Of a DNA stretch of 50,284 nt, positions 1 through 50,284 are shown one piece after another. The notes below the pieces were generated by a model. That model saw only the letters and a list, made by a program, of their open reading frames with translations, did not search any database and was not told the origin of the DNA. Position 1 is the first letter of the stretch, and each line of letters begins with the position of its first letter. The DNA comes from an uncultured Gemmiger sp. Lineage in GTDB: Bacteria; Bacillota; Clostridia; Oscillospirales; Ruminococcaceae. The translations under genes and the position numbers were made by a program. The DNA is taken from contig CALXHT010000015.1 in NCBI GenBank assembly GCA_944388215.1, positions 1 through 50,284 of the forward strand, in the 5' to 3' direction.

Positions 1-84
1 GTCACGCCATTCGCGGCGGACGAATCGGCCAGCGGGCTGCAAACTTTCGAGTGCTCCCTCTTACGACCTCTTGAGTAATGCTCC
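1..84 (-). ncRNA. tRNA-Ser-like structured RNA, cut by the window edge
   Basis: Read leftward from 84 the sequence begins GGAGCAT, then a D-arm-like stretch (TACTCAAGAGG...GAG), then CTCGAAA, which matches a serine anticodon loop with anticodon CGA. A long hairpin (GCCGATTCG pairing with CGAATGGC) sits where a class II variable arm would be, and GTGAC at the edge could start the T stem. The anticodon stem is not canonical: the 5' arm GAGCA does not pair with what follows CTCGAAA. It is preceded by a perfect 6-bp hairpin (CGCCGT/ACGGCG) and a consensus promoter. The 3' half lies outside the window. It could instead be another small RNA or a short ORF starting ATGGAGCAT. Confidence 0.3.
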
Positions 85-114
85 ATCTTCGCCGTTTCGC
101 ACGGCGTACAGTTC

Positions 115-143
115 ATTATAGCAAAGTTTGGGTGTGCTGTCAA
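115..143 (-). promoter_or_regulatory. Consensus sigma-A promoter reading off the left edge
   Basis: On the minus strand the -35 TTGACA (143-138) and the -10 TATAAT (120-115) are both perfect and separated by 17 nt. The predicted start near 108 precedes the tRNA-like RNA. Confidence 0.8.
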
Positions 144-153
144 CGATTCCCCG

Positions 154-672
154 TCAGAACAGCCGCTGTTTCTGGGTAGGCTGGGGGTTGAAGGGGGTAT
201 CCTCGTGGTGGCGGCGGATGAAGACCTGCTTGGTCTTTTCGGTGACGGAGCGGCCGTTGTGTTTGGGCACGGTGTAGAAGGTGCGGCTGATGTTGTAGTA
301 GCCGCGCAGCCGCTGGACCAGGTACTGGGCCACGGCAGGCAGACAGTCGGTGTCCTCGATGTTTTCGTAGTTGTAGTCGCCGTAGAGGAAGGGGATCTCG
401 TCGTTGCCGGCGTAGAGGGTGATGCCCGCCTCGTCCAGCACCACTTCCCGGATGACGCTCTGGTGCAGGCCGGCGGTACCGCATTCGGCGGCCAGTTTGG
501 CGGCGCGGGGGCGCTGGGCCACGGGCACGCTCTGGGGGTCCAGTTTTTCGGTGCCGCGCTGACCGATCTCCAGCAGGATGTCCCGCATCATGCGGCTTTC
601 CAGCAGGGGGCGGATGCGTTCCCGGGCGCGGGCCTGTTCGGTTTTGTTCTGGATGGCTGAAATCAGGCCCAT
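154..672 (-). CDS. Hypothetical protein, 172 aa
   Basis: I do not recognise the family. The start at 672 is chosen because AAGGAGGCG lies just upstream; a longer in-frame reading back to 792 would run through the upstream promoter and terminator. The product (MGLISAIQNKTEQ...) is soluble and charged, with no signal peptide or membrane segment. The first 45 residues look helical, the middle (VVLDEAGITLYAGNDEIPFLYGD) looks like beta strands, and the tail is basic (TKQVFIRRHHEDTP). It appears monocistronic, with its own promoter at 738-709, and is separated from the ECF gene by a terminator. Confidence 0.7.
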   Translation of the reverse strand: MGLISAIQNKTEQARARERIRPLLESRMMRDILLEIGQRGTEKLDPQSVPVAQRPRAAKLAAECGTAGLHQSVIREVVLDEAGITLYAGNDEIPFLYGDYNYENIEDTDCLPAVAQYLVQRLRGYYNISRTFYTVPKHNGRSVTEKTKQVFIRRHHEDTPFNPQPTQKQRLF

Positions 673-708
673 GGGGGCGCCTCCTTTCGTTGGTGACAAT
701 TTGATTAC

Positions 709-738
709 AGTATACCACATCCGGGCCGGAAATAACAA
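709..738 (-). promoter_or_regulatory. Promoter of the 172-aa hypothetical gene
   Basis: Minus strand -35 TTGTTA (738-733), 18-nt spacer, -10 TATACT (714-709), about 37 nt before the chosen start codon. Confidence 0.6.
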
Positions 739-751
739 GCCCGGTTCCGAC

Positions 752-778
752 AAAAAATGCCGCGCTTCCTGCGCGGCA
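752..778 (-). terminator. Intrinsic terminator after the ECF S-component gene
   Basis: Minus strand stem TGCCGCGC / GCGCGGCA with loop AGGAA, followed by a T run. It lies 15 nt past the stop codon at 794. Confidence 0.9.
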
Positions 779-793
779 CCAATAAGATCCATT

Positions 794-1345
794 TCATCCG
801 GCGGCGTGGCGGAAGCGCACGACGCCGGTACGGTCGAGGCCGGTCATGACGGCGGGGATGAGCACCAGCTGGAGCACGATGCCGGGCACGGCGGTGAGCA
901 GAGCGCCGGACAAAAAGGCCTGTAGCGTAAAGCCTTTGCCGGCCAGGCCCAGCAGCACCACTTCGGCCAGGCCCCAGACCAGGCGGCCGCCCACCATGGC
1001 GGTGAGCAGGCTGGTGTAGAGGGCAGCCAGGCCGCCCTTGCGGAGCAGGGCGTAGACGGCGCCGATGATGAGGCCGTAGGCGGCCAGTTCAAAGGACATG
1101 GCCAGGGCCACGGGGTAGAGGGGCGGCATGCCGAAAAGTGCGGAGCGCAGCAGCGGGGCGGCGAAGCCGATGACAAGGCCGTACTGCCAGCCGCAGATAA
1201 GGCCGCAGAAGAGCACGGGGATGTGCATGGGCAGCAGCATATTGCCGATGGCCGGGATGCCGCCGGTGACGATGGGCAGCACGAGGCAGAGGGCGAGGAA
1301 CAGGGCGGACAGTACCAAAGGATAGGTTTTTGCGTGGGTATTCAT
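794..1345 (-). CDS. ECF transporter S component (substrate unknown)
   Basis: 183 aa, an integral membrane protein of about six hydrophobic segments. The N-terminus (MNTHAKTYPLVLSALFLALC) and the motif LLPMHIPVLFCGLICGW followed by RSALFGMPPLYP are typical of the substrate-binding S subunit of energy-coupling-factor vitamin transporters, which borrow a shared EcfA/A'/T module encoded elsewhere. The start at 1345 has GAGGAGA upstream. It is the last gene of a run with the kinase-like and DUF3842 genes. No TPP, cobalamin or THF riboswitch consensus was recognised in its 94-nt leader, so the vitamin cannot be assigned. Confidence 0.8.
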   Translation of the reverse strand: MNTHAKTYPLVLSALFLALCLVLPIVTGGIPAIGNMLLPMHIPVLFCGLICGWQYGLVIGFAAPLLRSALFGMPPLYPVALAMSFELAAYGLIIGAVYALLRKGGLAALYTSLLTAMVGGRLVWGLAEVVLLGLAGKGFTLQAFLSGALLTAVPGIVLQLVLIPAVMTGLDRTGVVRFRHAAG

Positions 1346-1439
1346 AAGGGAATCTCTCCTCATCAAAAAGTGTTCCGGCGCCGCCCTTCCTGGGCAGGCC
1401 ATGCCTTCCTGGCTTTTCTCAAAGGAACCGTAGAGTATT
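1346..1439 (-). other. Structured leader of the ECF S-component gene
   Basis: The 94 nt between the kinase-like stop and the S-component start can fold, on the minus strand, into two adjacent hairpins that both carry the loop AGGAA (GCC-AGGAA-GGC and GCCC-AGGAA-GGGC). These are enclosed by a possible GTTCC/GGAAC pairing just before the start codon region. S-component genes are often riboswitch-controlled, but no known class matched by eye. Confidence 0.35.
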
Positions 1440-2033
1440 TTACACCGACATACCGATGGTGTCCAGTACAAAATCGCAGGATGTTTCGGGGTGGCAGGCG
1501 GCGAGATACCCCTCTTCCAGGGGAATCCAGCGGGCCTCGAAGGCGGCGAAGTGGTCGCCTTCCCGGGATTGGAGGCGCTCACGCTGGCAGGCGGGGCTGC
1601 AGGTGACGAAGACGCGGCAGGCGGCCTGCGCGGCCAGGTCGGGGTGGAGGGAGTAGCTGCCCTCCAGGATGGTGAGGGGCCGGGGCGGCAGCAGGACCGC
1701 ATCTTTAAAAGTATCCCGGGGACAGACATAGGCGCGGTAGCGGGCGGTATGGCCGGAGAGCAGCGGGTCCAGCACTTCCTCGCGCAGCCGGGCGAAATCC
1801 ATATTGGCGCCGGGATGGTTCATCCAATCGGGGCGGCGCCGGGCGAAGGGCAGGTAGAAGTCGTCCATGTGTACCACCTGGCAGTCCAGTTCCTGGCCCA
1901 GCCAGGCGGCCAGGGTGGATTTGCCGCTGCCGCAGCGGCCGTCGATGACCAGCAGTGCGGGGGCTGGGTCCTGTTGCAGGGCGCGGGCGGCGGCCAGCAC
2001 GGGGGCCGCGGCGGCGAACAGGGCGGCGCTCAT
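1440..2033 (-). CDS. Uridine kinase-like P-loop NTPase
   Basis: 197 aa. A Walker A motif GRCGSGKST is at about residues 32-40 (IDGRCGSGKSTLAAW), followed by VVHMDDFYLP, the Asp-Asp-Phe-Tyr motif seen in uridine kinase and phosphoribulokinase-type enzymes, and a late strand LTILEGSYSLHPDL that fits the family's E-G-x-Y element. The family phosphorylates nucleosides or small metabolites; the substrate here is unknown. Its ATG overlaps the TGA of the DUF3842 gene (ATGA), implying translational coupling. The vitamin transporter subunit downstream makes a salvage kinase possible, but that is inference. Confidence 0.75.
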   Translation of the reverse strand: MSAALFAAAAPVLAAARALQQDPAPALLVIDGRCGSGKSTLAAWLGQELDCQVVHMDDFYLPFARRRPDWMNHPGANMDFARLREEVLDPLLSGHTARYRAYVCPRDTFKDAVLLPPRPLTILEGSYSLHPDLAAQAACRVFVTCSPACQRERLQSREGDHFAAFEARWIPLEEGYLAACHPETSCDFVLDTIGMSV

Positions 2034-2455
2034 GCGTCCAGGGTGCGCCGGACGAGGGTGACGGCGCTTTCCAGGTATTCTTCCAGGCGGCAGTCCTGGG
2101 TGCCGGCGATCTGGACGCCGCAGTGGGAGGAGGGGATCAGGATCTTTTCCGCCTCCGACCCGGACACCGCCGAGGCCATCCGGGGGGAGACTTCCCCCAT
2201 GATGCCGTTGGCCAGGATCATGCCGATGGGGCCCAGGATGATGTCGGCCCGGGAGGCATTGTACACCACGGCATTTTCGCCGGTGGCGCCGCGGCGGGCG
2301 CCGGCTTTCAGCATGGCGTTGGTGGCCAGTACGTTGGTGCCCACGGCCACCAGTTCACAGTCGCCGGGCAGCACGGGCGCCAGCATCTTGATGAGCTGGG
2401 TGCCCATGCCGCCCCCCTGCCCGTCCAGCACCAGTATGATTTTCTTGGAATTCAT
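2030..2455 (-). CDS. DUF3842 family protein
   Basis: 141 aa. The N-terminus MNSKKIILVLDGQGGGMGTQ has the glycine-rich GQGGGMG loop and conserved ILGPIGMILANGIMGEVSP typical of the DUF3842 family found across Clostridia. The fold looks like a small Rossmann-type domain, and no catalytic role has been established to my knowledge. It is first in a coupled run with the kinase-like gene. The start at 2455 follows GGAAGGGAGA. A 25-bp palindrome of the repeat family discussed elsewhere lies 18 bp upstream (2473-2497). Confidence 0.8.
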   Translation of the reverse strand: MNSKKIILVLDGQGGGMGTQLIKMLAPVLPGDCELVAVGTNVLATNAMLKAGARRGATGENAVVYNASRADIILGPIGMILANGIMGEVSPRMASAVSGSEAEKILIPSSHCGVQIAGTQDCRLEEYLESAVTLVRRTLDA

Positions 2456-2472
2456 CCTCTATCTCCCTTCCT

Positions 2473-2721
2473 CTTCTTTCTTTGATAAAGAAAGAAGCAA
2501 AGAAATTTTAACCTTTTAACCGGGGATGGGATATCCCCCGGAACTGTGCAGCGCCCGTGGGGTTCACATCCCCGGCACCTGCCTCTCCCCGGAATCTGTA
2601 GGGCGGGGTCTTGACCCCGCCGGAAAGCCTCTGACGGACACACAGGACCTCCCCGTCGGGCCACCCCTGTTTTCTGACCCCGGTGAGAGTTTCTTCGGTT
2701 CCTTCTTTGCAAAGAAGGAAC
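2473..2721. repeat. Intergenic repeat modules (palindromes plus GC-rich box)
   Basis: This 325-nt gap between the ferredoxin and DUF3842 genes holds three recurring modules: a 25-bp palindrome at 2473-2497 (CTTCTTTCTTTG half), the box starting TGTAGGGCGGGG and ending CCCCGCCGG at 2597-2623, and a perfect 24-bp palindrome at 2698-2721 (GTTCCTTCTTTG half). Related copies occur at about ten other places in the window. No gene is seen here. Confidence 0.85.
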
Positions 2722-2734
2722 AAAAGCCCCCAAC

Positions 2735-2763
2735 AAAAAAGCGCGGCCCGCAAGAGGCCGCGC
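2735..2763 (-). terminator. Intrinsic terminator after the ferredoxin gene
   Basis: Minus strand stem GCGCGGCC / GGCCGCGC closed by a 7-nt loop and followed by TTTTTT, 18 nt past the ferredoxin stop. Confidence 0.9.
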
Positions 2764-2780
2764 AGGGTGTGCAAAATTGC

Positions 2781-2948
2781 TTATTCAGCGTGGATTGCAC
2801 CGGTCGGGCAAACGCCTTCGCAGGCGCCGCAATCGATGCAGGAACCAGCATCGACCACAGCCTTGTCCTCCATGCTGATCGCACCGACGGGGCAGGTGTC
2901 AACACATGCACCGCAAGCAACGCACTCGCTGGAAACGGTATGAGCCAT
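2781..2948 (-). CDS. 2x[4Fe-4S] ferredoxin, 55 aa
   Basis: A small electron carrier of the clostridial type. The translation MAHTVSSECVACGACVDTCP continues into a second half with CIDCGACEGVCP, giving two CxxCxxCxxxCP clusters (first cysteines near residues 9 and 38), each binding one [4Fe-4S] centre. Length matches clostridial ferredoxins (about 55 aa). AAGGAG lies 8 nt before the ATG. It has its own promoter and terminator. In Clostridia this protein links pyruvate:ferredoxin oxidoreductase, hydrogenase and NfnAB; an NfnAB pair is encoded at 15.5-17.7 kb. Confidence 0.95.
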   Translation of the reverse strand: MAHTVSSECVACGACVDTCPVGAISMEDKAVVDAGSCIDCGACEGVCPTGAIHAE

Positions 2949-3052
2949 CGTGAACTCCTTATCTCCGTGCTGATTGATGTCCCGTACCGGCCCTGCACGG
3001 CTGCTCCCCGGTATGGTGCCACGGCGGGTACAGGCCCCGCTGCGTTACAGAT

Positions 3053-3082
3053 AGTGTATCACATTGTGTAAAAATTCGCAAG
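3053..3082 (-). promoter_or_regulatory. Probable ferredoxin promoter
   Basis: Minus strand TTGCGA, an AT-rich spacer of 16-17 nt, then TACACT, about 105 nt upstream of the ferredoxin start. Confidence 0.5.
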
Positions 3083-3123
3083 GGTTGCAGTCTGAAAAAT
3101 TTCTCCAAAACCGGGGGAAATGG

Positions 3124-3963
3124 TCAATCCTTTTCGGGATCGGGGGCTTTGGGGACCCGCTTGCCGCCCCGCAGATAGACGCATTCCTCCCGCTTGTAGA
3201 CGCGGGGAGCGAGGATCTCCACATTGGAGCGCACCTTGAGGGTTCCCGCCACCACGTTCACTTCCAGCACGGTACCCTCGCCATCGGGGGTGCGCACGAT
3301 GCTGCCGGGGGTGGGGGTTATGGAATTGAGATACTCGTAGCTCTTCTGCTCATAGGCCAGGCAGCACATCAGCCGGCCGCAGGCGCCGCTGATCTTGGCG
3401 GGGTTGAGGCTGAGGCCCTGTTCCTTGGCCATCTTGATGGAAACCGGCTGAAAATTCTTCAAAAAGCGGCTGCAGCAGAAGGGCTGTCCGCACAGGCCCA
3501 GGCCTCCCAGCATCTTGCTTTCATCCCGCACGCCGATCTGGCGCAGTTCGATGCGGGTGTGGAACTGGGCGGCCAGGTCCTTGACCAGCTCCCGGAAATC
3601 CACCCGGTTGTCGGCGGTGAAATAGAAGACCAGCTTGCCCCGGTCCAGGGTATACTCGGCGTCCACCAGCTTCATCTTCAGGCCGTGGGCGGCGATGCGC
3701 TGCTCGCAGATCTGGAAGGCCCGCTGCACGTCGGCGCGGTTCTGGCGCATGCGGCGCACATCCACGGCGTCGGCCACCCGGATCACCGGCTTGACCTCCC
3801 GGGAGAAGCCCGGCACCTCGTGGGCACCGCGGACCACCTCGCCGCACTCGGTGCCGCGGGCGGTGGTGACGATGACGAAGTCCCCTTCCTTCACCTGGAA
3901 TTCGCCGGGGTCGAAGTAGTAGCCCCGGCCGTTCTCTTTGAATTTTACGGAAATTACTTTCAT
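3124..3963 (-). CDS. ricT: PSP1-domain protein RicT (YaaT)
   Basis: 279 aa. The whole protein matches the YaaT/RicT family: an N-terminal barrel-like region (MKVISVKFKENGRGYYFDPG), the PSP1 core with IRVADAVDVRRMRQNR and DAEYTLDRGKLVFYFTADNR, and two cysteine groups, LCGQPFCCSRF (about residue 155) and GACGRLMCCLAYE (about 195). In Bacillus RicT acts with RicA and RicF in an Fe-S-containing complex affecting RNase Y-dependent mRNA maturation, competence, biofilm and sporulation. The ATG at 3963 is preferred over an upstream GTG at 3969, which lies only 2 nt from the ribosome binding site. It is downstream of holB in one run. Confidence 0.93.
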   Translation of the reverse strand: MKVISVKFKENGRGYYFDPGEFQVKEGDFVIVTTARGTECGEVVRGAHEVPGFSREVKPVIRVADAVDVRRMRQNRADVQRAFQICEQRIAAHGLKMKLVDAEYTLDRGKLVFYFTADNRVDFRELVKDLAAQFHTRIELRQIGVRDESKMLGGLGLCGQPFCCSRFLKNFQPVSIKMAKEQGLSLNPAKISGACGRLMCCLAYEQKSYEYLNSITPTPGSIVRTPDGEGTVLEVNVVAGTLKVRSNVEILAPRVYKREECVYLRGGKRVPKAPDPEKD

Positions 3964-3981
3964 TGACACAGTCCTTTGTTG

Positions 3982-4896
3982 TTAGGCGATGCGTGCCGCC
4001 AGCAGGGCCACCGCCAGGCGCAGGTTGCCGTTGGCGGTGACGGCGCGGCGGGTCTCGGCGCCGGCGCGCAGGATATCGGCGGCCGCCTCGGGGCGGATGC
4101 CGCCGCAGGAAGCCCCGTACCCGGGACGGCGCAGCACGGCGCTGCACACCTGGTCCAGCTGCCACAACAGGGCCAGGAACCCTTCCCGGTCCCGCTCGTA
4201 CTGGGTCACCAGGGCCAGGGCGCGGTAGGTATCGTTCTGGGCCGCATAGCCGCACAGTTCCTTGGCCCGGGCCAGGGCGGTGCGGGCGGCGGCGTCCTGG
4301 AAGGCCCGCAGGGCATTGCCCACGTGGCCCTCGTAGACGAAGGCCAGCTCGTCGGCCAGGGCGGCGGGCAGGCCGCGGTCCCGCAGCAGGGCGGCGCAGT
4401 CGGCGGCGGGCACCGGGGCGATGGTGTAGGCGGCGCACCGGCTGCGGATGGTGGGCAGCACGGTGGCGGCACTGGTGGCGGTGAGCAGAAAGAGGACCCC
4501 CTCGGGGGGTTCCTCGATGATCTTCAGCATGGCGTTGGCGGAGGACCCGTTGAGGTTCTGGGCGCCGTAGATGAAGAGCACACGGCCCGCCGCGTCGGTG
4601 GAGAGGGCGGAATGCTGGATGGCCTCCCGCATTTCCCGCACCCGCTTAACGGGGATCTGGCCGCTGGCACCCTCCCCCTGCAGCACAAGACACTCGGTGT
4701 CCTCCTGTTTGAGGACGGCCTCGGCGTGGGGGCCGCCCTGGGGGTAGAGGTAGTCGGCGGCCAGACACCGGGCGGCAAACCCGGCGCCGCAGCCCGCCTC
4801 GCCGATGAGCAGCACCGCATGCGGCAGCCGGCCGGTGCGCAGCGCGGCGCCCAGCTCGGCTTTGAGGGCGGTATTGCCGGCCAGACGGTCCAGCAT
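3982..4896 (-). CDS. holB: DNA polymerase III delta' subunit
   Basis: 304 aa clamp-loader subunit. The N-terminal AAA+ fold has LPHAVLLIGEAGCGAGFAA, where the Walker A lysine is missing, as expected for the non-hydrolysing delta' subunit. It is followed by ALSTDAAGRVLFIYGAQNLNGSSANAMLKIIEEPPEG and the sensor element IRSRC, all characteristic of DnaX/HolB proteins. The first ATG shares its A with the darA stop (TGATG), so translation is coupled. The E. coli-type zinc-module cysteine pattern is not evident. The darA-holB-ricT order matches Bacillus. Confidence 0.9.
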   Translation of the reverse strand: MLDRLAGNTALKAELGAALRTGRLPHAVLLIGEAGCGAGFAARCLAADYLYPQGGPHAEAVLKQEDTECLVLQGEGASGQIPVKRVREMREAIQHSALSTDAAGRVLFIYGAQNLNGSSANAMLKIIEEPPEGVLFLLTATSAATVLPTIRSRCAAYTIAPVPAADCAALLRDRGLPAALADELAFVYEGHVGNALRAFQDAAARTALARAKELCGYAAQNDTYRALALVTQYERDREGFLALLWQLDQVCSAVLRRPGYGASCGGIRPEAAADILRAGAETRRAVTANGNLRLAVALLAARIA

Positions 4897-5219
4897 CACA
4901 GCTTTTCGAACCGCTCCACGTTGGTGACGATGACGGTGGCGCCGCCCACGGTGACCTCCATGGGCATGGCGCTCTCGATGCCAAGGCCCAGGGTGGCGGT
5001 GCCGGGGACGATCTCGGTGCGCTGCTTGCAGTACTGGGAGATGATGCCGATGCACTCGTCCACCTTTTCATCCTCGGTGCAGATGAGCAGCGTCATGTTG
5101 CCGGCCATGAGGAAGCCGCCGGTGGTAGCCAGGCGGGTGACGTAGAACTTGTGCTTGAGCAGTTCGTTGCAGACGGCGCGGGAATCTTCCTTGTTGACGA
5201 TGGCGGTGATGAGTTTCAT
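4896..5219 (-). CDS. darA: Cyclic-di-AMP receptor DarA (PII-like)
   Basis: 107 aa, matching the DUF970/YaaQ family. It opens with MKLITAIVNKEDSRAVCNEL and then KFYVTRLATTGGFLMAGNMTLL, where the TTGGFL segment forms part of the c-di-AMP pocket in DarA/PstA structures; the PII-like ferredoxin fold is trimeric. The C-terminal half has GTATLGLGIESAMPMEVTVGGATVIV, a typical ending. AAGGAGG sits 8-9 nt before the ATG. It is second in the run rhomboid-like - darA - holB - ricT; its effector role is not settled in the family. Confidence 0.93.
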   Translation of the reverse strand: MKLITAIVNKEDSRAVCNELLKHKFYVTRLATTGGFLMAGNMTLLICTEDEKVDECIGIISQYCKQRTEIVPGTATLGLGIESAMPMEVTVGGATVIVTNVERFEKL

Positions 5220-5246
5220 ACAAAAAACCTCCTTATGCGGCGGGAT

Positions 5247-5903
5247 TTATCGGTTCCAGGGGTTGTTGCGGTTGTTCCAGTCCCGGCGGCGCTTGTAGCC
5301 CAGGACGGTTTCCTTGCACCAGGAGAAGATCTCCGGGCCGAAGAAGGCCACAAAACCGGCCATGCCCAGCACCAGGCTGACCCGGTTGGCGAAGTTGCTG
5401 GTGATGAACTGCAGCAGCCACAGGGCCAGTTCAAACCAGCCCAGGTACTTCATTTTGAAGGGGATGATGCCCCACAGCAGGACCTGCTGGTTGGGCCACA
5501 TCCAGCAGTAGGCGAAGAGCATGCTGAGGTAGACGCCGCTGGGGCCGCCGGCGCCGGTGAGGAAGGCGCCGATCCAGGTACCCACGGTGCCCAGCAGCAG
5601 ATAGAGGGTGATGCGGAAATCGCCCCAGTAGCGGGTCAGCGAGTTGCCGATCCAGAAATAGAAGAAGAGGTTGAGGATGCCCAGCACGCTGCCCAGCCAG
5701 ATGGGCTGGAACAGGAAGGTGACGAGCCGCCAGACCTGACCCCGCAGGACCAGGTCGCGGTCCAGGTCGATGGCAAGACCCAGCCGCCAGTTGACGATGA
5801 GGATGAAGAGCCCCACGGCCAGCTGCCCCACTATGAGGGCGTTCACTAGGTACGGGATGCCGTACCGGCCGAAGCGGCGTTCCAGGGTATCGATCCAGTG
5901 CAT
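5247..5903 (-). CDS. Rhomboid-fold membrane protein, probably non-proteolytic
   Basis: 218 aa, about six membrane segments. It resembles rhomboid/Derlin proteins: VLRGQVWRLVTFLFQP (the WR element of loop 1), a TM segment with LGILNLFFYFWIGNSL, and a GPSG motif (TGAGGPSGVYLSM) in the position of the rhomboid GxSG serine. The final TM segment (NRVSLVLGMAGFVAFFG) contains no histidine, so the Ser-His dyad of an active protease is not seen. The ATG at 5903 follows AGGAGG; the longer reading to 5969 would run through the promoter. It is first gene of the darA-holB-ricT operon. The function is unknown; membrane-protein handling is a guess by analogy with Derlins. Confidence 0.75.
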   Translation of the reverse strand: MHWIDTLERRFGRYGIPYLVNALIVGQLAVGLFILIVNWRLGLAIDLDRDLVLRGQVWRLVTFLFQPIWLGSVLGILNLFFYFWIGNSLTRYWGDFRITLYLLLGTVGTWIGAFLTGAGGPSGVYLSMLFAYCWMWPNQQVLLWGIIPFKMKYLGWFELALWLLQFITSNFANRVSLVLGMAGFVAFFGPEIFSWCKETVLGYKRRRDWNNRNNPWNR

Positions 5904-5940
5904 GGGCAGCACCTCCTGAACGTTTCGTATAGTTCTGTTT

Positions 5941-5969
5941 ATTGTAGCATTTTTGCGCGGGAAGTGCAA
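5941..5969 (-). promoter_or_regulatory. Promoter of the rhomboid-darA-holB-ricT operon
   Basis: Minus strand TTGCAC (5969-5964), 17-nt spacer, TACAAT (5946-5941), about 40 nt upstream of the start at 5903. Confidence 0.75.
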
Positions 5970-5996
5970 CCGTTCCCTGTCGAAGGGCGGCGGCGC

Positions 5997-7394
5997 TCAG
6001 GCCAGCACGGCCAGGTTTTGGGCGTTTCCGGCGCCGGTGTGGTGCAAAGCGGTGCCGTCGGCGGAAAGGGTGGCGGCGGCCTCCAGAAAAGCGGGGGTCA
6101 CTTCCTCGCCGGGGGCCAGCAGCGGCACCCCGGGCGGGTAGGCCCAGACGTACTCGGCGGCGGTTTTCCCGGCGGCTTCTTCCATCGGGCACAAGGCGGC
6201 CGGGCAGTCCAGCGCCTGGGCGATGGTGCAGCGGGCCGTACCCGGGGCGGGCAGCAGGGCGCCGGCCCGGGGCGGCGGCGGGGCGGTTTCGTCCCGCCGG
6301 GTGAGGAAGTCCGCCAGCCGGTCGAGGGCATCTTCGGCGTCGCAGGGGCTCGACATGGCCAGCACGTTGGGGCCGCAGACCATTTCCGGCTCGAACCCGG
6401 CCGCCCGCAGATCAGCAGCCCCCGCCCCGCCGATGCGCAGCAAAATCTTGCCGTCGTCAAAGCCGTAAAAGTCCCGCCGTTCGGCCCCGAGGCCCAGTAC
6501 CGGCGTATGGCGCCATTGCCGGGCCGCGGCGGCAAAACGGTCGAGGCGCTTCCGCCAGGCGGCGAAGGCGGCGGGGCCTTCGGCGGCCAGCCAGCCGGTG
6601 CAGCCGTCCAGGCTGACGAGCAGCGGATAGCTGGGGGAGCTGGTCTCGAAGACATCCAGCTGCCGTTCCACGGCGGCGGGGTCGATGAGGTCCCCGTTCA
6701 GGTGGAGCCAGGCGGTCTGGGTCAGGCTGGGCAGCGTCTTGTGGGCGCTCTGCACGACGAGATCAGCCTCGGCTGCCACGGCGCCGCCCCGCCAGCCGCA
6801 GGGTTCGGCCAGGGGCAGGTAGTGGGCGCCGTGGGCCTCGTCCACCAGCAGGGGCACGCCCCGGGCGTGGCAGAGTTTGGCAATAGCGGCCAGGTCGCTC
6901 TGGACGCCCTCGTAGGTGGGGCTGGTCAAAATGACGCACCGGGCGGCGGGGTGGGCGTCCAGGGCGGCGGCCACCGCGGCGGGGGGCACGCTGCCGTAGA
7001 CGCCGAAGTCCGGCACCACGGGGGGCGTCAGATAGTGGGCGGTGAGGCGGCCCAGCTCAACGGCATGGTAGACGGCCTTGTGGCAGTTGCGGGCCACGAT
7101 GACCTCGCTGCCGAAGGGGGCGGCGGCGCGGATACCGGCCAGCAGCCCCACGGTGGAGCCGCCCACCAGGTACCAGCACCGGGCGGAGCCGTAGAGGGCG
7201 GCGGTGCGCGCCATGGCGTCGGCCAGGATGCCGTCGGCGTCGTGGAGGTCGTCGGCGCCCTGGATCTCGGTGAGGTCGAAGGCGTAGCAGCCCAGCCCCG
7301 GCGCCGGCGGGACCCGCCGCTTGTGCCCCGGCATGTGCAAGGGGTACCGTGCCCCGGCCAGCGCTTCACATTGTTGTTGTAAGATAGAATTCAT
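5997..7394 (-). CDS. YaaO-like Orn/Lys/Arg decarboxylase family protein (PLP)
   Basis: 465 aa, fold type I PLP enzyme. It shows RYPLHMPGHKR near the N-terminus, VGGSTVGLLAGIRAA, a PLP-binding LLVDEAHGAHY and the Schiff-base lysine in SAHKTLPSLTQTAWLH (about residue 218), all diagnostic of the arginine/lysine/ornithine decarboxylase family without the N-terminal wing domain. The C-terminal part (CPMEEAAGKTAAEYVWAYPPGVPLLAPGE) is typical too. The family decarboxylates basic amino acids; the substrate cannot be fixed. A YaaO homologue precedes tmk-darA in Bacillus, so the synteny supports the call. The ATG at 7394 is chosen because the longer reading begins inside a repeat palindrome. Confidence 0.85.
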   Translation of the reverse strand: MNSILQQQCEALAGARYPLHMPGHKRRVPPAPGLGCYAFDLTEIQGADDLHDADGILADAMARTAALYGSARCWYLVGGSTVGLLAGIRAAAPFGSEVIVARNCHKAVYHAVELGRLTAHYLTPPVVPDFGVYGSVPPAAVAAALDAHPAARCVILTSPTYEGVQSDLAAIAKLCHARGVPLLVDEAHGAHYLPLAEPCGWRGGAVAAEADLVVQSAHKTLPSLTQTAWLHLNGDLIDPAAVERQLDVFETSSPSYPLLVSLDGCTGWLAAEGPAAFAAWRKRLDRFAAAARQWRHTPVLGLGAERRDFYGFDDGKILLRIGGAGAADLRAAGFEPEMVCGPNVLAMSSPCDAEDALDRLADFLTRRDETAPPPPRAGALLPAPGTARCTIAQALDCPAALCPMEEAAGKTAAEYVWAYPPGVPLLAPGEEVTPAFLEAAATLSADGTALHHTGAGNAQNLAVLA

Positions 7395-7417
7395 AGTATT
7401 TCCTACTTTCTTTGCAC

Positions 7418-7650
7418 CTACTTTCTTTGCAAAGAAAGTAGGCAAAGAAACTCCAACATTTTAACCCGTGAATCTATGGCTGTGGAAACTGCCCTGCCTC
7501 GCCTTTGCAGGGAAACCAGGCAAAGAAACTCCAACATTTTAACCCGTGAATCTGTCTGTTTCCGATGGTTGTAGGGCGGGGTCTTGACCCCGCCGGAGAA
7601 TTTGGCGGTCACCGCAACATCCCGCGGCGGGGAAGAATCCCCGCCCTACA
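7418..7650. repeat. Composite intergenic repeat
   Basis: It begins with a perfect 24-bp palindrome (7418-7441, CTACTTTCTTTG half). A unit CAAAGAAACTCCAACATTTT is present twice (near 7443 and 7520), each followed by AACCCGTGAATCT. Then comes an 81-bp imperfect inverted repeat at 7570-7650 starting TGTAGGGCGGGG and ending CCCCGCCCTACA. The same order is seen at 39791-39944. No coding potential is apparent. Confidence 0.85.
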
Positions 7651-7653
7651 GGT

Positions 7654-10149
7654 TTATTCCAATACGATCTCCGCCTTGCTTCCGGCTCTGGTCTTGGTGA
7701 CGCGGATCTGCCGCGTCAGCCGGGACTGCAGCGCCTCCACATGGGAGATCACCCCGATGAGCTTGTCGCCGCCGGCAAGACTTGCCAGCGTATCCACCGC
7801 CTTTTCCAGACTGTCGGCGTCCAGGGAGCCGAAGCCCTCGTCGATGAAGAGGGTCTCGATGGTGACGCCCCCGGCGTTCTGCTGGATGGTGTCGCTGATG
7901 CCCAGCGCCAGACAGAGGGCGGCCATGAAGCTCTCACCCCCCGAAAGACTGCCCACCGGGCGGGTCTTGCCGGTGTAGGCGTCGAAGACATCCAGATCCA
8001 GGGCGGTCTTGCCGCCCACCGCCTCGCTCTTGCGGCGGAGCAGCCGGTACTGGCCGTCCGTCATGCGGGTGAAGCGGAGGTTCGCCGCCTCCACCACGCC
8101 GTCGAAGTAGAAGGCCTGGACGTACTGCTCAAAGGGCAGCTTGACCTTGCCGGCCAGGTTGCCGTTGATGGTCTTGGAAAGGTTGTCCCACATGGCCCGC
8201 TTTTCCCGGGCGGCGGACAGCGCTTTCAGCGTCTTTTCCATGCCGTCCAGGGCGGCGCGGTTGGTGTGCAGCCGGTGGACGGCGGCATCCCGGGCGTTGG
8301 TGGCGGCGGCGCGGTCGGCCCGCAGCCGGGCCAGCGCCTGCTGGAGCTTGGCCAGGGCGTCGGATTCCTCCTTGCCGGGCACCGTCTCCTGCATCTGCTG
8401 CACCCGGGCGGCCGCCGCGGCGTGGCCCGCCTTGGCGTTGGCCGCCTTGCGGGAAGCCGCAAAGGCCTGCTTTTCCAGGCCTTTCAGCTGGTTGTTCAGG
8501 TTGTCCAGCCGGTCGGACAGCGCCCGGGCCTGGTCGCTCTGGCGCTTGTATTCCTCGTGCTGGGCCCGCAGCCCCTTGAGCCCCTCGGCCAGCCCGGTCT
8601 TCTGTTCCTCCAGGGCGGTGCGCAGCTCCGCCGGCGAGAGTTCCTCCGCCGGTTTGCCGGTGTACCGCCCGGCGCGGCGGGCAAAGAAGGCCCCCGCGTC
8701 CCGGGTCAGGGCGGCCCGCAGCTCGGCGGCCCGGGCGGCGGCGTCCCCCGCCTTGCGGGAGGAGGCGGCCGTATCCCGCCGCTGGGCGGTGAGGGCCTGT
8801 TCCCGCTCCTCCAGGGCCTGTTCGGTCACATGGTCCTGGGGCAGCTGGGCCGGACAGGGGTGTTCGGTGGAACCGCACACCGGGCAGGGCTGGCCCGGCT
8901 GCAATTGCTGGGCCAGCAGCCCCGCTCGGTTGGCGTTGAGCTGCCGCTGCAGCGCCGCGTACTGGCTTTCCGCCTCGTCCAGTGCGGCCTGGGCCTTCAC
9001 GTAGTCCTGCTGGCGGGCGGCGGCGGTGTCGGCGGCGGCGTCCGCTGCCGTCAGGTTGCGCAGCAGCGTCTCACAGGTGGCGGTGAGGTTCTCCGCCAGT
9101 TCGATGTGGTGTTCCAGCCGCACCTGCTCGGTATCGGTCTTGCCCAGGGCGTCCCGGGCGGCCTCGGTGTCGGCGATGGTCTGTTTCAGCGCGTCGCTGC
9201 GGGTCTGCAGCTCGGTCTGCAGCGCCTCGGTCTGGCGCTGCACCTCCGCCGTGCGGGCTTCCTCCGCCACCAGCCCCGCCAGCTGACGCCGCCGGGCCAC
9301 CCGCTCCTCGGCCAGCTTGACTCCGGCATCCCCCCGGGCGATCTTCTCGTCCAGCTTGGCCATCGTCTCGTTCTGCTTGACCTCGATGGCCTCGTCCAGT
9401 TCCAGCAGGTGCCGGGCAATCTCCACCGCCCCCGCCGCCGCGAAGGCGTCCCGGGTGTCCTGGAGCTGTTCCAGCCGGGCGGCGGTGTCCTCGTCGGCCC
9501 CGGCCCCCAGCAGGCTGCCCACATGCAGGAACAGTGTTTCCTCCAGACGGCGGCAGGCCTCGTCGGCCTCCCGGGCATGGCGGATGGCCGCCTGGCCCAG
9601 CCGCTGGTGGTCGGCGGTGTCAAAGATCTGGCGCAGGATGTCCGCCCGGTCGGCCGACGGCGCGTTGAGCAGCCGGGTAAAGTCGTTCTGGGCCAGCATG
9701 GACACCTGGGCGAACTGTTTGGCGTCGATGCCCAGCAGCTTGACGACCGCCGCCGTCACGGCCTGGGCCCCCGATACAGGGGCTTCCGGCTCCCGGACCA
9801 GTTCCGCCCGGGGCGGGCTTTTGACAATGCCGCTGCCCCGCTTGGCGGCCCGCTGCTGTTCCGGCCAGCGGCGCACCACATAGGTGCGGCCCCGGTGGGC
9901 GAAGGTCAGCTCCACAAAGGTCTCGTCGGCGGGGGCGGCGAAATCGCTGCGCAGCATGGTGGTCTTGCGGTTTTCGCCGGTGGTCTCGCCGTACAGGGCA
10001 AAGGTGATGGCGTCAAACAGGGCGGTCTTGCCGGCGCCGGTGTCGCCGCCGATGAGGAACAGTCCGCTGCCGCCGAACCGGGAAAAATCCAGCTCGGTGC
10101 GCCCGGCGTAGGGACCGAAGGCGCAGAGCGTCAGGTACAGGGGTTTCAT
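7654..10149 (-). CDS. sbcC: Exonuclease subunit SbcC (Rad50-like)
   Basis: 831 aa SMC-type ATPase of the SbcCD nuclease, which opens hairpin and blocked DNA ends. The Walker A GGDTGAGKTALFDAITFALYG is at about residues 34-54, long coiled coils run either side of a zinc hook CPVC (about residue 418), and the C-terminal ATPase half has SLSGGESFMAAL (about 735) and Walker B TLFIDEGFGSLD (about 765). It is shorter than E. coli or Bacillus SbcC (over 1000 aa), so the coils are shorter. Its ATG overlaps the sbcD TGA (ATGA). Confidence 0.95.
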   Translation of the reverse strand: MKPLYLTLCAFGPYAGRTELDFSRFGGSGLFLIGGDTGAGKTALFDAITFALYGETTGENRKTTMLRSDFAAPADETFVELTFAHRGRTYVVRRWPEQQRAAKRGSGIVKSPPRAELVREPEAPVSGAQAVTAAVVKLLGIDAKQFAQVSMLAQNDFTRLLNAPSADRADILRQIFDTADHQRLGQAAIRHAREADEACRRLEETLFLHVGSLLGAGADEDTAARLEQLQDTRDAFAAAGAVEIARHLLELDEAIEVKQNETMAKLDEKIARGDAGVKLAEERVARRRQLAGLVAEEARTAEVQRQTEALQTELQTRSDALKQTIADTEAARDALGKTDTEQVRLEHHIELAENLTATCETLLRNLTAADAAADTAAARQQDYVKAQAALDEAESQYAALQRQLNANRAGLLAQQLQPGQPCPVCGSTEHPCPAQLPQDHVTEQALEEREQALTAQRRDTAASSRKAGDAAARAAELRAALTRDAGAFFARRAGRYTGKPAEELSPAELRTALEEQKTGLAEGLKGLRAQHEEYKRQSDQARALSDRLDNLNNQLKGLEKQAFAASRKAANAKAGHAAAAARVQQMQETVPGKEESDALAKLQQALARLRADRAAATNARDAAVHRLHTNRAALDGMEKTLKALSAAREKRAMWDNLSKTINGNLAGKVKLPFEQYVQAFYFDGVVEAANLRFTRMTDGQYRLLRRKSEAVGGKTALDLDVFDAYTGKTRPVGSLSGGESFMAALCLALGISDTIQQNAGGVTIETLFIDEGFGSLDADSLEKAVDTLASLAGGDKLIGVISHVEALQSRLTRQIRVTKTRAGSKAEIVLE

Positions 10150-11276
10150 GCTTTGGCGGCCTCCTCTCGCAGCTGCTTGACGGCCCGGGCCTCCTCAATG
10201 GTCAGGGGGCGGCCGTTCATCTGGGTGAAAAAGTCCTGGAACAGCTCGGCAAAGGGCTTGCCCCGCACGGCCAGCGCCGCGTCGGCGGGGCCTGCCGTGG
10301 TGCCCCGGGGCTGGTAGTCCAGCCGCATGGCGTTGGGGTAGGCGGCCCGCAGGGCGGCCATGGCGTCGGGCAGCGGCGTGGGGTCGGTGAGGGTGGCCCA
10401 GATATAGTCCTCGGTGTCGGTGGGGTGCTGGGTGAGTTTGGCCAGCGGGCCGGTCAGGTGGCGCATGGCCCGCCGGGGAATCAGCGGCAGCAGCTGGATG
10501 TCCTCCACGCCGCGGCGGCCCAGGTCCACCAGCGTCACGGATTTTTCGGCGCCGCACTCGTCCAGATGGTAGCACAGCGGTGCCCCGGCGTACCGCACGG
10601 TGTCGGTGCCCACCCGCTGGGGGCGGTGGATGTGGCCCAGGGCCGTGTAGGCAAAGCCCTCGAACCGGGAGGCGTCGATGGAATCCACCGTGCCCACCGT
10701 CAAAGGTGCCGTCTCGCTGCCCGACAGCTGGGGCGGGCAGACCCCCGCCACCACCATCTGGTGGGCCACCAGCACCCGCCGGGGCGCGGCGGGCTGGCAG
10801 GCCCCCAGGGCCGCGGCCACGGCGCTGTCGTAGTCGGGCAGGTCGGCCTCGGGCAGGAAGTGCCGCACGGTGGCCGCCCGCACAAAGGGCAGCAGGGTGA
10901 ATTCCACCGGGCCGTGGCGGTCCTCCAGCACGATCTGGCGGGGCGCGCCGGTGAACCGCCCGGCCAGGTGTACCCCCTGGGCGGCCAGCAGCCCCGCGGC
11001 AAAGTCCAGCCGCTCGGCGCTGTCGTGGTTGCCGGCGATGGCCAGCACCGCAATGCGCCGCCCCGCCAGCTGGGTCAGGAACCAGTCCAGCAGCGTGCAG
11101 GCTGCCGCCGGCGGCACCGGGGCGTCGTAGATATCCCCCGCCAGCAGCACGGCCTCCACGTCGTGCTCATCACACAGGGCCAGCACCTGTTCCAGAATAT
11201 AGCGCTGGTCCTCCAGCAGATCGAACCCGTTCACCCGTTTGCCCAGGTGCAGGTCCGCCAGATGCAGAAATTTCAT
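10146..11276 (-). CDS. sbcD: Exonuclease subunit SbcD (Mre11-like)
   Basis: 376 aa calcineurin-type metallophosphoesterase. The metal-binding motifs appear in order: ADLHLGKR (residues 7-14), LLAGDIYD, IAGNHDS, VAHQMV and ALGHIHRPQ. A C-terminal region rich in aromatic and charged residues is the usual SbcC-contact and capping part. It forms the nuclease core of SbcCD with the downstream gene, with which it overlaps by 4 nt. The GNAT gene ends 4 nt upstream of its start, so the four genes rnz-GNAT-sbcD-sbcC are probably one transcript. Confidence 0.95.
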   Translation of the reverse strand: MKFLHLADLHLGKRVNGFDLLEDQRYILEQVLALCDEHDVEAVLLAGDIYDAPVPPAAACTLLDWFLTQLAGRRIAVLAIAGNHDSAERLDFAAGLLAAQGVHLAGRFTGAPRQIVLEDRHGPVEFTLLPFVRAATVRHFLPEADLPDYDSAVAAALGACQPAAPRRVLVAHQMVVAGVCPPQLSGSETAPLTVGTVDSIDASRFEGFAYTALGHIHRPQRVGTDTVRYAGAPLCYHLDECGAEKSVTLVDLGRRGVEDIQLLPLIPRRAMRHLTGPLAKLTQHPTDTEDYIWATLTDPTPLPDAMAALRAAYPNAMRLDYQPRGTTAGPADAALAVRGKPFAELFQDFFTQMNGRPLTIEEARAVKQLREEAAKA

Positions 11277-11280
11277 CGGG

Positions 11281-11781
11281 TCATCTCCAAAGTTTCTCCC
11301 AGGTGGTGATGTCCAGCGTCACGCCGGGCAGCACCTCCACGGGTACCGTCTCCGCCTTGCGGAAACGGCATTTCTTGCAGAACATCTCGGCTTTCAGGTC
11401 CCGGGCCCACACCTGCATGTACAGGCGGCCCCGGCCGTCCCCTTCCGCCAGTTTCTGGGCGTAGGCCACCACGCTGCGGCCGATGCCCTGGCCCCGGGCC
11501 TTTTCCTTCAAAAACAGCCGGCTCAGGCAGAGCGCTCCGGCAGGTCCCAGGTCCATGGCAAAATACCCCACCGGCTCGCTGCCGAGATAAATGAGAAAAT
11601 AGTTGATGACCCCGCTGTGGATCTCGTCGTCGGTGAGCACATCGCTCTGGTATTTGTCGGCCAGGGCGGCGGCCACCTTGGGGGTCAGTTTGGTGTAATG
11701 CTGCACGAAGATCTCCTTCGCCAGCTCGCTGACCAGCTGCACATAGCGGGTCTTGGTCACTTGCTTGAAGGTCGGTTTCAT
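11281..11781 (-). CDS. GNAT family N-acetyltransferase
   Basis: 166 aa. Acetyl-CoA-binding motif A is visible as LFLKEKARGQGIGRSVVAYAQKLAE (R/Q-x-x-G-x-G), preceded by a core strand EPVGYFAMDL and followed by the beta-bulge region RLYMQVWARDLKAEMFCKKCRFRKAE. The family transfers acetyl groups to amines; the substrate is unknown. It lies between ribonuclease Z and sbcD with short gaps. Confidence 0.85.
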   Translation of the reverse strand: MKPTFKQVTKTRYVQLVSELAKEIFVQHYTKLTPKVAAALADKYQSDVLTDDEIHSGVINYFLIYLGSEPVGYFAMDLGPAGALCLSRLFLKEKARGQGIGRSVVAYAQKLAEGDGRGRLYMQVWARDLKAEMFCKKCRFRKAETVPVEVLPGVTLDITTWEKLWR

Positions 11782-11822
11782 AGGGGTTCTCCTTTGTTCA
11801 GGGGGCGGTGTTCGGGCAAAAG

Positions 11823-12725
11823 TCAGGGGTTGTCCCCTTTGTCAAAATCCAGTTCCAGCCGCAGCCCGTCGGTGCCCGCCACGGCGCCGGGGTATTGGCT
11901 TTGGGCGGCCGCCAGGCCGGGCTGCAGGTCGGTGACCGCCGCCGAGTAGTGGGTCAGCCAGAGCCGCCGCACCCCCGCTTTGGCGGCCAGGGCGCCGGTT
12001 TCCCGGCAGGTGGCGTGGCCGTATAGCTTGGCTTTATCCAGGTCGGCGTCGTCGGCGTAGGTGGCGTCCATGCAGAGCAGATCCGCGTCCCGGGCGGCGT
12101 CCAGCAAGGCCGGACAGGGGCGGGTGTCGGTGGCATACACCACCGTGAGGCCACGCCGGGCGGGGCCCAGCACCTGGTCGGGGGTGAAGCCGTCCACGCT
12201 CTCCCCGGCCTGGAGCCGTCCCCAGAGGGATACCGGGATGCCGGCGGCTCTGGCCCGGGCGGTATCGAACCGTCCGGCCCGGGGCAGGTGCAGCGCGTAG
12301 CCGCAGCAGGGCACCCGGTGCTGCAGCGGCACGGGGGTGACGGTGAGGGGGCCCGCCCCGAAAGGCGTGTTTCCTGCCTCCTGCCAGTGCACGGCGAAGG
12401 GCAGAGGTCCCGCCAGGGCGGAAACAGGCGCCGCCACCGCGTCCAGACCCGCCGGGCCGGTGATGGTGAGGGGGGCGGTGCGGCCGAGGCTGGCAAGGGT
12501 TTGCAGCAGGCCGGGCAGGCCCAGGATGTGGTCCCCGTGGTAGTGGGTGAGCAGGATGTGGGTGATACGGTAGGCGCTGACACCCCAGCGGCGCAGAGCG
12601 GTCTGAGTGCCCTCGCCGCAGTCCAGCAGGAGGGTGGCGCCCCCCACGCTGACGGTGAGGGCGGACAGTGCCCGGTCGGGCAGCGGCTGGGTGCCGCCGC
12701 AGCCCAGCAATGTGACGGTGACCAT
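11823..12725 (-). CDS. rnz: Ribonuclease Z (tRNA 3' endonuclease)
   Basis: 300 aa metallo-beta-lactamase-fold enzyme that matures tRNA 3' ends. It opens MVTVTLLGCGGTQPLP, then LLLDCGEGTQTALR, the zinc motif LLTHYHGDHILGLPGLL (about residues 57-73), GYALHLPRAGRFD, VVYATDTRPC with the ligand Asp, and a C-terminal LWLTHYSA. The substitution of the usual second-domain HxT by THYSA is common in this family. The ATG at 12725 follows GGGGGAT; an in-frame start further upstream has no ribosome binding site. First gene of the run to sbcC. Confidence 0.9.
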   Translation of the reverse strand: MVTVTLLGCGGTQPLPDRALSALTVSVGGATLLLDCGEGTQTALRRWGVSAYRITHILLTHYHGDHILGLPGLLQTLASLGRTAPLTITGPAGLDAVAAPVSALAGPLPFAVHWQEAGNTPFGAGPLTVTPVPLQHRVPCCGYALHLPRAGRFDTARARAAGIPVSLWGRLQAGESVDGFTPDQVLGPARRGLTVVYATDTRPCPALLDAARDADLLCMDATYADDADLDKAKLYGHATCRETGALAAKAGVRRLWLTHYSAAVTDLQPGLAAAQSQYPGAVAGTDGLRLELDFDKGDNP

Positions 12726-12748
12726 GGCCAAATCCCCCTTTCCCAACA

Positions 12749-12775
12749 GTACCCCAATTTACAGGGTACATTATA
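12749..12775 (-). promoter_or_regulatory. rnz promoter -10 with adjacent inverted repeat
   Basis: Minus strand TATAAT at 12775-12770 with a weak TTCGCA 17 nt upstream. Directly downstream, GTACCC and GGGTAC (12749-12754 and 12764-12769) form a 6-bp dyad around the expected transcript start. Confidence 0.5.
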
Positions 12776-12833
12776 GCACATTATGCAACCCCTGCGAAAT
12801 CCGCCCACGCAATTTTAACATTTGGGCGGGTGT

Positions 12834-12950
12834 GTTCCTTCTTTGCAAAGAAGGAACCGAAGAAACTCCCATCAAAAATGTCCCGGGGGAGTATCCCCCG
12901 GGACATTTTTAGTTAGAGTTCTTTTGGTTCTTTTCTTGCAAGAAAAGAAC
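12834..12950. repeat. Palindrome - terminator - palindrome composite
   Basis: Two perfect 24-bp palindromes, GTTCCTTCTTTG-type (12834-12857) and GTTCTTTTCTTG-type (12927-12950), flank an intrinsic terminator. Between them are the conserved flank CGAAGAAACTCC and its relative CCAAAAGAACTCTAA on the other side. The same arrangement recurs at 23447-23470 and 27888-28005. Confidence 0.85.
12874..12910. terminator. Bidirectional intrinsic terminator
   Basis: Stem ATGTCCCGGGGG / CCCCCGGGACAT with A and T runs on both sides; it ends transcripts of the ridA gene. Confidence 0.9.
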
Positions 12951-12965
12951 ACGCCCCCCGAATGC

Positions 12966-13337
12966 TCACCGCGCGGCGATGCACTCGATTTCCACGAGGG
13001 CCCCCTTGGGCAGGGCCGCGATCTGCACGCAGCTGCGGGCCGGGTAGGTCTCGCCGAACATTTCCGCATACACCTCGTTCACGGTGCCGAAATCCTTGAG
13101 ATCCTGCACAAAGACGGTGGTCTTGACCACGTCGGCCAGGGTCAGCCCGGCCTCCGCCAGAACGGCCTGCAGGTTTTTGAGAGACTGGCGGGTCTGGGCG
13201 GCCACGTCGTCGGCCAGGGTATTGGTGACGGGGTCCAGGCCCAGCTGTCCGCTGCAATAGACGGTGCTGCCGGTATCCACCGCCTGGACATAGGGTCCCA
13301 GGGCGGCGGGGGCTTTGTCGGTGACGATGCGTTTCAT
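12966..13337 (-). CDS. RidA family protein
   Basis: 123 aa, a typical YjgF/YER057c/UK114 trimer subunit. It begins MKRIVTDKAPAALGPYVQAV and has VYCSGQLGLDPV, TRQSLKNLQAVLAEAG and VVKTTVFVQDLKDF. The signature region ends PARSCVQIAALPKGALVEIECIA, which contains the family arginine and glutamate that handle 2-aminoacrylate-type enamine/imine intermediates. The ATG at 13337 is chosen; a TTG three codons upstream overlaps the ribosome binding site. It appears monocistronic. Confidence 0.93.
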   Translation of the reverse strand: MKRIVTDKAPAALGPYVQAVDTGSTVYCSGQLGLDPVTNTLADDVAAQTRQSLKNLQAVLAEAGLTLADVVKTTVFVQDLKDFGTVNEVYAEMFGETYPARSCVQIAALPKGALVEIECIAAR

Positions 13338-13404
13338 ACAAAACAACTCCTTTGCGGTAGATTGTCCCTATTGTAGCGCATCCCGGCCCAAAAGGCCAGC
13401 CCTT

Positions 13405-14400
13405 TTACCCCTTCACCTCGTTGACCAGCTTTTCGCCCCGGGCAAAGGCGCGGGCGTTCTCCATGGTGGTGATGGCGATGCTCTGCAGCGCCGTCCGGGT
13501 AAAGAAGGCCTGGTGACTGGTCACCACCACGTTGGGGAAACTGGTGAGGATGGGCACCACCTCGTTTTCCAGCACGGCGTCGGAGAAATCCTCAAACACC
13601 TGGCCGTCCTCGTCCTCGTATACATCCAGGCCCACGCCGGCGAACTTGCGGTTGCGCAGCGCCGCAATGAGGGCGTCGGTGTCGATGAGTCCGCCCCGGC
13701 TGGTGTTCACCAGGATGGCGTTGTCCCGCATCTGGGCGATGGTGTCGGCGTTGATGAGGTGATGAGTCTCGGCGGTGAGGGGGCAGTGCAGGCTGATAAG
13801 GTCCGCCGCCCGCAGCAGTTCGTCCAGCTCCACGTACCGCACGATGCCTTCCAGGTCGGGGTTGTGGTACTGGTCGTAGGCCAGCACCGTCATGCCGTAG
13901 CCGTGGCAGATGCGGGCCATGGCCGCGCCGATGCGCCCCGTGCCGATGATGCCCGCGCAGGAGCCGTAGAGGTTATAGCCCAGCAGTCCGTCCAGGGCGA
14001 AGTTATTGTTGCGCACCTTGATGTAGGCCTTGCAGATGCGCCGGTTGGCCGCCTGGGCCAGGGCCATGGCGTGCTCGGCCACCGCCTCGGGGCTGTAACC
14101 CGGCACCCGCAGCACCGTGATGCCCAGCCGGGCCGCGGCCTCCAGGTCCACATTGTTGTAGCCCGCGCACCGCATGAGCAGCAGCCGGATGCCCGCCTTG
14201 GAAAGGGCTTCCAGCACCGGGGCGGAGCAGTCGGAGTTCACAAAGGCGCAGACGGCGTCGCCGCCCTCGGCCAGGGGTGCGGTGTCCACGTCCAGGTTGG
14301 CGGCCAGGAACTTGATGGTGCAGCCGTATTCCGGGTCGGCTGCCAGCAATTCAAAGTACAGACGGTCGTAATCCCGCGTACCGTAAAAGATAATCTTCAT
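13405..14400 (-). CDS. ldhA: D-lactate dehydrogenase (2-hydroxyacid dehydrogenase)
   Basis: 331 aa, NAD-dependent D-isomer 2-hydroxyacid dehydrogenase reducing pyruvate to D-lactate. It shows LLMRCAGYNNVDLEAAA, the NAD-binding GIIGTGRIGAAMARI (about residue 150), the substrate/cofactor segment ILVNTSRGGLIDTDAL (about 230), an acidic VYEDEDGQ region and the catalytic His in VVVTSHQAFFT (about 295). Residues LYFE and YGCTIKFL at the N-terminus match LdhA more than glycerate or phosphoglycerate dehydrogenases. AAAGGAGG precedes the ATG. No clear Rex site was found upstream. Confidence 0.9.
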   Translation of the reverse strand: MKIIFYGTRDYDRLYFELLAADPEYGCTIKFLAANLDVDTAPLAEGGDAVCAFVNSDCSAPVLEALSKAGIRLLLMRCAGYNNVDLEAAARLGITVLRVPGYSPEAVAEHAMALAQAANRRICKAYIKVRNNNFALDGLLGYNLYGSCAGIIGTGRIGAAMARICHGYGMTVLAYDQYHNPDLEGIVRYVELDELLRAADLISLHCPLTAETHHLINADTIAQMRDNAILVNTSRGGLIDTDALIAALRNRKFAGVGLDVYEDEDGQVFEDFSDAVLENEVVPILTSFPNVVVTSHQAFFTRTALQSIAITTMENARAFARGEKLVNEVKG

Positions 14401-14570
14401 CGCAGGGGTTTCCTCCTTTTGCGGTAGTATGTGTTTTCAGACACCCTACTATACCCGATTTCCGCCCCTGTGTATGTTGTCCCGGCAACATTTTTGCGAG
14501 GAAATCCCCCTGGCCCTGACCCGCACGAGCCCGGTTTTGCCCCGGACACCGCCGGGAAAGGGTTTCTCCC

Positions 14571-14599
14571 TTGTGAAAAGCCCCCTGTCATCGTATAAT
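14571..14599 (+). promoter_or_regulatory. Promoter of the lipoprotein gene
   Basis: TTGTGA (14571-14576), 17-nt spacer, perfect TATAAT (14594-14599), 56 nt upstream of the start codon and divergent from ldhA. Confidence 0.85.
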
Positions 14600-14654
14600 G
14601 GAAGCAAAACATTCCTGCCGCCGGGCAGGAACCCCGGTGAGGAGGAAGACCCCC

Positions 14655-15398
14655 ATGAAAAAACCTTGCGTTCTGCTGGCCTGCCTGCTGCTGGCCGGTG
14701 CCCTGTGCGGCTGCGGGGACGACGCCCGGGAAACCCCGGCGCCAACCCCCGCCCCGGAGAGCCAGACGGCCACCCCTTCCCCGTCGCCCACGGCGACCCC
14801 CACGCCCACGCCTGAACCGGAATGGGTCATTCCCTTGCCGGAGGAGGACCTGTGGGCCTACCAGGCCTATACCCTGACCTGCCAGATCACCGAATACTGC
14901 CTCGAACCCTTCGAGGGCACGCTGGACACCGACACCCTGAACGACACGGAAATTCTGAATTTCCTCTGGTCGGCCAACCAGTACTGCAAGGACTCCTACT
15001 ACCCTTACGCCGGCGACATCACCATCGATTCCCCGCCGGACGGCAGCTACTGCTACGCCCGTCTGCCCGAAGAGAGCGCCCGGAAGATCGTCTATCAGCT
15101 CTTCGGCGCGGAGGACTGGTCCGGCCGCGACACAGCCTTCTATGACGCCGCGGTGCCGGAGTACCGCTTCGACATGCTGGAGCCGGGGCCCAGGCAGAAC
15201 TTTTCCTGCCGGTATGTCTCGGTGTCCCGCAGCGGCGATACCGTGACGGTGCCCTTCCACCTCTACGGCACGCAGACCGTGGTGGACACCACCGGCTCCC
15301 ACGAGAAGGAGTACGGCGGGTACACGGCCACCTACCGGTTCATGACCGAGGACGGACAGTCCTTCCTGCGCTTTGCCGGGATCCACCCGGAGGCGTGA
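14655..15398 (+). CDS. Secreted lipoprotein of unknown function
   Basis: 247 aa. A signal peptide (MKKPCVLLACLLLAGALCGC) has a lipobox-like LCGC, so the mature protein is probably lipid-anchored. Residues 30-58 are a low-complexity Thr/Pro/Ser linker (repeated TPTP and SPSP), typical of a spacer through the wall. The globular part (from EWVIPLPEEDLWAYQAYTLT) has no motif I recognise; it ends with a beta-rich GYTATYRFMTEDGQSFLRF. A good promoter and GAGGAGG binding site support expression. It is a single gene between ldhA and the Nfn operon. Confidence 0.85.
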   Translation: MKKPCVLLACLLLAGALCGCGDDARETPAPTPAPESQTATPSPSPTATPTPTPEPEWVIPLPEEDLWAYQAYTLTCQITEYCLEPFEGTLDTDTLNDTEILNFLWSANQYCKDSYYPYAGDITIDSPPDGSYCYARLPEESARKIVYQLFGAEDWSGRDTAFYDAAVPEYRFDMLEPGPRQNFSCRYVSVSRSGDTVTVPFHLYGTQTVVDTTGSHEKEYGGYTATYRFMTEDGQSFLRFAGIHPEA

Positions 15399-15410
15399 GG
15401 GCACCGATAC

Positions 15411-15451
15411 AAAAAAGGGGGCAGACGCGATGCATCGCGTCTGCCCCTTTT
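15411..15451. terminator. Bidirectional intrinsic terminator
   Basis: A near-perfect palindromic stem (GGGGCAGACGCGAT / ATCGCGTCTGCCCC) flanked by AAAAAA and TTTT lies between the convergent lipoprotein and nfnB genes. Confidence 0.95.
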
Positions 15452-15460
15452 ACGTATGGT

Positions 15461-16858
15461 TCAGGAATTTTTCTCTCGGATGGCCTTGTCGATGGCCTTG
15501 GCGGCTTCCTTGCCGGCGCCCATGGCCAGAATGACGGTGGCCGCACCGGTGACGGCGTCACCGCCCGCATAGACGAAGGGGCGGCTGGTGAGGCCGTCGG
15601 GGCCGTTGGTAATGAGGCAGCCGTGGCGGTCCGCTTCGAGGCCGGGGGTGGTGGAGCGGATCAGCGGGTTGGGGCTGGTGCCCAGAGCCATGATCATGGT
15701 ATCCACGTCCAGCTCGAACTCGCTGCCCTCCTTGACGATGGGACGGCGGCGTCCCGATTCATCGGGCTCGCCCAGTTCCATCTCCACGCAGGTCATGCCG
15801 CGGACCCAGCCGTTCTCGTCGCCCAGCACTTCCACGGGGTTGGTCAGCGTCTTGAAGATGATGCCTTCCTCCTCGGCGTGCTCCACTTCCTCTTTCCGGG
15901 CGGGCAGTTCGGCCATGCCCCGGCGGTAGACGATGTAGACCGTCTCGGCGCCCAGCCGCTTGGCACAGCGGGCGGCGTCCATGGCCACGTTGCCGCCGCC
16001 CACCACGGCCACGGCACGGGACTTCATGATGGGGGTGTGGGAATCGGGCAGGTAGGCCTTCATCAGGTTGACGCGGGTCAGGTACTCGTTGGCGGAGTAG
16101 ACGCCGTTGAGGCTCTCGCCGGGGATGCCCATGAAGCGGGGCAGGCCGGCGCCGGAGGCAATGTAGACGGCCTCGAAGCCGTATTCGTTGAGCAGCTCAT
16201 CCACCGTGAGCACCTTGCCCATGACCATGTTGCACTCGATGTCCACGCCCAGCTCCTTGAGGCCTTCCACCTCGTGCTGGACGATGTCCTTGGGCAGACG
16301 GAACTCGGGGATGCCGTACATCAGCACGCCGCCCGCCACATGGAGGGCCTCATAGATGGTGACCTGGTAGCCCATCTTGGCCAGGTCGCCGGCGGCGGTC
16401 AGGCCGGAGGGACCGGCGCCGATGACAGCCACCTTGTGGCCGTTGGAGGCGGGCTTTTCCGGCTTGGTATGTACGTTTTCCCGGTACCAGTCGGCCACGA
16501 ACCGCTCCAGGCGGCCGATGCCCACCGGCTCGCCCTTGATGCCACGGACGCATTTGCCTTCGCACTGGTTTTCCTGGGGGCAGACGCGGCCGCAGACGGC
16601 GGGCAGCGCGCTGGACTGGGCGATGACCTTGTAGGCTTCCTCGAACTCTCCCTTGGCCACATGGGCGATGAAGCCGGGGATATCGATATCCACCGGGCAG
16701 CCCGAACGGCAGGGATGATTCTTGCACTGCAGGCACCGCTGGGCTTCGGTGACCGCCATCTCGGCGGTGTAGCCCAGGGCTACCTCTTTAAAATTCTTGT
16801 TGCGGACGTTGGGGTCCTGGCTGGGCATGGGGCACTTTTTCGGGTCCATGTTGGGCAT
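15461..16858 (-). CDS. nfnB: NfnB / GltA-type FAD-NAD(P) oxidoreductase, large subunit
   Basis: 465 aa. The N-terminal domain carries cysteines for two [4Fe-4S] clusters (CLQCKNHPCRSGCP and CGRVCPQENQCEGKC). Then come the FAD dinucleotide fold VAVIGAGPSGLTAAGDLA, GGVLMYGIPEFRLPK, the NADPH fold VAVVGGGNVAMDAARCA and the C-terminal FAD motif FVYAGGDAVTGAATVI. This is the large subunit of NADH-dependent ferredoxin:NADP+ oxidoreductase, also annotated as homotetrameric glutamate synthase GltA or sulfide dehydrogenase SudA. Pairing with the upstream NfnA gene (2 nt apart) favours the bifurcating transhydrogenase. A GTG-proximal AGGAGG lies inside the end of nfnA. Confidence 0.88.
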   Translation of the reverse strand: MPNMDPKKCPMPSQDPNVRNKNFKEVALGYTAEMAVTEAQRCLQCKNHPCRSGCPVDIDIPGFIAHVAKGEFEEAYKVIAQSSALPAVCGRVCPQENQCEGKCVRGIKGEPVGIGRLERFVADWYRENVHTKPEKPASNGHKVAVIGAGPSGLTAAGDLAKMGYQVTIYEALHVAGGVLMYGIPEFRLPKDIVQHEVEGLKELGVDIECNMVMGKVLTVDELLNEYGFEAVYIASGAGLPRFMGIPGESLNGVYSANEYLTRVNLMKAYLPDSHTPIMKSRAVAVVGGGNVAMDAARCAKRLGAETVYIVYRRGMAELPARKEEVEHAEEEGIIFKTLTNPVEVLGDENGWVRGMTCVEMELGEPDESGRRRPIVKEGSEFELDVDTMIMALGTSPNPLIRSTTPGLEADRHGCLITNGPDGLTSRPFVYAGGDAVTGAATVILAMGAGKEAAKAIDKAIREKNS

Positions 16859-16860
16859 GA

Positions 16861-17703
16861 TCACTGCACCTCCTGTTTGAGCAGATTGCACTCTTCCTCG
16901 CGGGCGTGGCTCTCAAAAGGCTTGTACATCGTGCCGCGGTGCATGGCCTCGTCAAAGTCCACTTCAAAGCCGTCGAAGTCGGGGCCGTCCACGCAGGCGA
17001 ACTTGGTCTTGCCGCCCACCGTCAGGCGGCAGCCGCCGCACATGCCGGTGCCGTCCACCATGATGGGGTTCATGGACACCACCGTCTTGACGTTATGGGG
17101 TTTGGTGGTCTTGACCACGAACTTCATCATGATCAGCGGACCGATGGCAATGACCTCGTCAAAGTTGGCGCCCTCGTTGATCTTGGCTTCCAGCGGGGCG
17201 GTGACAACGCCCTTCTCGCCGTAGGAGCCGTCGTCAGTCATGATGATGAAATCGTCGCAGCAGGCGCGGAACTCATCCTCCAGGATGACCAGGTCCTTGT
17301 TGCGGAAGCCCACAATGCCGGTCACCCGGGTGCCCTGGGCGTGGAGCGCCTGGGCCACCGGCAGCGCGATGGCGCAGCCGACACCGCCGCCCACCACGCA
17401 GACGTTCTTCAGGCCCTCGATCTCGGTGGCCTTGCCCAGGGGGCCCACGAAGTCATGGACCGCCTCGCCCTCCTTGAGGGCGTTCAGCTCCATGGTACCG
17501 GCGCCCACCACCTGGAAGATGATGGAGACGGTGCCCGCCTCCCGGTCATAGCCCGCGATGGTCAGCGGAATGCGCTCGGAATTTTCTCCCGGGCGCACGA
17601 TGATGAACTGTCCGGCCTTCGCCTTTTTGGCAATGAGCGGGGCGTGGATCCACAGTTCGGTGACGGTGGGGTTCAGTTCCCGCCGTTTCAGGATGGTGAA
17701 CAA
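16861..17703 (-). CDS. nfnA: NfnA / ferredoxin-NADP reductase-type small subunit
   Basis: 280 aa. It resembles dihydroorotate dehydrogenase electron-transfer proteins: an FAD domain (AGQFIIVRPGENSERIPLTIAGYD, the RxPLTI element), a NAD-binding domain (VCVVGGGVGCAIALPVAQAL), and C-terminal [2Fe-2S] ligands MCGGCRLTVGG and FACVDGPDFDG. It couples NADH to the large subunit in NfnAB, which reversibly links NADH, NADPH and reduced ferredoxin. The start is a TTG at 17703, supported by AAGGAG about 10 nt upstream and by the natural family N-terminus FTILKRRELNP; no ATG is suitably placed. Confidence 0.88.
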   Translation of the reverse strand: MFTILKRRELNPTVTELWIHAPLIAKKAKAGQFIIVRPGENSERIPLTIAGYDREAGTVSIIFQVVGAGTMELNALKEGEAVHDFVGPLGKATEIEGLKNVCVVGGGVGCAIALPVAQALHAQGTRVTGIVGFRNKDLVILEDEFRACCDDFIIMTDDGSYGEKGVVTAPLEAKINEGANFDEVIAIGPLIMMKFVVKTTKPHNVKTVVSMNPIMVDGTGMCGGCRLTVGGKTKFACVDGPDFDGFEVDFDEAMHRGTMYKPFESHAREEECNLLKQEVQ

Positions 17704-17741
17704 AGCGATCCTCTCCTTCGTAAGTAGTTTTGGTTGGTTTC

Positions 17742-17770
17742 ATTGTACCGTATTTGGCCCCCCTTGTAAA
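17742..17770 (-). promoter_or_regulatory. nfnAB promoter
   Basis: Minus strand TTTACA (17770-17765), 17-nt spacer, TACAAT (17747-17742), about 39 nt before the TTG start. Confidence 0.75.
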
Positions 17771-17808
17771 GAACGAAGAGGCGGCAAACCTTTGCAAATT
17801 CTCTGTTG

Positions 17809-19584
17809 TCAGCCCAAAAAGGCCACCCGGTCAGGGTGGGGGTTGCGCCACAGGGTATACCCCGCCGGGCATTGGATGCCGGAGGGTTCCAGCCCCGCCG
17901 TATCCAGCGGCACCCCGTCGGATACCAGGATCCAGTCGGCGCCTGTCAGGTCCTCGTAGGGGCGGCCGGGGTATTCGGGGCCGGGCTTTTCGGTCCCCAG
18001 GTCCAGCACGCCGTCGTCCAGCAATCCCCCCGCCGCCAGCGTCTCATACTCGCAGAGGTAGATGTCCCGGTCCACGTAGGTGTCGATGAGCTGGCTGTCC
18101 CGCTGGCGCACGCCGTCCGGGATGAACAGCACGGTGCCCTCCAGGGTCTTGAGGGAATCGTTGAGGGCGCTGGCCGCCTGCACGGCGCTCTCCTCCACGC
18201 CATAGGTCCAGCGGTTGATGCGCCATTCCCCGGCGTAGCAGAGCACGCAGAGCACCAGGGCCGCCGCGGCCAGGGGTCTGCGGGCTTTGCGCCGTACAAG
18301 AGCCACTCCCAGAACCGCGGCCCCCGCCACAATGACAACCCGCCACACCAGCAGCCAGCCGGAAAAGCCCAGCACCGGCAGACGGTCGAGGCGGTCGGCC
18401 ACGAAGTCAAACCACTGCAAAAATGTGTTGTCCCCGGCGCCGGGGCCGATATCCCGGCAGAAGACGAGAAAGCCCAGCCCCCACAGGGCGGTCAGCCCCG
18501 CCAGCAGACGGCGGCGCATCGGCGTCAGGGCGCCGTCCAGGGCGTCCATCGTCACCAGCAGCAAAGGGATGAGCAGCGGTTCCAGGTAGCGCATGTGCTG
18601 GCGGGGGGAATCGGAACCCAGGTCCTCCCGCACAGTGATGCTCCAGGCCACCACGCCCACGCCCAGCCCCAAGGCCAGCAGCAGAAGCAGCGGCAGCTGG
18701 ATGCGGCGGGGGTCGGTGCCGGGGCGGGGGCGGCGCAAGGCGGTCAGGGGCACCAGCACCGGGAAGACCCCGAAGGCCAGCACGGTGAAGAGCAGGTCGC
18801 AGACCACCGCAAAGGGCAGGAACGCCCACTGCTCGGCGGTGAGCCAGCCGGTCTGGTTGTAGGAGTTGCCCAGCCCCGCAAAGAGGGTGAGCTTGGCGGC
18901 GCCAAAGCAGACAAGGAACGCCCCCAGCAGGGCGGCCACCCCGGCCAGTTCGCCCCGCCAGCTGCGGGGGTCGTGGGCGGTGACCCAGAGGCGCAGCAGC
19001 ACCCAGGCAATGAGGTAGTAAAGGGCCACTTCTTTACTTAAATAGAGCAGAAAGCACCAGGCCCCGGCCAGAGCGCTCCATCCGATGCGGGCCCGGGGGG
19101 CGGCGGCCATGGCGCGCCAGAGGAAATAGACCTGCCACAGGGAGAGGGGCAGGAAGACCGTCTCGCTCATGAAGGTAGCGCAGGCGGACAGGGTGGGCAG
19201 CACCGCCGTGACGGCCACGAGGAAGGCGGTGCGGCGGCGGTTCTGGCCGGTGGCCCGGGCCAGAGCGCAGGCCGGGAAGACGGCGCTGGAGGCCCAGGCA
19301 GCGTTCAGCCAGCCGATGGCGGTGATCTGGGCGGCGGTGGTTTTTAAGAGGAGTGCAGGCAGGATGCACAGGGGGTACAGGATCTTCTGGTAATCGCTGG
19401 GCATGTTGCGCACCCGCAGGCCGCGGCCCTGCCACAGACTGCGGGCGATGTCCAGATAGCGGACCTCGTCGCTGTAGACGGCCAGTTCCCGGGGATAGCT
19501 GCTGAGCAGGCCGTACACCAGGGTGCACAGCAGGAACAGGGCGGCCACCAGCAGCCAGCCCTGGTATTTTTTACCCCTTGTCAT
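17809..19584 (-). CDS. GT-C-type membrane glycosyltransferase-like protein
   Basis: 591 aa with roughly ten to twelve membrane segments. After TM1 (WLLVAALFLLCTLVYGLL) the first outer loop has SDEVRYLDIARSLWQGRGL, the acidic-motif loop expected of GT-C polyprenyl-phosphate-sugar transferases (PMT/ArnT-like), and LPALLLKTTAAQITAI. The C-terminal approximately 130 residues (INRWTYGVEESAVQAAS onward) form a soluble outer domain. The donor and acceptor are unknown; a surface glycan role fits other wall genes in the window but is inference. The ATG has GGAGGA upstream. It diverges from the secreted-protein gene. Confidence 0.7.
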   Translation of the reverse strand: MTRGKKYQGWLLVAALFLLCTLVYGLLSSYPRELAVYSDEVRYLDIARSLWQGRGLRVRNMPSDYQKILYPLCILPALLLKTTAAQITAIGWLNAAWASSAVFPACALARATGQNRRRTAFLVAVTAVLPTLSACATFMSETVFLPLSLWQVYFLWRAMAAAPRARIGWSALAGAWCFLLYLSKEVALYYLIAWVLLRLWVTAHDPRSWRGELAGVAALLGAFLVCFGAAKLTLFAGLGNSYNQTGWLTAEQWAFLPFAVVCDLLFTVLAFGVFPVLVPLTALRRPRPGTDPRRIQLPLLLLLALGLGVGVVAWSITVREDLGSDSPRQHMRYLEPLLIPLLLVTMDALDGALTPMRRRLLAGLTALWGLGFLVFCRDIGPGAGDNTFLQWFDFVADRLDRLPVLGFSGWLLVWRVVIVAGAAVLGVALVRRKARRPLAAAALVLCVLCYAGEWRINRWTYGVEESAVQAASALNDSLKTLEGTVLFIPDGVRQRDSQLIDTYVDRDIYLCEYETLAAGGLLDDGVLDLGTEKPGPEYPGRPYEDLTGADWILVSDGVPLDTAGLEPSGIQCPAGYTLWRNPHPDRVAFLG

Positions 19585-19616
19585 GGTGGGTGTCCTCCGT
19601 TATGATTGTTACAGCC

Positions 19617-19645
19617 ATTATACGGCAGGGCCGGCTTCAAGTAAA
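19617..19645 (-). promoter_or_regulatory. Promoter of the GT-C gene
   Basis: Minus strand TTTACT (19645-19640), 17-nt spacer, perfect TATAAT (19622-19617), 33 nt upstream of the ATG. Confidence 0.75.
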
Positions 19646-19682
19646 GGGGGGCGGGAGGTTCTGCGCCTTTCACAAAAATTTC

Positions 19683-19712
19683 GTGACAAAGGCCCTGCCG
19701 GTATGGTATACT
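19683..19712 (+). promoter_or_regulatory. Promoter of the secreted C-anchored protein gene
   Basis: GTGACA (19683-19688), 18-nt spacer, TATACT (19707-19712); divergent from the promoter at 19645. Confidence 0.65.
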
Positions 19713-19748
19713 ATAAAGGTTACAAATCGGAAACAACCATGGAGGTGC

Positions 19749-20933
19749 TTGACCACGTATTCCCACACGATCCGACCGTCCCGGCTGCTGGCGCTGCTGG
19801 GACTGCTGACGGCCCTGTTGTTCTGGGCTGCCCCGCGCGCTGCGGCGGCGGACTATGACGAAACGCTGGACCGCCTGGGCCGGCTGCAGGACCTGGCGGT
19901 AAGTTATGCGGAGGACCATGACGCCGACCCCATCCTGCTGACGCTCTCCTACACCCGCACCGGGGACTACAACACCACCATGTGGCAGCTGACCGCCGGC
20001 GCCCGGGACACCGAGTTTGAGAGCTATGTGTCCCAGAATGACGCCGACCTGGCGGCGCTGCAGGGGATGAACACGGTGACGCTGCCCAATGGCCAGGCCA
20101 TCGACTTCGGGCATCTGCTGGCGTCGATGAACCTGGTGTACAACGGCATTCCCATCACGGGCAGCTGGGGCGGCGACTGCATGGAGCTGGCCAAGGCCTA
20201 CTACGGGCAGGCCAGCGACGCGGCGGGCTACGCCCAGGCCATGCGGGCCACCTTCAACATTGACGACGACGGTTCCACCAGCCGGTTCGGCGACCAGGAC
20301 CTGCGGGCGGACCTGGACTCGGTGGTGGTGGGGTCCCAGCTCACCAAGGACACCGACATTGCCGACGCGCTGCGCAGCTACTACGACGGCCTCACCGACT
20401 ATGACCGGGCCTATCAGTTCATCTCGCTGAGTTTCGGCACGGTGGACACCTCGGCCGCCTCCTTTGCGGACACGGTCTATGACGCCGTTGTGTCGGATTC
20501 CGGCATGCAGCTGCTCTTCTACATGAACGACATGTGGACGGTGAGCGGCTGGACCATCGACGAGAGCTACGCCCCGGCCGTGCGGGGCGCCACCGATCTT
20601 CTGGCGGAGTATCTGTCGGGGGCGGTGAACGGCGAGAAGGTGAAGAGCGAGACCAACAACCGGCTGGTGGCCATGGGCGGCCAGGCCCTGGCCGACGCCC
20701 TGGCGGCCCTGGGGGACAGCGACGCGGCTTCGGCGGCCTTGTCGGCGGCGGAGAGCGGTGTGTCCAGCACCACCTCCAGCACCAGCGCGGCCATCGAGGA
20801 CGCCACCCAGACGCTGCAGAGCCACTTCAACGTGAAGATCTTTGAACTGGTGCTGCTCATCGTGGCGGCGGTGGCCATCTTCTTCCTGATCTTCAGCTGC
20901 GCGCTGTTCGTCTCCCACCGGCGGCGGCACTGA
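19749..20933 (+). CDS. Secreted, C-terminally membrane-anchored protein of unknown function
   Basis: About 394 aa. The reading frame is open well upstream of the promoter, so the start must be internal. TTG at 19749 is the only candidate next to GGAGG (19741), though the gap is only 3 nt, so the exact start is uncertain. A signal peptide follows (RLLALLGLLTALLFWAAPRAAA with AAA-ADY as likely cleavage). The mature part has regular spacing of acidic and aromatic residues and a conserved-looking NLVYNGIPITGSWGGDCMELA. Residues near the end are Ser/Thr-rich (SSTTSSTSAA), followed by a C-terminal TM helix (LVLLIVAAVAIFFLIF) and RRRH. I do not recognise the family. Confidence 0.7.
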   Translation: MTTYSHTIRPSRLLALLGLLTALLFWAAPRAAAADYDETLDRLGRLQDLAVSYAEDHDADPILLTLSYTRTGDYNTTMWQLTAGARDTEFESYVSQNDADLAALQGMNTVTLPNGQAIDFGHLLASMNLVYNGIPITGSWGGDCMELAKAYYGQASDAAGYAQAMRATFNIDDDGSTSRFGDQDLRADLDSVVVGSQLTKDTDIADALRSYYDGLTDYDRAYQFISLSFGTVDTSAASFADTVYDAVVSDSGMQLLFYMNDMWTVSGWTIDESYAPAVRGATDLLAEYLSGAVNGEKVKSETNNRLVAMGGQALADALAALGDSDAASAALSAAESGVSSTTSSTSAAIEDATQTLQSHFNVKIFELVLLIVAAVAIFFLIFSCALFVSHRRRH

Positions 20934-20943
20934 CAATACGGTT

Positions 20944-20972
20944 ACAGCCTCCCGAAAGGGAGGCTGTTTTCT
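20944..20972 (+). terminator. Intrinsic terminator
   Basis: Stem ACAGCCTCCC / GGGAGGCTGT with GAAA loop and TTTTCTTT tail, 10 nt after the stop at 20933. Confidence 0.95.
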
Positions 20973-21083
20973 TTGTGCGAAGCCGGTGTAAACGGGATGC
21001 ATTTTTATAAAACCATCGCTGCCGGCGGACCGTGCTGCCCCTGAAAAGGCGTGCTAGCATCTTCCCGCCGCCCGAAACTTCGC

Positions 21084-21235
21084 GGTATCCATGTTTGGAG
21101 TTTCTTCGGTTCCTTCTTTGCAAAGGCCTCTTCCCTTGCCGCCCTGTAAAGGCAAGACGCGCACCGCCCGGGAGCCGCCCTTCCACGGACCATGTGGTTG
21201 GAGTTTCTTCGGTTCCTTCTTTGCAAAGAAGGAAC
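21084..21235. repeat. Two copies of the TTGCAA-centred palindrome module
   Basis: The phrase GGAGTTTCTTCGGTTCCTTC followed by TTTGCAAAG occurs twice, near 21100 (3' half lost, replaced by GCCTC) and near 21200 (perfect 24-bp palindrome at 21212-21235). With the terminator before it and the DnaA-like boxes after it, this accounts for most of the 576-nt gap 20934-21509, in which no gene is seen. Confidence 0.8.
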
Positions 21236-21267
21236 AAGGAACAAACGTTCCGTATATTTCCAGGCCG

Positions 21268-21415
21268 TTATCCACTGTGTAAAGGGGTTATCCACGTTGA
21301 AATTGTGGAAAACCCTGTGGAAAAGGTGGAAAACTCACCGGTTTTTTCTGTTGAAACTGTGGAAAACCCGGTGGAAATCCCACGACAGCGGGTTTTGGAG
21401 GAAAAGTTTTCCACA
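21268..21415. promoter_or_regulatory. Cluster of DnaA-box-like 9-mers
   Basis: Within 148 bp there are TTATCCACT (21268), TTATCCACG (21288), TGTGGAAAA (21304, 21316, 21358), GGTGGAAAA (21325), GGTGGAAAT (21370) and TTTTCCACA (21407). All are within one or two changes of the DnaA consensus TTATNCACA or its complement. The pair TGTGGAAAACCC+GTGGAAA occurs twice (21304 and 21358). The cluster ends about 30 nt before the SCIFF promoter. It could be a replication origin or part of one, a DnaA titration/regulatory site, or a binding site for another protein. Confidence 0.65.
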
Positions 21416-21443
21416 ATCCCCTCGTGGAGGCGCGGGCGGCTGC

Positions 21444-21472
21444 TTGACAAGGGTCCGGGATACGTGTACAAT
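21444..21472 (+). promoter_or_regulatory. SCIFF operon promoter
   Basis: Perfect TTGACA (21444-21449), 17-nt spacer, TACAAT (21467-21472), 37 nt before the SCIFF start. Confidence 0.85.
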
Positions 21473-21509
21473 AAGAACAATCAAAATTGTGCAAAGGAGT
21501 GACTGTTGT

Positions 21510-21656
21510 ATGAAGCACATTCAGACTCTCGAGACCCGCGACATGGTGAAGAGCCTCCAGAACGGCGGCTGCGGCGAATGCCAGACCTCCTGCCAGAGCG
21601 CCTGCAAGACCAGCTGCGGCATCGCGAACCAGCCCTGCGAGAAGGCTGAGGACTGA
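21510..21656 (+). CDS. scfA: SCIFF ranthipeptide precursor, 48 aa
   Basis: A ribosomal peptide of the six-cysteines-in-forty-five family, found almost throughout Clostridia. The leader MKHIQTLETRDMVKSLQNGG is followed by a core with six cysteines (CGECQTSCQSACKTSCGIAN, then QPCEKAED). The neighbouring radical-SAM enzyme forms thioether bridges from cysteine sulfur to non-alpha carbons of nearby residues. AAAGGAG lies 10 nt before the ATG. A hairpin with T tail follows the stop and could make the peptide mRNA more abundant than the maturase mRNA. No dedicated exporter or protease gene is adjacent. Confidence 0.95.
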   Translation: MKHIQTLETRDMVKSLQNGGCGECQTSCQSACKTSCGIANQPCEKAED

Positions 21657-21677
21657 TTTTTTCCCATCTGGCAATCG

Positions 21678-21709
21678 TGCCGGGCAGCCCATGGGTCGCC
21701 CGGCATTTT
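21678..21709 (+). terminator. Attenuating hairpin between SCIFF precursor and maturase
   Basis: Stem TGCCGGGC / GCCCGGCA with a 12-nt loop containing GCCCATGGGT, followed by TTTTC. Being intragenic to the operon it probably acts as a partial terminator. Confidence 0.7.
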
Positions 21710-21737
21710 CTATGGTTATTTTACAAGGAGTTTTTCC

Positions 21738-23171
21738 ATGATCCATCAGTACAAACTGGGCGGTTACAACATCGTGCTGGACGTGTTCAGCGGCAGCGTG
21801 CACGCCGTGGACGAGGTGGCCTATGACGCCATTGCCCTGATCGACGGCGGCAAGAGCCGGGAGGAGGCGGCCGCGGCGCTGGAGAAGAAGTACGCGGGCC
21901 GCGCCGACGTGACCCCCGCTGATATCCGGGACTGCCTGGACGACATCGACGAGCTGACGAAGGAGGGCAAGCTGTTTGCCCCCGACGCCTACGCCGACTA
22001 TGCCTTTGATTTCAAGAACCGTTCCAATGTGGTGAAGGCGCTCTGCCTGCATGTGGCGCACACCTGCAACCTGAACTGCAGCTATTGTTTTGCGGCCCAG
22101 GGCAAGTTCCACGGCGAGGCGGGGCTGATGAGCTTCGAGACCGGCAAACAGGCGCTGGATTTCCTGGTCGCCCATTCGGGCACCCGGCGCAACCTGGAAG
22201 TGGACTTTTTCGGCGGCGAACCGCTGATGAACTTTGAGGTGTGCAAGCAGCTGGTGGCCTACGCCCGCAGCATCGAGAAGGCGGCGGGCAAGAATTTCCG
22301 GTTCACGCTGACCACCAACGGCATCGGCATCACCGACGAGGTCATCGAGTGGGCCAACAAGGAATGCTACAACGTGGTGCTGTCGCTGGACGGCCGCAAG
22401 GAAGTGAACGACCGGTTCCGTGTGGACCTGGCGGGCAACGGCAGCTATGACCGCATCGTGCCCAAGTTCCAGAAGCTGGTCAAGGCCCGGGGCGGCAAGG
22501 GCTATTACATGCGGGGCACTTTTACCCATCACAACGTGGATTTCACGAAAGATCTGTTTCATATGGCGGACGATCTGGGCTTCACGGAGCTGTCCATGGA
22601 GCCGGTGGTGGCGTCCCCCGATTCGCCGGAAGCCCTCACCGAGGAGGACCTGCCCAAGCTGTTCGACCAGTACGAGCTGCTGGCCAAGGACATGCTGCGC
22701 CGTCAGAAAGCGGGCAAGCCCATCACCTTCTACCATTACATTCTGGACCTGAAACACGGCCCCTGCATCTACAAGCGGATCTCGGGGTGCGGGTCGGGCA
22801 CCGAGTACATGGCGGTGACGCCCTGGGGGGATCTGTATCCCTGCCACCAGTTTGTGGGCGACCCGGAGTACAAGCTGGGCAACGTGTGGGACGGCGTGAC
22901 CAACACCGCCCTGCGGGATGAGTTCAAGCTGTGCAACGTCTATGCCCGCCCCGACTGCAAGGATTGCTGGGCGCGGCTCTACTGTGCGGGCGGCTGCGCG
23001 GCCAACGCGCTGCACGCCACCGGCGACATCCACGGCACCTACGAGTACGGATGCAAGGTGTTCCGCAAGCGGATGGAATGCGCCCTGATGATCCAGGTGG
23101 CCCAGCGCCTCGACCCGGAACTGGCCCGCAACGCCGTGCAGTATGAGAGCGACTGCGACGGCTGCGAGTGA
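21738..23171 (+). CDS. scfB: SCIFF radical SAM maturase
   Basis: 477 aa. An N-terminal RiPP-recognition region (MIHQYKLGGYNIVLDVFSGS, about residues 1-90) precedes a radical SAM barrel with HTCNLNCSYCFAAQGKFHGE (CxxxCxxC, about residues 110-117) and DFFGGEPLMNF. The C-terminal SPASM domain supplies many cysteines for auxiliary Fe-S clusters (GCGSGTEY, DLYPCHQF, CNVYARPDCKDCWARLYCAGGCAAN, CDGC). The enzyme uses S-adenosylmethionine to build the thioether crosslinks in the SCIFF peptide. The ATG follows CAAGGAG. The order precursor-maturase is the family norm. Confidence 0.96.
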   Translation: MIHQYKLGGYNIVLDVFSGSVHAVDEVAYDAIALIDGGKSREEAAAALEKKYAGRADVTPADIRDCLDDIDELTKEGKLFAPDAYADYAFDFKNRSNVVKALCLHVAHTCNLNCSYCFAAQGKFHGEAGLMSFETGKQALDFLVAHSGTRRNLEVDFFGGEPLMNFEVCKQLVAYARSIEKAAGKNFRFTLTTNGIGITDEVIEWANKECYNVVLSLDGRKEVNDRFRVDLAGNGSYDRIVPKFQKLVKARGGKGYYMRGTFTHHNVDFTKDLFHMADDLGFTELSMEPVVASPDSPEALTEEDLPKLFDQYELLAKDMLRRQKAGKPITFYHYILDLKHGPCIYKRISGCGSGTEYMAVTPWGDLYPCHQFVGDPEYKLGNVWDGVTNTALRDEFKLCNVYARPDCKDCWARLYCAGGCAANALHATGDIHGTYEYGCKVFRKRMECALMIQVAQRLDPELARNAVQYESDCDGCE

Positions 23172-23174
23172 TTT

Positions 23175-23470
23175 GTTCCTTCTTTGCAAAGAAGGAACCG
23201 AAGAAATTCCAAACAAAAATATCCCGCAGGGTAACCCCTGCGGGATATTTTTATGGGAAGTCCCGGTTCTTCCCTGCAAACAGGGAACACACAGGAATGA
23301 ACCTGTAGGGCGGGGTCTTGACCCCGCCGGGGAATGGGCGGCCATGTGGGCTATCCTTTTTGCGAGGAAGGGCCGAAAAATCTCAACAAAAATATCCCGA
23401 GGGGGCTTTGAACCCCTCGGGATATTTTTCATTAAGAGTTCTTTTGGTTCTTTTCTTGCAAGAAAAGAAC
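23175..23470. repeat. Composite repeat region with two terminators
   Basis: In order: a perfect 24-bp palindrome (23175-23198) 4 nt after the scfB stop; a terminator at 23215-23253 (ATATCCCGCAGGG / CCCTGCGGGATAT); a single TGTAGGGCGGGG box (23304-23330); a second terminator at 23388-23430 (ATATCCCGAGGGG / CCCCTCGGGATAT); and a GTTCTTTTCTTG-type palindrome (23447-23470) 11 nt before the convergent gene's stop. No gene is seen in this 309-nt gap. Confidence 0.85.
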
Positions 23471-23480
23471 AGTCCCCTAA

Positions 23481-24458
23481 TCAGCTGAACATAACCACGT
23501 CGTCCTTGGGCTTTTCGCCGGGCTCCACCTTGAGGGCGGTAAGCACCGGGCCGGTGGCGTCGGGGGTCTGGCCCTGGTAGATGGGATGGTATTTCACGTT
23601 CACCTTGGCGGTCAGGGTGATCCAGCTGCGCTGCTCCAGGTTCTTGTAGTCGTCGTACTTGCAGGGGAAGCCCACAAACTGGATATCCTGCACACAGCAG
23701 GTCATGGCGAAGCGGCCGGGCACAAAGCTGCCCTTGCCCGCCCGGTTGGTCTGGCAGACCTGGGCCAGGAACTTCACGGTCTTGCCGTCGTACTTCTTGG
23801 CGTCGTCCATGCAGTCCATATACCAGATGCCGAAGAATTCCTCGGGAATTTCAATGACCGGCGCGTTCACATCGAAGGGCAGCGGATCGGGAATGTCGTC
23901 GTAGGCCACGCTGCCGTCGGCGAACTCGTAAGCGATGTCACAGCGGCGGCTGGCCTGCCGCACCAGCTTGTGGATGAGCTGGCGGCTCTCGTCGTCGTTC
24001 ACGTGCTCGGCACGGTTCACCACCAGCAGTTCACTGCCCCGCAGCTTGTCCAGCAAGAGGGACCGCATGGCGTTGTCCCCCGCGTAGGTCTTGATGGTGG
24101 TGCCGTCCGCCGTGGCCAGGCACTGATACACCAGCCAGTTGTCCGGCATGGCGTCGTACAGGTCCTGGATCAGCCACATGCCGTTGTACTCGATGATGAC
24201 GCGGCCGCAGCCGGACTTTTTCTCCAGCGCTTCCAGGTTTTCTTTGGTCAGCTCGCTCTTGTCCTCCAGCTGGGCCACATGCACCCCGCCGAAGGCAAAG
24301 CGGTCGGGGTCATACTCTTCCTCGCCCTCCTCGCAGACCAGCAGCAGCGTCTTGTCGCCGGAATCGAACTGGGGGTCCTCCATGGTCTCCTGGATGAACT
24401 TGGTCTTGCCGCTCTCCAGCTGGCCCACAAACAGGTAGACCGGAATCTGTCTTGCCAT
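23481..24458 (-). CDS. CobW-like GTPase fused to a YcgQ/TIGR03943-like domain
   Basis: 325 aa. The N-terminal part is a P-loop NTPase related to G3E GTPases: IPVYLFVGQLESGKTKFIQE with GQLESGKT as Walker A (about residues 12-19), then VIIEYNGMWLIQDL and LLVVNRAEHVND in place of NKxD. From about residue 210 the protein has a beta-rich domain with WYMDCMDDAKKYDGKTVKFLAQV, FVPGRFAMTCCVQDIQFVGFPCKY, matching the C-terminal domain of YcgQ/TIGR03943 permease subunits. Those are usually paired with YcgR permeases and CobW GTPases in metal-linked operons. Its start lies 19 nt after the stop of the His-rich GTPase gene, so the two are co-transcribed. Confidence 0.75.
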   Translation of the reverse strand: MARQIPVYLFVGQLESGKTKFIQETMEDPQFDSGDKTLLLVCEEGEEEYDPDRFAFGGVHVAQLEDKSELTKENLEALEKKSGCGRVIIEYNGMWLIQDLYDAMPDNWLVYQCLATADGTTIKTYAGDNAMRSLLLDKLRGSELLVVNRAEHVNDDESRQLIHKLVRQASRRCDIAYEFADGSVAYDDIPDPLPFDVNAPVIEIPEEFFGIWYMDCMDDAKKYDGKTVKFLAQVCQTNRAGKGSFVPGRFAMTCCVQDIQFVGFPCKYDDYKNLEQRSWITLTAKVNVKYHPIYQGQTPDATGPVLTALKVEPGEKPKDDVVMFS

Positions 24459-24476
24459 AGCTGCGTTCCTTTCTTA

Positions 24477-25703
24477 TTACAGGCCAAACAGCGTGGCCAG
24501 TTCAGACTCTTTCAGCTCCGAGCCGATGACGCACAGCTTGCCGGTGACATCGGGGGTGCTGGACCGGATCTCGTGCTCACCGGGCACCATGTCGAACTCC
24601 AGCCAGCCCTCGGCGCCGCCGTCCACAATGCCCTTGGCCCGCAGGATCATGCCGTAATCGCCGCTGTCCAGCTTGGTGAGGGCTTCGTCCAGCGCCGCAT
24701 GGCTGAACTTGTGGGCCGTCTCCCGGCCCCAGCTGGTGAAGATCTCGTCGGCGTCGTGGTCGTGGTGATGATGCCCGCAGCTGCAGACGCCGTGCTCGTC
24801 GTAGTGGTGCTCGTGATGCTCGTGATCGTGGCAGCACCCGCCCTCCTCATGGTCGTGGTCATGATGGTGGCAGCATTCGTGCTCTTCCTCGTCATGATCG
24901 TGGTGATGGCAGCACTCGTGCTCCTCATCATGGTCATGGTGGTGGCAGCACTCGTGCTCCTCGTCATGGTCATGGTGGTGGCAGCATTCGTGATCCTCGC
25001 CGTCGTGATGATGGTGATGGTGGTGGTGTTCCTCCTCGCCGGCATGGGCCTCGTTGGCGGCGCGGGCCTCCTTGAGCAGCTCGGCCACCAGGTCCCGCTT
25101 GCCGTCCATGACCGAGACGATCTGGCTGCCGGTGAGGGCGGTCCAGTCGGTGGTGACGATGGTGGCGGTGGGGTTCTTTTCGGCCAGCAGGGCCACGGCG
25201 TCGGCGATCTTCTTCTCGCTGGCGTTGCCGGTGCGGCTGAGGATGATGCAGGAAGCGTGGCTGACCTGGTCATCGTAGAACTCGCCGAAGTTCTTCATAT
25301 ACATCTTGACCTTGTTCACGTCGGCGACGGTCACAAAGCTGTTGAGGATGACGGGCAGCGTCTCGGCCACGCCTTCCACGGCGCGGGTCACATCGGACAG
25401 TTTGCCCACGCCGGAGGGTTCGATGAGGATGCGGTCGGGGTGGTAGGTCTCCACGACCTTTTTCAGGGCTTCCCGGAAGTCGCCCACCAGGGAGCAGCAG
25501 ATGCAGCCGGAGTTCAGTTCGTTGACCTGGATGCCGGCCTCCCGCATGAAGCCGCCGTCGATGCCGATCTCACCGAATTCGTTTTCGATCAGGACGATGC
25601 GCTCTCCGACGAAGCACTCCTGGATCAGTTTCTTGATGAGCGTGGTCTTGCCTGCGCCCAGAAAGCCGGAAAAAATATCAATTTTGGTCTTGTTCTCTGC
25701 CAT
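24477..25703 (-). CDS. G3E/CobW-family GTPase with His/Cys-rich metal-binding insert
   Basis: 408 aa. Walker A is in IFSGFLGAGKTTLIKK (about residues 13-20), IENEFGEIGIDG is the switch region, and NSGCICCSL (CxCC at 67-70) is the metal site of ZNG1/YeiR/CobW metallochaperone GTPases; LSRTG replaces NKxD. Residues 226-316 hold eight consecutive His, then four tandem units of HECCHHHDHDEE type (starting at 238, 250, 262 and 275) and further His/Cys clusters. The CobW C-terminal domain follows (IFTSWGRETAHKF...). It probably loads or stores Zn, Ni or Co. The ATG at 25703 follows AGAGGTG; a longer reading to 25769 lacks a binding site. Confidence 0.88.
   Translation of the reverse strand: MAENKTKIDIFSGFLGAGKTTLIKKLIQECFVGERIVLIENEFGEIGIDGGFMREAGIQVNELNSGCICCSLVGDFREALKKVVETYHPDRILIEPSGVGKLSDVTRAVEGVAETLPVILNSFVTVADVNKVKMYMKNFGEFYDDQVSHASCIILSRTGNASEKKIADAVALLAEKNPTATIVTTDWTALTGSQIVSVMDGKRDLVAELLKEARAANEAHAGEEEHHHHHHHHDGEDHECCHHHDHDEEHECCHHHDHDEEHECCHHHDHDEEEHECCHHHDHDHEEGGCCHDHEHHEHHYDEHGVCSCGHHHHDHDADEIFTSWGRETAHKFSHAALDEALTKLDSGDYGMILRAKGIVDGGAEGWLEFDMVPGEHEIRSSTPDVTGKLCVIGSELKESELATLFGL
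24833..24992 (-). repeat. Tandem coding repeat (36-39 bp units) in the His-rich GTPase
   Basis: Four near-identical units encoding HECCHHHDHDEE-type segments lie in register with the reading frame; spacing is 12, 12 and 13 codons. The tandem arrangement makes this stretch prone to copy-number change. Confidence 0.85.
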
Positions 25704-25845
25704 GATGGCACCTCTGTTTCGCTGAATTGGTTGGTTCTGGCAGTTGCAAACACTAACTGCTAATACCATTATAACAAACGCGTCAAGGGGTTTCGGGGCA
25801 TTTGGGGGGGATTTTTTTGAACTTTTTGCAAATATTGCGGGCTGC

Positions 25846-25873
25846 TTGACCTTTCAGCAAAACGTGGTATGAT
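25846..25873 (+). promoter_or_regulatory. Promoter of the Xaa-Pro aminopeptidase gene
   Basis: TTGACC (25846-25851), 16-nt spacer, TATGAT (25868-25873), 34 nt before the TTG start. The divergent His-rich GTPase gene has a TATAAT on the other strand near 25770 but no good -35. Confidence 0.7.
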
Positions 25874-25907
25874 GAAAACAAGTTAAGATACGAGGGAGTG
25901 TTGAACG

Positions 25908-27695
25908 TTGACAACCAATGAAAAGATTGCCGCGCTGCGTGCCGCCGCGAAAGCCGCGGGCGCAGACGCCGTTTTGCTGATGACCAGCGACCCGCATTGC
26001 AGCGAGTATCTGCCGGCCTACTACAATGCCCTGGCGTGGTTCTCCGGCTTCACCGGCGAGAATTCCACCCTGGTGGTGACCCAGGAGGGTTCGGCGCTGT
26101 GGTGTGACGGCCGGTTCTATGTCCAGGCGGACAAGCAGCTGGCGGGCACCGAGATTGAGTGCATGCATGCCGGTTCGGCGGGTGTGCCCACGGTGGCGGA
26201 GTACCTGACGGACCATCTGAAGGCCGGGGAGACGCTGCTTTTGAACGGCAGCTGTGTGCCGGCGGACCTGGCCCACGAGTATGCCGATGTTCTTGCCAAG
26301 AACGGTGCTTCTCTGAAGAGCCAGGACGTGGCCAGCCCCATCTGGGATGCCACCGGCGAGCGTCCGGCGCTGCCCGATACCCCCTGCCAGCTGCTGACGG
26401 TGGCCCAGACCGGCGCCACGGCGGCGGAGAAGGTAGCCCGGGTGCGGGAAGAGCTGGCCAAGGCGGGTGCCACGGCGCTGGCCGTGACGGGTCTTGACTG
26501 TGTGGGCTGGCTGCTGAACCTGCGGGCGCGGGATCTGCCCTGCACGCCGCTGGCGGTGGCCTATGCGCTGGTGACTTCCAGGGACTGCACGCTGTTTGTG
26601 GCGCCGGGACGGCTGACTGACGCCGACGCCGCCACGCTGGCGGAAAACGGCGTGGCCATCCGCGGCTACGGCGATCTGCTGGACGCGGTGAGCAAGGTGG
26701 ATGCCGGCGAGGTGTTCCTGGTGGACGAGAAGGCCACCAACTTTGACCTGTACACGGCGCTGTCCGCCTACAAGACGGTGGCGGGCACCGATCCCATCTT
26801 TGCGCTGAAGGGCGTGAAGAACGAGGTGGAGCTGAAGAATATCCGGGAATGCCATATCCGGGACGGCGTGGCGGTGGTCCGGTTCGAGATGGACCTGGAG
26901 AAGGCGCTGGCCGAGGGCAAGGAGCTCTACGAGACCGACATTGAAAAGATGCTGCAGAAGCGCCGTGCCGAGCAGCCGGGCTATTTTGAGGACAGTTTCT
27001 CCACCATTGCGGCCTGGGGTCCCAACGCGGCGATGATGCATTACCATGCCGAGGGCGAGGTCAACAGCAAGATTGAGCGTCGCGGCTTCCTGCTGGTGGA
27101 TAACGGCGGCCAGTACGACTGCGGCACCACCGACATCACCCGGACCTATCCGGTGGGGCCCCTGACCGACGACGAGCGGAAGTATTACACCTGGGTGCTC
27201 CAGAGCCACATCGACATGGCCCGGGCGGTCTTCCTGGATTACTGCACGGGGTTTGCGCTGGACACCTTTGCCCGGGGTCCTGTGTGGGCCCACAAGGTGA
27301 ATTACCGCTGCGGCACCGGCCACGGTGTGGGCTTCATCTCGGGTGTGCATGAGGGTCCCCAGAGCCTGCGGCCCAACAACCCGGTGATCTTCAAGCCGGG
27401 CATGACCATCACCGACGAGCCGGGCATCTATGAGACCGACGAGGTGGGTATCCGCATCGAGAACGAGCTGGAGTGCATCGACCTGGGCGACAACCAGTAC
27501 GGCCATTGGCTGGGCTTCACGCCGCTGACGGTGGTGCCCATCGACACCACGCCGGTGATCGTGGATGAGCTGTCCCGTGTGCAGATCGATTGGCTGAACG
27601 CCTTCCACAAGCATGTCTATGAGACGCTGGCCCCCCGCCTGACCGACGAGGAAAAGACCTGGCTGGCCAACAAGTGCGCGCCCATCGGGCGGTGA
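25908..27695 (+). CDS. Xaa-Pro aminopeptidase (M24B)
   Basis: 595 aa. Two creatinase-like N-terminal domains (TTNEKIAALRAAAKAAGADA..., WFSGFTGENSTLVVTQEG) precede the pita-bread catalytic domain. The dimetal ligands are visible: LLVDNGGQYDCGTTDITRTYPVG (two Asp), GTGHGVGFISGVHEGP (His, about residue 469), ITDEPGIYETDEVGIRIENEL (two Glu). Length fits the roughly 590-aa clostridial and eukaryotic-type aminopeptidase P, which removes N-terminal residues before proline. The start is TTG at 25908, with GAGGGAG about 8 nt upstream and no in-frame ATG nearby. It is followed directly by a structured repeat element. Confidence 0.93.
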   Translation: MTTNEKIAALRAAAKAAGADAVLLMTSDPHCSEYLPAYYNALAWFSGFTGENSTLVVTQEGSALWCDGRFYVQADKQLAGTEIECMHAGSAGVPTVAEYLTDHLKAGETLLLNGSCVPADLAHEYADVLAKNGASLKSQDVASPIWDATGERPALPDTPCQLLTVAQTGATAAEKVARVREELAKAGATALAVTGLDCVGWLLNLRARDLPCTPLAVAYALVTSRDCTLFVAPGRLTDADAATLAENGVAIRGYGDLLDAVSKVDAGEVFLVDEKATNFDLYTALSAYKTVAGTDPIFALKGVKNEVELKNIRECHIRDGVAVVRFEMDLEKALAEGKELYETDIEKMLQKRRAEQPGYFEDSFSTIAAWGPNAAMMHYHAEGEVNSKIERRGFLLVDNGGQYDCGTTDITRTYPVGPLTDDERKYYTWVLQSHIDMARAVFLDYCTGFALDTFARGPVWAHKVNYRCGTGHGVGFISGVHEGPQSLRPNNPVIFKPGMTITDEPGIYETDEVGIRIENELECIDLGDNQYGHWLGFTPLTVVPIDTTPVIVDELSRVQIDWLNAFHKHVYETLAPRLTDEEKTWLANKCAPIGR

Positions 27696-27703
27696 GCTAC
27701 GCT

Positions 27704-27872
27704 CTCAAAGAGGAGGTTCGGATTCAGCGGCTGCGCCGCGTCTCCTGCACCTCCCCTTTGGATTCCCACCGTCGCCAAAAAGCAGGCCCTCATGCCTGAC
27801 GGCGACTCGTTCCCGCTTTTTGGCTCTCGATGTGTCCGCTTCGTCGGCGCATGTCCGCCGAAGCGGACGGGA
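27704..27872 (+). repeat. Structured 3'-UTR element, copy 1
   Basis: It begins 9 nt after the aminopeptidase stop. The first ~50 bp (CTCAAAGAGGAGGTTCGGAT...CTGCACCTCCC) recur in inverted orientation at 40141-40191. Three helices are predicted: CAGCGGCTGCGCCGCG; GCCAAAAAGC/GCTTTTTGGC (27774-27783 with 27815-27824); and TCCGCTTCG/CGAAGCGGA (27835-27843 with 27859-27867) around loop TCGGCGCATGTCCGC. The element ends with GGATTAA. No ORF is apparent. Confidence 0.8.
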
Positions 27873-27887
27873 TTAAGCGCTTTGTGC

Positions 27888-28005
27888 GTTCTTTTCTTGC
27901 AAGAAAAGAACCAAAAGAACTCTAATTAAAAATATCCCGAGGGGGTACCCCCTCGGGATATTTTTGTTTGGAATTTCTTCGGTTCATTCTTTGCAAAGAA
28001 GGAAC
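27888..28005. repeat. Palindrome - terminator - palindrome composite
   Basis: A GTTCTTTTCTTG-type perfect palindrome (27888-27911), a terminator at 27928-27965 (ATATCCCGAGGGG / CCCCTCGGGATAT with A and T runs on both sides) and a GTTCATTCTTTG palindrome with one mismatch (27982-28005). It separates the convergent aminopeptidase and CpeT-like genes and fills the rest of the 321-nt gap. Confidence 0.85.
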
Positions 28006-28016
28006 ACACAACACAC

Positions 28017-28562
28017 TCACGCCCGTTTGTACAGGATGGGCTCATCAAAACCGAAGGTGCGTTTGCCGTTGACTTCCATGCTCTCGGAGACTTCCAGCAC
28101 ATCGGCGCTGAACCGCTCGAACAGCGTGAACTTCAGCACCGGGCTGAACATCGACACGCTGCCGCCCTCCCAGACGCCGTCCTTCTCCCTGTACAAGGCC
28201 GGGGTGAACTTCGCCGACGGCTTCAGGTCCGCGTAGGCCACCGGCTTCATGTTGGCATAGGTGAAGCTGTCCTTGTCATAGCCCGCCGGCAGATCATAGC
28301 TGGTCAGCCGCACGCCGTCCTCTTCCTCCGTGAAGAGGAACAGATGGGGCGCCGCATGGGTGTTGCCGTTCGACGTAAAATAGCTCTCCTCCACCATGAA
28401 CACCCCCGCAAAATCCGCCGGCAGCCCGGTGATCTTGTCGTTGCAGGCCGTGTTCACATGCTCCGCATAGGGGAAGTTCTCCCCCGCCTTGGCTTCATAC
28501 TGGGCCTTGTTGTTGAAATGCCCGGTCAGAATCTTCATAAAATCATTCAGCTTGCTCATCAT
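28017..28562 (-). CDS. CpeT/CpcT-like (DUF1001) protein, tentative
   Basis: 181 aa. The opening LNDFMKILTGHFNNKAQYEA, then VFMVEESYF and HLFLFTEEEDGVRLTSYDLP, resembles the CpeT/CpcT beta-barrel family (lTGxFsnxaQ ... xExx ... Pyrqrxy), known as phycobilin lyases in cyanobacteria but also present in non-photosynthetic bacteria. No pigment role is expected here. Two adjacent ATGs (28562, 28559) are possible, with AAAGGGG upstream. The gene has a strong promoter bracketed by two dyads, implying tight repression. The family call rests on pattern memory only. Confidence 0.55.
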   Translation of the reverse strand: MMSKLNDFMKILTGHFNNKAQYEAKAGENFPYAEHVNTACNDKITGLPADFAGVFMVEESYFTSNGNTHAAPHLFLFTEEEDGVRLTSYDLPAGYDKDSFTYANMKPVAYADLKPSAKFTPALYREKDGVWEGGSVSMFSPVLKFTLFERFSADVLEVSESMEVNGKRTFGFDEPILYKRA

Positions 28563-28632
28563 GTATGCCCCTTTCTGAGGTTGGCCCGCCGCAGCGGGCG
28601 GAATGCATTCTCTGTGTCCCGCGGTGTTCCCG

Positions 28633-28674
28633 CTTGACAATGTCAAGTATAGTCCCATCGGTTGACTAAGTCAA
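28633..28674 (-). promoter_or_regulatory. Promoter with two palindromic operators
   Basis: Minus strand -35 TTGACT (28674-28669), 17-nt spacer, -10 TATACT (28651-28646). A dyad TTGACTTAGTCAA covers the -35 (28662-28674), and a second, CTTGACATTGTCAAG, lies just downstream of the -10 (28633-28647). Both fit TTGAC-N3-GTCAA, with centres 28 bp apart. A MarR-, TetR- or CRP/FNR-type dimeric regulator is likely. Confidence 0.75.
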
Positions 28675-28744
28675 GCAGTAAAATTCAAAACTTTCTGTGA
28701 ACAAAAAAGAGGCGGGGCCGAAGCCCCGCCCCCTGGCGGTTGTT

Positions 28745-29704
28745 TCAATGGGAAGAAATCTGCAGTACACCCGCTTCGTAGTCCTCCTGGCTGCAGGGCA
28801 CGCAGCGGTCCACCTGCCAGATGCCATCCCGCCAGATGGCCTGGATGGTCATATAGTCGGTGCCGGATTCCGTTTCGCCGGTGTTGCGGTTGACGCCGGT
28901 CCACTGTCCGGCGGCGTTCAGCGTGACCTTGTGGTCGCCGTAGGCCAGCCCGGCCGTCGAGAAGGTCATGTCGGAGGTATCCAGGTTGTACTGGACGGCG
29001 TCGTAGGCGCCCTGGGTGATATCCCCCTCCCAGCTCTGGCCGTTGAGGTCGCTGGAGAACCGCAGGTCCTCCACCTTGCGGGAGTTGAAGGCCTGCAGCT
29101 GGGACCGGTAGTACACCGACAGCATGGCGTCCAGGTAGGCTTCATCGGGGTCGTTGTAGCCTTCCGCGTCGCAGGGGGTCATGGTGCCGAAGGAAGCCGT
29201 GGGGTTGCTGGGCTTGGACACCAGGGCCAGGGAGGTCTCGTAGCTGTCGCCCTGGGGCTGGATGGCCCGCAGCAGGGTGTCGGTCTGGGTCAGGACGCTC
29301 CGGTCCAGATAGAGGCGGCCGTCCTCGGCGGCGGCGAAGGTGGTCTCCACCCCGTTGACGGTGATCCGCAGTCCCGGCACCTCGGTGAGGTTTTCCAGGT
29401 AGAGGCGGTCGGCCTCGCCGGGAACGGCGGTGGCGGCGGCGCTCTCCGCCGTGACGGTCACCGGGGCGTCGGCGGGCTGGGCGGAGCGGCCGAACAGCTG
29501 GAAGGCCCCCACCCACAGCACCAGGATGAGCACCACCACGGCGGCCACCGTCAGCACGACCACCCCGCGCTTGCGGCGCACAAAGGATTCCGGCGGCCAG
29601 CCGGGGGCCTGGGGCGGCACCTCCGAGAGAGGCGCACCGCACTTTGAGCAGAATTTTTCGCCGGGCCGGCGGCTGACGGCCCCGCACTTGGGACAGCGTT
29701 TCAT
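28745..29704 (-). CDS. Zinc-ribbon membrane protein with extracytoplasmic domain
   Basis: 319 aa. An N-terminal zinc ribbon (MKRCPKCGAVSRRPGEKFCS followed by KCG; cysteines 4, 7, 19, 22), a Pro-rich linker, a single TM helix (GVVVLTVAAVVVLILVLWVG, about residues 48-67) and a roughly 240-aa outer domain. The architecture is that of TcaA/YvbJ-like sensors. The outer domain has a small beta region (LRITVNGVETTFAAAEDGRLYL) and a NTF2-like C-terminus (AYLDAMLSVYYRSQLQAFNS ... IQAIWRDGIWQVDRC). Function is unknown. The ATG follows AAAGGAG. It lies 30 nt downstream of the glycosyltransferase gene and is probably co-transcribed. Confidence 0.8.
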   Translation of the reverse strand: MKRCPKCGAVSRRPGEKFCSKCGAPLSEVPPQAPGWPPESFVRRKRGVVVLTVAAVVVLILVLWVGAFQLFGRSAQPADAPVTVTAESAAATAVPGEADRLYLENLTEVPGLRITVNGVETTFAAAEDGRLYLDRSVLTQTDTLLRAIQPQGDSYETSLALVSKPSNPTASFGTMTPCDAEGYNDPDEAYLDAMLSVYYRSQLQAFNSRKVEDLRFSSDLNGQSWEGDITQGAYDAVQYNLDTSDMTFSTAGLAYGDHKVTLNAAGQWTGVNRNTGETESGTDYMTIQAIWRDGIWQVDRCVPCSQEDYEAGVLQISSH

Positions 29705-29734
29705 GGCAGACACTCCTTTCGGGGTGGGGCGGCG

Positions 29735-30595
29735 TCAGCTTTCCGCCATCGCCACCAGGTATTTGTAGATCTGGGGTTTGTACTCCTCGTACAGGCCCAG
29801 ATGTTCGTACAGTTCCTTGTAGTAGTTGAAGAGGGTGGCCCGGGTGGCCACCACATTCACCGGGTTCAGCACGGTGTGCACGGCGCTGCCGGGGGTGTTG
29901 TAGTAGTTGTAGACGGGGGTGGACAGGGCGTAGAACTTCTGGGCATAGCGGATGTAGCTGAGGTTGAAGTAGAGGTCCTCCGACCAGTCCAGTTCCTCGG
30001 CGCAGACCACGTCCTCATGGGCGCGGACGATATCGGCCCGGTAGAGCTTGTTCCACATGACGCCGTAGTAGAAGCTGGCCGGCTCCTGCATGAGCCCCGC
30101 GGCAAACTGTTCCTTGGTCATGGGGCCTTCCAGCAGGAAGCCGAAGGTCTGCACCTTGTCGGGGCGGGGCGGCCGGGGACGGCGGGCTTCCGCCTCCTCG
30201 CTGCGGGGGCGGGGCGGCGTGATGCGGTTGTAGTGGGCGATGACCAGGTCGGCGTCCGACCGGGTGGCCCGGTCCACCAGCAGTTCGGTGGCATTGGGCA
30301 TCAGGGTGTCGTCGGCGTCCACGAACTGGAGATAGTCCCCGGTGGCGAACTGCAGCCCCAGGTTGCGGGTGGCCGCCACCCCGCTGTTGGCCTTGTCGAT
30401 GAGCAGGATGCGCTTGTCCACCCCGGCGTACATCTGGCAGACCTGCAGGCTCACATCCTGGCTGCCGTCGTTGAGCAGCAGGATCTCCAGGTTGCGGTAG
30501 GTCTGGCGGCGGATGCTCTCCAGACACCGGGCAATGTGGTCCTGGGCGTTGTAAATGGGTACAATGATGCTGACCAGCGGCGAATCCTGCGGCAT
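29735..30595 (-). CDS. Family 2 glycosyltransferase
   Basis: 286 aa GT-A enzyme. It has VSIIVPIYNAQDHIARCLES near the N-terminus, LNDGSQD, a conserved KANSGVAATRNLGL and the metal-binding FVDADD (residues 91-96), with EDLYFNLSY further on as the acceptor-side acidic motif. Such enzymes transfer a nucleotide-activated sugar to a surface glycan; the substrate is unknown. AAGGAGG precedes the ATG. A promoter lies at 30652-30624 and the zinc-ribbon gene follows. Confidence 0.9.
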   Translation of the reverse strand: MPQDSPLVSIIVPIYNAQDHIARCLESIRRQTYRNLEILLLNDGSQDVSLQVCQMYAGVDKRILLIDKANSGVAATRNLGLQFATGDYLQFVDADDTLMPNATELLVDRATRSDADLVIAHYNRITPPRPRSEEAEARRPRPPRPDKVQTFGFLLEGPMTKEQFAAGLMQEPASFYYGVMWNKLYRADIVRAHEDVVCAEELDWSEDLYFNLSYIRYAQKFYALSTPVYNYYNTPGSAVHTVLNPVNVVATRATLFNYYKELYEHLGLYEEYKPQIYKYLVAMAES

Positions 30596-30623
30596 AACGG
30601 CACGCCTCCTTTTTGTTACTATC

Positions 30624-30652
30624 ACAATACCATAAATTCGCCGCCGTGACAA
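30624..30652 (-). promoter_or_regulatory. Promoter of the glycosyltransferase gene
   Basis: Minus strand TTGTCA (30652-30647), 17-nt spacer, TATTGT (30629-30624), divergent from the M32 gene, whose own -10 may be TAGAAT near 30676. Confidence 0.6.
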
Positions 30653-30723
30653 TGGAAAATTCTGCCGCACTGTGGTAGAATAGCAGACAGCAACACAATT
30701 TTACAAAGGACGAGGTAAATCCC

Positions 30724-32214
30724 ATGAAAGACTCGATTGTGCGCCTGCGGGCGCTGGAAAAGCAGCTGTATGCCTACCGGTATGCGCTGAACGTGGTGGA
30801 TTTTGACGCCGAGACGGTGGCCCCCGAGGGGGGCGCCGACGGCCGGGCGGAGGCCTGCGAGGTGCTGAGCCGGGCCAGTTTTGATCTGCTGGTGAACGAG
30901 GACACCGCCGCGCTGCTGCGGCAGGCGGCAGCCGACGCCGAGGACGACCAGCAGACCGCCGAGGTACGGGAGCTGCAGCGGCAGTACGACGAGATCGCGA
31001 AAATTCCCGCCGCCGAGTACGCGGCCTTCACCAAGCTGGTGCAGCAGAGCATCCCGGTGTGGACGAAAGCCAAGCGCACCAACGATTTTGCGCTGTTTGC
31101 GCCGTTTCTTGAAAAGATCGTGGCGGCCCGCCGGGCCCAGGCCCGGTACTTTGCCCCCGACCGCGACCCCTACGAGGTCTGGCTGGACCGGTACGAGCGG
31201 GGCCTGACCATCGCCCAGTGCGACGAGTTTTTCGCCACGCTGCGGGCCACCATTGTGCCGCTGCTGGCGGCCATCCGGGACCATGGCGCCCCCATCCGCA
31301 CCGATTTTCTCGACCAGGACTGGCCGCTGGACGCCCAGAAGAAGGTCTCTGAAAAAATCATGGAGCTGTGGGGCCTCGAGCCGGAACACTGTCTGCTGGC
31401 CGAGAGCGAGCACCCCTTCACCACGGAATTCTGGCGGGGGGATGTGCGCATCACCACCCACTATATGCCCCGGGACATGTTCTCCAACCTCTACAGTGTG
31501 GCCCACGAGGGCGGCCATGCCCTCTACGAGCGGCACATCGCGCCGGAGCTGGACTACACAGCGGTGACGGGCGGTTCCACCATGGGCCTGCACGAGAGCC
31601 AGAGCCGGCTGTTTGAGAACTATGTGGGCCGGAGCCGGGCCTTTGTGCACTGCCTCTACCCCACCCTGCGGGAGCTCTTCCCCACCCAGCTGGCCGACGT
31701 TTCCGAGGAGGAGATCTGGCGGGCGGTGAACCGGGCGGAGCCGGGGCTGATCCGCACCGAGGCGGACGAGCTGACCTACGCGCTGCACATCATGGTACGG
31801 TACGAGCTGGAAAAGGCGATGATCCAGGGCACGCTGGCGGTCAAGGACCTGCCGGCGGCCTGGAACGCCAGGTACAAGGAGTACCTGGGCCTGGACGTGC
31901 CGGACGACGGCCACGGCTGCCTGCAGGACATCCACTGGGCCATGGGCGACATGGGCTACTTCCCCAGCTATGCCCTGGGCAGCGCCTACGGGGCCCAGGC
32001 CATCGCTGACCTGCGCAGGACCATGGACCTGGACGCCCAGTGGGCGGCGGGCGACCTGGAACCGCTGAAAAACGCTCTCTGCGACCGGCTGTGGAAGTAC
32101 GGCTGCTCCAAAGAACCGGCCTGGCTGGTGAGGAGCCTGTGCGGCGGCGACTTTGACCCCCGCTACTTCACCGACTACCTGAAGGCCAAGTACACCGACC
32201 TGTACAAGCTGTAA
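30724..32214 (+). CDS. M32 metallocarboxypeptidase (Taq-type)
   Basis: 496 aa. The zinc motif HEGGH sits in NLYSVAHEGGHALYERHI (about residues 255-272), followed by the family element GSTMGLHESQSRLFENYVGRS supplying the third ligand, and IRTEADELTYALHIMVRYELE. Length is standard for M32 (about 500 aa). It releases C-terminal residues from peptides and has a broad preference excluding proline. Together with the Xaa-Pro aminopeptidase it points to peptide catabolism. GGACGAGG precedes the ATG. Confidence 0.93.
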   Translation: MKDSIVRLRALEKQLYAYRYALNVVDFDAETVAPEGGADGRAEACEVLSRASFDLLVNEDTAALLRQAAADAEDDQQTAEVRELQRQYDEIAKIPAAEYAAFTKLVQQSIPVWTKAKRTNDFALFAPFLEKIVAARRAQARYFAPDRDPYEVWLDRYERGLTIAQCDEFFATLRATIVPLLAAIRDHGAPIRTDFLDQDWPLDAQKKVSEKIMELWGLEPEHCLLAESEHPFTTEFWRGDVRITTHYMPRDMFSNLYSVAHEGGHALYERHIAPELDYTAVTGGSTMGLHESQSRLFENYVGRSRAFVHCLYPTLRELFPTQLADVSEEEIWRAVNRAEPGLIRTEADELTYALHIMVRYELEKAMIQGTLAVKDLPAAWNARYKEYLGLDVPDDGHGCLQDIHWAMGDMGYFPSYALGSAYGAQAIADLRRTMDLDAQWAAGDLEPLKNALCDRLWKYGCSKEPAWLVRSLCGGDFDPRYFTDYLKAKYTDLYKL

Positions 32215-32241
32215 ATTTACAGTTTGTTCACAGCGGAAGAC

Positions 32242-32270
32242 TTGCAATCGGGCAAAGCATTATATACTAT
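32242..32270 (+). promoter_or_regulatory. Promoter of the thioredoxin pair
   Basis: TTGCAA (32242-32247) with TATACT (32263) or TACTAT (32265-32270) at 15 or 17 nt spacing, about 34 nt upstream of the ATG. Confidence 0.55.
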
Positions 32271-32303
32271 TATAGTAGGAATTCGGAAAACAGGAGGTAT
32301 CCT

Positions 32304-33176
32304 ATGGCACGTACAGAGATTGCCATCATCGGCAGCGGGCCCGCGGGGGTATCGGCGGCCATCACCGCCAGTCTGCGGGGCAAGCCGGTGCTGCTGTTTG
32401 GCAGCAAAACTTTGAGCGACAAGATTGGCAAAGCCCATACCATCCGCAATTATCCGGGGCTGCCCGACATCAGCGGCGAGGAGCTGCGGGCGGCGTTCCA
32501 GCGGCATCTGGACGTGATGGGCGTGACGGTGACCGAGGCCCGGGTGAACGCGGTGTACGCCATGGGGGACTATTTTGCCATCCAGACGGCCAGCGAAACC
32601 TACGAGGCCACAGCGGTGATCCTGGCCACGGGTGTGGTGCAGGGCAAGCCGCTGCCCGGCGAGGAGGAGTATCTGGGCCGCGGGGTGAGTTACTGCGCCA
32701 CCTGTGACGCGCCCCTTTACCGGGGCAAGCGGGTGGCGGTGATCGGGTCCAGCCCGGCCGCCGAGCCGGAGGCCGCCTATCTTGCCGAGGTGGCGGCATC
32801 GGTGCTCTACCTGCCCCTCTATGAAGGGACGCCCGACCTGCCCGCCGCGGTGCAGGTCATCCGGGAGAAGCCCACAGCGGTGGTCGGCGAGTCGCTGGTG
32901 ACGGCGCTGCACACCGACGGCGGGGCGTACCCGGTGGACGGAGTGTTTTTGCTGCGGGACGCCATGGCGCCCACCCAGCTGGTACCGGGGCTGGAGGGTT
33001 CCGGCGGGCACGTGGCGGTGAACGCCAGGATGGAGACCAACATTCCGGGCTGTTTTGCCTGCGGCGACGCGGTGGGGCTGCCCTATCAGTATGTGAAAGC
33101 GGCGGGCGAAGGCAACGTGGCGGCCTTATCGGCGGTGGCGTACCTGGCGGCCCGCAAGCAGAGCGCAAAGGAGTAA
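32304..33176 (+). CDS. Thioredoxin reductase-like flavoprotein, probably not NADPH-dependent
   Basis: 290 aa. The FAD fold (IAIIGSGPAGVSAAITASLRG, residues 6-26), a redox-active CATC in VSYCATCDAPLY (about 131-134) and the second FAD motif GCFACGDAVGLPYQYVKAAGEG are those of low-molecular-weight thioredoxin reductases. However, the NADPH subdomain reads VAVIGSSPAAEPEAAYLAEV: the GxGxxA motif is altered, and the usual HRRxxxR segment is replaced by YLPLYEG. That pattern fits ferredoxin-dependent flavin thioredoxin reductases described in Clostridia. It forms an operon with the thioredoxin gene 6 nt downstream. Confidence 0.85.
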   Translation: MARTEIAIIGSGPAGVSAAITASLRGKPVLLFGSKTLSDKIGKAHTIRNYPGLPDISGEELRAAFQRHLDVMGVTVTEARVNAVYAMGDYFAIQTASETYEATAVILATGVVQGKPLPGEEEYLGRGVSYCATCDAPLYRGKRVAVIGSSPAAEPEAAYLAEVAASVLYLPLYEGTPDLPAAVQVIREKPTAVVGESLVTALHTDGGAYPVDGVFLLRDAMAPTQLVPGLEGSGGHVAVNARMETNIPGCFACGDAVGLPYQYVKAAGEGNVAALSAVAYLAARKQSAKE

Positions 33177-33182
33177 TGCGCA

Positions 33183-33494
33183 ATGGTACACGAAGTACAC
33201 AAGAATGATCTGACCCAGGCCCAGGCTGCCGACGTGGCGGTGCTGGATTTCAACGCCATCTGGTGCAATCCCTGCAGGATGCTGGCCCCGGTGCTGGAGG
33301 CGGCCAGCGAGGAGCTGGAGGGCAAGGCGCTGTTCTACGGCATCGACGTGGACGAGAACCAGGCCCTGGCCCAGCAGTTCGGCATTTCCAGCATTCCGGC
33401 GCTGGTGGTCCTCAAGAACGGCCAGCCGATGGCCCGGCAGGTGGGATTCATGCCCAAAGTGACCCTCATGCACTGGCTGGGTACGGTGCTGTAA
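33183..33494 (+). CDS. trxA: Thioredoxin with WCNPC active site
   Basis: 103 aa thioredoxin fold. The active site is AIWCNPCRMLAPVLEAAS (WCNPC instead of WCGPC, cysteines about residues 28 and 31), and the cis-proline segment is ISSIPALVVLKNGQ. It is presumably the substrate of the upstream reductase, passing electrons to ribonucleotide reductase, peroxidases and other disulfides. The GPC to NPC change may alter redox potential or partner choice. The stop is followed 2 nt later by a repeat palindrome. Confidence 0.92.
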   Translation: MVHEVHKNDLTQAQAADVAVLDFNAIWCNPCRMLAPVLEAASEELEGKALFYGIDVDENQALAQQFGISSIPALVVLKNGQPMARQVGFMPKVTLMHWLGTVL

Positions 33495-33495
33495 C

Positions 33496-33848
33496 CTACT
33501 TTCTTTGCAAAGAAAGTAGGCAAAGAAACTCCAACCAAAAATGCACGGTCCATGGCCGTGCATTTTTTATAAAAAACAAAGGAATGGTTTGGTTGTAGGG
33601 CGGGGTCTTGACCCCGCCGGGGAATCGGACAGCCACCGCAACATTCCGCGGCGGGGAAGAATCCCCGCCCTACAGGTAAACAAACATGGGATGCACCCGG
33701 TATGTCCCGGCAGGGTACGGCGGCAGGGCTGTGTGTTCCCTGTTTGCAGGGGGGAACCGGAATTTCCCATAAAAATATCCCGCAGGGGTTACCCTGCGGG
33801 ATATTTTTGTTTGGAGTTTCTTCGGTTCCTTCTTTGCAAAGAAGGAAC
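33496..33848. repeat. Composite repeat region with two terminators
   Basis: It contains a CTACTTTCTTTG-type perfect palindrome (33496-33519), a terminator near 33536-33571 (ATGCACGG / CCGTGCAT with T tail) ending the trx operon, a full 81-bp inverted repeat (33594-33674, TGTAGGGCGGGG ... CCCCGCCCTACA), a terminator at 33771-33808 (ATATCCCGCAGGG / CCCTGCGGGATAT) and a GTTCCTTCTTTG-type palindrome (33825-33848). No gene is seen in this 363-nt gap. Confidence 0.85.
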
Positions 33849-33857
33849 AAACCGTTC

Positions 33858-34640
33858 CTACTTCCCGTAGCTTGCCAGGAACTGCCGGGTGCGTTCCTCC
33901 TTGGGATGGTCGATGACCTCCTTGGCGGGGCCCTGTTCCACCACCACACCGCCGTCCATGAAGAGGATGCGGTCCGCCACATCCCGGGCGAACTTCATCT
34001 CATGGGTGACGATGATCATGGTGGTCTTGTTGGCCGCCAGGTCCCGCAGCACCCGCAGCACCTCGCCGGTGAGTTCCGGGTCAAGGGCCGAGGTGGGCTC
34101 ATCGAAACAGAGGATATCCGGCTTCAGGGCCAGGGCGCGGGCGATGGCCACACGCTGCTGCTGTCCGCCCGAGAGCTGGTGGGGATAATGCCCCGCCCGG
34201 TCGGACAGGCCCATATCGGCCAGCAATTGCCGGGCGTGTTCCTCGATCTCCGCAAAGATTTCCTTTTTGTGCTGCTTGTAGTCGGGGCGTTCTTTCGCCA
34301 GCAGCTGTTCCGCCAGCATGACGTTCTGCAATGCCGTATACTGGGGGAAGAGGTTGAAATTCTGGAACACCAGCCCGAAATGCAGCCGCTTTTTGCGGAT
34401 ATCCGCCTCGCTCCGGGTATGGGCGTCGGCGGCGCTCCAGAGGGTCTCGCCCCCCACCGTGATGGACCCGGTGTCGGCGGTTTCCAGGAAATTCAGGCAG
34501 CGCAAAAGGGTTGTCTTGCCGGAACCCGATGATCCGATAATGGCGATGGCCTCGCCCTCCTCCAGCGTAAAGGAGATATCCCGCAGCACGGCGGTACTGC
34601 CGAAGCTCTTGCCGATGCCGGCCACTTCCAATAATGCCAT
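33858..34640 (-). CDS. Polar amino-acid ABC transporter ATP-binding protein (set B)
   Basis: 260 aa. Walker A GSSGSGKTTLLRC (about residues 36-48), QTY-type loop LVFQNFNLFPQYTALQN, signature [15 protein letters not shown], Walker [14 protein letters not shown] and switch HEMKFA match GlnQ/HisP ATPases. It forms an importer with the two upstream genes. The gap to the permease is 13 nt. The residue pattern cannot fix the amino acid carried. Confidence 0.92.
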   Translation of the reverse strand: MALLEVAGIGKSFGSTAVLRDISFTLEEGEAIAIIGSSGSGKTTLLRCLNFLETADTGSITVGGETLWSAADAHTRSEADIRKKRLHFGLVFQNFNLFPQYTALQNVMLAEQLLAKERPDYKQHKKEIFAEIEEHARQLLADMGLSDRAGHYPHQLSGGQQQRVAIARALALKPDILCFDEPTSALDPELTGEVLRVLRDLAANKTTMIIVTHEMKFARDVADRILFMDGGVVVEQGPAKEVIDHPKEERTRQFLASYGK

Positions 34641-34653
34641 AGCAGTCCCCTCC

Positions 34654-35313
34654 TCAGCGGAAATAGGCCAGCCGCTTTTCCAGCCAGCCGAAGAGCAGCG
34701 TCAGCGCGCCCACAAAGACCAGGAAGAAGATCGCCGTGGAGAACAGCGGCCAGATCAGGCCCTTGGCGCTGTACTCCTTGGCCATCATGATGATGTCCTT
34801 GTTGGCGATGACGTTGGCCAGGGAGGTATCCTTGACCAGCGTGATGATCTCGTTGCCCATGGGGGGCAGGATGCGCTTGATGACCTGGAGCAGCGTGACT
34901 TTAAAGAAGATCTGGCTGCGGGTCATGCCCAGCACCTGGCCGGCCTCGGTCTGTCCCTTGGGGACGGCCTGGATGCCGCCGCGGTAGATCTCGGAAAAAT
35001 AGCAGGCGTAGTTGATGGCAAAGGCCACCACGGCCGCCACCAGACGGCCGCTGGACCCGGACGGCCAGGGACTGGTAAAGCCCATCAGGCCGGGGCCCAG
35101 GTAGATCACAAGGATCTGGAGCATCAGCGGGGTGCCGCGGATGATCCACACAAAGGTTTTGACCGCCCCGCGCAGGGGTGCGAACCGGTTCATCGACCCG
35201 AAGGCCACGATGAGCCCCAGCGGCACCGCAAAGAGCAGCGTCAGGCCGAAGAGCTGGCAGTTCAGCCAGAAGGATTCGGTCAGGCGGCCCCAGATTACCA
35301 GCGCCTCGTCCAT
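34654..35313 (-). CDS. Polar amino-acid ABC transporter permease (set B)
   Basis: 219 aa, about five TM helices. The C-terminal half has the HisM/GlnP motif GAxxAVPKGQTEAGQVLGMTRSQ (RGGIQAVPKGQTEAGQ...), the cytoplasmic loop that docks on the ATPase. It begins MDEALVIWGRLTESFW. Its ATG overlaps the stop of the binding-protein gene by one base (TGATG). Confidence 0.92.
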   Translation of the reverse strand: MDEALVIWGRLTESFWLNCQLFGLTLLFAVPLGLIVAFGSMNRFAPLRGAVKTFVWIIRGTPLMLQILVIYLGPGLMGFTSPWPSGSSGRLVAAVVAFAINYACYFSEIYRGGIQAVPKGQTEAGQVLGMTRSQIFFKVTLLQVIKRILPPMGNEIITLVKDTSLANVIANKDIIMMAKEYSAKGLIWPLFSTAIFFLVFVGALTLLFGWLEKRLAYFR

Positions 35314-36185
35314 CAGTCTGCCAGGGTCAGGCCGTACTTGTCGGCCAGGGTCTGCATGGTGCCGTCGGCCTTCAGGGCGTCGAAGGCTGCATCCACAGCG
35401 GCGGCCGCGTCGCTGCCCTTGCGGAAGGCCACGCCGTACTCCTCGGCGTTGAGCTCATCCACGATCTCCAGGTCGGCGTAGTCGGTGCCCTCGCCGATCA
35501 TGGCGGAGGCCAGCGTCAGGTCCAGGACGGCGGCGTCGGCGGTGCCGGCGGCCACTTCCATCAGGCAGTCGGTCTGGACGCTCTTGCTCACGTAGTCGGC
35601 CTGGGACAGGTTCTCGTCCTCCTGGATGGTGGTCTCACCGGCGGAACCGGCCTCGGCCACCACGGTCTTGCCCACCAGGTCGGCGGTGGAGGTGTAGCCG
35701 CTGCCCGTCTTCATGACCACCACCTGGGCGTTCTTGGCGTAGGGCTTGGTGCAGGCGGTGTTGGCCATGATGTCATCGGTCAGGGTCATGCCGTTCCAGA
35801 TGCAGTCGATGCTCTTGGCATCCAGCTCCACCACCTTGGTATCCCAGTTGATCTCCACGAACTCCGGCTCCACGCCCAGCTGCTCGCAGACAGCGGTGGC
35901 CAGCTCGGTGTCAAAGCCCACGAACTCGCCGTTCTCGTCGGTGTAGTTCATGGGGGCGTAGACGGTGTAGCCAATGGTCATCTTGCCCTTGTCCTTGATG
36001 TACTGCAGGTCGCTCTCGCCGGTGGTCTCGGCCTCGGCGGCCTCCGCGGTGGAAGCGGCCTCGCTGGCGGCGGAGGACGCCTCGCTGGAAGCGGCCTCCG
36101 AGGAAGTGGAAGCGGCGGTGGAGCCGCAGGCGGCCAGGCTGGCGGTCATACCGGCGGCCAGCAAAAGACTGATGAGTTTTTTCAT
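35313..36185 (-). CDS. Amino-acid ABC transporter substrate-binding lipoprotein (set B)
   Basis: 290 aa. Signal peptide MKKLISLLLAAGMTASLAAC with lipobox LAAC, then a Ser/Ala/Glu-rich linker (residues 22-50, repeated SSEAAS) to the globular family 3 solute-binding fold. DENGEFVGFDTELATAVCEQLG is the diagnostic motif, with QTDCLMEVAAGTADAAVLD in the second lobe. It binds an amino acid outside the membrane. The ATG follows GGAGGAG. It is the first gene of a binding protein-permease-ATPase operon. Confidence 0.93.
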   Translation of the reverse strand: MKKLISLLLAAGMTASLAACGSTAASTSSEAASSEASSAASEAASTAEAAEAETTGESDLQYIKDKGKMTIGYTVYAPMNYTDENGEFVGFDTELATAVCEQLGVEPEFVEINWDTKVVELDAKSIDCIWNGMTLTDDIMANTACTKPYAKNAQVVVMKTGSGYTSTADLVGKTVVAEAGSAGETTIQEDENLSQADYVSKSVQTDCLMEVAAGTADAAVLDLTLASAMIGEGTDYADLEIVDELNAEEYGVAFRKGSDAAAAVDAAFDALKADGTMQTLADKYGLTLAD

Positions 36186-36307
36186 GAGTAGTACTCCTCC
36201 CTGATGAATCCCGTTTTTCCGCACTCTATCTTTACTATCCTAAAGCAGTAAAGCAACGGTATTGTTTAATAGTACCGCAAAAACACCGTTTGCGCAAGGG
36301 AAAACGG

Positions 36308-36350
36308 CAAAAAAGCGGCAGGAGGGTGACAAAAACCGCCCCTCCTGCCG
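36308..36350 (-). terminator. Intrinsic terminator of amino-acid importer set A
   Basis: Minus strand stem CGGCAGGAGGG / CCCTCCTGCCG followed by CTTTTTT, about 6 nt after the ATPase stop. The remaining upstream region to 36185 has AT-rich DNA that must hold the set B promoter, but no clear -35/-10 pair is seen. Confidence 0.9.
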
Positions 36351-36355
36351 GAAAA

Positions 36356-37088
<733 letters not shown>

Positions 37089-37102
<14 letters not shown>

Positions 37103-37763
37103 GGTTGAGCCTCCTTTCCATCTGCTTGGCCAGCACCGACAGGATGGTGATGACGATCAGGTACATGACAGCCACGATGGCCCAGACCTGGAAGGACATG
37201 AAGGAGTTGGCCACCACGTTCTTGGCGGTGTTGACCAGCTCGGGGAAACCGATGACCGACAGGATGGAGGTATCCTTGAGGGTGATGATGAACTGGTTGA
37301 TGATGCTGGGGATCATGGTGCGGATGGCCTGGGGCAGCACCACCCGGAACATGGCGCGCCAGTAGGGCAGGCCCAGGCTGCGGGCGGCTTCCATCTGGCC
37401 CTTGTCCACGCTCTCGATGCCGGCGCGGATGATCTCGGCCATATAGGCGCCGCAGTTCAGCGCCAGGCAGATGGTACCGGCCTGCAGGGCGGTGAGGGTG
37501 ACGCCGCCGAAGCCCAGGATGGTGTTGAGCAGATAGGGAATGCCGAAATAGATGAAGTAGGCCAGCACGATCATGGGCACGCCGCGGATGGCGTCCACGA
37601 AGATGATGGAGATGATGTTGCAGGCCCGGTTTTTGACCACGCTGAGCAGGCCGAAGATCAGGCCCAGGATGCAGGCGAAGAACAGCCCGCAGAGTGCCAG
37701 CAGCAGCGTCTGGCCCATGGCCGTCAGCAGCAGGCCGCCGTAGGTGGTGATGATCTGGATCAA
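37089..37763 (-). CDS. Polar amino-acid ABC transporter permease (set A)
   Basis: 224 aa, about five TM helices, with [25 protein letters not shown] as the ATPase-docking motif and [19 protein letters not shown] earlier. TTG at 37763 is taken as start because AAAGGAG lies 10 nt upstream and [12 protein letters not shown] is a natural family N-terminus; the frame stays open upstream only through intergenic repeat DNA. It overlaps the ATPase gene. Confidence 0.88.
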
Positions 37764-37802
37764 GGGCGGAACTCTCCTTTCCGAAATGAATGGGGGAACA
37801 CG

Positions 37803-37838
37803 AAAAAGCGGGGGCGCCTGCGACAACAGGCGTCCCCG
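37803..37838 (-). terminator. Hairpin with T tract between binding-protein and permease genes (set A)
   Basis: Minus strand stem GGGGACGCCTG / CAGGCGCCCCC, then GCTTTTT, 40 nt before the permease start. As it lies inside the operon, it probably lowers downstream expression relative to the binding protein. Confidence 0.75.
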
Positions 37839-37868
37839 CGGGCGATTGAATTTGTAAGGGATCTTTTT

Positions 37869-38056
37869 AAATCCGTCGCCGGGGGCGGACATGTGCCGAC
37901 ACCGGCGACACCTCCAGGGAAATTTGGCCCAAAATTGTGTGCGAGGCGCCCGCGCCGAGTGCGCGGTTTTGGGTCAAATTTTGTCGAAGAGGAATCCAAA
38001 GGGGGAAACAGGAGTGTCAGGCACCGCCGTGCACGACTGTTTCCTTCTTTGATTGA
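37869..38056 (-). repeat. Structured 3'-UTR element, divergent copy 3
   Basis: It directly follows the binding-protein stop, in the sense direction. Shared with copies 1 and 2 are CCCTTTGGATTCC (copy 1), a long helix (37920-37934 pairing with 37967-37981, AAATTTG and CCCAAAA arms), the loop TCGGCACATGTCCGC inside helix GTCGCCGG/CCGGCGAC (37875-37882 with 37902-37909), and a GGATTTAAA tail. Helix sequences differ from the other copies but stay complementary. Together with the terminator it explains the 296-nt gap. Confidence 0.65.
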
Positions 38057-38059
38057 AGC

Positions 38060-38884
38060 TTAGCCCAGGTACTTGGCCAGGATCTCGTCGTACTTGCCGT
38101 TTTCCTTGATGTCGGCAAGACCGGCGTTGAACATATCCAGCAGTTCCTGGTTGTCGGCGTTGAAGATGGCGAAGCCGTAGTCGCCGCCCTCATTGGCGGT
38201 GTCTTCCAGGACCTTCAGGGCCAGGCCGCCGTCCTTGATGGAAGCCTGCATGATGGGGGTATCCTCGAAGCAGGCTGCGCACTGGCCGCCCAGCACAGCC
38301 TGGTACATCGTGGGAGAATCCTCAAAGGACTGGATGGTGAAGCCGTACTGATCCTTCAGGCTCTCGGCGTAGGCAGCGCCCTGGGTGCCGGTCTTGACGG
38401 CAACGGTCTTGCCCTGCAGGCCGTCGAAGCCGGTGATGTCGGAGTTGGCAGGCACGGTCATGGTCTGGGTGGCGGTGTAGTAGCCGTCAGAGAACAGCCA
38501 GCCGGAGTCCTTGCGCTCCTGGGTGATGGAGGCGCCGGCGATCATGCCGTCCGCCTGGCCGGCCTGGCAGGCAGCGATGGCGCTGTCCCAGCCCAGGCTC
38601 TTCAGTTCGTACTTGAAGCCCTGGTCCTCGGCGATAGCCGCCAGGATATCCACGTCGATGCCCACGAAGTCGCCGTTGGCGTCGGTGTATTCAAAGGGCT
38701 TGAAAACGGTATCGGTGGCGATGACCCAGGTCTTGTCGGAACCGGCGGTCTCGGCGGTGGAAGCGGCCTCGCTGGAGGAGGCGGCCTCACTGGAAGCAGC
38801 CTCGCTGGAAGAAGCGGCGCCGCCGCAGGCAGCCAGAGACAAAGCCATCATGGCAGCCATACCAAAAGCAAGCAATTTTTTCAT
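38060..38884 (-). CDS. Amino-acid ABC transporter substrate-binding lipoprotein (set A)
   Basis: 274 aa. Signal peptide MKKLLAFGMAAMMALSLAAC with lipobox LAAC and a linker of SSEAAS repeats, then DANGDFVGIDVDILAAIAEDQG, the family 3 solute-binding motif, and YAESLKDQYGFTIQSFEDSP. It is a paralogue of the protein at 35313-36185. Expression is probably controlled by the leader hairpins at 38948-38995. The ATG follows GAGAGGACGAG. Confidence 0.93.
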   Translation of the reverse strand: MKKLLAFGMAAMMALSLAACGGAASSSEAASSEAASSSEAASTAETAGSDKTWVIATDTVFKPFEYTDANGDFVGIDVDILAAIAEDQGFKYELKSLGWDSAIAACQAGQADGMIAGASITQERKDSGWLFSDGYYTATQTMTVPANSDITGFDGLQGKTVAVKTGTQGAAYAESLKDQYGFTIQSFEDSPTMYQAVLGGQCAACFEDTPIMQASIKDGGLALKVLEDTANEGGDYGFAIFNADNQELLDMFNAGLADIKENGKYDEILAKYLG

Positions 38885-38947
38885 AGTGTTCTCGTCCTCT
38901 CTCTATAATATCTGCGGCCCGCGGCCGCATCCGATGCGGGGACGTAA

Positions 38948-38995
38948 ACAAAAAGAGCAATAGCAATCCAATACGGATGCTATCGCCCTTGATAG
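38948..38995 (-). promoter_or_regulatory. Candidate transcription attenuator ahead of the set A importer
   Basis: On the minus strand a hairpin AGGGCGATAGCA / TGCTATTGCTCT (38989-38978 with 38965-38954, G-U pairs allowed) is followed by TTTTT, forming a terminator about 20 nt into the transcript. A mutually exclusive hairpin CTATC-AAGGGC-GATAG (38995-38980) uses its 5' arm and could act as antiterminator. No T-box motif or known riboswitch was recognised. Confidence 0.6.
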
Positions 38996-39017
38996 TTCCC
39001 ATACATCGTACTTTCCT

Positions 39018-39045
39018 ATTATACCAGCTTTCAAAGGAAAGTCAA
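39018..39045 (-). promoter_or_regulatory. Promoter of amino-acid importer set A
   Basis: Minus strand TTGACT (39045-39040), 16-nt spacer, perfect TATAAT (39023-39018). The spacer contains a small dyad, CTTTC and GAAAG. Confidence 0.8.
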
Positions 39046-39095
39046 GCTGTAACGGCGTTTTGGGTTTCTTTTTTAAAGTTTTGAGTCGATTTTTC

Positions 39096-39686
39096 TTACA
39101 AATTCCGTGCCGCGCACAAAAGAATCTCCAGCGCCTTGTCCAGACCCAGTTTGCTGGTGCAGAGGGTCAGGTCGTAGTTGCGGCTGTCGCCGTAGACCTG
39201 GCCGGTGTGCTTGGTGCAGTAGTTGCGCCGGGCGCGGTCGGCGGAATCCATGTCGGCTTCCAGCTGTTCCAGCGGGGTGTCGGGCATGAGGGTCTGCATG
39301 TGGGCCAGCCGCCAGTTGCGGTCGGCGTGGATGAAGACACGCAGGCAGTGGTCGAATTCCCGCAGGATGTAGTCGGCGTTGCGGCCCACCAGTACACAGC
39401 TTTCCTTGTCGGCCAGTTCCCGGATGGCCTTCACCTGGGCGTTCCACAGTTCTTCGCTTAAGGGACGGTCGTAGAAGTTGAACAGGCTCTGGGTGAAGCC
39501 GAATTCGTGGGGGACCCGCTCGTCCCAGCGGCGCACCTGTTCGGGGCTTAAGTGGGCGCTGGCCTTGGCGGTGCGCAGGATGATGTCGCGGTCATAGTAG
39601 GCGATGCCCAGTTCCCGGGCCAGTTCGCGGCCCAGCTGACCGCCGCCGGCGCCGAATTCCCGGCCGATGGTGATGATTCGTTTCAT
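39096..39686 (-). CDS. Cytidylate kinase-like family protein
   Basis: 196 aa P-loop protein. It opens MKRIITIGREFGAGGGQLGR, where GREFGAGGG replaces the canonical GxxGxGKS/T loop, and continues ELGIAYYDRDIILRTAKASA, SCVLVGRNADYILRE and LRVFIHADRNWRLAHM. This is the cytidylate kinase-like family (PF13189) common in Firmicutes and distinct from Cmk. The lysine of Walker A is absent, as usual in this family. Phosphate acceptor unknown. The ATG at 39686 follows GGAGGTTG; a longer reading starts inside a repeat. Confidence 0.85.
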   Translation of the reverse strand: MKRIITIGREFGAGGGQLGRELARELGIAYYDRDIILRTAKASAHLSPEQVRRWDERVPHEFGFTQSLFNFYDRPLSEELWNAQVKAIRELADKESCVLVGRNADYILREFDHCLRVFIHADRNWRLAHMQTLMPDTPLEQLEADMDSADRARRNYCTKHTGQVYGDSRNYDLTLCTSKLGLDKALEILLCAARNL

Positions 39687-39752
39687 GAGGCAACCTCCTT
39701 GGGTGCAGGGCGCCGCAGCCGCACGGCCCGGCGCCGGTCTTCCGTTGCCTTT

Positions 39753-39782
39753 ATGATACCATGCCACCAGCCTCCCCTGCAA
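39753..39782 (-). promoter_or_regulatory. Promoter of the cytidylate kinase-like gene
   Basis: Minus strand TTGCAG (39782-39777), 18-nt spacer, TATCAT (39758-39753). Confidence 0.6.
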
Positions 39783-39790
39783 GTATCCCC

Positions 39791-39944
39791 CTACTTTCTT
39801 TACAAAGAAAGTAGGCAAAGAAATTCCAACATTTTAACCCGGGAATTTGTCTGTTCCCGATGGCTGTAGGGCGGGGTCTTGACCCCGCCGGAGAATGGGA
39901 CAGCAACCGCAAAATTCCTCGGCGGGGATAAATCCCCGCCCTAC
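39791..39944. repeat. Composite intergenic repeat, second full copy
   Basis: Same order as 7418-7650: a CTACTTTCTTT palindrome with one central change (39791-39814), the CAAAGAAATTCCAACATTTT unit with AACCCGGGAATTTGTCTGTT, and an 80-bp inverted repeat (39865-39944). Together with the structured element that follows it accounts for the 520-nt gap 39687-40206, where no gene is seen. Confidence 0.85.
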
Positions 39945-40023
39945 GAATAATCGGAAATGGGCTATGGGAGTAATCGCCTGTAGCCCGCCCCTACTCCAAC
40001 CTTTTGGTCGCGGAATTTTAAAA

Positions 40024-40191
40024 CCATCGCCCTCGGCGGACATGTGCCGACGAGGGCGATACTTTGAGAGCGTCCGGGCCCGTTCGAGTCGCCGCCTGCG
40101 GCATGAGAACGTGTTCGGGCGCGACGGTGGGTGTTCAAGAGGGAGGTGCAGGAGACGCGGCGCAGCCGCTGAATCCGAACCTCCTCTTTGA
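40024..40191 (-). repeat. Structured 3'-UTR element, copy 2
   Basis: Sense to and starting 16 nt after the ABC-2 permease stop. The first 51 bp match copy 1 almost exactly (CTCAAAGAGGAGGTTCGGAT ... ACCTCCC). Further on it shares CCCACCGTCGC, CTCATGCC and GGCGACTCG. Its last helix TCGCCCTCG/CGAGGGCGA (40027-40035 with 40051-40059) encloses TCGGCACATGTCCGC. The helix arms differ from copy 1 by compensating changes. Confidence 0.8.
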
Positions 40192-40206
40192 GGCGGCGGC
40201 GCAGCG

Positions 40207-41427
40207 TCAGCGCACCTGCCGCCGCACATAAAACACCCCCGCCACCGGCATCATCACCGCCACCCACAGCGGCTGGGCGGCCAGCTGGGCCAGGGGCGAC
40301 CAGAGGCGCAGCGGGCCGAAGTGGTAAAGGTTCTGGCAGAACAGGTCGTAGAAATCCACCGCCGTGGGCATCAGCCCCACCAGCTGCCGCCAGAAATCCG
40401 GCAGCATCCCGGCGAACATGGGCTGGAGCACCAGCAGCCCGAAGACCACCGCCATGGCGGCGAAGTTGGACCCCACCAGCCCCGACACTCCCGCCGTGAT
40501 GCCCGCGGTGCCGAGGCAGCAGGCCAGCCCCAGGACCAGGGCGAACCGCTCGCAGTCCCCGAAGGTGAGGGGCGCGGTGGCCAGGGGTTTGAACAGCTGG
40601 ATGGGACAGTCCAGCCCCCGGGTGCCGAAGAAGCAGAGCTGCCCCGCCACCAGCAGGGCGGCCACCACGCACCACACCAGGGCTGCCACCGTGAGGGCGG
40701 CGGCCAGCTTGGCCAGGGCCAGACGGCGGCGTCCGCGGCGGGTACAGTGGCTCACCGCCAGCACGCCGGACTGCACCTCGTCGGAAAAGACCGGTGCCAG
40801 GGCAATGCCCAGCAAAAGACACACCCCGATGAGGATATCCCGGAAAGTCTCCAGCACGGTGAACTGTCCGCCGTACCAGTCAAACTGGAAGGGGGTCTGT
40901 ACCCCGGCCTCCTGGGCCTCGAAAACGGCCCGGTCGGCGGGGTCGTCGAACTGGCTGTCCAGCCAGCGGGTCACGGCGGCGGCCCGGTCGTCGTAGTAGG
41001 TCAGCAGCCTGTGGGGTTCCAGCTCGGTGGCCTCGGCATAAGGATAGTCGTACACCGCGGCGGCAATGTCCGAGAGGGTATACCCCATGCCGCCCATGGG
41101 CCGGATGGTTTCCACCCAGCCGTCAAAATCCACGTTGCCGTCGGGGGTGCGGTTGGCGGGATCGTGGTAGAAGTCGTAGATAACGCCCTGGGCCTGGGCC
41201 AGCTTTTCCCCCGTGAGGGGTCCCCGCCACCGCTCCGCCCAGGCCAGCTGGTTGGCGATCTCGGCGGGGCCGGAGACCCGGGGCAGGTCGTTGGAGATGG
41301 TGTAGCCGTTGTTCACATAGACGTTCACCAGGGTGCCCGCCACGGTCCAGAGGAGGATGAGGGCGAGGGCCAGCCGGGCGGCGCGGCGGCCCAGGATCTT
41401 TTTCAGTTCCCAGCGGTAAAGGCTCAT
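40207..41427 (-). CDS. ABC-2 type permease, subunit 1
   Basis: 406 aa. It begins MSLYRWELKKILGRRAARLA with TM1, followed by a large extracytoplasmic loop (about residues 35-190) and five further TM segments ending VAVMMPVAGVFYVRRQVR. The cytoplasmic turn SDEVQSGVLAVSHCTRRGRRRLALAKLAAA is the ATPase-contact segment also present in subunit 2. It probably forms a heterodimeric exporter with subunit 2 and the ATPase upstream. Last gene of the sigma-factor operon. Confidence 0.82.
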   Translation of the reverse strand: MSLYRWELKKILGRRAARLALALILLWTVAGTLVNVYVNNGYTISNDLPRVSGPAEIANQLAWAERWRGPLTGEKLAQAQGVIYDFYHDPANRTPDGNVDFDGWVETIRPMGGMGYTLSDIAAAVYDYPYAEATELEPHRLLTYYDDRAAAVTRWLDSQFDDPADRAVFEAQEAGVQTPFQFDWYGGQFTVLETFRDILIGVCLLLGIALAPVFSDEVQSGVLAVSHCTRRGRRRLALAKLAAALTVAALVWCVVAALLVAGQLCFFGTRGLDCPIQLFKPLATAPLTFGDCERFALVLGLACCLGTAGITAGVSGLVGSNFAAMAVVFGLLVLQPMFAGMLPDFWRQLVGLMPTAVDFYDLFCQNLYHFGPLRLWSPLAQLAAQPLWVAVMMPVAGVFYVRRQVR

Positions 41428-41442
41428 AAGGGGCTCCTTTCA

Positions 41443-42645
41443 TCACATCCGGCGGCGGAGATAGCCGCGGGCGGCCAGGGGCAGCAGCGCCACCAGCCAG
41501 AGAGGCAGGACGGCCAGGGGGTAGAGCCCCGCAGGCAGCACGGTGCCGCCGGGCAGGGTGACCAGGGCGTTGCCGGTAAAATCCGCCAGCGTGGTCTGGA
41601 AGGGCACGGCCCGGGCCAGAAAGGCCAGCGACCCGCCGGCGGACAGCAGGCCGGACAGCGCCCGCAGCAACACCAGCACCCCCACCAGAGCGGCCAGGGC
41701 GGGAAATTCCCCCGCAAAGGCAGCGGAGAGGGCGGCGGCCAGGGCAGCCCCCGCCATACAGGAGAGCAGCCCGGCCGCCAGCAGCAGGGCTTCGGTCTGG
41801 CCCAGGGTCAGGGGGAAAAGGCAACGGCTGTCGGCGATCTGCAGCGAGGCGGAGAGGCCCCGGGCGCCGAACATGGCCAGCTGCACCCCCATAAACACAG
41901 CCATGCAGAGGGCGAACCCGCCCCCGGCAAAGGCCAGGGCGGCGGCCAGCTTGGCGGCGGTCAGTTTTCCCCGGCCGCAGCGGGCGCAGTGGCTCACCGG
42001 GAAGACCCCGGTGCGGACCTCACTGCAGAAAAGGGGCACCACCCCGACGCAGAGCAGCAGCCCCACCAGGTAGATCACGTTACTCAGCGCCGAGAGGACC
42101 GCCTTGTGCCCCGCCACCCAGTCGTAGGTGAAGGGCAGCGCCACCCGGTCCCGCAGCGCCGCCAGCAGGGCCTGCTGGTCGCCGGGGGACGCCGCGATCT
42201 GCCGCCAGGCGTTTTCCTGCCAGAGATCATAGAACCGGTCCAGGGCGCCGTCCTCCAGGGCGGTCATTTTGGCGGGCCAGTTTTCCCAGGAAATGCAGCC
42301 GCTGTCGGTGAACACCTCCGCCGCCGTGTAAAGGATATTCCCCTGCACAAAGGCGGCCTGGCCGTCCACCGTCCCCTGGCTTTCCACCACGGCGCGGCAG
42401 TCCGCCCGGGCGGCTTTGAGCACCGCCGGGGTCAGCGGCCCCTGCCAGGCCCCGGCATCGGCGGTGGCCTGCACAATGCAGGCCCGGGCCTCCCAGGTGG
42501 GTGCCTCCACGTCGGTGCCGAAGCCCAGGTTGGCAAAGCCCAGCGTCAGCGGTTCCACCGCCGCAAAGGCGAGACAGAGCACCAGCAAAAGACGGGTCAT
42601 CCGGCGGCGTAAAATCTTTTTCAGTTCCCACCAGAAGAGCGTCAT
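41443..42645 (-). CDS. ABC-2 type permease, subunit 2
   Basis: 400 aa, paralogous to subunit 1: MTLFWWELKKILRRRMTRLL, a long outer loop (about residues 40-180), CSEVRTGVFPVSHCARCGRGKLTAAKLAAAL as the coupling segment, and a C-terminal group of TM helices ending in RRRM. The ATG at 42645 overlaps the ATPase TGA (ATGA) and follows GGAGGAAAG. Substrate unknown. Confidence 0.82.
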   Translation of the reverse strand: MTLFWWELKKILRRRMTRLLLVLCLAFAAVEPLTLGFANLGFGTDVEAPTWEARACIVQATADAGAWQGPLTPAVLKAARADCRAVVESQGTVDGQAAFVQGNILYTAAEVFTDSGCISWENWPAKMTALEDGALDRFYDLWQENAWRQIAASPGDQQALLAALRDRVALPFTYDWVAGHKAVLSALSNVIYLVGLLLCVGVVPLFCSEVRTGVFPVSHCARCGRGKLTAAKLAAALAFAGGGFALCMAVFMGVQLAMFGARGLSASLQIADSRCLFPLTLGQTEALLLAAGLLSCMAGAALAAALSAAFAGEFPALAALVGVLVLLRALSGLLSAGGSLAFLARAVPFQTTLADFTGNALVTLPGGTVLPAGLYPLAVLPLWLVALLPLAARGYLRRRM

Positions 42646-43514
42646 GGTCTTTCCTCCCCGGCAAAATGCCACAGATAGACATCCTCCAGCGTGGGGTCGG
42701 CGGGGGTGGCCCCCGCGGGCGGGTCCGCCGTGATGAGCCGCAGCTCCACCCCCTGCCCCTCGTGGCGCAGGTTCGCCACATTGTAGACCGCTTCCAGTTT
42801 GGCGGCGGTCTCCCCGTCGGTGTGCACCGTCCACACCTTGCCCCGGGCGTTCTCGGAAAGTTCCGCCACGGTGCCCTCGTCGGCGATGGCGCCGTTTTTC
42901 ATCAGCAGAATGCGGTCGGCGATGGCCTCCACGTCGGAGACGATGTGGGTGGAGAGCAGCACGATGCGGCCCTTGGCGTAGTCGGCGATGAGGTTGCGGA
43001 ACCGCACCCGTTCCCGGGGGTCCAGTCCGGCCGTGGGTTCGTCCAGGATGAGGATCTCGGGGTCGTTGAGCATGGCCTGGGCGATGCCCAGCCGCTGCCG
43101 CATGCCCCCCGAGTAGGCCCGCAGCTTTTTGCGCCCGGCGTCGGCCAGCCCCACCTGTTCAAGCAGCTGTTGGGTGCGGCGGGCGGTCTCGGCCCGGGTC
43201 AGGCTCTTGAGGGCCGCGATGTAGCGCAAAAACTCCGCCCCCGTGAAGTCGGGGTAGCATCCGAAGTCCTGGGGCAGGTAGCCCAAAAGGGCCCGGTAGT
43301 CCTCCCCCAGGCGGCGGATGTCCGCCCCGTCGCAGCGGACGGTGCCCTCGGTGGGGTCCAGGATGCCGCAGAGCATCCGCATCAGGGTGGTTTTGCCGGC
43401 GCCGTTGGCGCCCAGCAGGCCGTAGACGCCGCTGTCCAGCGTCAGCGACAGGTCCCGGACGGCGGTAAAATGGCCGTAGCGTTTGGTCAGATGTTGGGTC
43501 TGTAAGGTGCGCAT
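42642..43514 (-). CDS. ABC transporter ATP-binding protein
   Basis: 290 aa. Walker A LLGANGAGKTTLMRML (about residues 33-48), YLPQDFGCYPDFTGAEFLRY, signature AYSGGMRQRLGIAQAML, Walker B ILILDEPTAGLDP and H-loop LLSTHIVSD define an ABC-2 exporter ATPase (CcmA/YhaQ group). A C-terminal extension of about 70 residues follows. It is coupled to subunit 2 by a 4-nt overlap. Confidence 0.9.
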   Translation of the reverse strand: MRTLQTQHLTKRYGHFTAVRDLSLTLDSGVYGLLGANGAGKTTLMRMLCGILDPTEGTVRCDGADIRRLGEDYRALLGYLPQDFGCYPDFTGAEFLRYIAALKSLTRAETARRTQQLLEQVGLADAGRKKLRAYSGGMRQRLGIAQAMLNDPEILILDEPTAGLDPRERVRFRNLIADYAKGRIVLLSTHIVSDVEAIADRILLMKNGAIADEGTVAELSENARGKVWTVHTDGETAAKLEAVYNVANLRHEGQGVELRLITADPPAGATPADPTLEDVYLWHFAGEERP

Positions 43515-43529
43515 GGCAGTTTCCTTTCC

Positions 43530-44282
43530 TTATAAAGAGAGCAGGGTGCGGCCACCCTCCCGGGCAAGGCGGCGGGTCTGGCAGGCCAGCGCCACCACCG
43601 ACAGCACCAGCACCGCCGCCCAGAGGGGCCGGGCATTGGGGGCGTAGAGGCGGCCCTGCAGCCGGGGGGCGGGCAGCACCAGCACCAGCAGGGCGATGCC
43701 CGTCACGGCCAGGGCGGCCGGGGTGAAGGCGGCGGGGCGCAGACGGCGCAAAAGGGCCATGCACACCGCGCTGACGCAGCAGAAGGGCGTCAGGCAGTAG
43801 AGCAGCACAATGATGCCGTCGCTGCGGCAGACCGCCGACCCCGCCGCCGCAAAGACGGCCAGCAGCACGGCGTCACAGACGCCGAAGACCAGCAGCCGGG
43901 CGGCGGTGACCCGGGGCAGGCTGTAGCGGGTGGCCAGTTCCAGTTCCAGCATGCCCTGGTGGTAGACCCGGGCCAGGTCCTGCACGTTGGCCACCAGCAG
44001 CAGCGGCGCCGCCGCGGCACAGAGGGCGTACTGCCGCAGGGCGTAGACCCCGGCCCGGCCGTTGGCCCAGACCAGCAGCAGTACCCCGGCCAGCAGGGCG
44101 AACTGCAAGGCCCACATCCGTTTGCGGATGAACCCCGCCTGGCACCACACAAAGGCAAGGCCGGTGGGCCGGGGCGGCGGCAGGGTGCGCAGCAGTTCCG
44201 CCGTGCGGCGTTTGTCCGCCGGGTCGGGGGCGGGCGGCGGGTCCCGGCGCAGCAGGGCCGCCCAGTCAGGTTGGCGGGTCAT
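43530..44282 (-). CDS. Membrane protein partner of the ECF sigma factor
   Basis: 250 aa with about six TM helices and a basic, Pro-rich cytoplasmic N-terminus (residues 1-55, PDWAALLRRDPPPAPDPADK). It lies exactly where anti-sigma factors usually sit, coupled to the sigma gene by ATGA. The sequence resembles no anti-sigma domain I know; it could instead be an additional transporter subunit (VQDLARVYHQGMLELELATRYSLPRVTAARLLVFG resembles an ABC-2 coupling loop). Confidence 0.7.
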   Translation of the reverse strand: MTRQPDWAALLRRDPPPAPDPADKRRTAELLRTLPPPRPTGLAFVWCQAGFIRKRMWALQFALLAGVLLLVWANGRAGVYALRQYALCAAAAPLLLVANVQDLARVYHQGMLELELATRYSLPRVTAARLLVFGVCDAVLLAVFAAAGSAVCRSDGIIVLLYCLTPFCCVSAVCMALLRRLRPAAFTPAALAVTGIALLVLVLPAPRLQGRLYAPNARPLWAAVLVLSVVALACQTRRLAREGGRTLLSL

Positions 44283-44764
44283 GGCAGTTCCTCCTTCAGC
44301 AGTTGCTCCAAACGGCGTTTCGCCCGGTGCAGCCGGTAGCGCACGGCGGGCACCGTGGTGTGGGTGATGGCGGCGATCTCGGCGGCGGTGAAGCCCTGCT
44401 CGTAGCAGAGCAGCAGGGCGTTGCGCTGCTCAAAGGGCAGCGCGGCCAGGGCGGCCCGCACCGTCAGGGCGGTGTCCCGGTCGGGGGCGGGCACCCCGGG
44501 GTCCCGCTGGCTTTCCGGCAGGTCCTCGATGGCCACCGGCTTTTTCCGCTTGCACCAGTCCTTGCAGAGGTTGCCCGCAATGGTATACAGGTAGTTCAGC
44601 TCCCGCCCGTCGTGGCGGTAGCGGTCCCGGTGCTGCCAGAACCGCAGAAAGGTGGTCTGGGTCAGGTCCCGGGCCAGCTCCTGCTGCCCCACATGCCGCC
44701 AGCAATAGGCGTAGATCGTATCATACTGCGCCAGTACCAGCGCTTCCAGTTCCGCCTGGTCCAT
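44279..44764 (-). CDS. ECF-type RNA polymerase sigma factor
   Basis: 161 aa. Region 2 is seen as VLAQYDTIYAYCWRHVGQQELARDLTQTTFLRFWQ followed by ELNYLYTIAGNLCKDWCKRKK. Region 4 is LPFEQRNALLLCYEQGFTAAEIAAITHTTVPAVRYRLHRAKRRLEQLL with its helix-turn-helix. There is no region 3. The start at 44764 is preferred: GGTGG precedes it, whereas the two upstream ATGs lack binding sites. First of five genes probably under its own control, with a TATACT near 44840. Confidence 0.9.
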   Translation of the reverse strand: MDQAELEALVLAQYDTIYAYCWRHVGQQELARDLTQTTFLRFWQHRDRYRHDGRELNYLYTIAGNLCKDWCKRKKPVAIEDLPESQRDPGVPAPDRDTALTVRAALAALPFEQRNALLLCYEQGFTAAEIAAITHTTVPAVRYRLHRAKRRLEQLLKEELP

Positions 44765-44879
44765 CCTTTCACCACCGTTCATCAGGTATAACGAAGGACA
44801 CCCCCAAAAAGAAGCATCCTCTGCCAATTTTTTCAGTATACCCCTTTTGGGGGCATAGGAAAAGCCGTTTTGCCTGCCC

Positions 44880-44908
44880 TTGTGCGGCCGTGTCCGTTGT
44901 GCTATAGT
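44880..44908 (+). promoter_or_regulatory. Promoter of the Nim-like gene
   Basis: TTGTGC (44880-44885), 17-nt spacer, TATAGT (44903-44908), 36 nt before the ATG and divergent from the sigma-factor operon. Confidence 0.7.
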
Positions 44909-44944
44909 TAAAAAAATGGTTTTCGGGAAAGGACGGGAAGGATC

Positions 44945-45421
44945 ATGCGCAGGAAGGACCGGGAGGTCACGGATTTTGCGGCCATGGTGGAGATCGTGAA
45001 GGCCTGCGGCGTCTGCCGTTTAGGTATGCAGGACGGCGAGGGTGTCTATATGGTGCCGCTGAACTTCGGGTTTGCGGTGGAGGAGGGGCAGCTGGTGCTC
45101 TATTTCCACGGGGCGGACGCCGGCAAGAAGCTGGCGCTATTGCGGCAAAACCCCGCCGCCAGTTTTGAGATGGACACCGGCCATAAGCTGGTGCCGGGGG
45201 AAAAGGCGGACGACTACACCTACGCCTACCGCAGTGTCATGGGCCGGGGCAGCGTGGAGTTCCTGGAAGGCCGGGACGCCCGGCTCGGGGGACTCAACCG
45301 CATCATGGAGCACTACTCCAGCCGGGGAGACTGGACGGTGGAAAACGCCATGCTGGACCGCACGGCGGTCTACCGGCTGCGGGTGAGCAGCTGGACCGCC
45401 AAGGAGCACAAGGTGCCGTAA
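44945..45421 (+). CDS. Pyridoxamine 5'-phosphate oxidase-like / NimA-like flavoprotein
   Basis: 158 aa split-barrel FMN protein. MRRKDREVTDFAAMVEIVKA, VCRLGMQDGEGVYMVPLNFGFA, LVLYFHGADAGKKLALLRQNP and ASFEMDTGHKL match the nitroimidazole-reductase-like branch of the family, which is widespread in anaerobes. The native substrate is unknown; homology alone does not show drug resistance. GGGAAGGA precedes the ATG. Confidence 0.85.
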   Translation: MRRKDREVTDFAAMVEIVKACGVCRLGMQDGEGVYMVPLNFGFAVEEGQLVLYFHGADAGKKLALLRQNPAASFEMDTGHKLVPGEKADDYTYAYRSVMGRGSVEFLEGRDARLGGLNRIMEHYSSRGDWTVENAMLDRTAVYRLRVSSWTAKEHKVP

Positions 45422-45427
45422 CAGAGC

Positions 45428-45463
45428 AAAAAACGCACAGCCTTGCAAAGGCTGTGCGTTTTG
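45428..45463. terminator. Bidirectional terminator between convergent genes
   Basis: Stem AACGCACAGCCTT / AAGGCTGTGCGTT with GCAA-type loop, A run before and TTTT after. Confidence 0.95.
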
Positions 45464-45467
45464 GTTT

Positions 45468-47042
45468 TTATTGGGGCGGGTTCTCCTGGAGTTTTACCAC
45501 CAGGGTATCGCCGAAGGGGGCGATGCTGCCCTGGGCAGGCCAGACCGGCATGGCGGCGAATTCCTGGCTGCCCACGATGTTCTCGTACTCCTCCAGCGTG
45601 ACGCCGTGGGTGTCGATGCCGTGGTAGTCGTAGAGGTAGGTGGGCCAGCAGTCCAGGATGCCGTGGGTGCCGCCCCAGAACAGCGGCGACCGCTGGTACT
45701 GGCTGTACCAGTACAGCCCGTTGGACGCCTGGACCCGGCTTTCGTCGGGGAAGCCTGCCATGAGCAGTTTGGTGTCGGCGGTGTAGGCGGGGTCGGCCAG
45801 CACCTGGTTGAGGATGGCGTCGGTGAGGCTGCCCACATAGTGGTAGGAGAGCTCCACCGTGCGGTAGGTGGCGTTGGCCGACAGGGCGAACAGCCAGCAG
45901 ACGGCGGCCATCAGCAGGGTGGCGGCGGCGCGGCGGGTGCGGCGCAAGGTTTTGGTTTCGGGCAGCGTCCACAGCGCAAAGCAGAAGGGCAGCAGCAGCT
46001 GCATGGGGTAGGACATGAGGCGGTCCACCCGTACGTCGGTGGCGATAACGTCAATGACGTTGAAGGCCAGGGGCAGCAGCACCGCCGACGCTACCAGCAG
46101 CGCCAGATGGGCGGGATGGCGCAGCAGCGCCCGCAGCCGCCACAGCACCACAAAGAGGGCGCTGGCCACCAGCAGCAGCCAGAGGGTCTCGCCGATGTGG
46201 CCGGTCTCCATGCGGCAGTAGAGGAAAAAGTCGCTGTAAGCATGCTGCAGGGAGGGCACCAGCAGCGAAAGGCTCTTGCCGGCGCTGATCTGGTCGGCGC
46301 CGCAGTAGTCCGCCATGGTGGTGCCGTAGTGGAGCTGTTCCAGCTTGACCACCGCGAAGTAGAGGATGCCCCCCAGCACCCCCACCCCCAGCATGGCGCC
46401 CACCCGGGCCAGCACGGGGCGCAGGGGTTCGGTGCGCAGGCAGGCCAGCATGAGGGTGAGCAGCGTAAGGCCGGCGGCGATGCCCACATAGGCCTGGTAG
46501 CCCCCCAGGGAGCAGGCCATGCAGAGCACCGCCAGAGCGCCGCTCAAAAGATCGGGCCCGGTCCAGGCCAGATAAACGGCGGCCACGGCCAGCAGCATGG
46601 CCAACGCGAAGCAGAGGGCCAGATGGACCACCAGGGCCTGCCACACCACGGCGGGGGCCACGGCGAAGGCGATACACCCCCACACCACAAAGGCGCGGCC
46701 CTTCACCTTCCACAGATCGGCCAGCAGCAGCACGGCCAGGGCGATGGCCACCGTGTTGGCGGCGAAGAAGATGGCGGGCAGCACCAGGGAGAGGGAGGCT
46801 TCCCGGCTCCAGGCCATGAGCCAGCGGCCCAGGCGGATGTTCCAGTTCAGGTTGGTGGCCCAGAGCAGCCCCTCGCAGAGGCCGTCCGGCCCGGTGTAGC
46901 CGTTGACAAGAAACAGATAGTGGGTGAACAGCATGGACAGGCCGGTGCTGACCAGCGCCAGAGGCAGGCGGGGCCGCAGTACCTCCTGCCAGCGCTGCCG
47001 CCACCAGGCGCCGCAGCAGAGCGCCGGCAGGGTTTTGGGCAT
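45468..47042 (-). CDS. GtrII-like membrane glucosyltransferase
   Basis: 524 aa with roughly eleven TM helices. LVNGYTGPDGLCEGLLWATNLNWNIRLGRWLMAW, then PILLFALW-like helices and the C-terminal outer segment ASNGLYWYSQYQRSPLFWGGTHGILDCWPTYLYDYHGID match the Glucos_trans_II family, known for O-antigen glucosylation in Shigella phages and present in Firmicutes. It probably transfers a sugar from a polyprenyl-phosphate donor to a wall glycan. The ATG at 47042 follows AGAGGAAA. It is last of three genes with the SGNH-like and MBOAT genes. Confidence 0.75.
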   Translation of the reverse strand: MPKTLPALCCGAWWRQRWQEVLRPRLPLALVSTGLSMLFTHYLFLVNGYTGPDGLCEGLLWATNLNWNIRLGRWLMAWSREASLSLVLPAIFFAANTVAIALAVLLLADLWKVKGRAFVVWGCIAFAVAPAVVWQALVVHLALCFALAMLLAVAAVYLAWTGPDLLSGALAVLCMACSLGGYQAYVGIAAGLTLLTLMLACLRTEPLRPVLARVGAMLGVGVLGGILYFAVVKLEQLHYGTTMADYCGADQISAGKSLSLLVPSLQHAYSDFFLYCRMETGHIGETLWLLLVASALFVVLWRLRALLRHPAHLALLVASAVLLPLAFNVIDVIATDVRVDRLMSYPMQLLLPFCFALWTLPETKTLRRTRRAAATLLMAAVCWLFALSANATYRTVELSYHYVGSLTDAILNQVLADPAYTADTKLLMAGFPDESRVQASNGLYWYSQYQRSPLFWGGTHGILDCWPTYLYDYHGIDTHGVTLEEYENIVGSQEFAAMPVWPAQGSIAPFGDTLVVKLQENPPQ

Positions 47043-47124
47043 GGGGATTTCCTCTTTTCCGTTGAATTCTCCGCTATTATACTGCAACAACCCCCCCGCC
47101 GCAAGCGGCCGGGGGCAGTTTCGT

Positions 47125-48627
47125 TCAGTAGTGGGTGGCGGTGTGTTCGGGGGTGGTGGTGTCGAAGTTCACCCGGTCCACGATCTGTTTGAATTCGTTG
47201 TCATAGACCACGATGTTCAGCCCGGTGGTCAGGCCGCTGCAGTCCGATCCGTCCACCGTCAGCCGGTAGGTCTTGCTGGTCATGTTGGCGGTGTCCACCG
47301 TGACGGCGTAGGGGGTCAGCCCGCCCCGGACGGCTCCTGTATGCTGCAGATCCTCCTCGGTGAGCTGTTCGGTGCACTGTCCCCTGTCCTTGACGGCCCA
47401 GTAGTGGGTGCCGTCCCGCACCTCCCGCAGTTCGGTGGCAAAACCCAGGGCGAAGAGGGCGTTCATGGTATCGTCGTCCATGGCCGCGCTGAAGGCGGTG
47501 GGCGCAAAGAGGAAGACGGTGTACCGCTCCTGGTTCAACAGGGGCAGATAAGCGGCCAGATCGTCGGTGCGGCGCAGCTGGAGGTTTTCCAGCTTGTGGT
47601 GGTATACCAGACGGCTGGCATCGTAGGAAGCATCCTGCCGGGGGGCGATGCCGTAGTCCTCCGCCAGCAATTTGCCCAGATACCGCGAGATTTTCTCGGC
47701 GCCGCGGTAGTTGGGGTGGGACAGCAGGTCCTGGGCGGCGTCGTAGCCGATGGCGTTGTAGAGGGCTTCCTCGTTGAAATCGTAGTAGGGCACGCCGCAT
47801 TCGGCGGCAAAGTCCCGGGTGGAGCGGTACCGCTGGATGGATTCGCCGCAGGGAATGTTGATGAGCAGCACCTGGATGCCCTTTTCCTGGCAGAGCTGAA
47901 TGGCCTTGCGCAGGTAGGTGGTGGAGGGTTCCATCTTGATGTCCCCGTCCACGGCGTCGGCATCGGCGTCCCGGAAGGGGGTGTAGGCCAGATTGGGGTC
48001 GGTGCCGTCCATGACGGTGAAGCCCTTGATGCCGCCGTGTTCCACCATGGCCTGTTCGGTGAAGTCGTCCTCCCCCAGCTCGGTCCAGCGGCTGTGGTAG
48101 CGGATGTTGGGCAAAAGATAGCTCAGGCTGTCCTGGGTGGGGTCGGTGCGGGCGATGGTGCGGGCGGCCTCCCATTTCAGGGGGGACAGCCGCATGTTGT
48201 CCATGGCCTTGCGCACGGCGGGCTCGCTGCAGTTCATATCATTGTAGACGTAGTTGTCGGAGAACTTGTGCAGCATGTAGGTGTCGATGACCACCGCCTT
48301 GGGGGACTGGTATTTCAGTGCCTCCCGCAGCCAGTAGTAGGTCACCACCAGGCTCTGCTGTTCCGAGCCCAGATTGTAGCTGGTGATGCCGTACTCGTCG
48401 TAGAGCACCTGGGGGTTCAGGGCGGACACCGCATGGGAGCTGCCGAAAAACAGCACGTCCACCGAGTTTTTCTCCAGCCCGTAGAGCCCCTGGAAGGTGT
48501 TGGTGGCGGGCCAGTCGTCGTTATAGTAGTATTTGGGCGTCAGCCAGGCATTGACCAGCCCCACACAGAGGCAGGTGATCGCCGCAAAGAGAACGCCCTT
48601 GACCAGAAGTTTTGCTTTTTTCCCCAT
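47125..48627 (-). CDS. SGNH/DltD-AlgJ-like extracytoplasmic protein
   Basis: 500 aa. An uncleaved N-terminal TM anchor (KGVLFAAITCLCVGLVNAWL) is followed by VDVLFFGSSHAVSALNP (GSSH, residues 62-65, the nucleophile-type block of SGNH esterases in AlgJ/AlgX/DltD proteins), SEQQSLVVTYYWLREALKYQSPKAVVID, and a later YDFNEEALY plus LSHPNYRGAEKIS as the probable Asp/His region. A C-terminal beta domain of about 150 residues follows. It is 5 nt downstream of the MBOAT gene; the two probably act as an O-acylation pair for a surface polymer. Confidence 0.8.
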   Translation of the reverse strand: MGKKAKLLVKGVLFAAITCLCVGLVNAWLTPKYYYNDDWPATNTFQGLYGLEKNSVDVLFFGSSHAVSALNPQVLYDEYGITSYNLGSEQQSLVVTYYWLREALKYQSPKAVVIDTYMLHKFSDNYVYNDMNCSEPAVRKAMDNMRLSPLKWEAARTIARTDPTQDSLSYLLPNIRYHSRWTELGEDDFTEQAMVEHGGIKGFTVMDGTDPNLAYTPFRDADADAVDGDIKMEPSTTYLRKAIQLCQEKGIQVLLINIPCGESIQRYRSTRDFAAECGVPYYDFNEEALYNAIGYDAAQDLLSHPNYRGAEKISRYLGKLLAEDYGIAPRQDASYDASRLVYHHKLENLQLRRTDDLAAYLPLLNQERYTVFLFAPTAFSAAMDDDTMNALFALGFATELREVRDGTHYWAVKDRGQCTEQLTEEDLQHTGAVRGGLTPYAVTVDTANMTSKTYRLTVDGSDCSGLTTGLNIVVYDNEFKQIVDRVNFDTTTPEHTATHY

Positions 48628-48632
48628 GGCAG

Positions 48633-50078
48633 TCAGAATCCTCCGTAGATAAAGGCCTGGGCGTCAAAGCCATAGCCGTAGGTGCCGAAGACCATCACAA
48701 AGAGGATGGTCCCGATATAGAAGGCCCAGCGCAGCGCCAGCGGTGCCTGCAGGATCTTGTCCCGCAGGACGATGCCTTTTTCCTGCCACAGACCGGCGGC
48801 CAGCAGCACGCCCAGGCAGACGAGCAGCACGCCCCATTCCTTCCAGACCAGGCCCAGGGTGAAGAGGGCGTCGTTGGTGAAGATCCAGAAGTTGGGCACC
48901 GTGAAGACCGACCGGATCATCGAAAGGCCTCCGCTGAGGGTATCGGCGCGGAAGAGGATCCAGGCGAACATGACCAGCAGGAAGGTGAGCAGCCGCTGGC
49001 AGGCGGTGTGCACCCGGGGATGGCGGGGCATCCCCAGGACGCCGTTCACTGCCCCGCGCACCGGGCGCAGCAGGGCCCCGGCGATCTGGTAAAAGCCGTG
49101 GATGAGGCCCCAGGCCAGGAACTTGTAGCCGGCGCCGTGCCAGATGCCGCTGACGGCGAAGGTGACCAGCAGGTTAAGGTATTTGCGCAGGGTGCCCTTG
49201 CGGTTGCCCCCCAGCGGAATATAAATGTAGTCCTTGAGCCAGGAACTCAGCGAGATATGCCACCGGCGCCAGAAATCCTGCACCGAGGTAGCCAGATAGG
49301 GGCGGTGGAAGTTGTCGGCCAGGCGGATGCCCACCAGTTCGGCCGCCCCCTGGGCAAAGGAGGTGCAGGCCAGGAAGTCGGCGTAGAGCTGGAAGCTGTA
49401 GAGGACGCCCGCCACCAGCACGTAGGCGCCGGGGTAGGCGGGGTAGTTGTCAAAGATGGTATCCACCACCACGCCGGCCTTGTCGGCGATGCACAGCTTG
49501 AGGAAGAAGCCCCACAGAAGGAGCAGGAACCCCCGCACGAAGGTGCGTTCCTCAAAGCGGTGGCCCTCCAGCAGCTGGGGGCCCAGCTGATCGTAGCGGG
49601 GAATGGGGCCCTGGAGGATCTGGGGGAAGAAACTGACGAAGAGCAGGAACTTCAAAAAGTTCCCCTGCGGTTCGGTTTTGCCCCGGCTGACATCCACCGT
49701 GTAGGCGATGAGCTGCAGGGTATAGAAGGAAAATCCCACCGGTGCCACCAGCCAGTCCGGGGCGGTGCGGTTGGCGTGGGAGAGAAAGAAGGGTGCCTCC
49801 TTGAGAACCAACAGGGGCAGCGCGGTGGCGGCCAGGGCCAGGCCCAGCCAAAGGCGTTTGAGGCCGGGGATCCGGCGCTGGAGCAAAGCCAGCCCCCAGC
49901 AGACCAGGGCGGCCCCCACCAGAACGGCCAGTCTGGCCGGGTCGTACTGCGACAGCCAGAAATAGAACCAGAGGCTGCCGGCCAGCAACGCGACCCAGCG
50001 CACCCGCAGCGGCACCAGATAGTAGGCCAGCACCACCACAGCCAGGAAGAGATAGAAAGAAGCGGAAATAAAGGCCAT
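48633..50078 (-). CDS. MBOAT O-acyltransferase (DltB/AlgI-like)
   Basis: 481 aa polytopic enzyme. MAFISASFYLFLAVVVLAYYLVP, DWLVAPVGFSFYTLQLIAYTVDV, RWHISLSSWLKDYIYIPLGGNRKG (about residue 270) and the conserved His in FAVSGIWHGAGYKFLAWG (about 312) are the hallmark of AlgI/DltB proteins, which move acyl groups across the membrane. The ATG at 50078 follows GGGAGAA; the longer frame to 50198 covers the promoter. The neighbours (SGNH-like and GtrII-like) suggest decoration of a wall polymer; no D-alanine ligase or carrier (dltA/C) is visible. Confidence 0.9.
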   Translation of the reverse strand: MAFISASFYLFLAVVVLAYYLVPLRVRWVALLAGSLWFYFWLSQYDPARLAVLVGAALVCWGLALLQRRIPGLKRLWLGLALAATALPLLVLKEAPFFLSHANRTAPDWLVAPVGFSFYTLQLIAYTVDVSRGKTEPQGNFLKFLLFVSFFPQILQGPIPRYDQLGPQLLEGHRFEERTFVRGFLLLLWGFFLKLCIADKAGVVVDTIFDNYPAYPGAYVLVAGVLYSFQLYADFLACTSFAQGAAELVGIRLADNFHRPYLATSVQDFWRRWHISLSSWLKDYIYIPLGGNRKGTLRKYLNLLVTFAVSGIWHGAGYKFLAWGLIHGFYQIAGALLRPVRGAVNGVLGMPRHPRVHTACQRLLTFLLVMFAWILFRADTLSGGLSMIRSVFTVPNFWIFTNDALFTLGLVWKEWGVLLVCLGVLLAAGLWQEKGIVLRDKILQAPLALRWAFYIGTILFVMVFGTYGYGFDAQAFIYGGF

Positions 50079-50169
50079 GACTGTTTCTCCCGGAATGCAG
50101 ATTTCCTGCGGCCCGGCCCTGTTCCGGGCGGCCGCAGCGTTGTGGAATAAGCCCACAAAATACTCATCC

Positions 50170-50198
50170 AATGTACTAAAACGCAAGGCTTTTGTCAA
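50170..50198 (-). promoter_or_regulatory. Promoter of the MBOAT-SGNH-GtrII operon
   Basis: Minus strand perfect TTGACA (50198-50193), 17-nt spacer, TACATT (50175-50170), about 90 nt upstream of the ATG. Confidence 0.8.
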
Positions 50199-50212
50199 GC
50201 AGCCGGGGGCGC

Positions 50213-50242
50213 AAAAAGGCCCCGCACCGGGGGTGCGGGGCC
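50213..50242 (-). terminator. Intrinsic terminator of the gene at the right edge
   Basis: Minus strand stem GGCCCCGCACC / GGTGCGGGGCC followed by TTTTT, 9 nt past the stop at 50251. Confidence 0.9.
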
Positions 50243-50250
50243 GGAAAGGT

Positions 50251-50284
50251 TCAGCTGTTGGCTTCTTTGCGTTTGGCGATCTCC
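50251..50284 (-). CDS. C-terminal end of an unidentified gene (partial)
   Basis: Only the last residues (EIAKRKEANS, stop TGA at 50253-50251) are in the window. The reading frame is inferred from the stop just before a good terminator. Too short to identify. Confidence 0.5.
   Translation of the reverse strand, partial: EIAKRKEANS

What the first reader, a model, noticed from the sequence alone, without database searches (positions are those of the whole stretch)
27704..40191. Three-copy structured 3'-UTR element with compensating helix changes
Copies at 27704-27872 (+), 40024-40191 (-) and a divergent one at 37869-38056 (-) each begin a few nt past a stop codon and in the sense direction of that gene (Xaa-Pro aminopeptidase, ABC-2 permease, amino-acid binding protein). 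All three carry the loop TCGGCRCATGTCCGC closed by a helix whose arms differ completely yet remain complementary: TCCGCTTCG/CGAAGCGGA, TCGCCCTCG/CGAGGGCGA, GTCGCCGG/CCGGCGAC. An internal helix also changes (GCCAAAAAGC/GCTTTTTGGC in copy 1, AAATTTG+CCCAAAA arms in copy 3). That pattern suggests selection for RNA (or hairpin DNA) structure rather than sequence. It could be a mobile non-coding element, an mRNA-stability or processing element, or an undescribed ncRNA family. I know of no named family with this loop.
Basis: partly seen in the sequence, partly recalled or inferred. Interest (0 to 1): 0.75.

Follow-up and report, generated by a model that had tools for sequence, protein, structure and literature searches.

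The report
Mobile hairpin elements at gene ends
Gut bacteria of the genus Gemmiger and some of their relatives carry many copies of a small multi-hairpin element that sits just behind genes, keeps its loops fixed while its stems change in matched pairs, and behaves like a tiny mobile DNA element that lands at stem-loops.

Summary
The three window copies belong to a roughly 180-nt repeat that a model finds in 32 of 35 Gemmiger genomes (three only weakly) and patchily in the order (17 of 394 genomes, own genome included). The window has no Rfam match at gathering score. Its hairpins covary strongly. In co-directional gene pairs the element is sense in 69 of 78 cases. The copy at 27704 is best read as a recent gain: it is missing, with short clean junctions, from a same-species closed genome and three other relatives. 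A longer form with ends CAGnnTGTCRA...TYGACAnnCTG has a flush direct repeat, a whole stem-loop, on both sides in 15 of 20 copies, against 1 of 380 swapped controls. Best reading: a non-autonomous mobile element family that targets stem-loops at gene ends. No mobilising enzyme was found. Compensation is almost purely Watson-Crick and G.U is not favoured over A.C, so RNA-level selection is not shown; DNA hairpins or arm-to-arm copying remain possible. It works like BOX or bcr repeats but was not shown to belong to either.

The parts
27696..27876 (+). Element 1 (subtype B): about 181-nt insert just past the stop codon of the M24 peptidase gene (TGA 27693-27695); structured core begins CAAAG at 27706
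   Evidence: Absent with a short junction in G061 and G004 and in G019 and G021; aligned in A2, R3 match
27706..27761 (+). Element 1 hairpin P1, CAAAGAGGAGGT / ACCTCCCCTTTGG outer arms
   Evidence: sequence; subtype B alignment A2
27774..27824 (+). Element 1 hairpin P2, GCCAAAAAGC / GCTTTTTGGC arms; possible pseudoknot GTCGC 27771-27775 with GCGAC 27802-27806 (by eye, untested)
27834..27868 (+). Element 1 hairpin P3 with the conserved loop TCGGCGCATGTCCGC at 27844-27858
37867..38051 (-). Element 2 (subtype A): P1 38051-37996, P2 about 37982-37920, P3 37909-37875, loop 37885-37899
   Evidence: R1 match 37859-38051, 204.4 bits (this copy was also in the model's training set); coordinates
40025..40190 (-). 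Element 3 (subtype B): P1 40190-40135, P2 region 40125-40070, P3 40061-40025, loop 40036-40050
   Evidence: R3 match 40018-40062, 66 bits (in the training set); coordinates; present in G061 and G004

Best explanation
A family of small, non-autonomous mobile elements of Oscillospirales that settle at the 3' ends of genes. Each folds into two or three hairpins (in Gemmiger P1, P2, P3) with fixed loops and free but complementary stems. Shown: many dispersed copies; strong covariation; sense, gene-end placement; one clean presence/absence site best read as a recent gain; and, in the longer form, ends CAGnnTGTCRA/TYGACAnnCTG flanked by a duplicated whole stem-loop, some of them terminator-like. Inferred: an enzyme supplied in trans recognises the folded ends or hairpins and joins the element at the two feet of an extruded target stem-loop, duplicating it (the 'pathway b' outcome drawn in the IS1272 paper). 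Window-type copies lack these ends and may be shortened descendants or a shorter mobile form.
For: 32 of 35 Gemmiger genomes match, three of them weakly; patchy in other families, 17 of 394 genomes with the own one, 13 of these with only 1-2 matches. Empty site for the 27704 copy in four relatives. Direct repeats of 19-35 bp lie flush outside both ends in 15 of 20 longer copies, against 1 of 380 swapped flanks; all 15 fold with 6 or more pairs, 13 with 8 or more. A second scan, without a control of its own, listed 13 insertions, including divergent relatives L214 and L218. Co-directional gene pairs 69 sense against 9 anti; convergent 21 against divergent 3. Precedent for stem-loop targets: IS1272, PMC5678879 (passages). 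Loops stay invariant while stems change.
Against: No mobilising enzyme found: the IS1182-type domain PF13751 in 0 of 10 element-bearing genomes; Y1_Tnp PF01797 in 5 of 10, absent from two genomes with 64 and 52 model matches. No near-identical donor of the 27704 copy: best 85% among the loci fetched by then, which is not a whole-genome search of all carriers. The right-end pattern of the longer form has 0 exact matches in G000 and G061, so window-type copies do not show these ends. Only 5 of 15 duplicated stem-loops are followed by 4 or more T within 10 nt. Several 'empty' sites are decay relics, not pre-insertion sites, and the parA-parB copy is shared with G001. The sense bias could also mean a host function.
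Confidence: 0.58

Rival explanations
1. A host-useful 3'-UTR RNA element: transcribed with the upstream gene, its hairpins block 3' exonucleases or recruit a protein through the fixed loops.
For: Sense to the upstream gene in 98 of 112 elements that have one; invariant loop over several families; orthologous copies kept in G000, G061 and G004; two compensated pairs between copies at an orthologous site, L009 against L249.
Against: Model matches per genome run from 0 to 64; orthologous sites are often empty or decayed; G.U is not favoured over A.C. Whether particular gene classes are preferred was not tested.
Confidence: 0.25
2. The covariation is mutational: hairpin arms are rewritten by template switching or exchange of whole hairpins between copies, so stems stay complementary without selection for pairing; only the loops are selected.
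For: Almost no one-side intermediates in P3, 6 against 148 two-side cells; inside P2 and P3 G.U 13 against A.C 61 cells, where 13 tRNAs gave 11 to 2; at one orthologous site P1 and P3 stems differ wholesale while P2 arms are identical, L006 against L245.
Against: Does not explain invariant loops or the sense bias; the tRNA control is small, covers two stems only and is not a homologous set; by columns A.C (14) and G.U (11) are about even, so the excess rests on few events.
Confidence: 0.25
3. The element is an intrinsic terminator.
For: P3 is GC-rich and often followed by T-rich sequence.
Against: A T run of 6 or more in the 16 nt past the P3 stem in only 12 of 117; some copies already sit behind a separate terminator-like hairpin, as at rpmH-rnpA; one lies between parA and parB.
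Confidence: 0.06
4. A retro-element (bacterial SINE-like): the structured RNA is copied by a reverse transcriptase that recognises P3.
For: Copies reduced to P3 and the 3' end exist (L001, L018, L094).
Against: L002, at first taken for such a copy, keeps part of P1 and its site is full-length in G004, so truncation there is decay; a copy with a damaged 3' half also occurs (L061). Reverse transcriptases were not searched for.
Confidence: 0.08

Closest known systems
BOX, RUP and SPRITE repeats of Streptococcus pneumoniae (PMC3049150, passages)
   Same: Small dispersed repeats with folded transcripts, in intergenic regions, probably mobilised in trans; SPRITE is terminator-like.
   Different: Not compared by sequence here. 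In this family stems covary around fixed loops and longer copies duplicate a whole target stem-loop; the passages seen do not describe that.
bcr1-bcr18 repeats of the Bacillus cereus group (PMC3446304, passages; original papers not read)
   Same: bcr1-3 are called MITE-like; 40-51% of bcr copies were found within mRNAs in two strains; bcr10 and bcr18 have conserved secondary structure.
   Different: Different host group; hairpin target duplication and 3' sense placement are not described in the passages seen. Not compared by sequence.
IS1272 / IS1182 family (PMC5678879, passages)
   Same: Targets inverted repeats able to form stem-loops; the paper's model includes a route that duplicates the whole stem-loop.
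   Different: IS1272 replaces the stem-loop and leaves no duplication; the IS1182-type domain PF13751 was found in 0 of 10 carriers here.
REP elements with RAYT (Y1) transposases (PMC3733652, passages)
   Same: Extragenic palindromes thought to be miniature mobile elements.
   Different: REPs are 20-40 bp with GTAG or CGTC tags; these are about 180 nt and multi-hairpin, and Y1_Tnp was not found in 5 of 10 carriers.

Membership tests
MITE (miniature inverted-repeat transposable element) | Short, no coding capacity | tested here: met
   13 longer-form insertions of 175-254 bp
MITE (miniature inverted-repeat transposable element) | Terminal inverted repeats | tested here: inconclusive
   Longer form has CAGnnTGTCRA/TYGACAnnCTG; right-end pattern absent from G000 and G061
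MITE (miniature inverted-repeat transposable element) | Target-site duplication | tested here: inconclusive
   15 of 20 longer copies; none recognisable at the 27704 copy
MITE (miniature inverted-repeat transposable element) | Related autonomous element with transposase | tested here: inconclusive
   Not found: right-end pattern in 8 genomes, 15 regions fetched and 10 scanned for a distal left end, ORFs listed for two; PF13751 0 of 10
IS1182-type derived element | IS1182-type transposase domain PF13751 in the carrier genome | tested here: not met
   0 of 10 genomes, 4 of them not of high quality
REP/RAYT | Y1 transposase in carrier genomes | tested here: not met
   5 of 10; not found in G007, G013, G095, G187, G427
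Any Rfam family | Match at gathering score over the element | tested here: not met
   0 in the window. In 7 element loci at E<=2 only two tRNAs passed gathering; sub-threshold ncS011 (E 0.0022, 26.9 of 48 bits) overlaps the L008 element on the other strand and is probably chance
Intrinsic terminator | Hairpin directly followed by a long T run | tested here: not met
   T run of 6 or more in 12 of 117
Structured RNA under selection | Covariation above shuffled and slid controls | tested here: met
   on all five measures; on three of five
Structured RNA under selection | G.U tolerated over A.C on the transcribed strand | tested here: not met
   P2+P3 interior G.U 13, A.C 61 cells; 11 and 14 columns
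Structured RNA under selection | Transcribed | not testable with these tools
   No RNA-seq available
BOX or bcr repeats | Sequence homology | not tested
   No sequence comparison with these repeats was made

The most novel reading that the evidence does not exclude
A new kind of small mobile element whose mobility depends on folded hairpins with fixed loops (as RNA or single-stranded DNA), which reads stem-loops at gene ends, often terminators, as structural targets, duplicates the whole stem-loop so that the upstream gene keeps its own copy, and evolves by rewriting whole stems in concert.
Probability: 0.2. Interest if true: 0.82.

Novelty: new variant of a known kind. Interest (0 to 1): 0.58.

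Why it matters
If true, some Oscillospirales genomes carry an element family, for which I found no description, that marks gene ends in up to dozens of places, including rpmH-rnpA, gyrB-gyrA and parA-parB (genes confirmed by Pfam), and that uses the shape rather than the sequence of stem-loops as its landing site. Duplication of the stem-loop would explain how insertion at a terminator can be harmless. The near absence of one-sided intermediates in strongly covarying stems is also a caution: covariation, the usual proof of RNA structure, may here arise from DNA-level arm copying or hairpin exchange. That can be tested directly.

Tried and rejected
Rfam at gathering score on the window and at E<=2 on 7 loci: two tRNAs and sub-threshold matches only. 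P3 as a terminator: rejected. 5' truncation as a retro-transposition signature: L002 proved to be decay of a site that is full in G004. L007 (parA-parB) as a G000-only gain: rejected because G001 has the same P3 arms at that site. L006 and L010 (in G061) and L243 (in G000) as clean empty sites: rejected, relics remain; L008 is doubtful because G061 keeps a P1-like stretch; L005 was not resolved (621 nt of other sequence between the flanks); at the L009 site G061 has other repeats. IS1182-type and Y1 transposases as the mobiliser: not supported; the Y1 gene near a P3 in L341 reads as an IS200-type gene beside a damaged copy. Autonomous element by right-end pattern: 15 regions fetched, 10 scanned for a distal left end, none found; one candidate region (L291) had no recognisable left end. 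Phage and plasmid collections with element 2: no match. First gene caller trained itself on antisense frames and was replaced. A first regular expression for subtype B found nothing because of a position bound and was corrected. Paper searches listed no description of this element that I recognised from titles, abstracts and the passages read; most subscription papers are not held and supplements could not be opened.

Full report
What was checked. All three window copies are present as described, with exact loops, complementary arms and starts 8-16 nt past stop codons. The own genome holds 13 exact loop sites and none for the reversed pattern. Of 61 genomes (own and related), 27 have the loop, 26 of them in the same genus; the only hits of G016 and G017 and the one outside the genus (G053) lack matching arms and look like chance. 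The genus is inferred to be Gemmiger from named records with the same elements and contig lengths.

Anatomy. From 157 distinct loop sites in 163 sequences (162 loci and the window) I set aside 31 as chance hits after reading context and arms, leaving 126. Subtype A (52 of 55 full copies aligned; L073, L101 and L117 dropped for an insertion, an internal deletion and a truncation) has P1 with an inner GGC...GCC hairpin, P2 with a nearly fixed tip (CGCGCAC...CTCGCACACA), and P3 with the loop. Subtype B (17 of 20 aligned; two long variants and one misfiled copy dropped) has another P1 and P2 but the same P3 loop. Other Oscillospirales carry further P1/P2 types with the same P3, or a P3 with a shorter loop. 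In two G018 copies the inner stem CGG/CCG is CUG/CAG.

Covariation. A1: 97.0% of cells paired against 87.6% shuffled (0 of 500) and 39-49% slid; 21 of 47 pairs change on both sides; score 0.244 against 0.083. The cross-type P3 set (43 of the 126 sites, chosen for diversity; 42 distinct rows): 96.3% paired against 68.7%; score 0.693 against 0.147; but the number of pairs with a both-side change and the number of pair types do not exceed shuffles (466 and 417 of 500 reach them). The models' training copies match by construction.

A result against a simple RNA reading. I took the best 88 of 113 model matches (80 distinct): P2 has 9 G.U and 38 A.C cells, P3 has 66 and 23 (62 of the G.U at the outermost pair), P1 has 87 and 12 (85 of the G.U at the two outer pairs). 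Of the A.C cells in P2, 24 are one column; in the P2 and P3 interior 14 columns hold A.C and 11 hold G.U, so about even. Thirteen of 16 distinct tRNAs from the loci (those ending in CCA; acceptor and T stems only) gave 11 G.U and 2 A.C, a small control. Two-sided changes are therefore not passing through G.U in the usual way.

Placement. With a simple codon-model gene caller trained on Gemmiger loci and used on all loci, 117 elements with 8 or more of 10 P3 arm positions paired were placed: 98 of 112 that have an upstream gene are sense to it; co-directional pairs 69 to 9 (binomial 7e-13, assuming independence, which related copies do not fully meet); convergent 21, divergent 3; 7 were flagged inside an ORF, read as over-extended starts. 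Longer-form copies alone: 15 sense, 3 anti.

Movement. Element 1 is missing from closed genome G061 of the same species and from G004, G019 and G021, each with 9-12 nt between the stop codon and the next repeat; G000 has about 181 nt more. This is best read as a gain in G000. No donor above 85% was seen among the loci fetched. Elements 2 and 3 are present in G061; element 2 carries 117 nt more there, and in G004 window 37916-38042 of it is missing while P3 remains. At parA-parB 23 of 35 genomes read straight through, while G000, G001, G021 and G023 are split by 222-344 nt; the other 8 were not called. G001 carries an orthologous copy there. Seven further loci were tested: L007 is cleanly absent from G061 and G004; L008 absent but with a P1-like stretch in G061; L006 and L010 leave relics in G061; L009 is replaced by other repeats in G061; L243 leaves a relic in G000; L005 was not resolved. 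By reading, seven copies are shared by G000 and G061. Both gain and loss therefore occur.

Longer form. Copies in several genera have an upstream hairpin beginning CAGnnTGTCRA and a right end TYGACAnnCTG. In 15 of 20 such copies a 19-35 bp direct repeat lies flush outside both ends; swapping flanks among copies gave 1 of 380. All 15 repeats fold into a stem-loop of 6 or more pairs, 13 of 8 or more; four of the 15 are not unusual against shuffles of their own letters (12-34 of 200 as good), and 5 of 15 right copies are followed by 4 or more T. So the target is a stem-loop, and only some are clearly terminator-like. A second scan listed 13 insertions, 7 of them not in the first set, with no control of its own. 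IS1272 is known to choose stem-loops but replaces them; duplication is one of its drawn routes (PMC5678879, passages).

What is missing. No mobilising gene was found, reverse transcriptases were not searched, and no expression data exist. G000 is 88.8% complete.

Verdict. The finding holds and grows: a genus-wide, order-scattered family of hairpin elements, most likely mobile and stem-loop-targeting, whose covariation is real but not yet proof of RNA function.

Noticed in passing
window 27888-28009, 12834-12954, 23172-23294, 33731-33852: A second repeat family: palindromes GTTCCTTCTTTGCAAAGAAGGAAC flanking an AAAAATATCCCGnn...CGGGATATTTTT hairpin, like a bidirectional terminator; one variant, GTTCTTTTCTTGCAAGAAAAGAAC, also differs on both arms.
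   Followed up: no
window 7570-7650, 23301-23336, 33594-33677, 39838-39944: Another intergenic repeat, TGTAGGGCGGGGTCTTGACCCCGCC, in several copies; in L298 a similar TGTAGGGCGGGCG... stretch lies between CAG...CTG-type ends.
   Followed up: no
G061 ortholog of window 37992-37994 (L237); L099, L244, L245, L280: A recurrent insert of about 117 nt, GGGTTGCGG..GCCGCAGGC..GCAGCCC, sits at the same point in P1 of several copies, as if nested or an optional domain.
   Followed up: partly
L076, L080: Copies of another type occur as close pairs, about 270-280 nt apart, in an uncultured Clostridia genome.
   Followed up: no
L160: A full subtype A element lies on an IMG/VR viral contig, perhaps a prophage or mis-binned host DNA.
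   Followed up: no
L007, L009, L012 and L033 (5' flanks): Several copies follow a short inverted repeat that spans the stop codon of the upstream gene, such as ACGAGCGG-TAA-CCCGCTCGT in L007.
   Followed up: no
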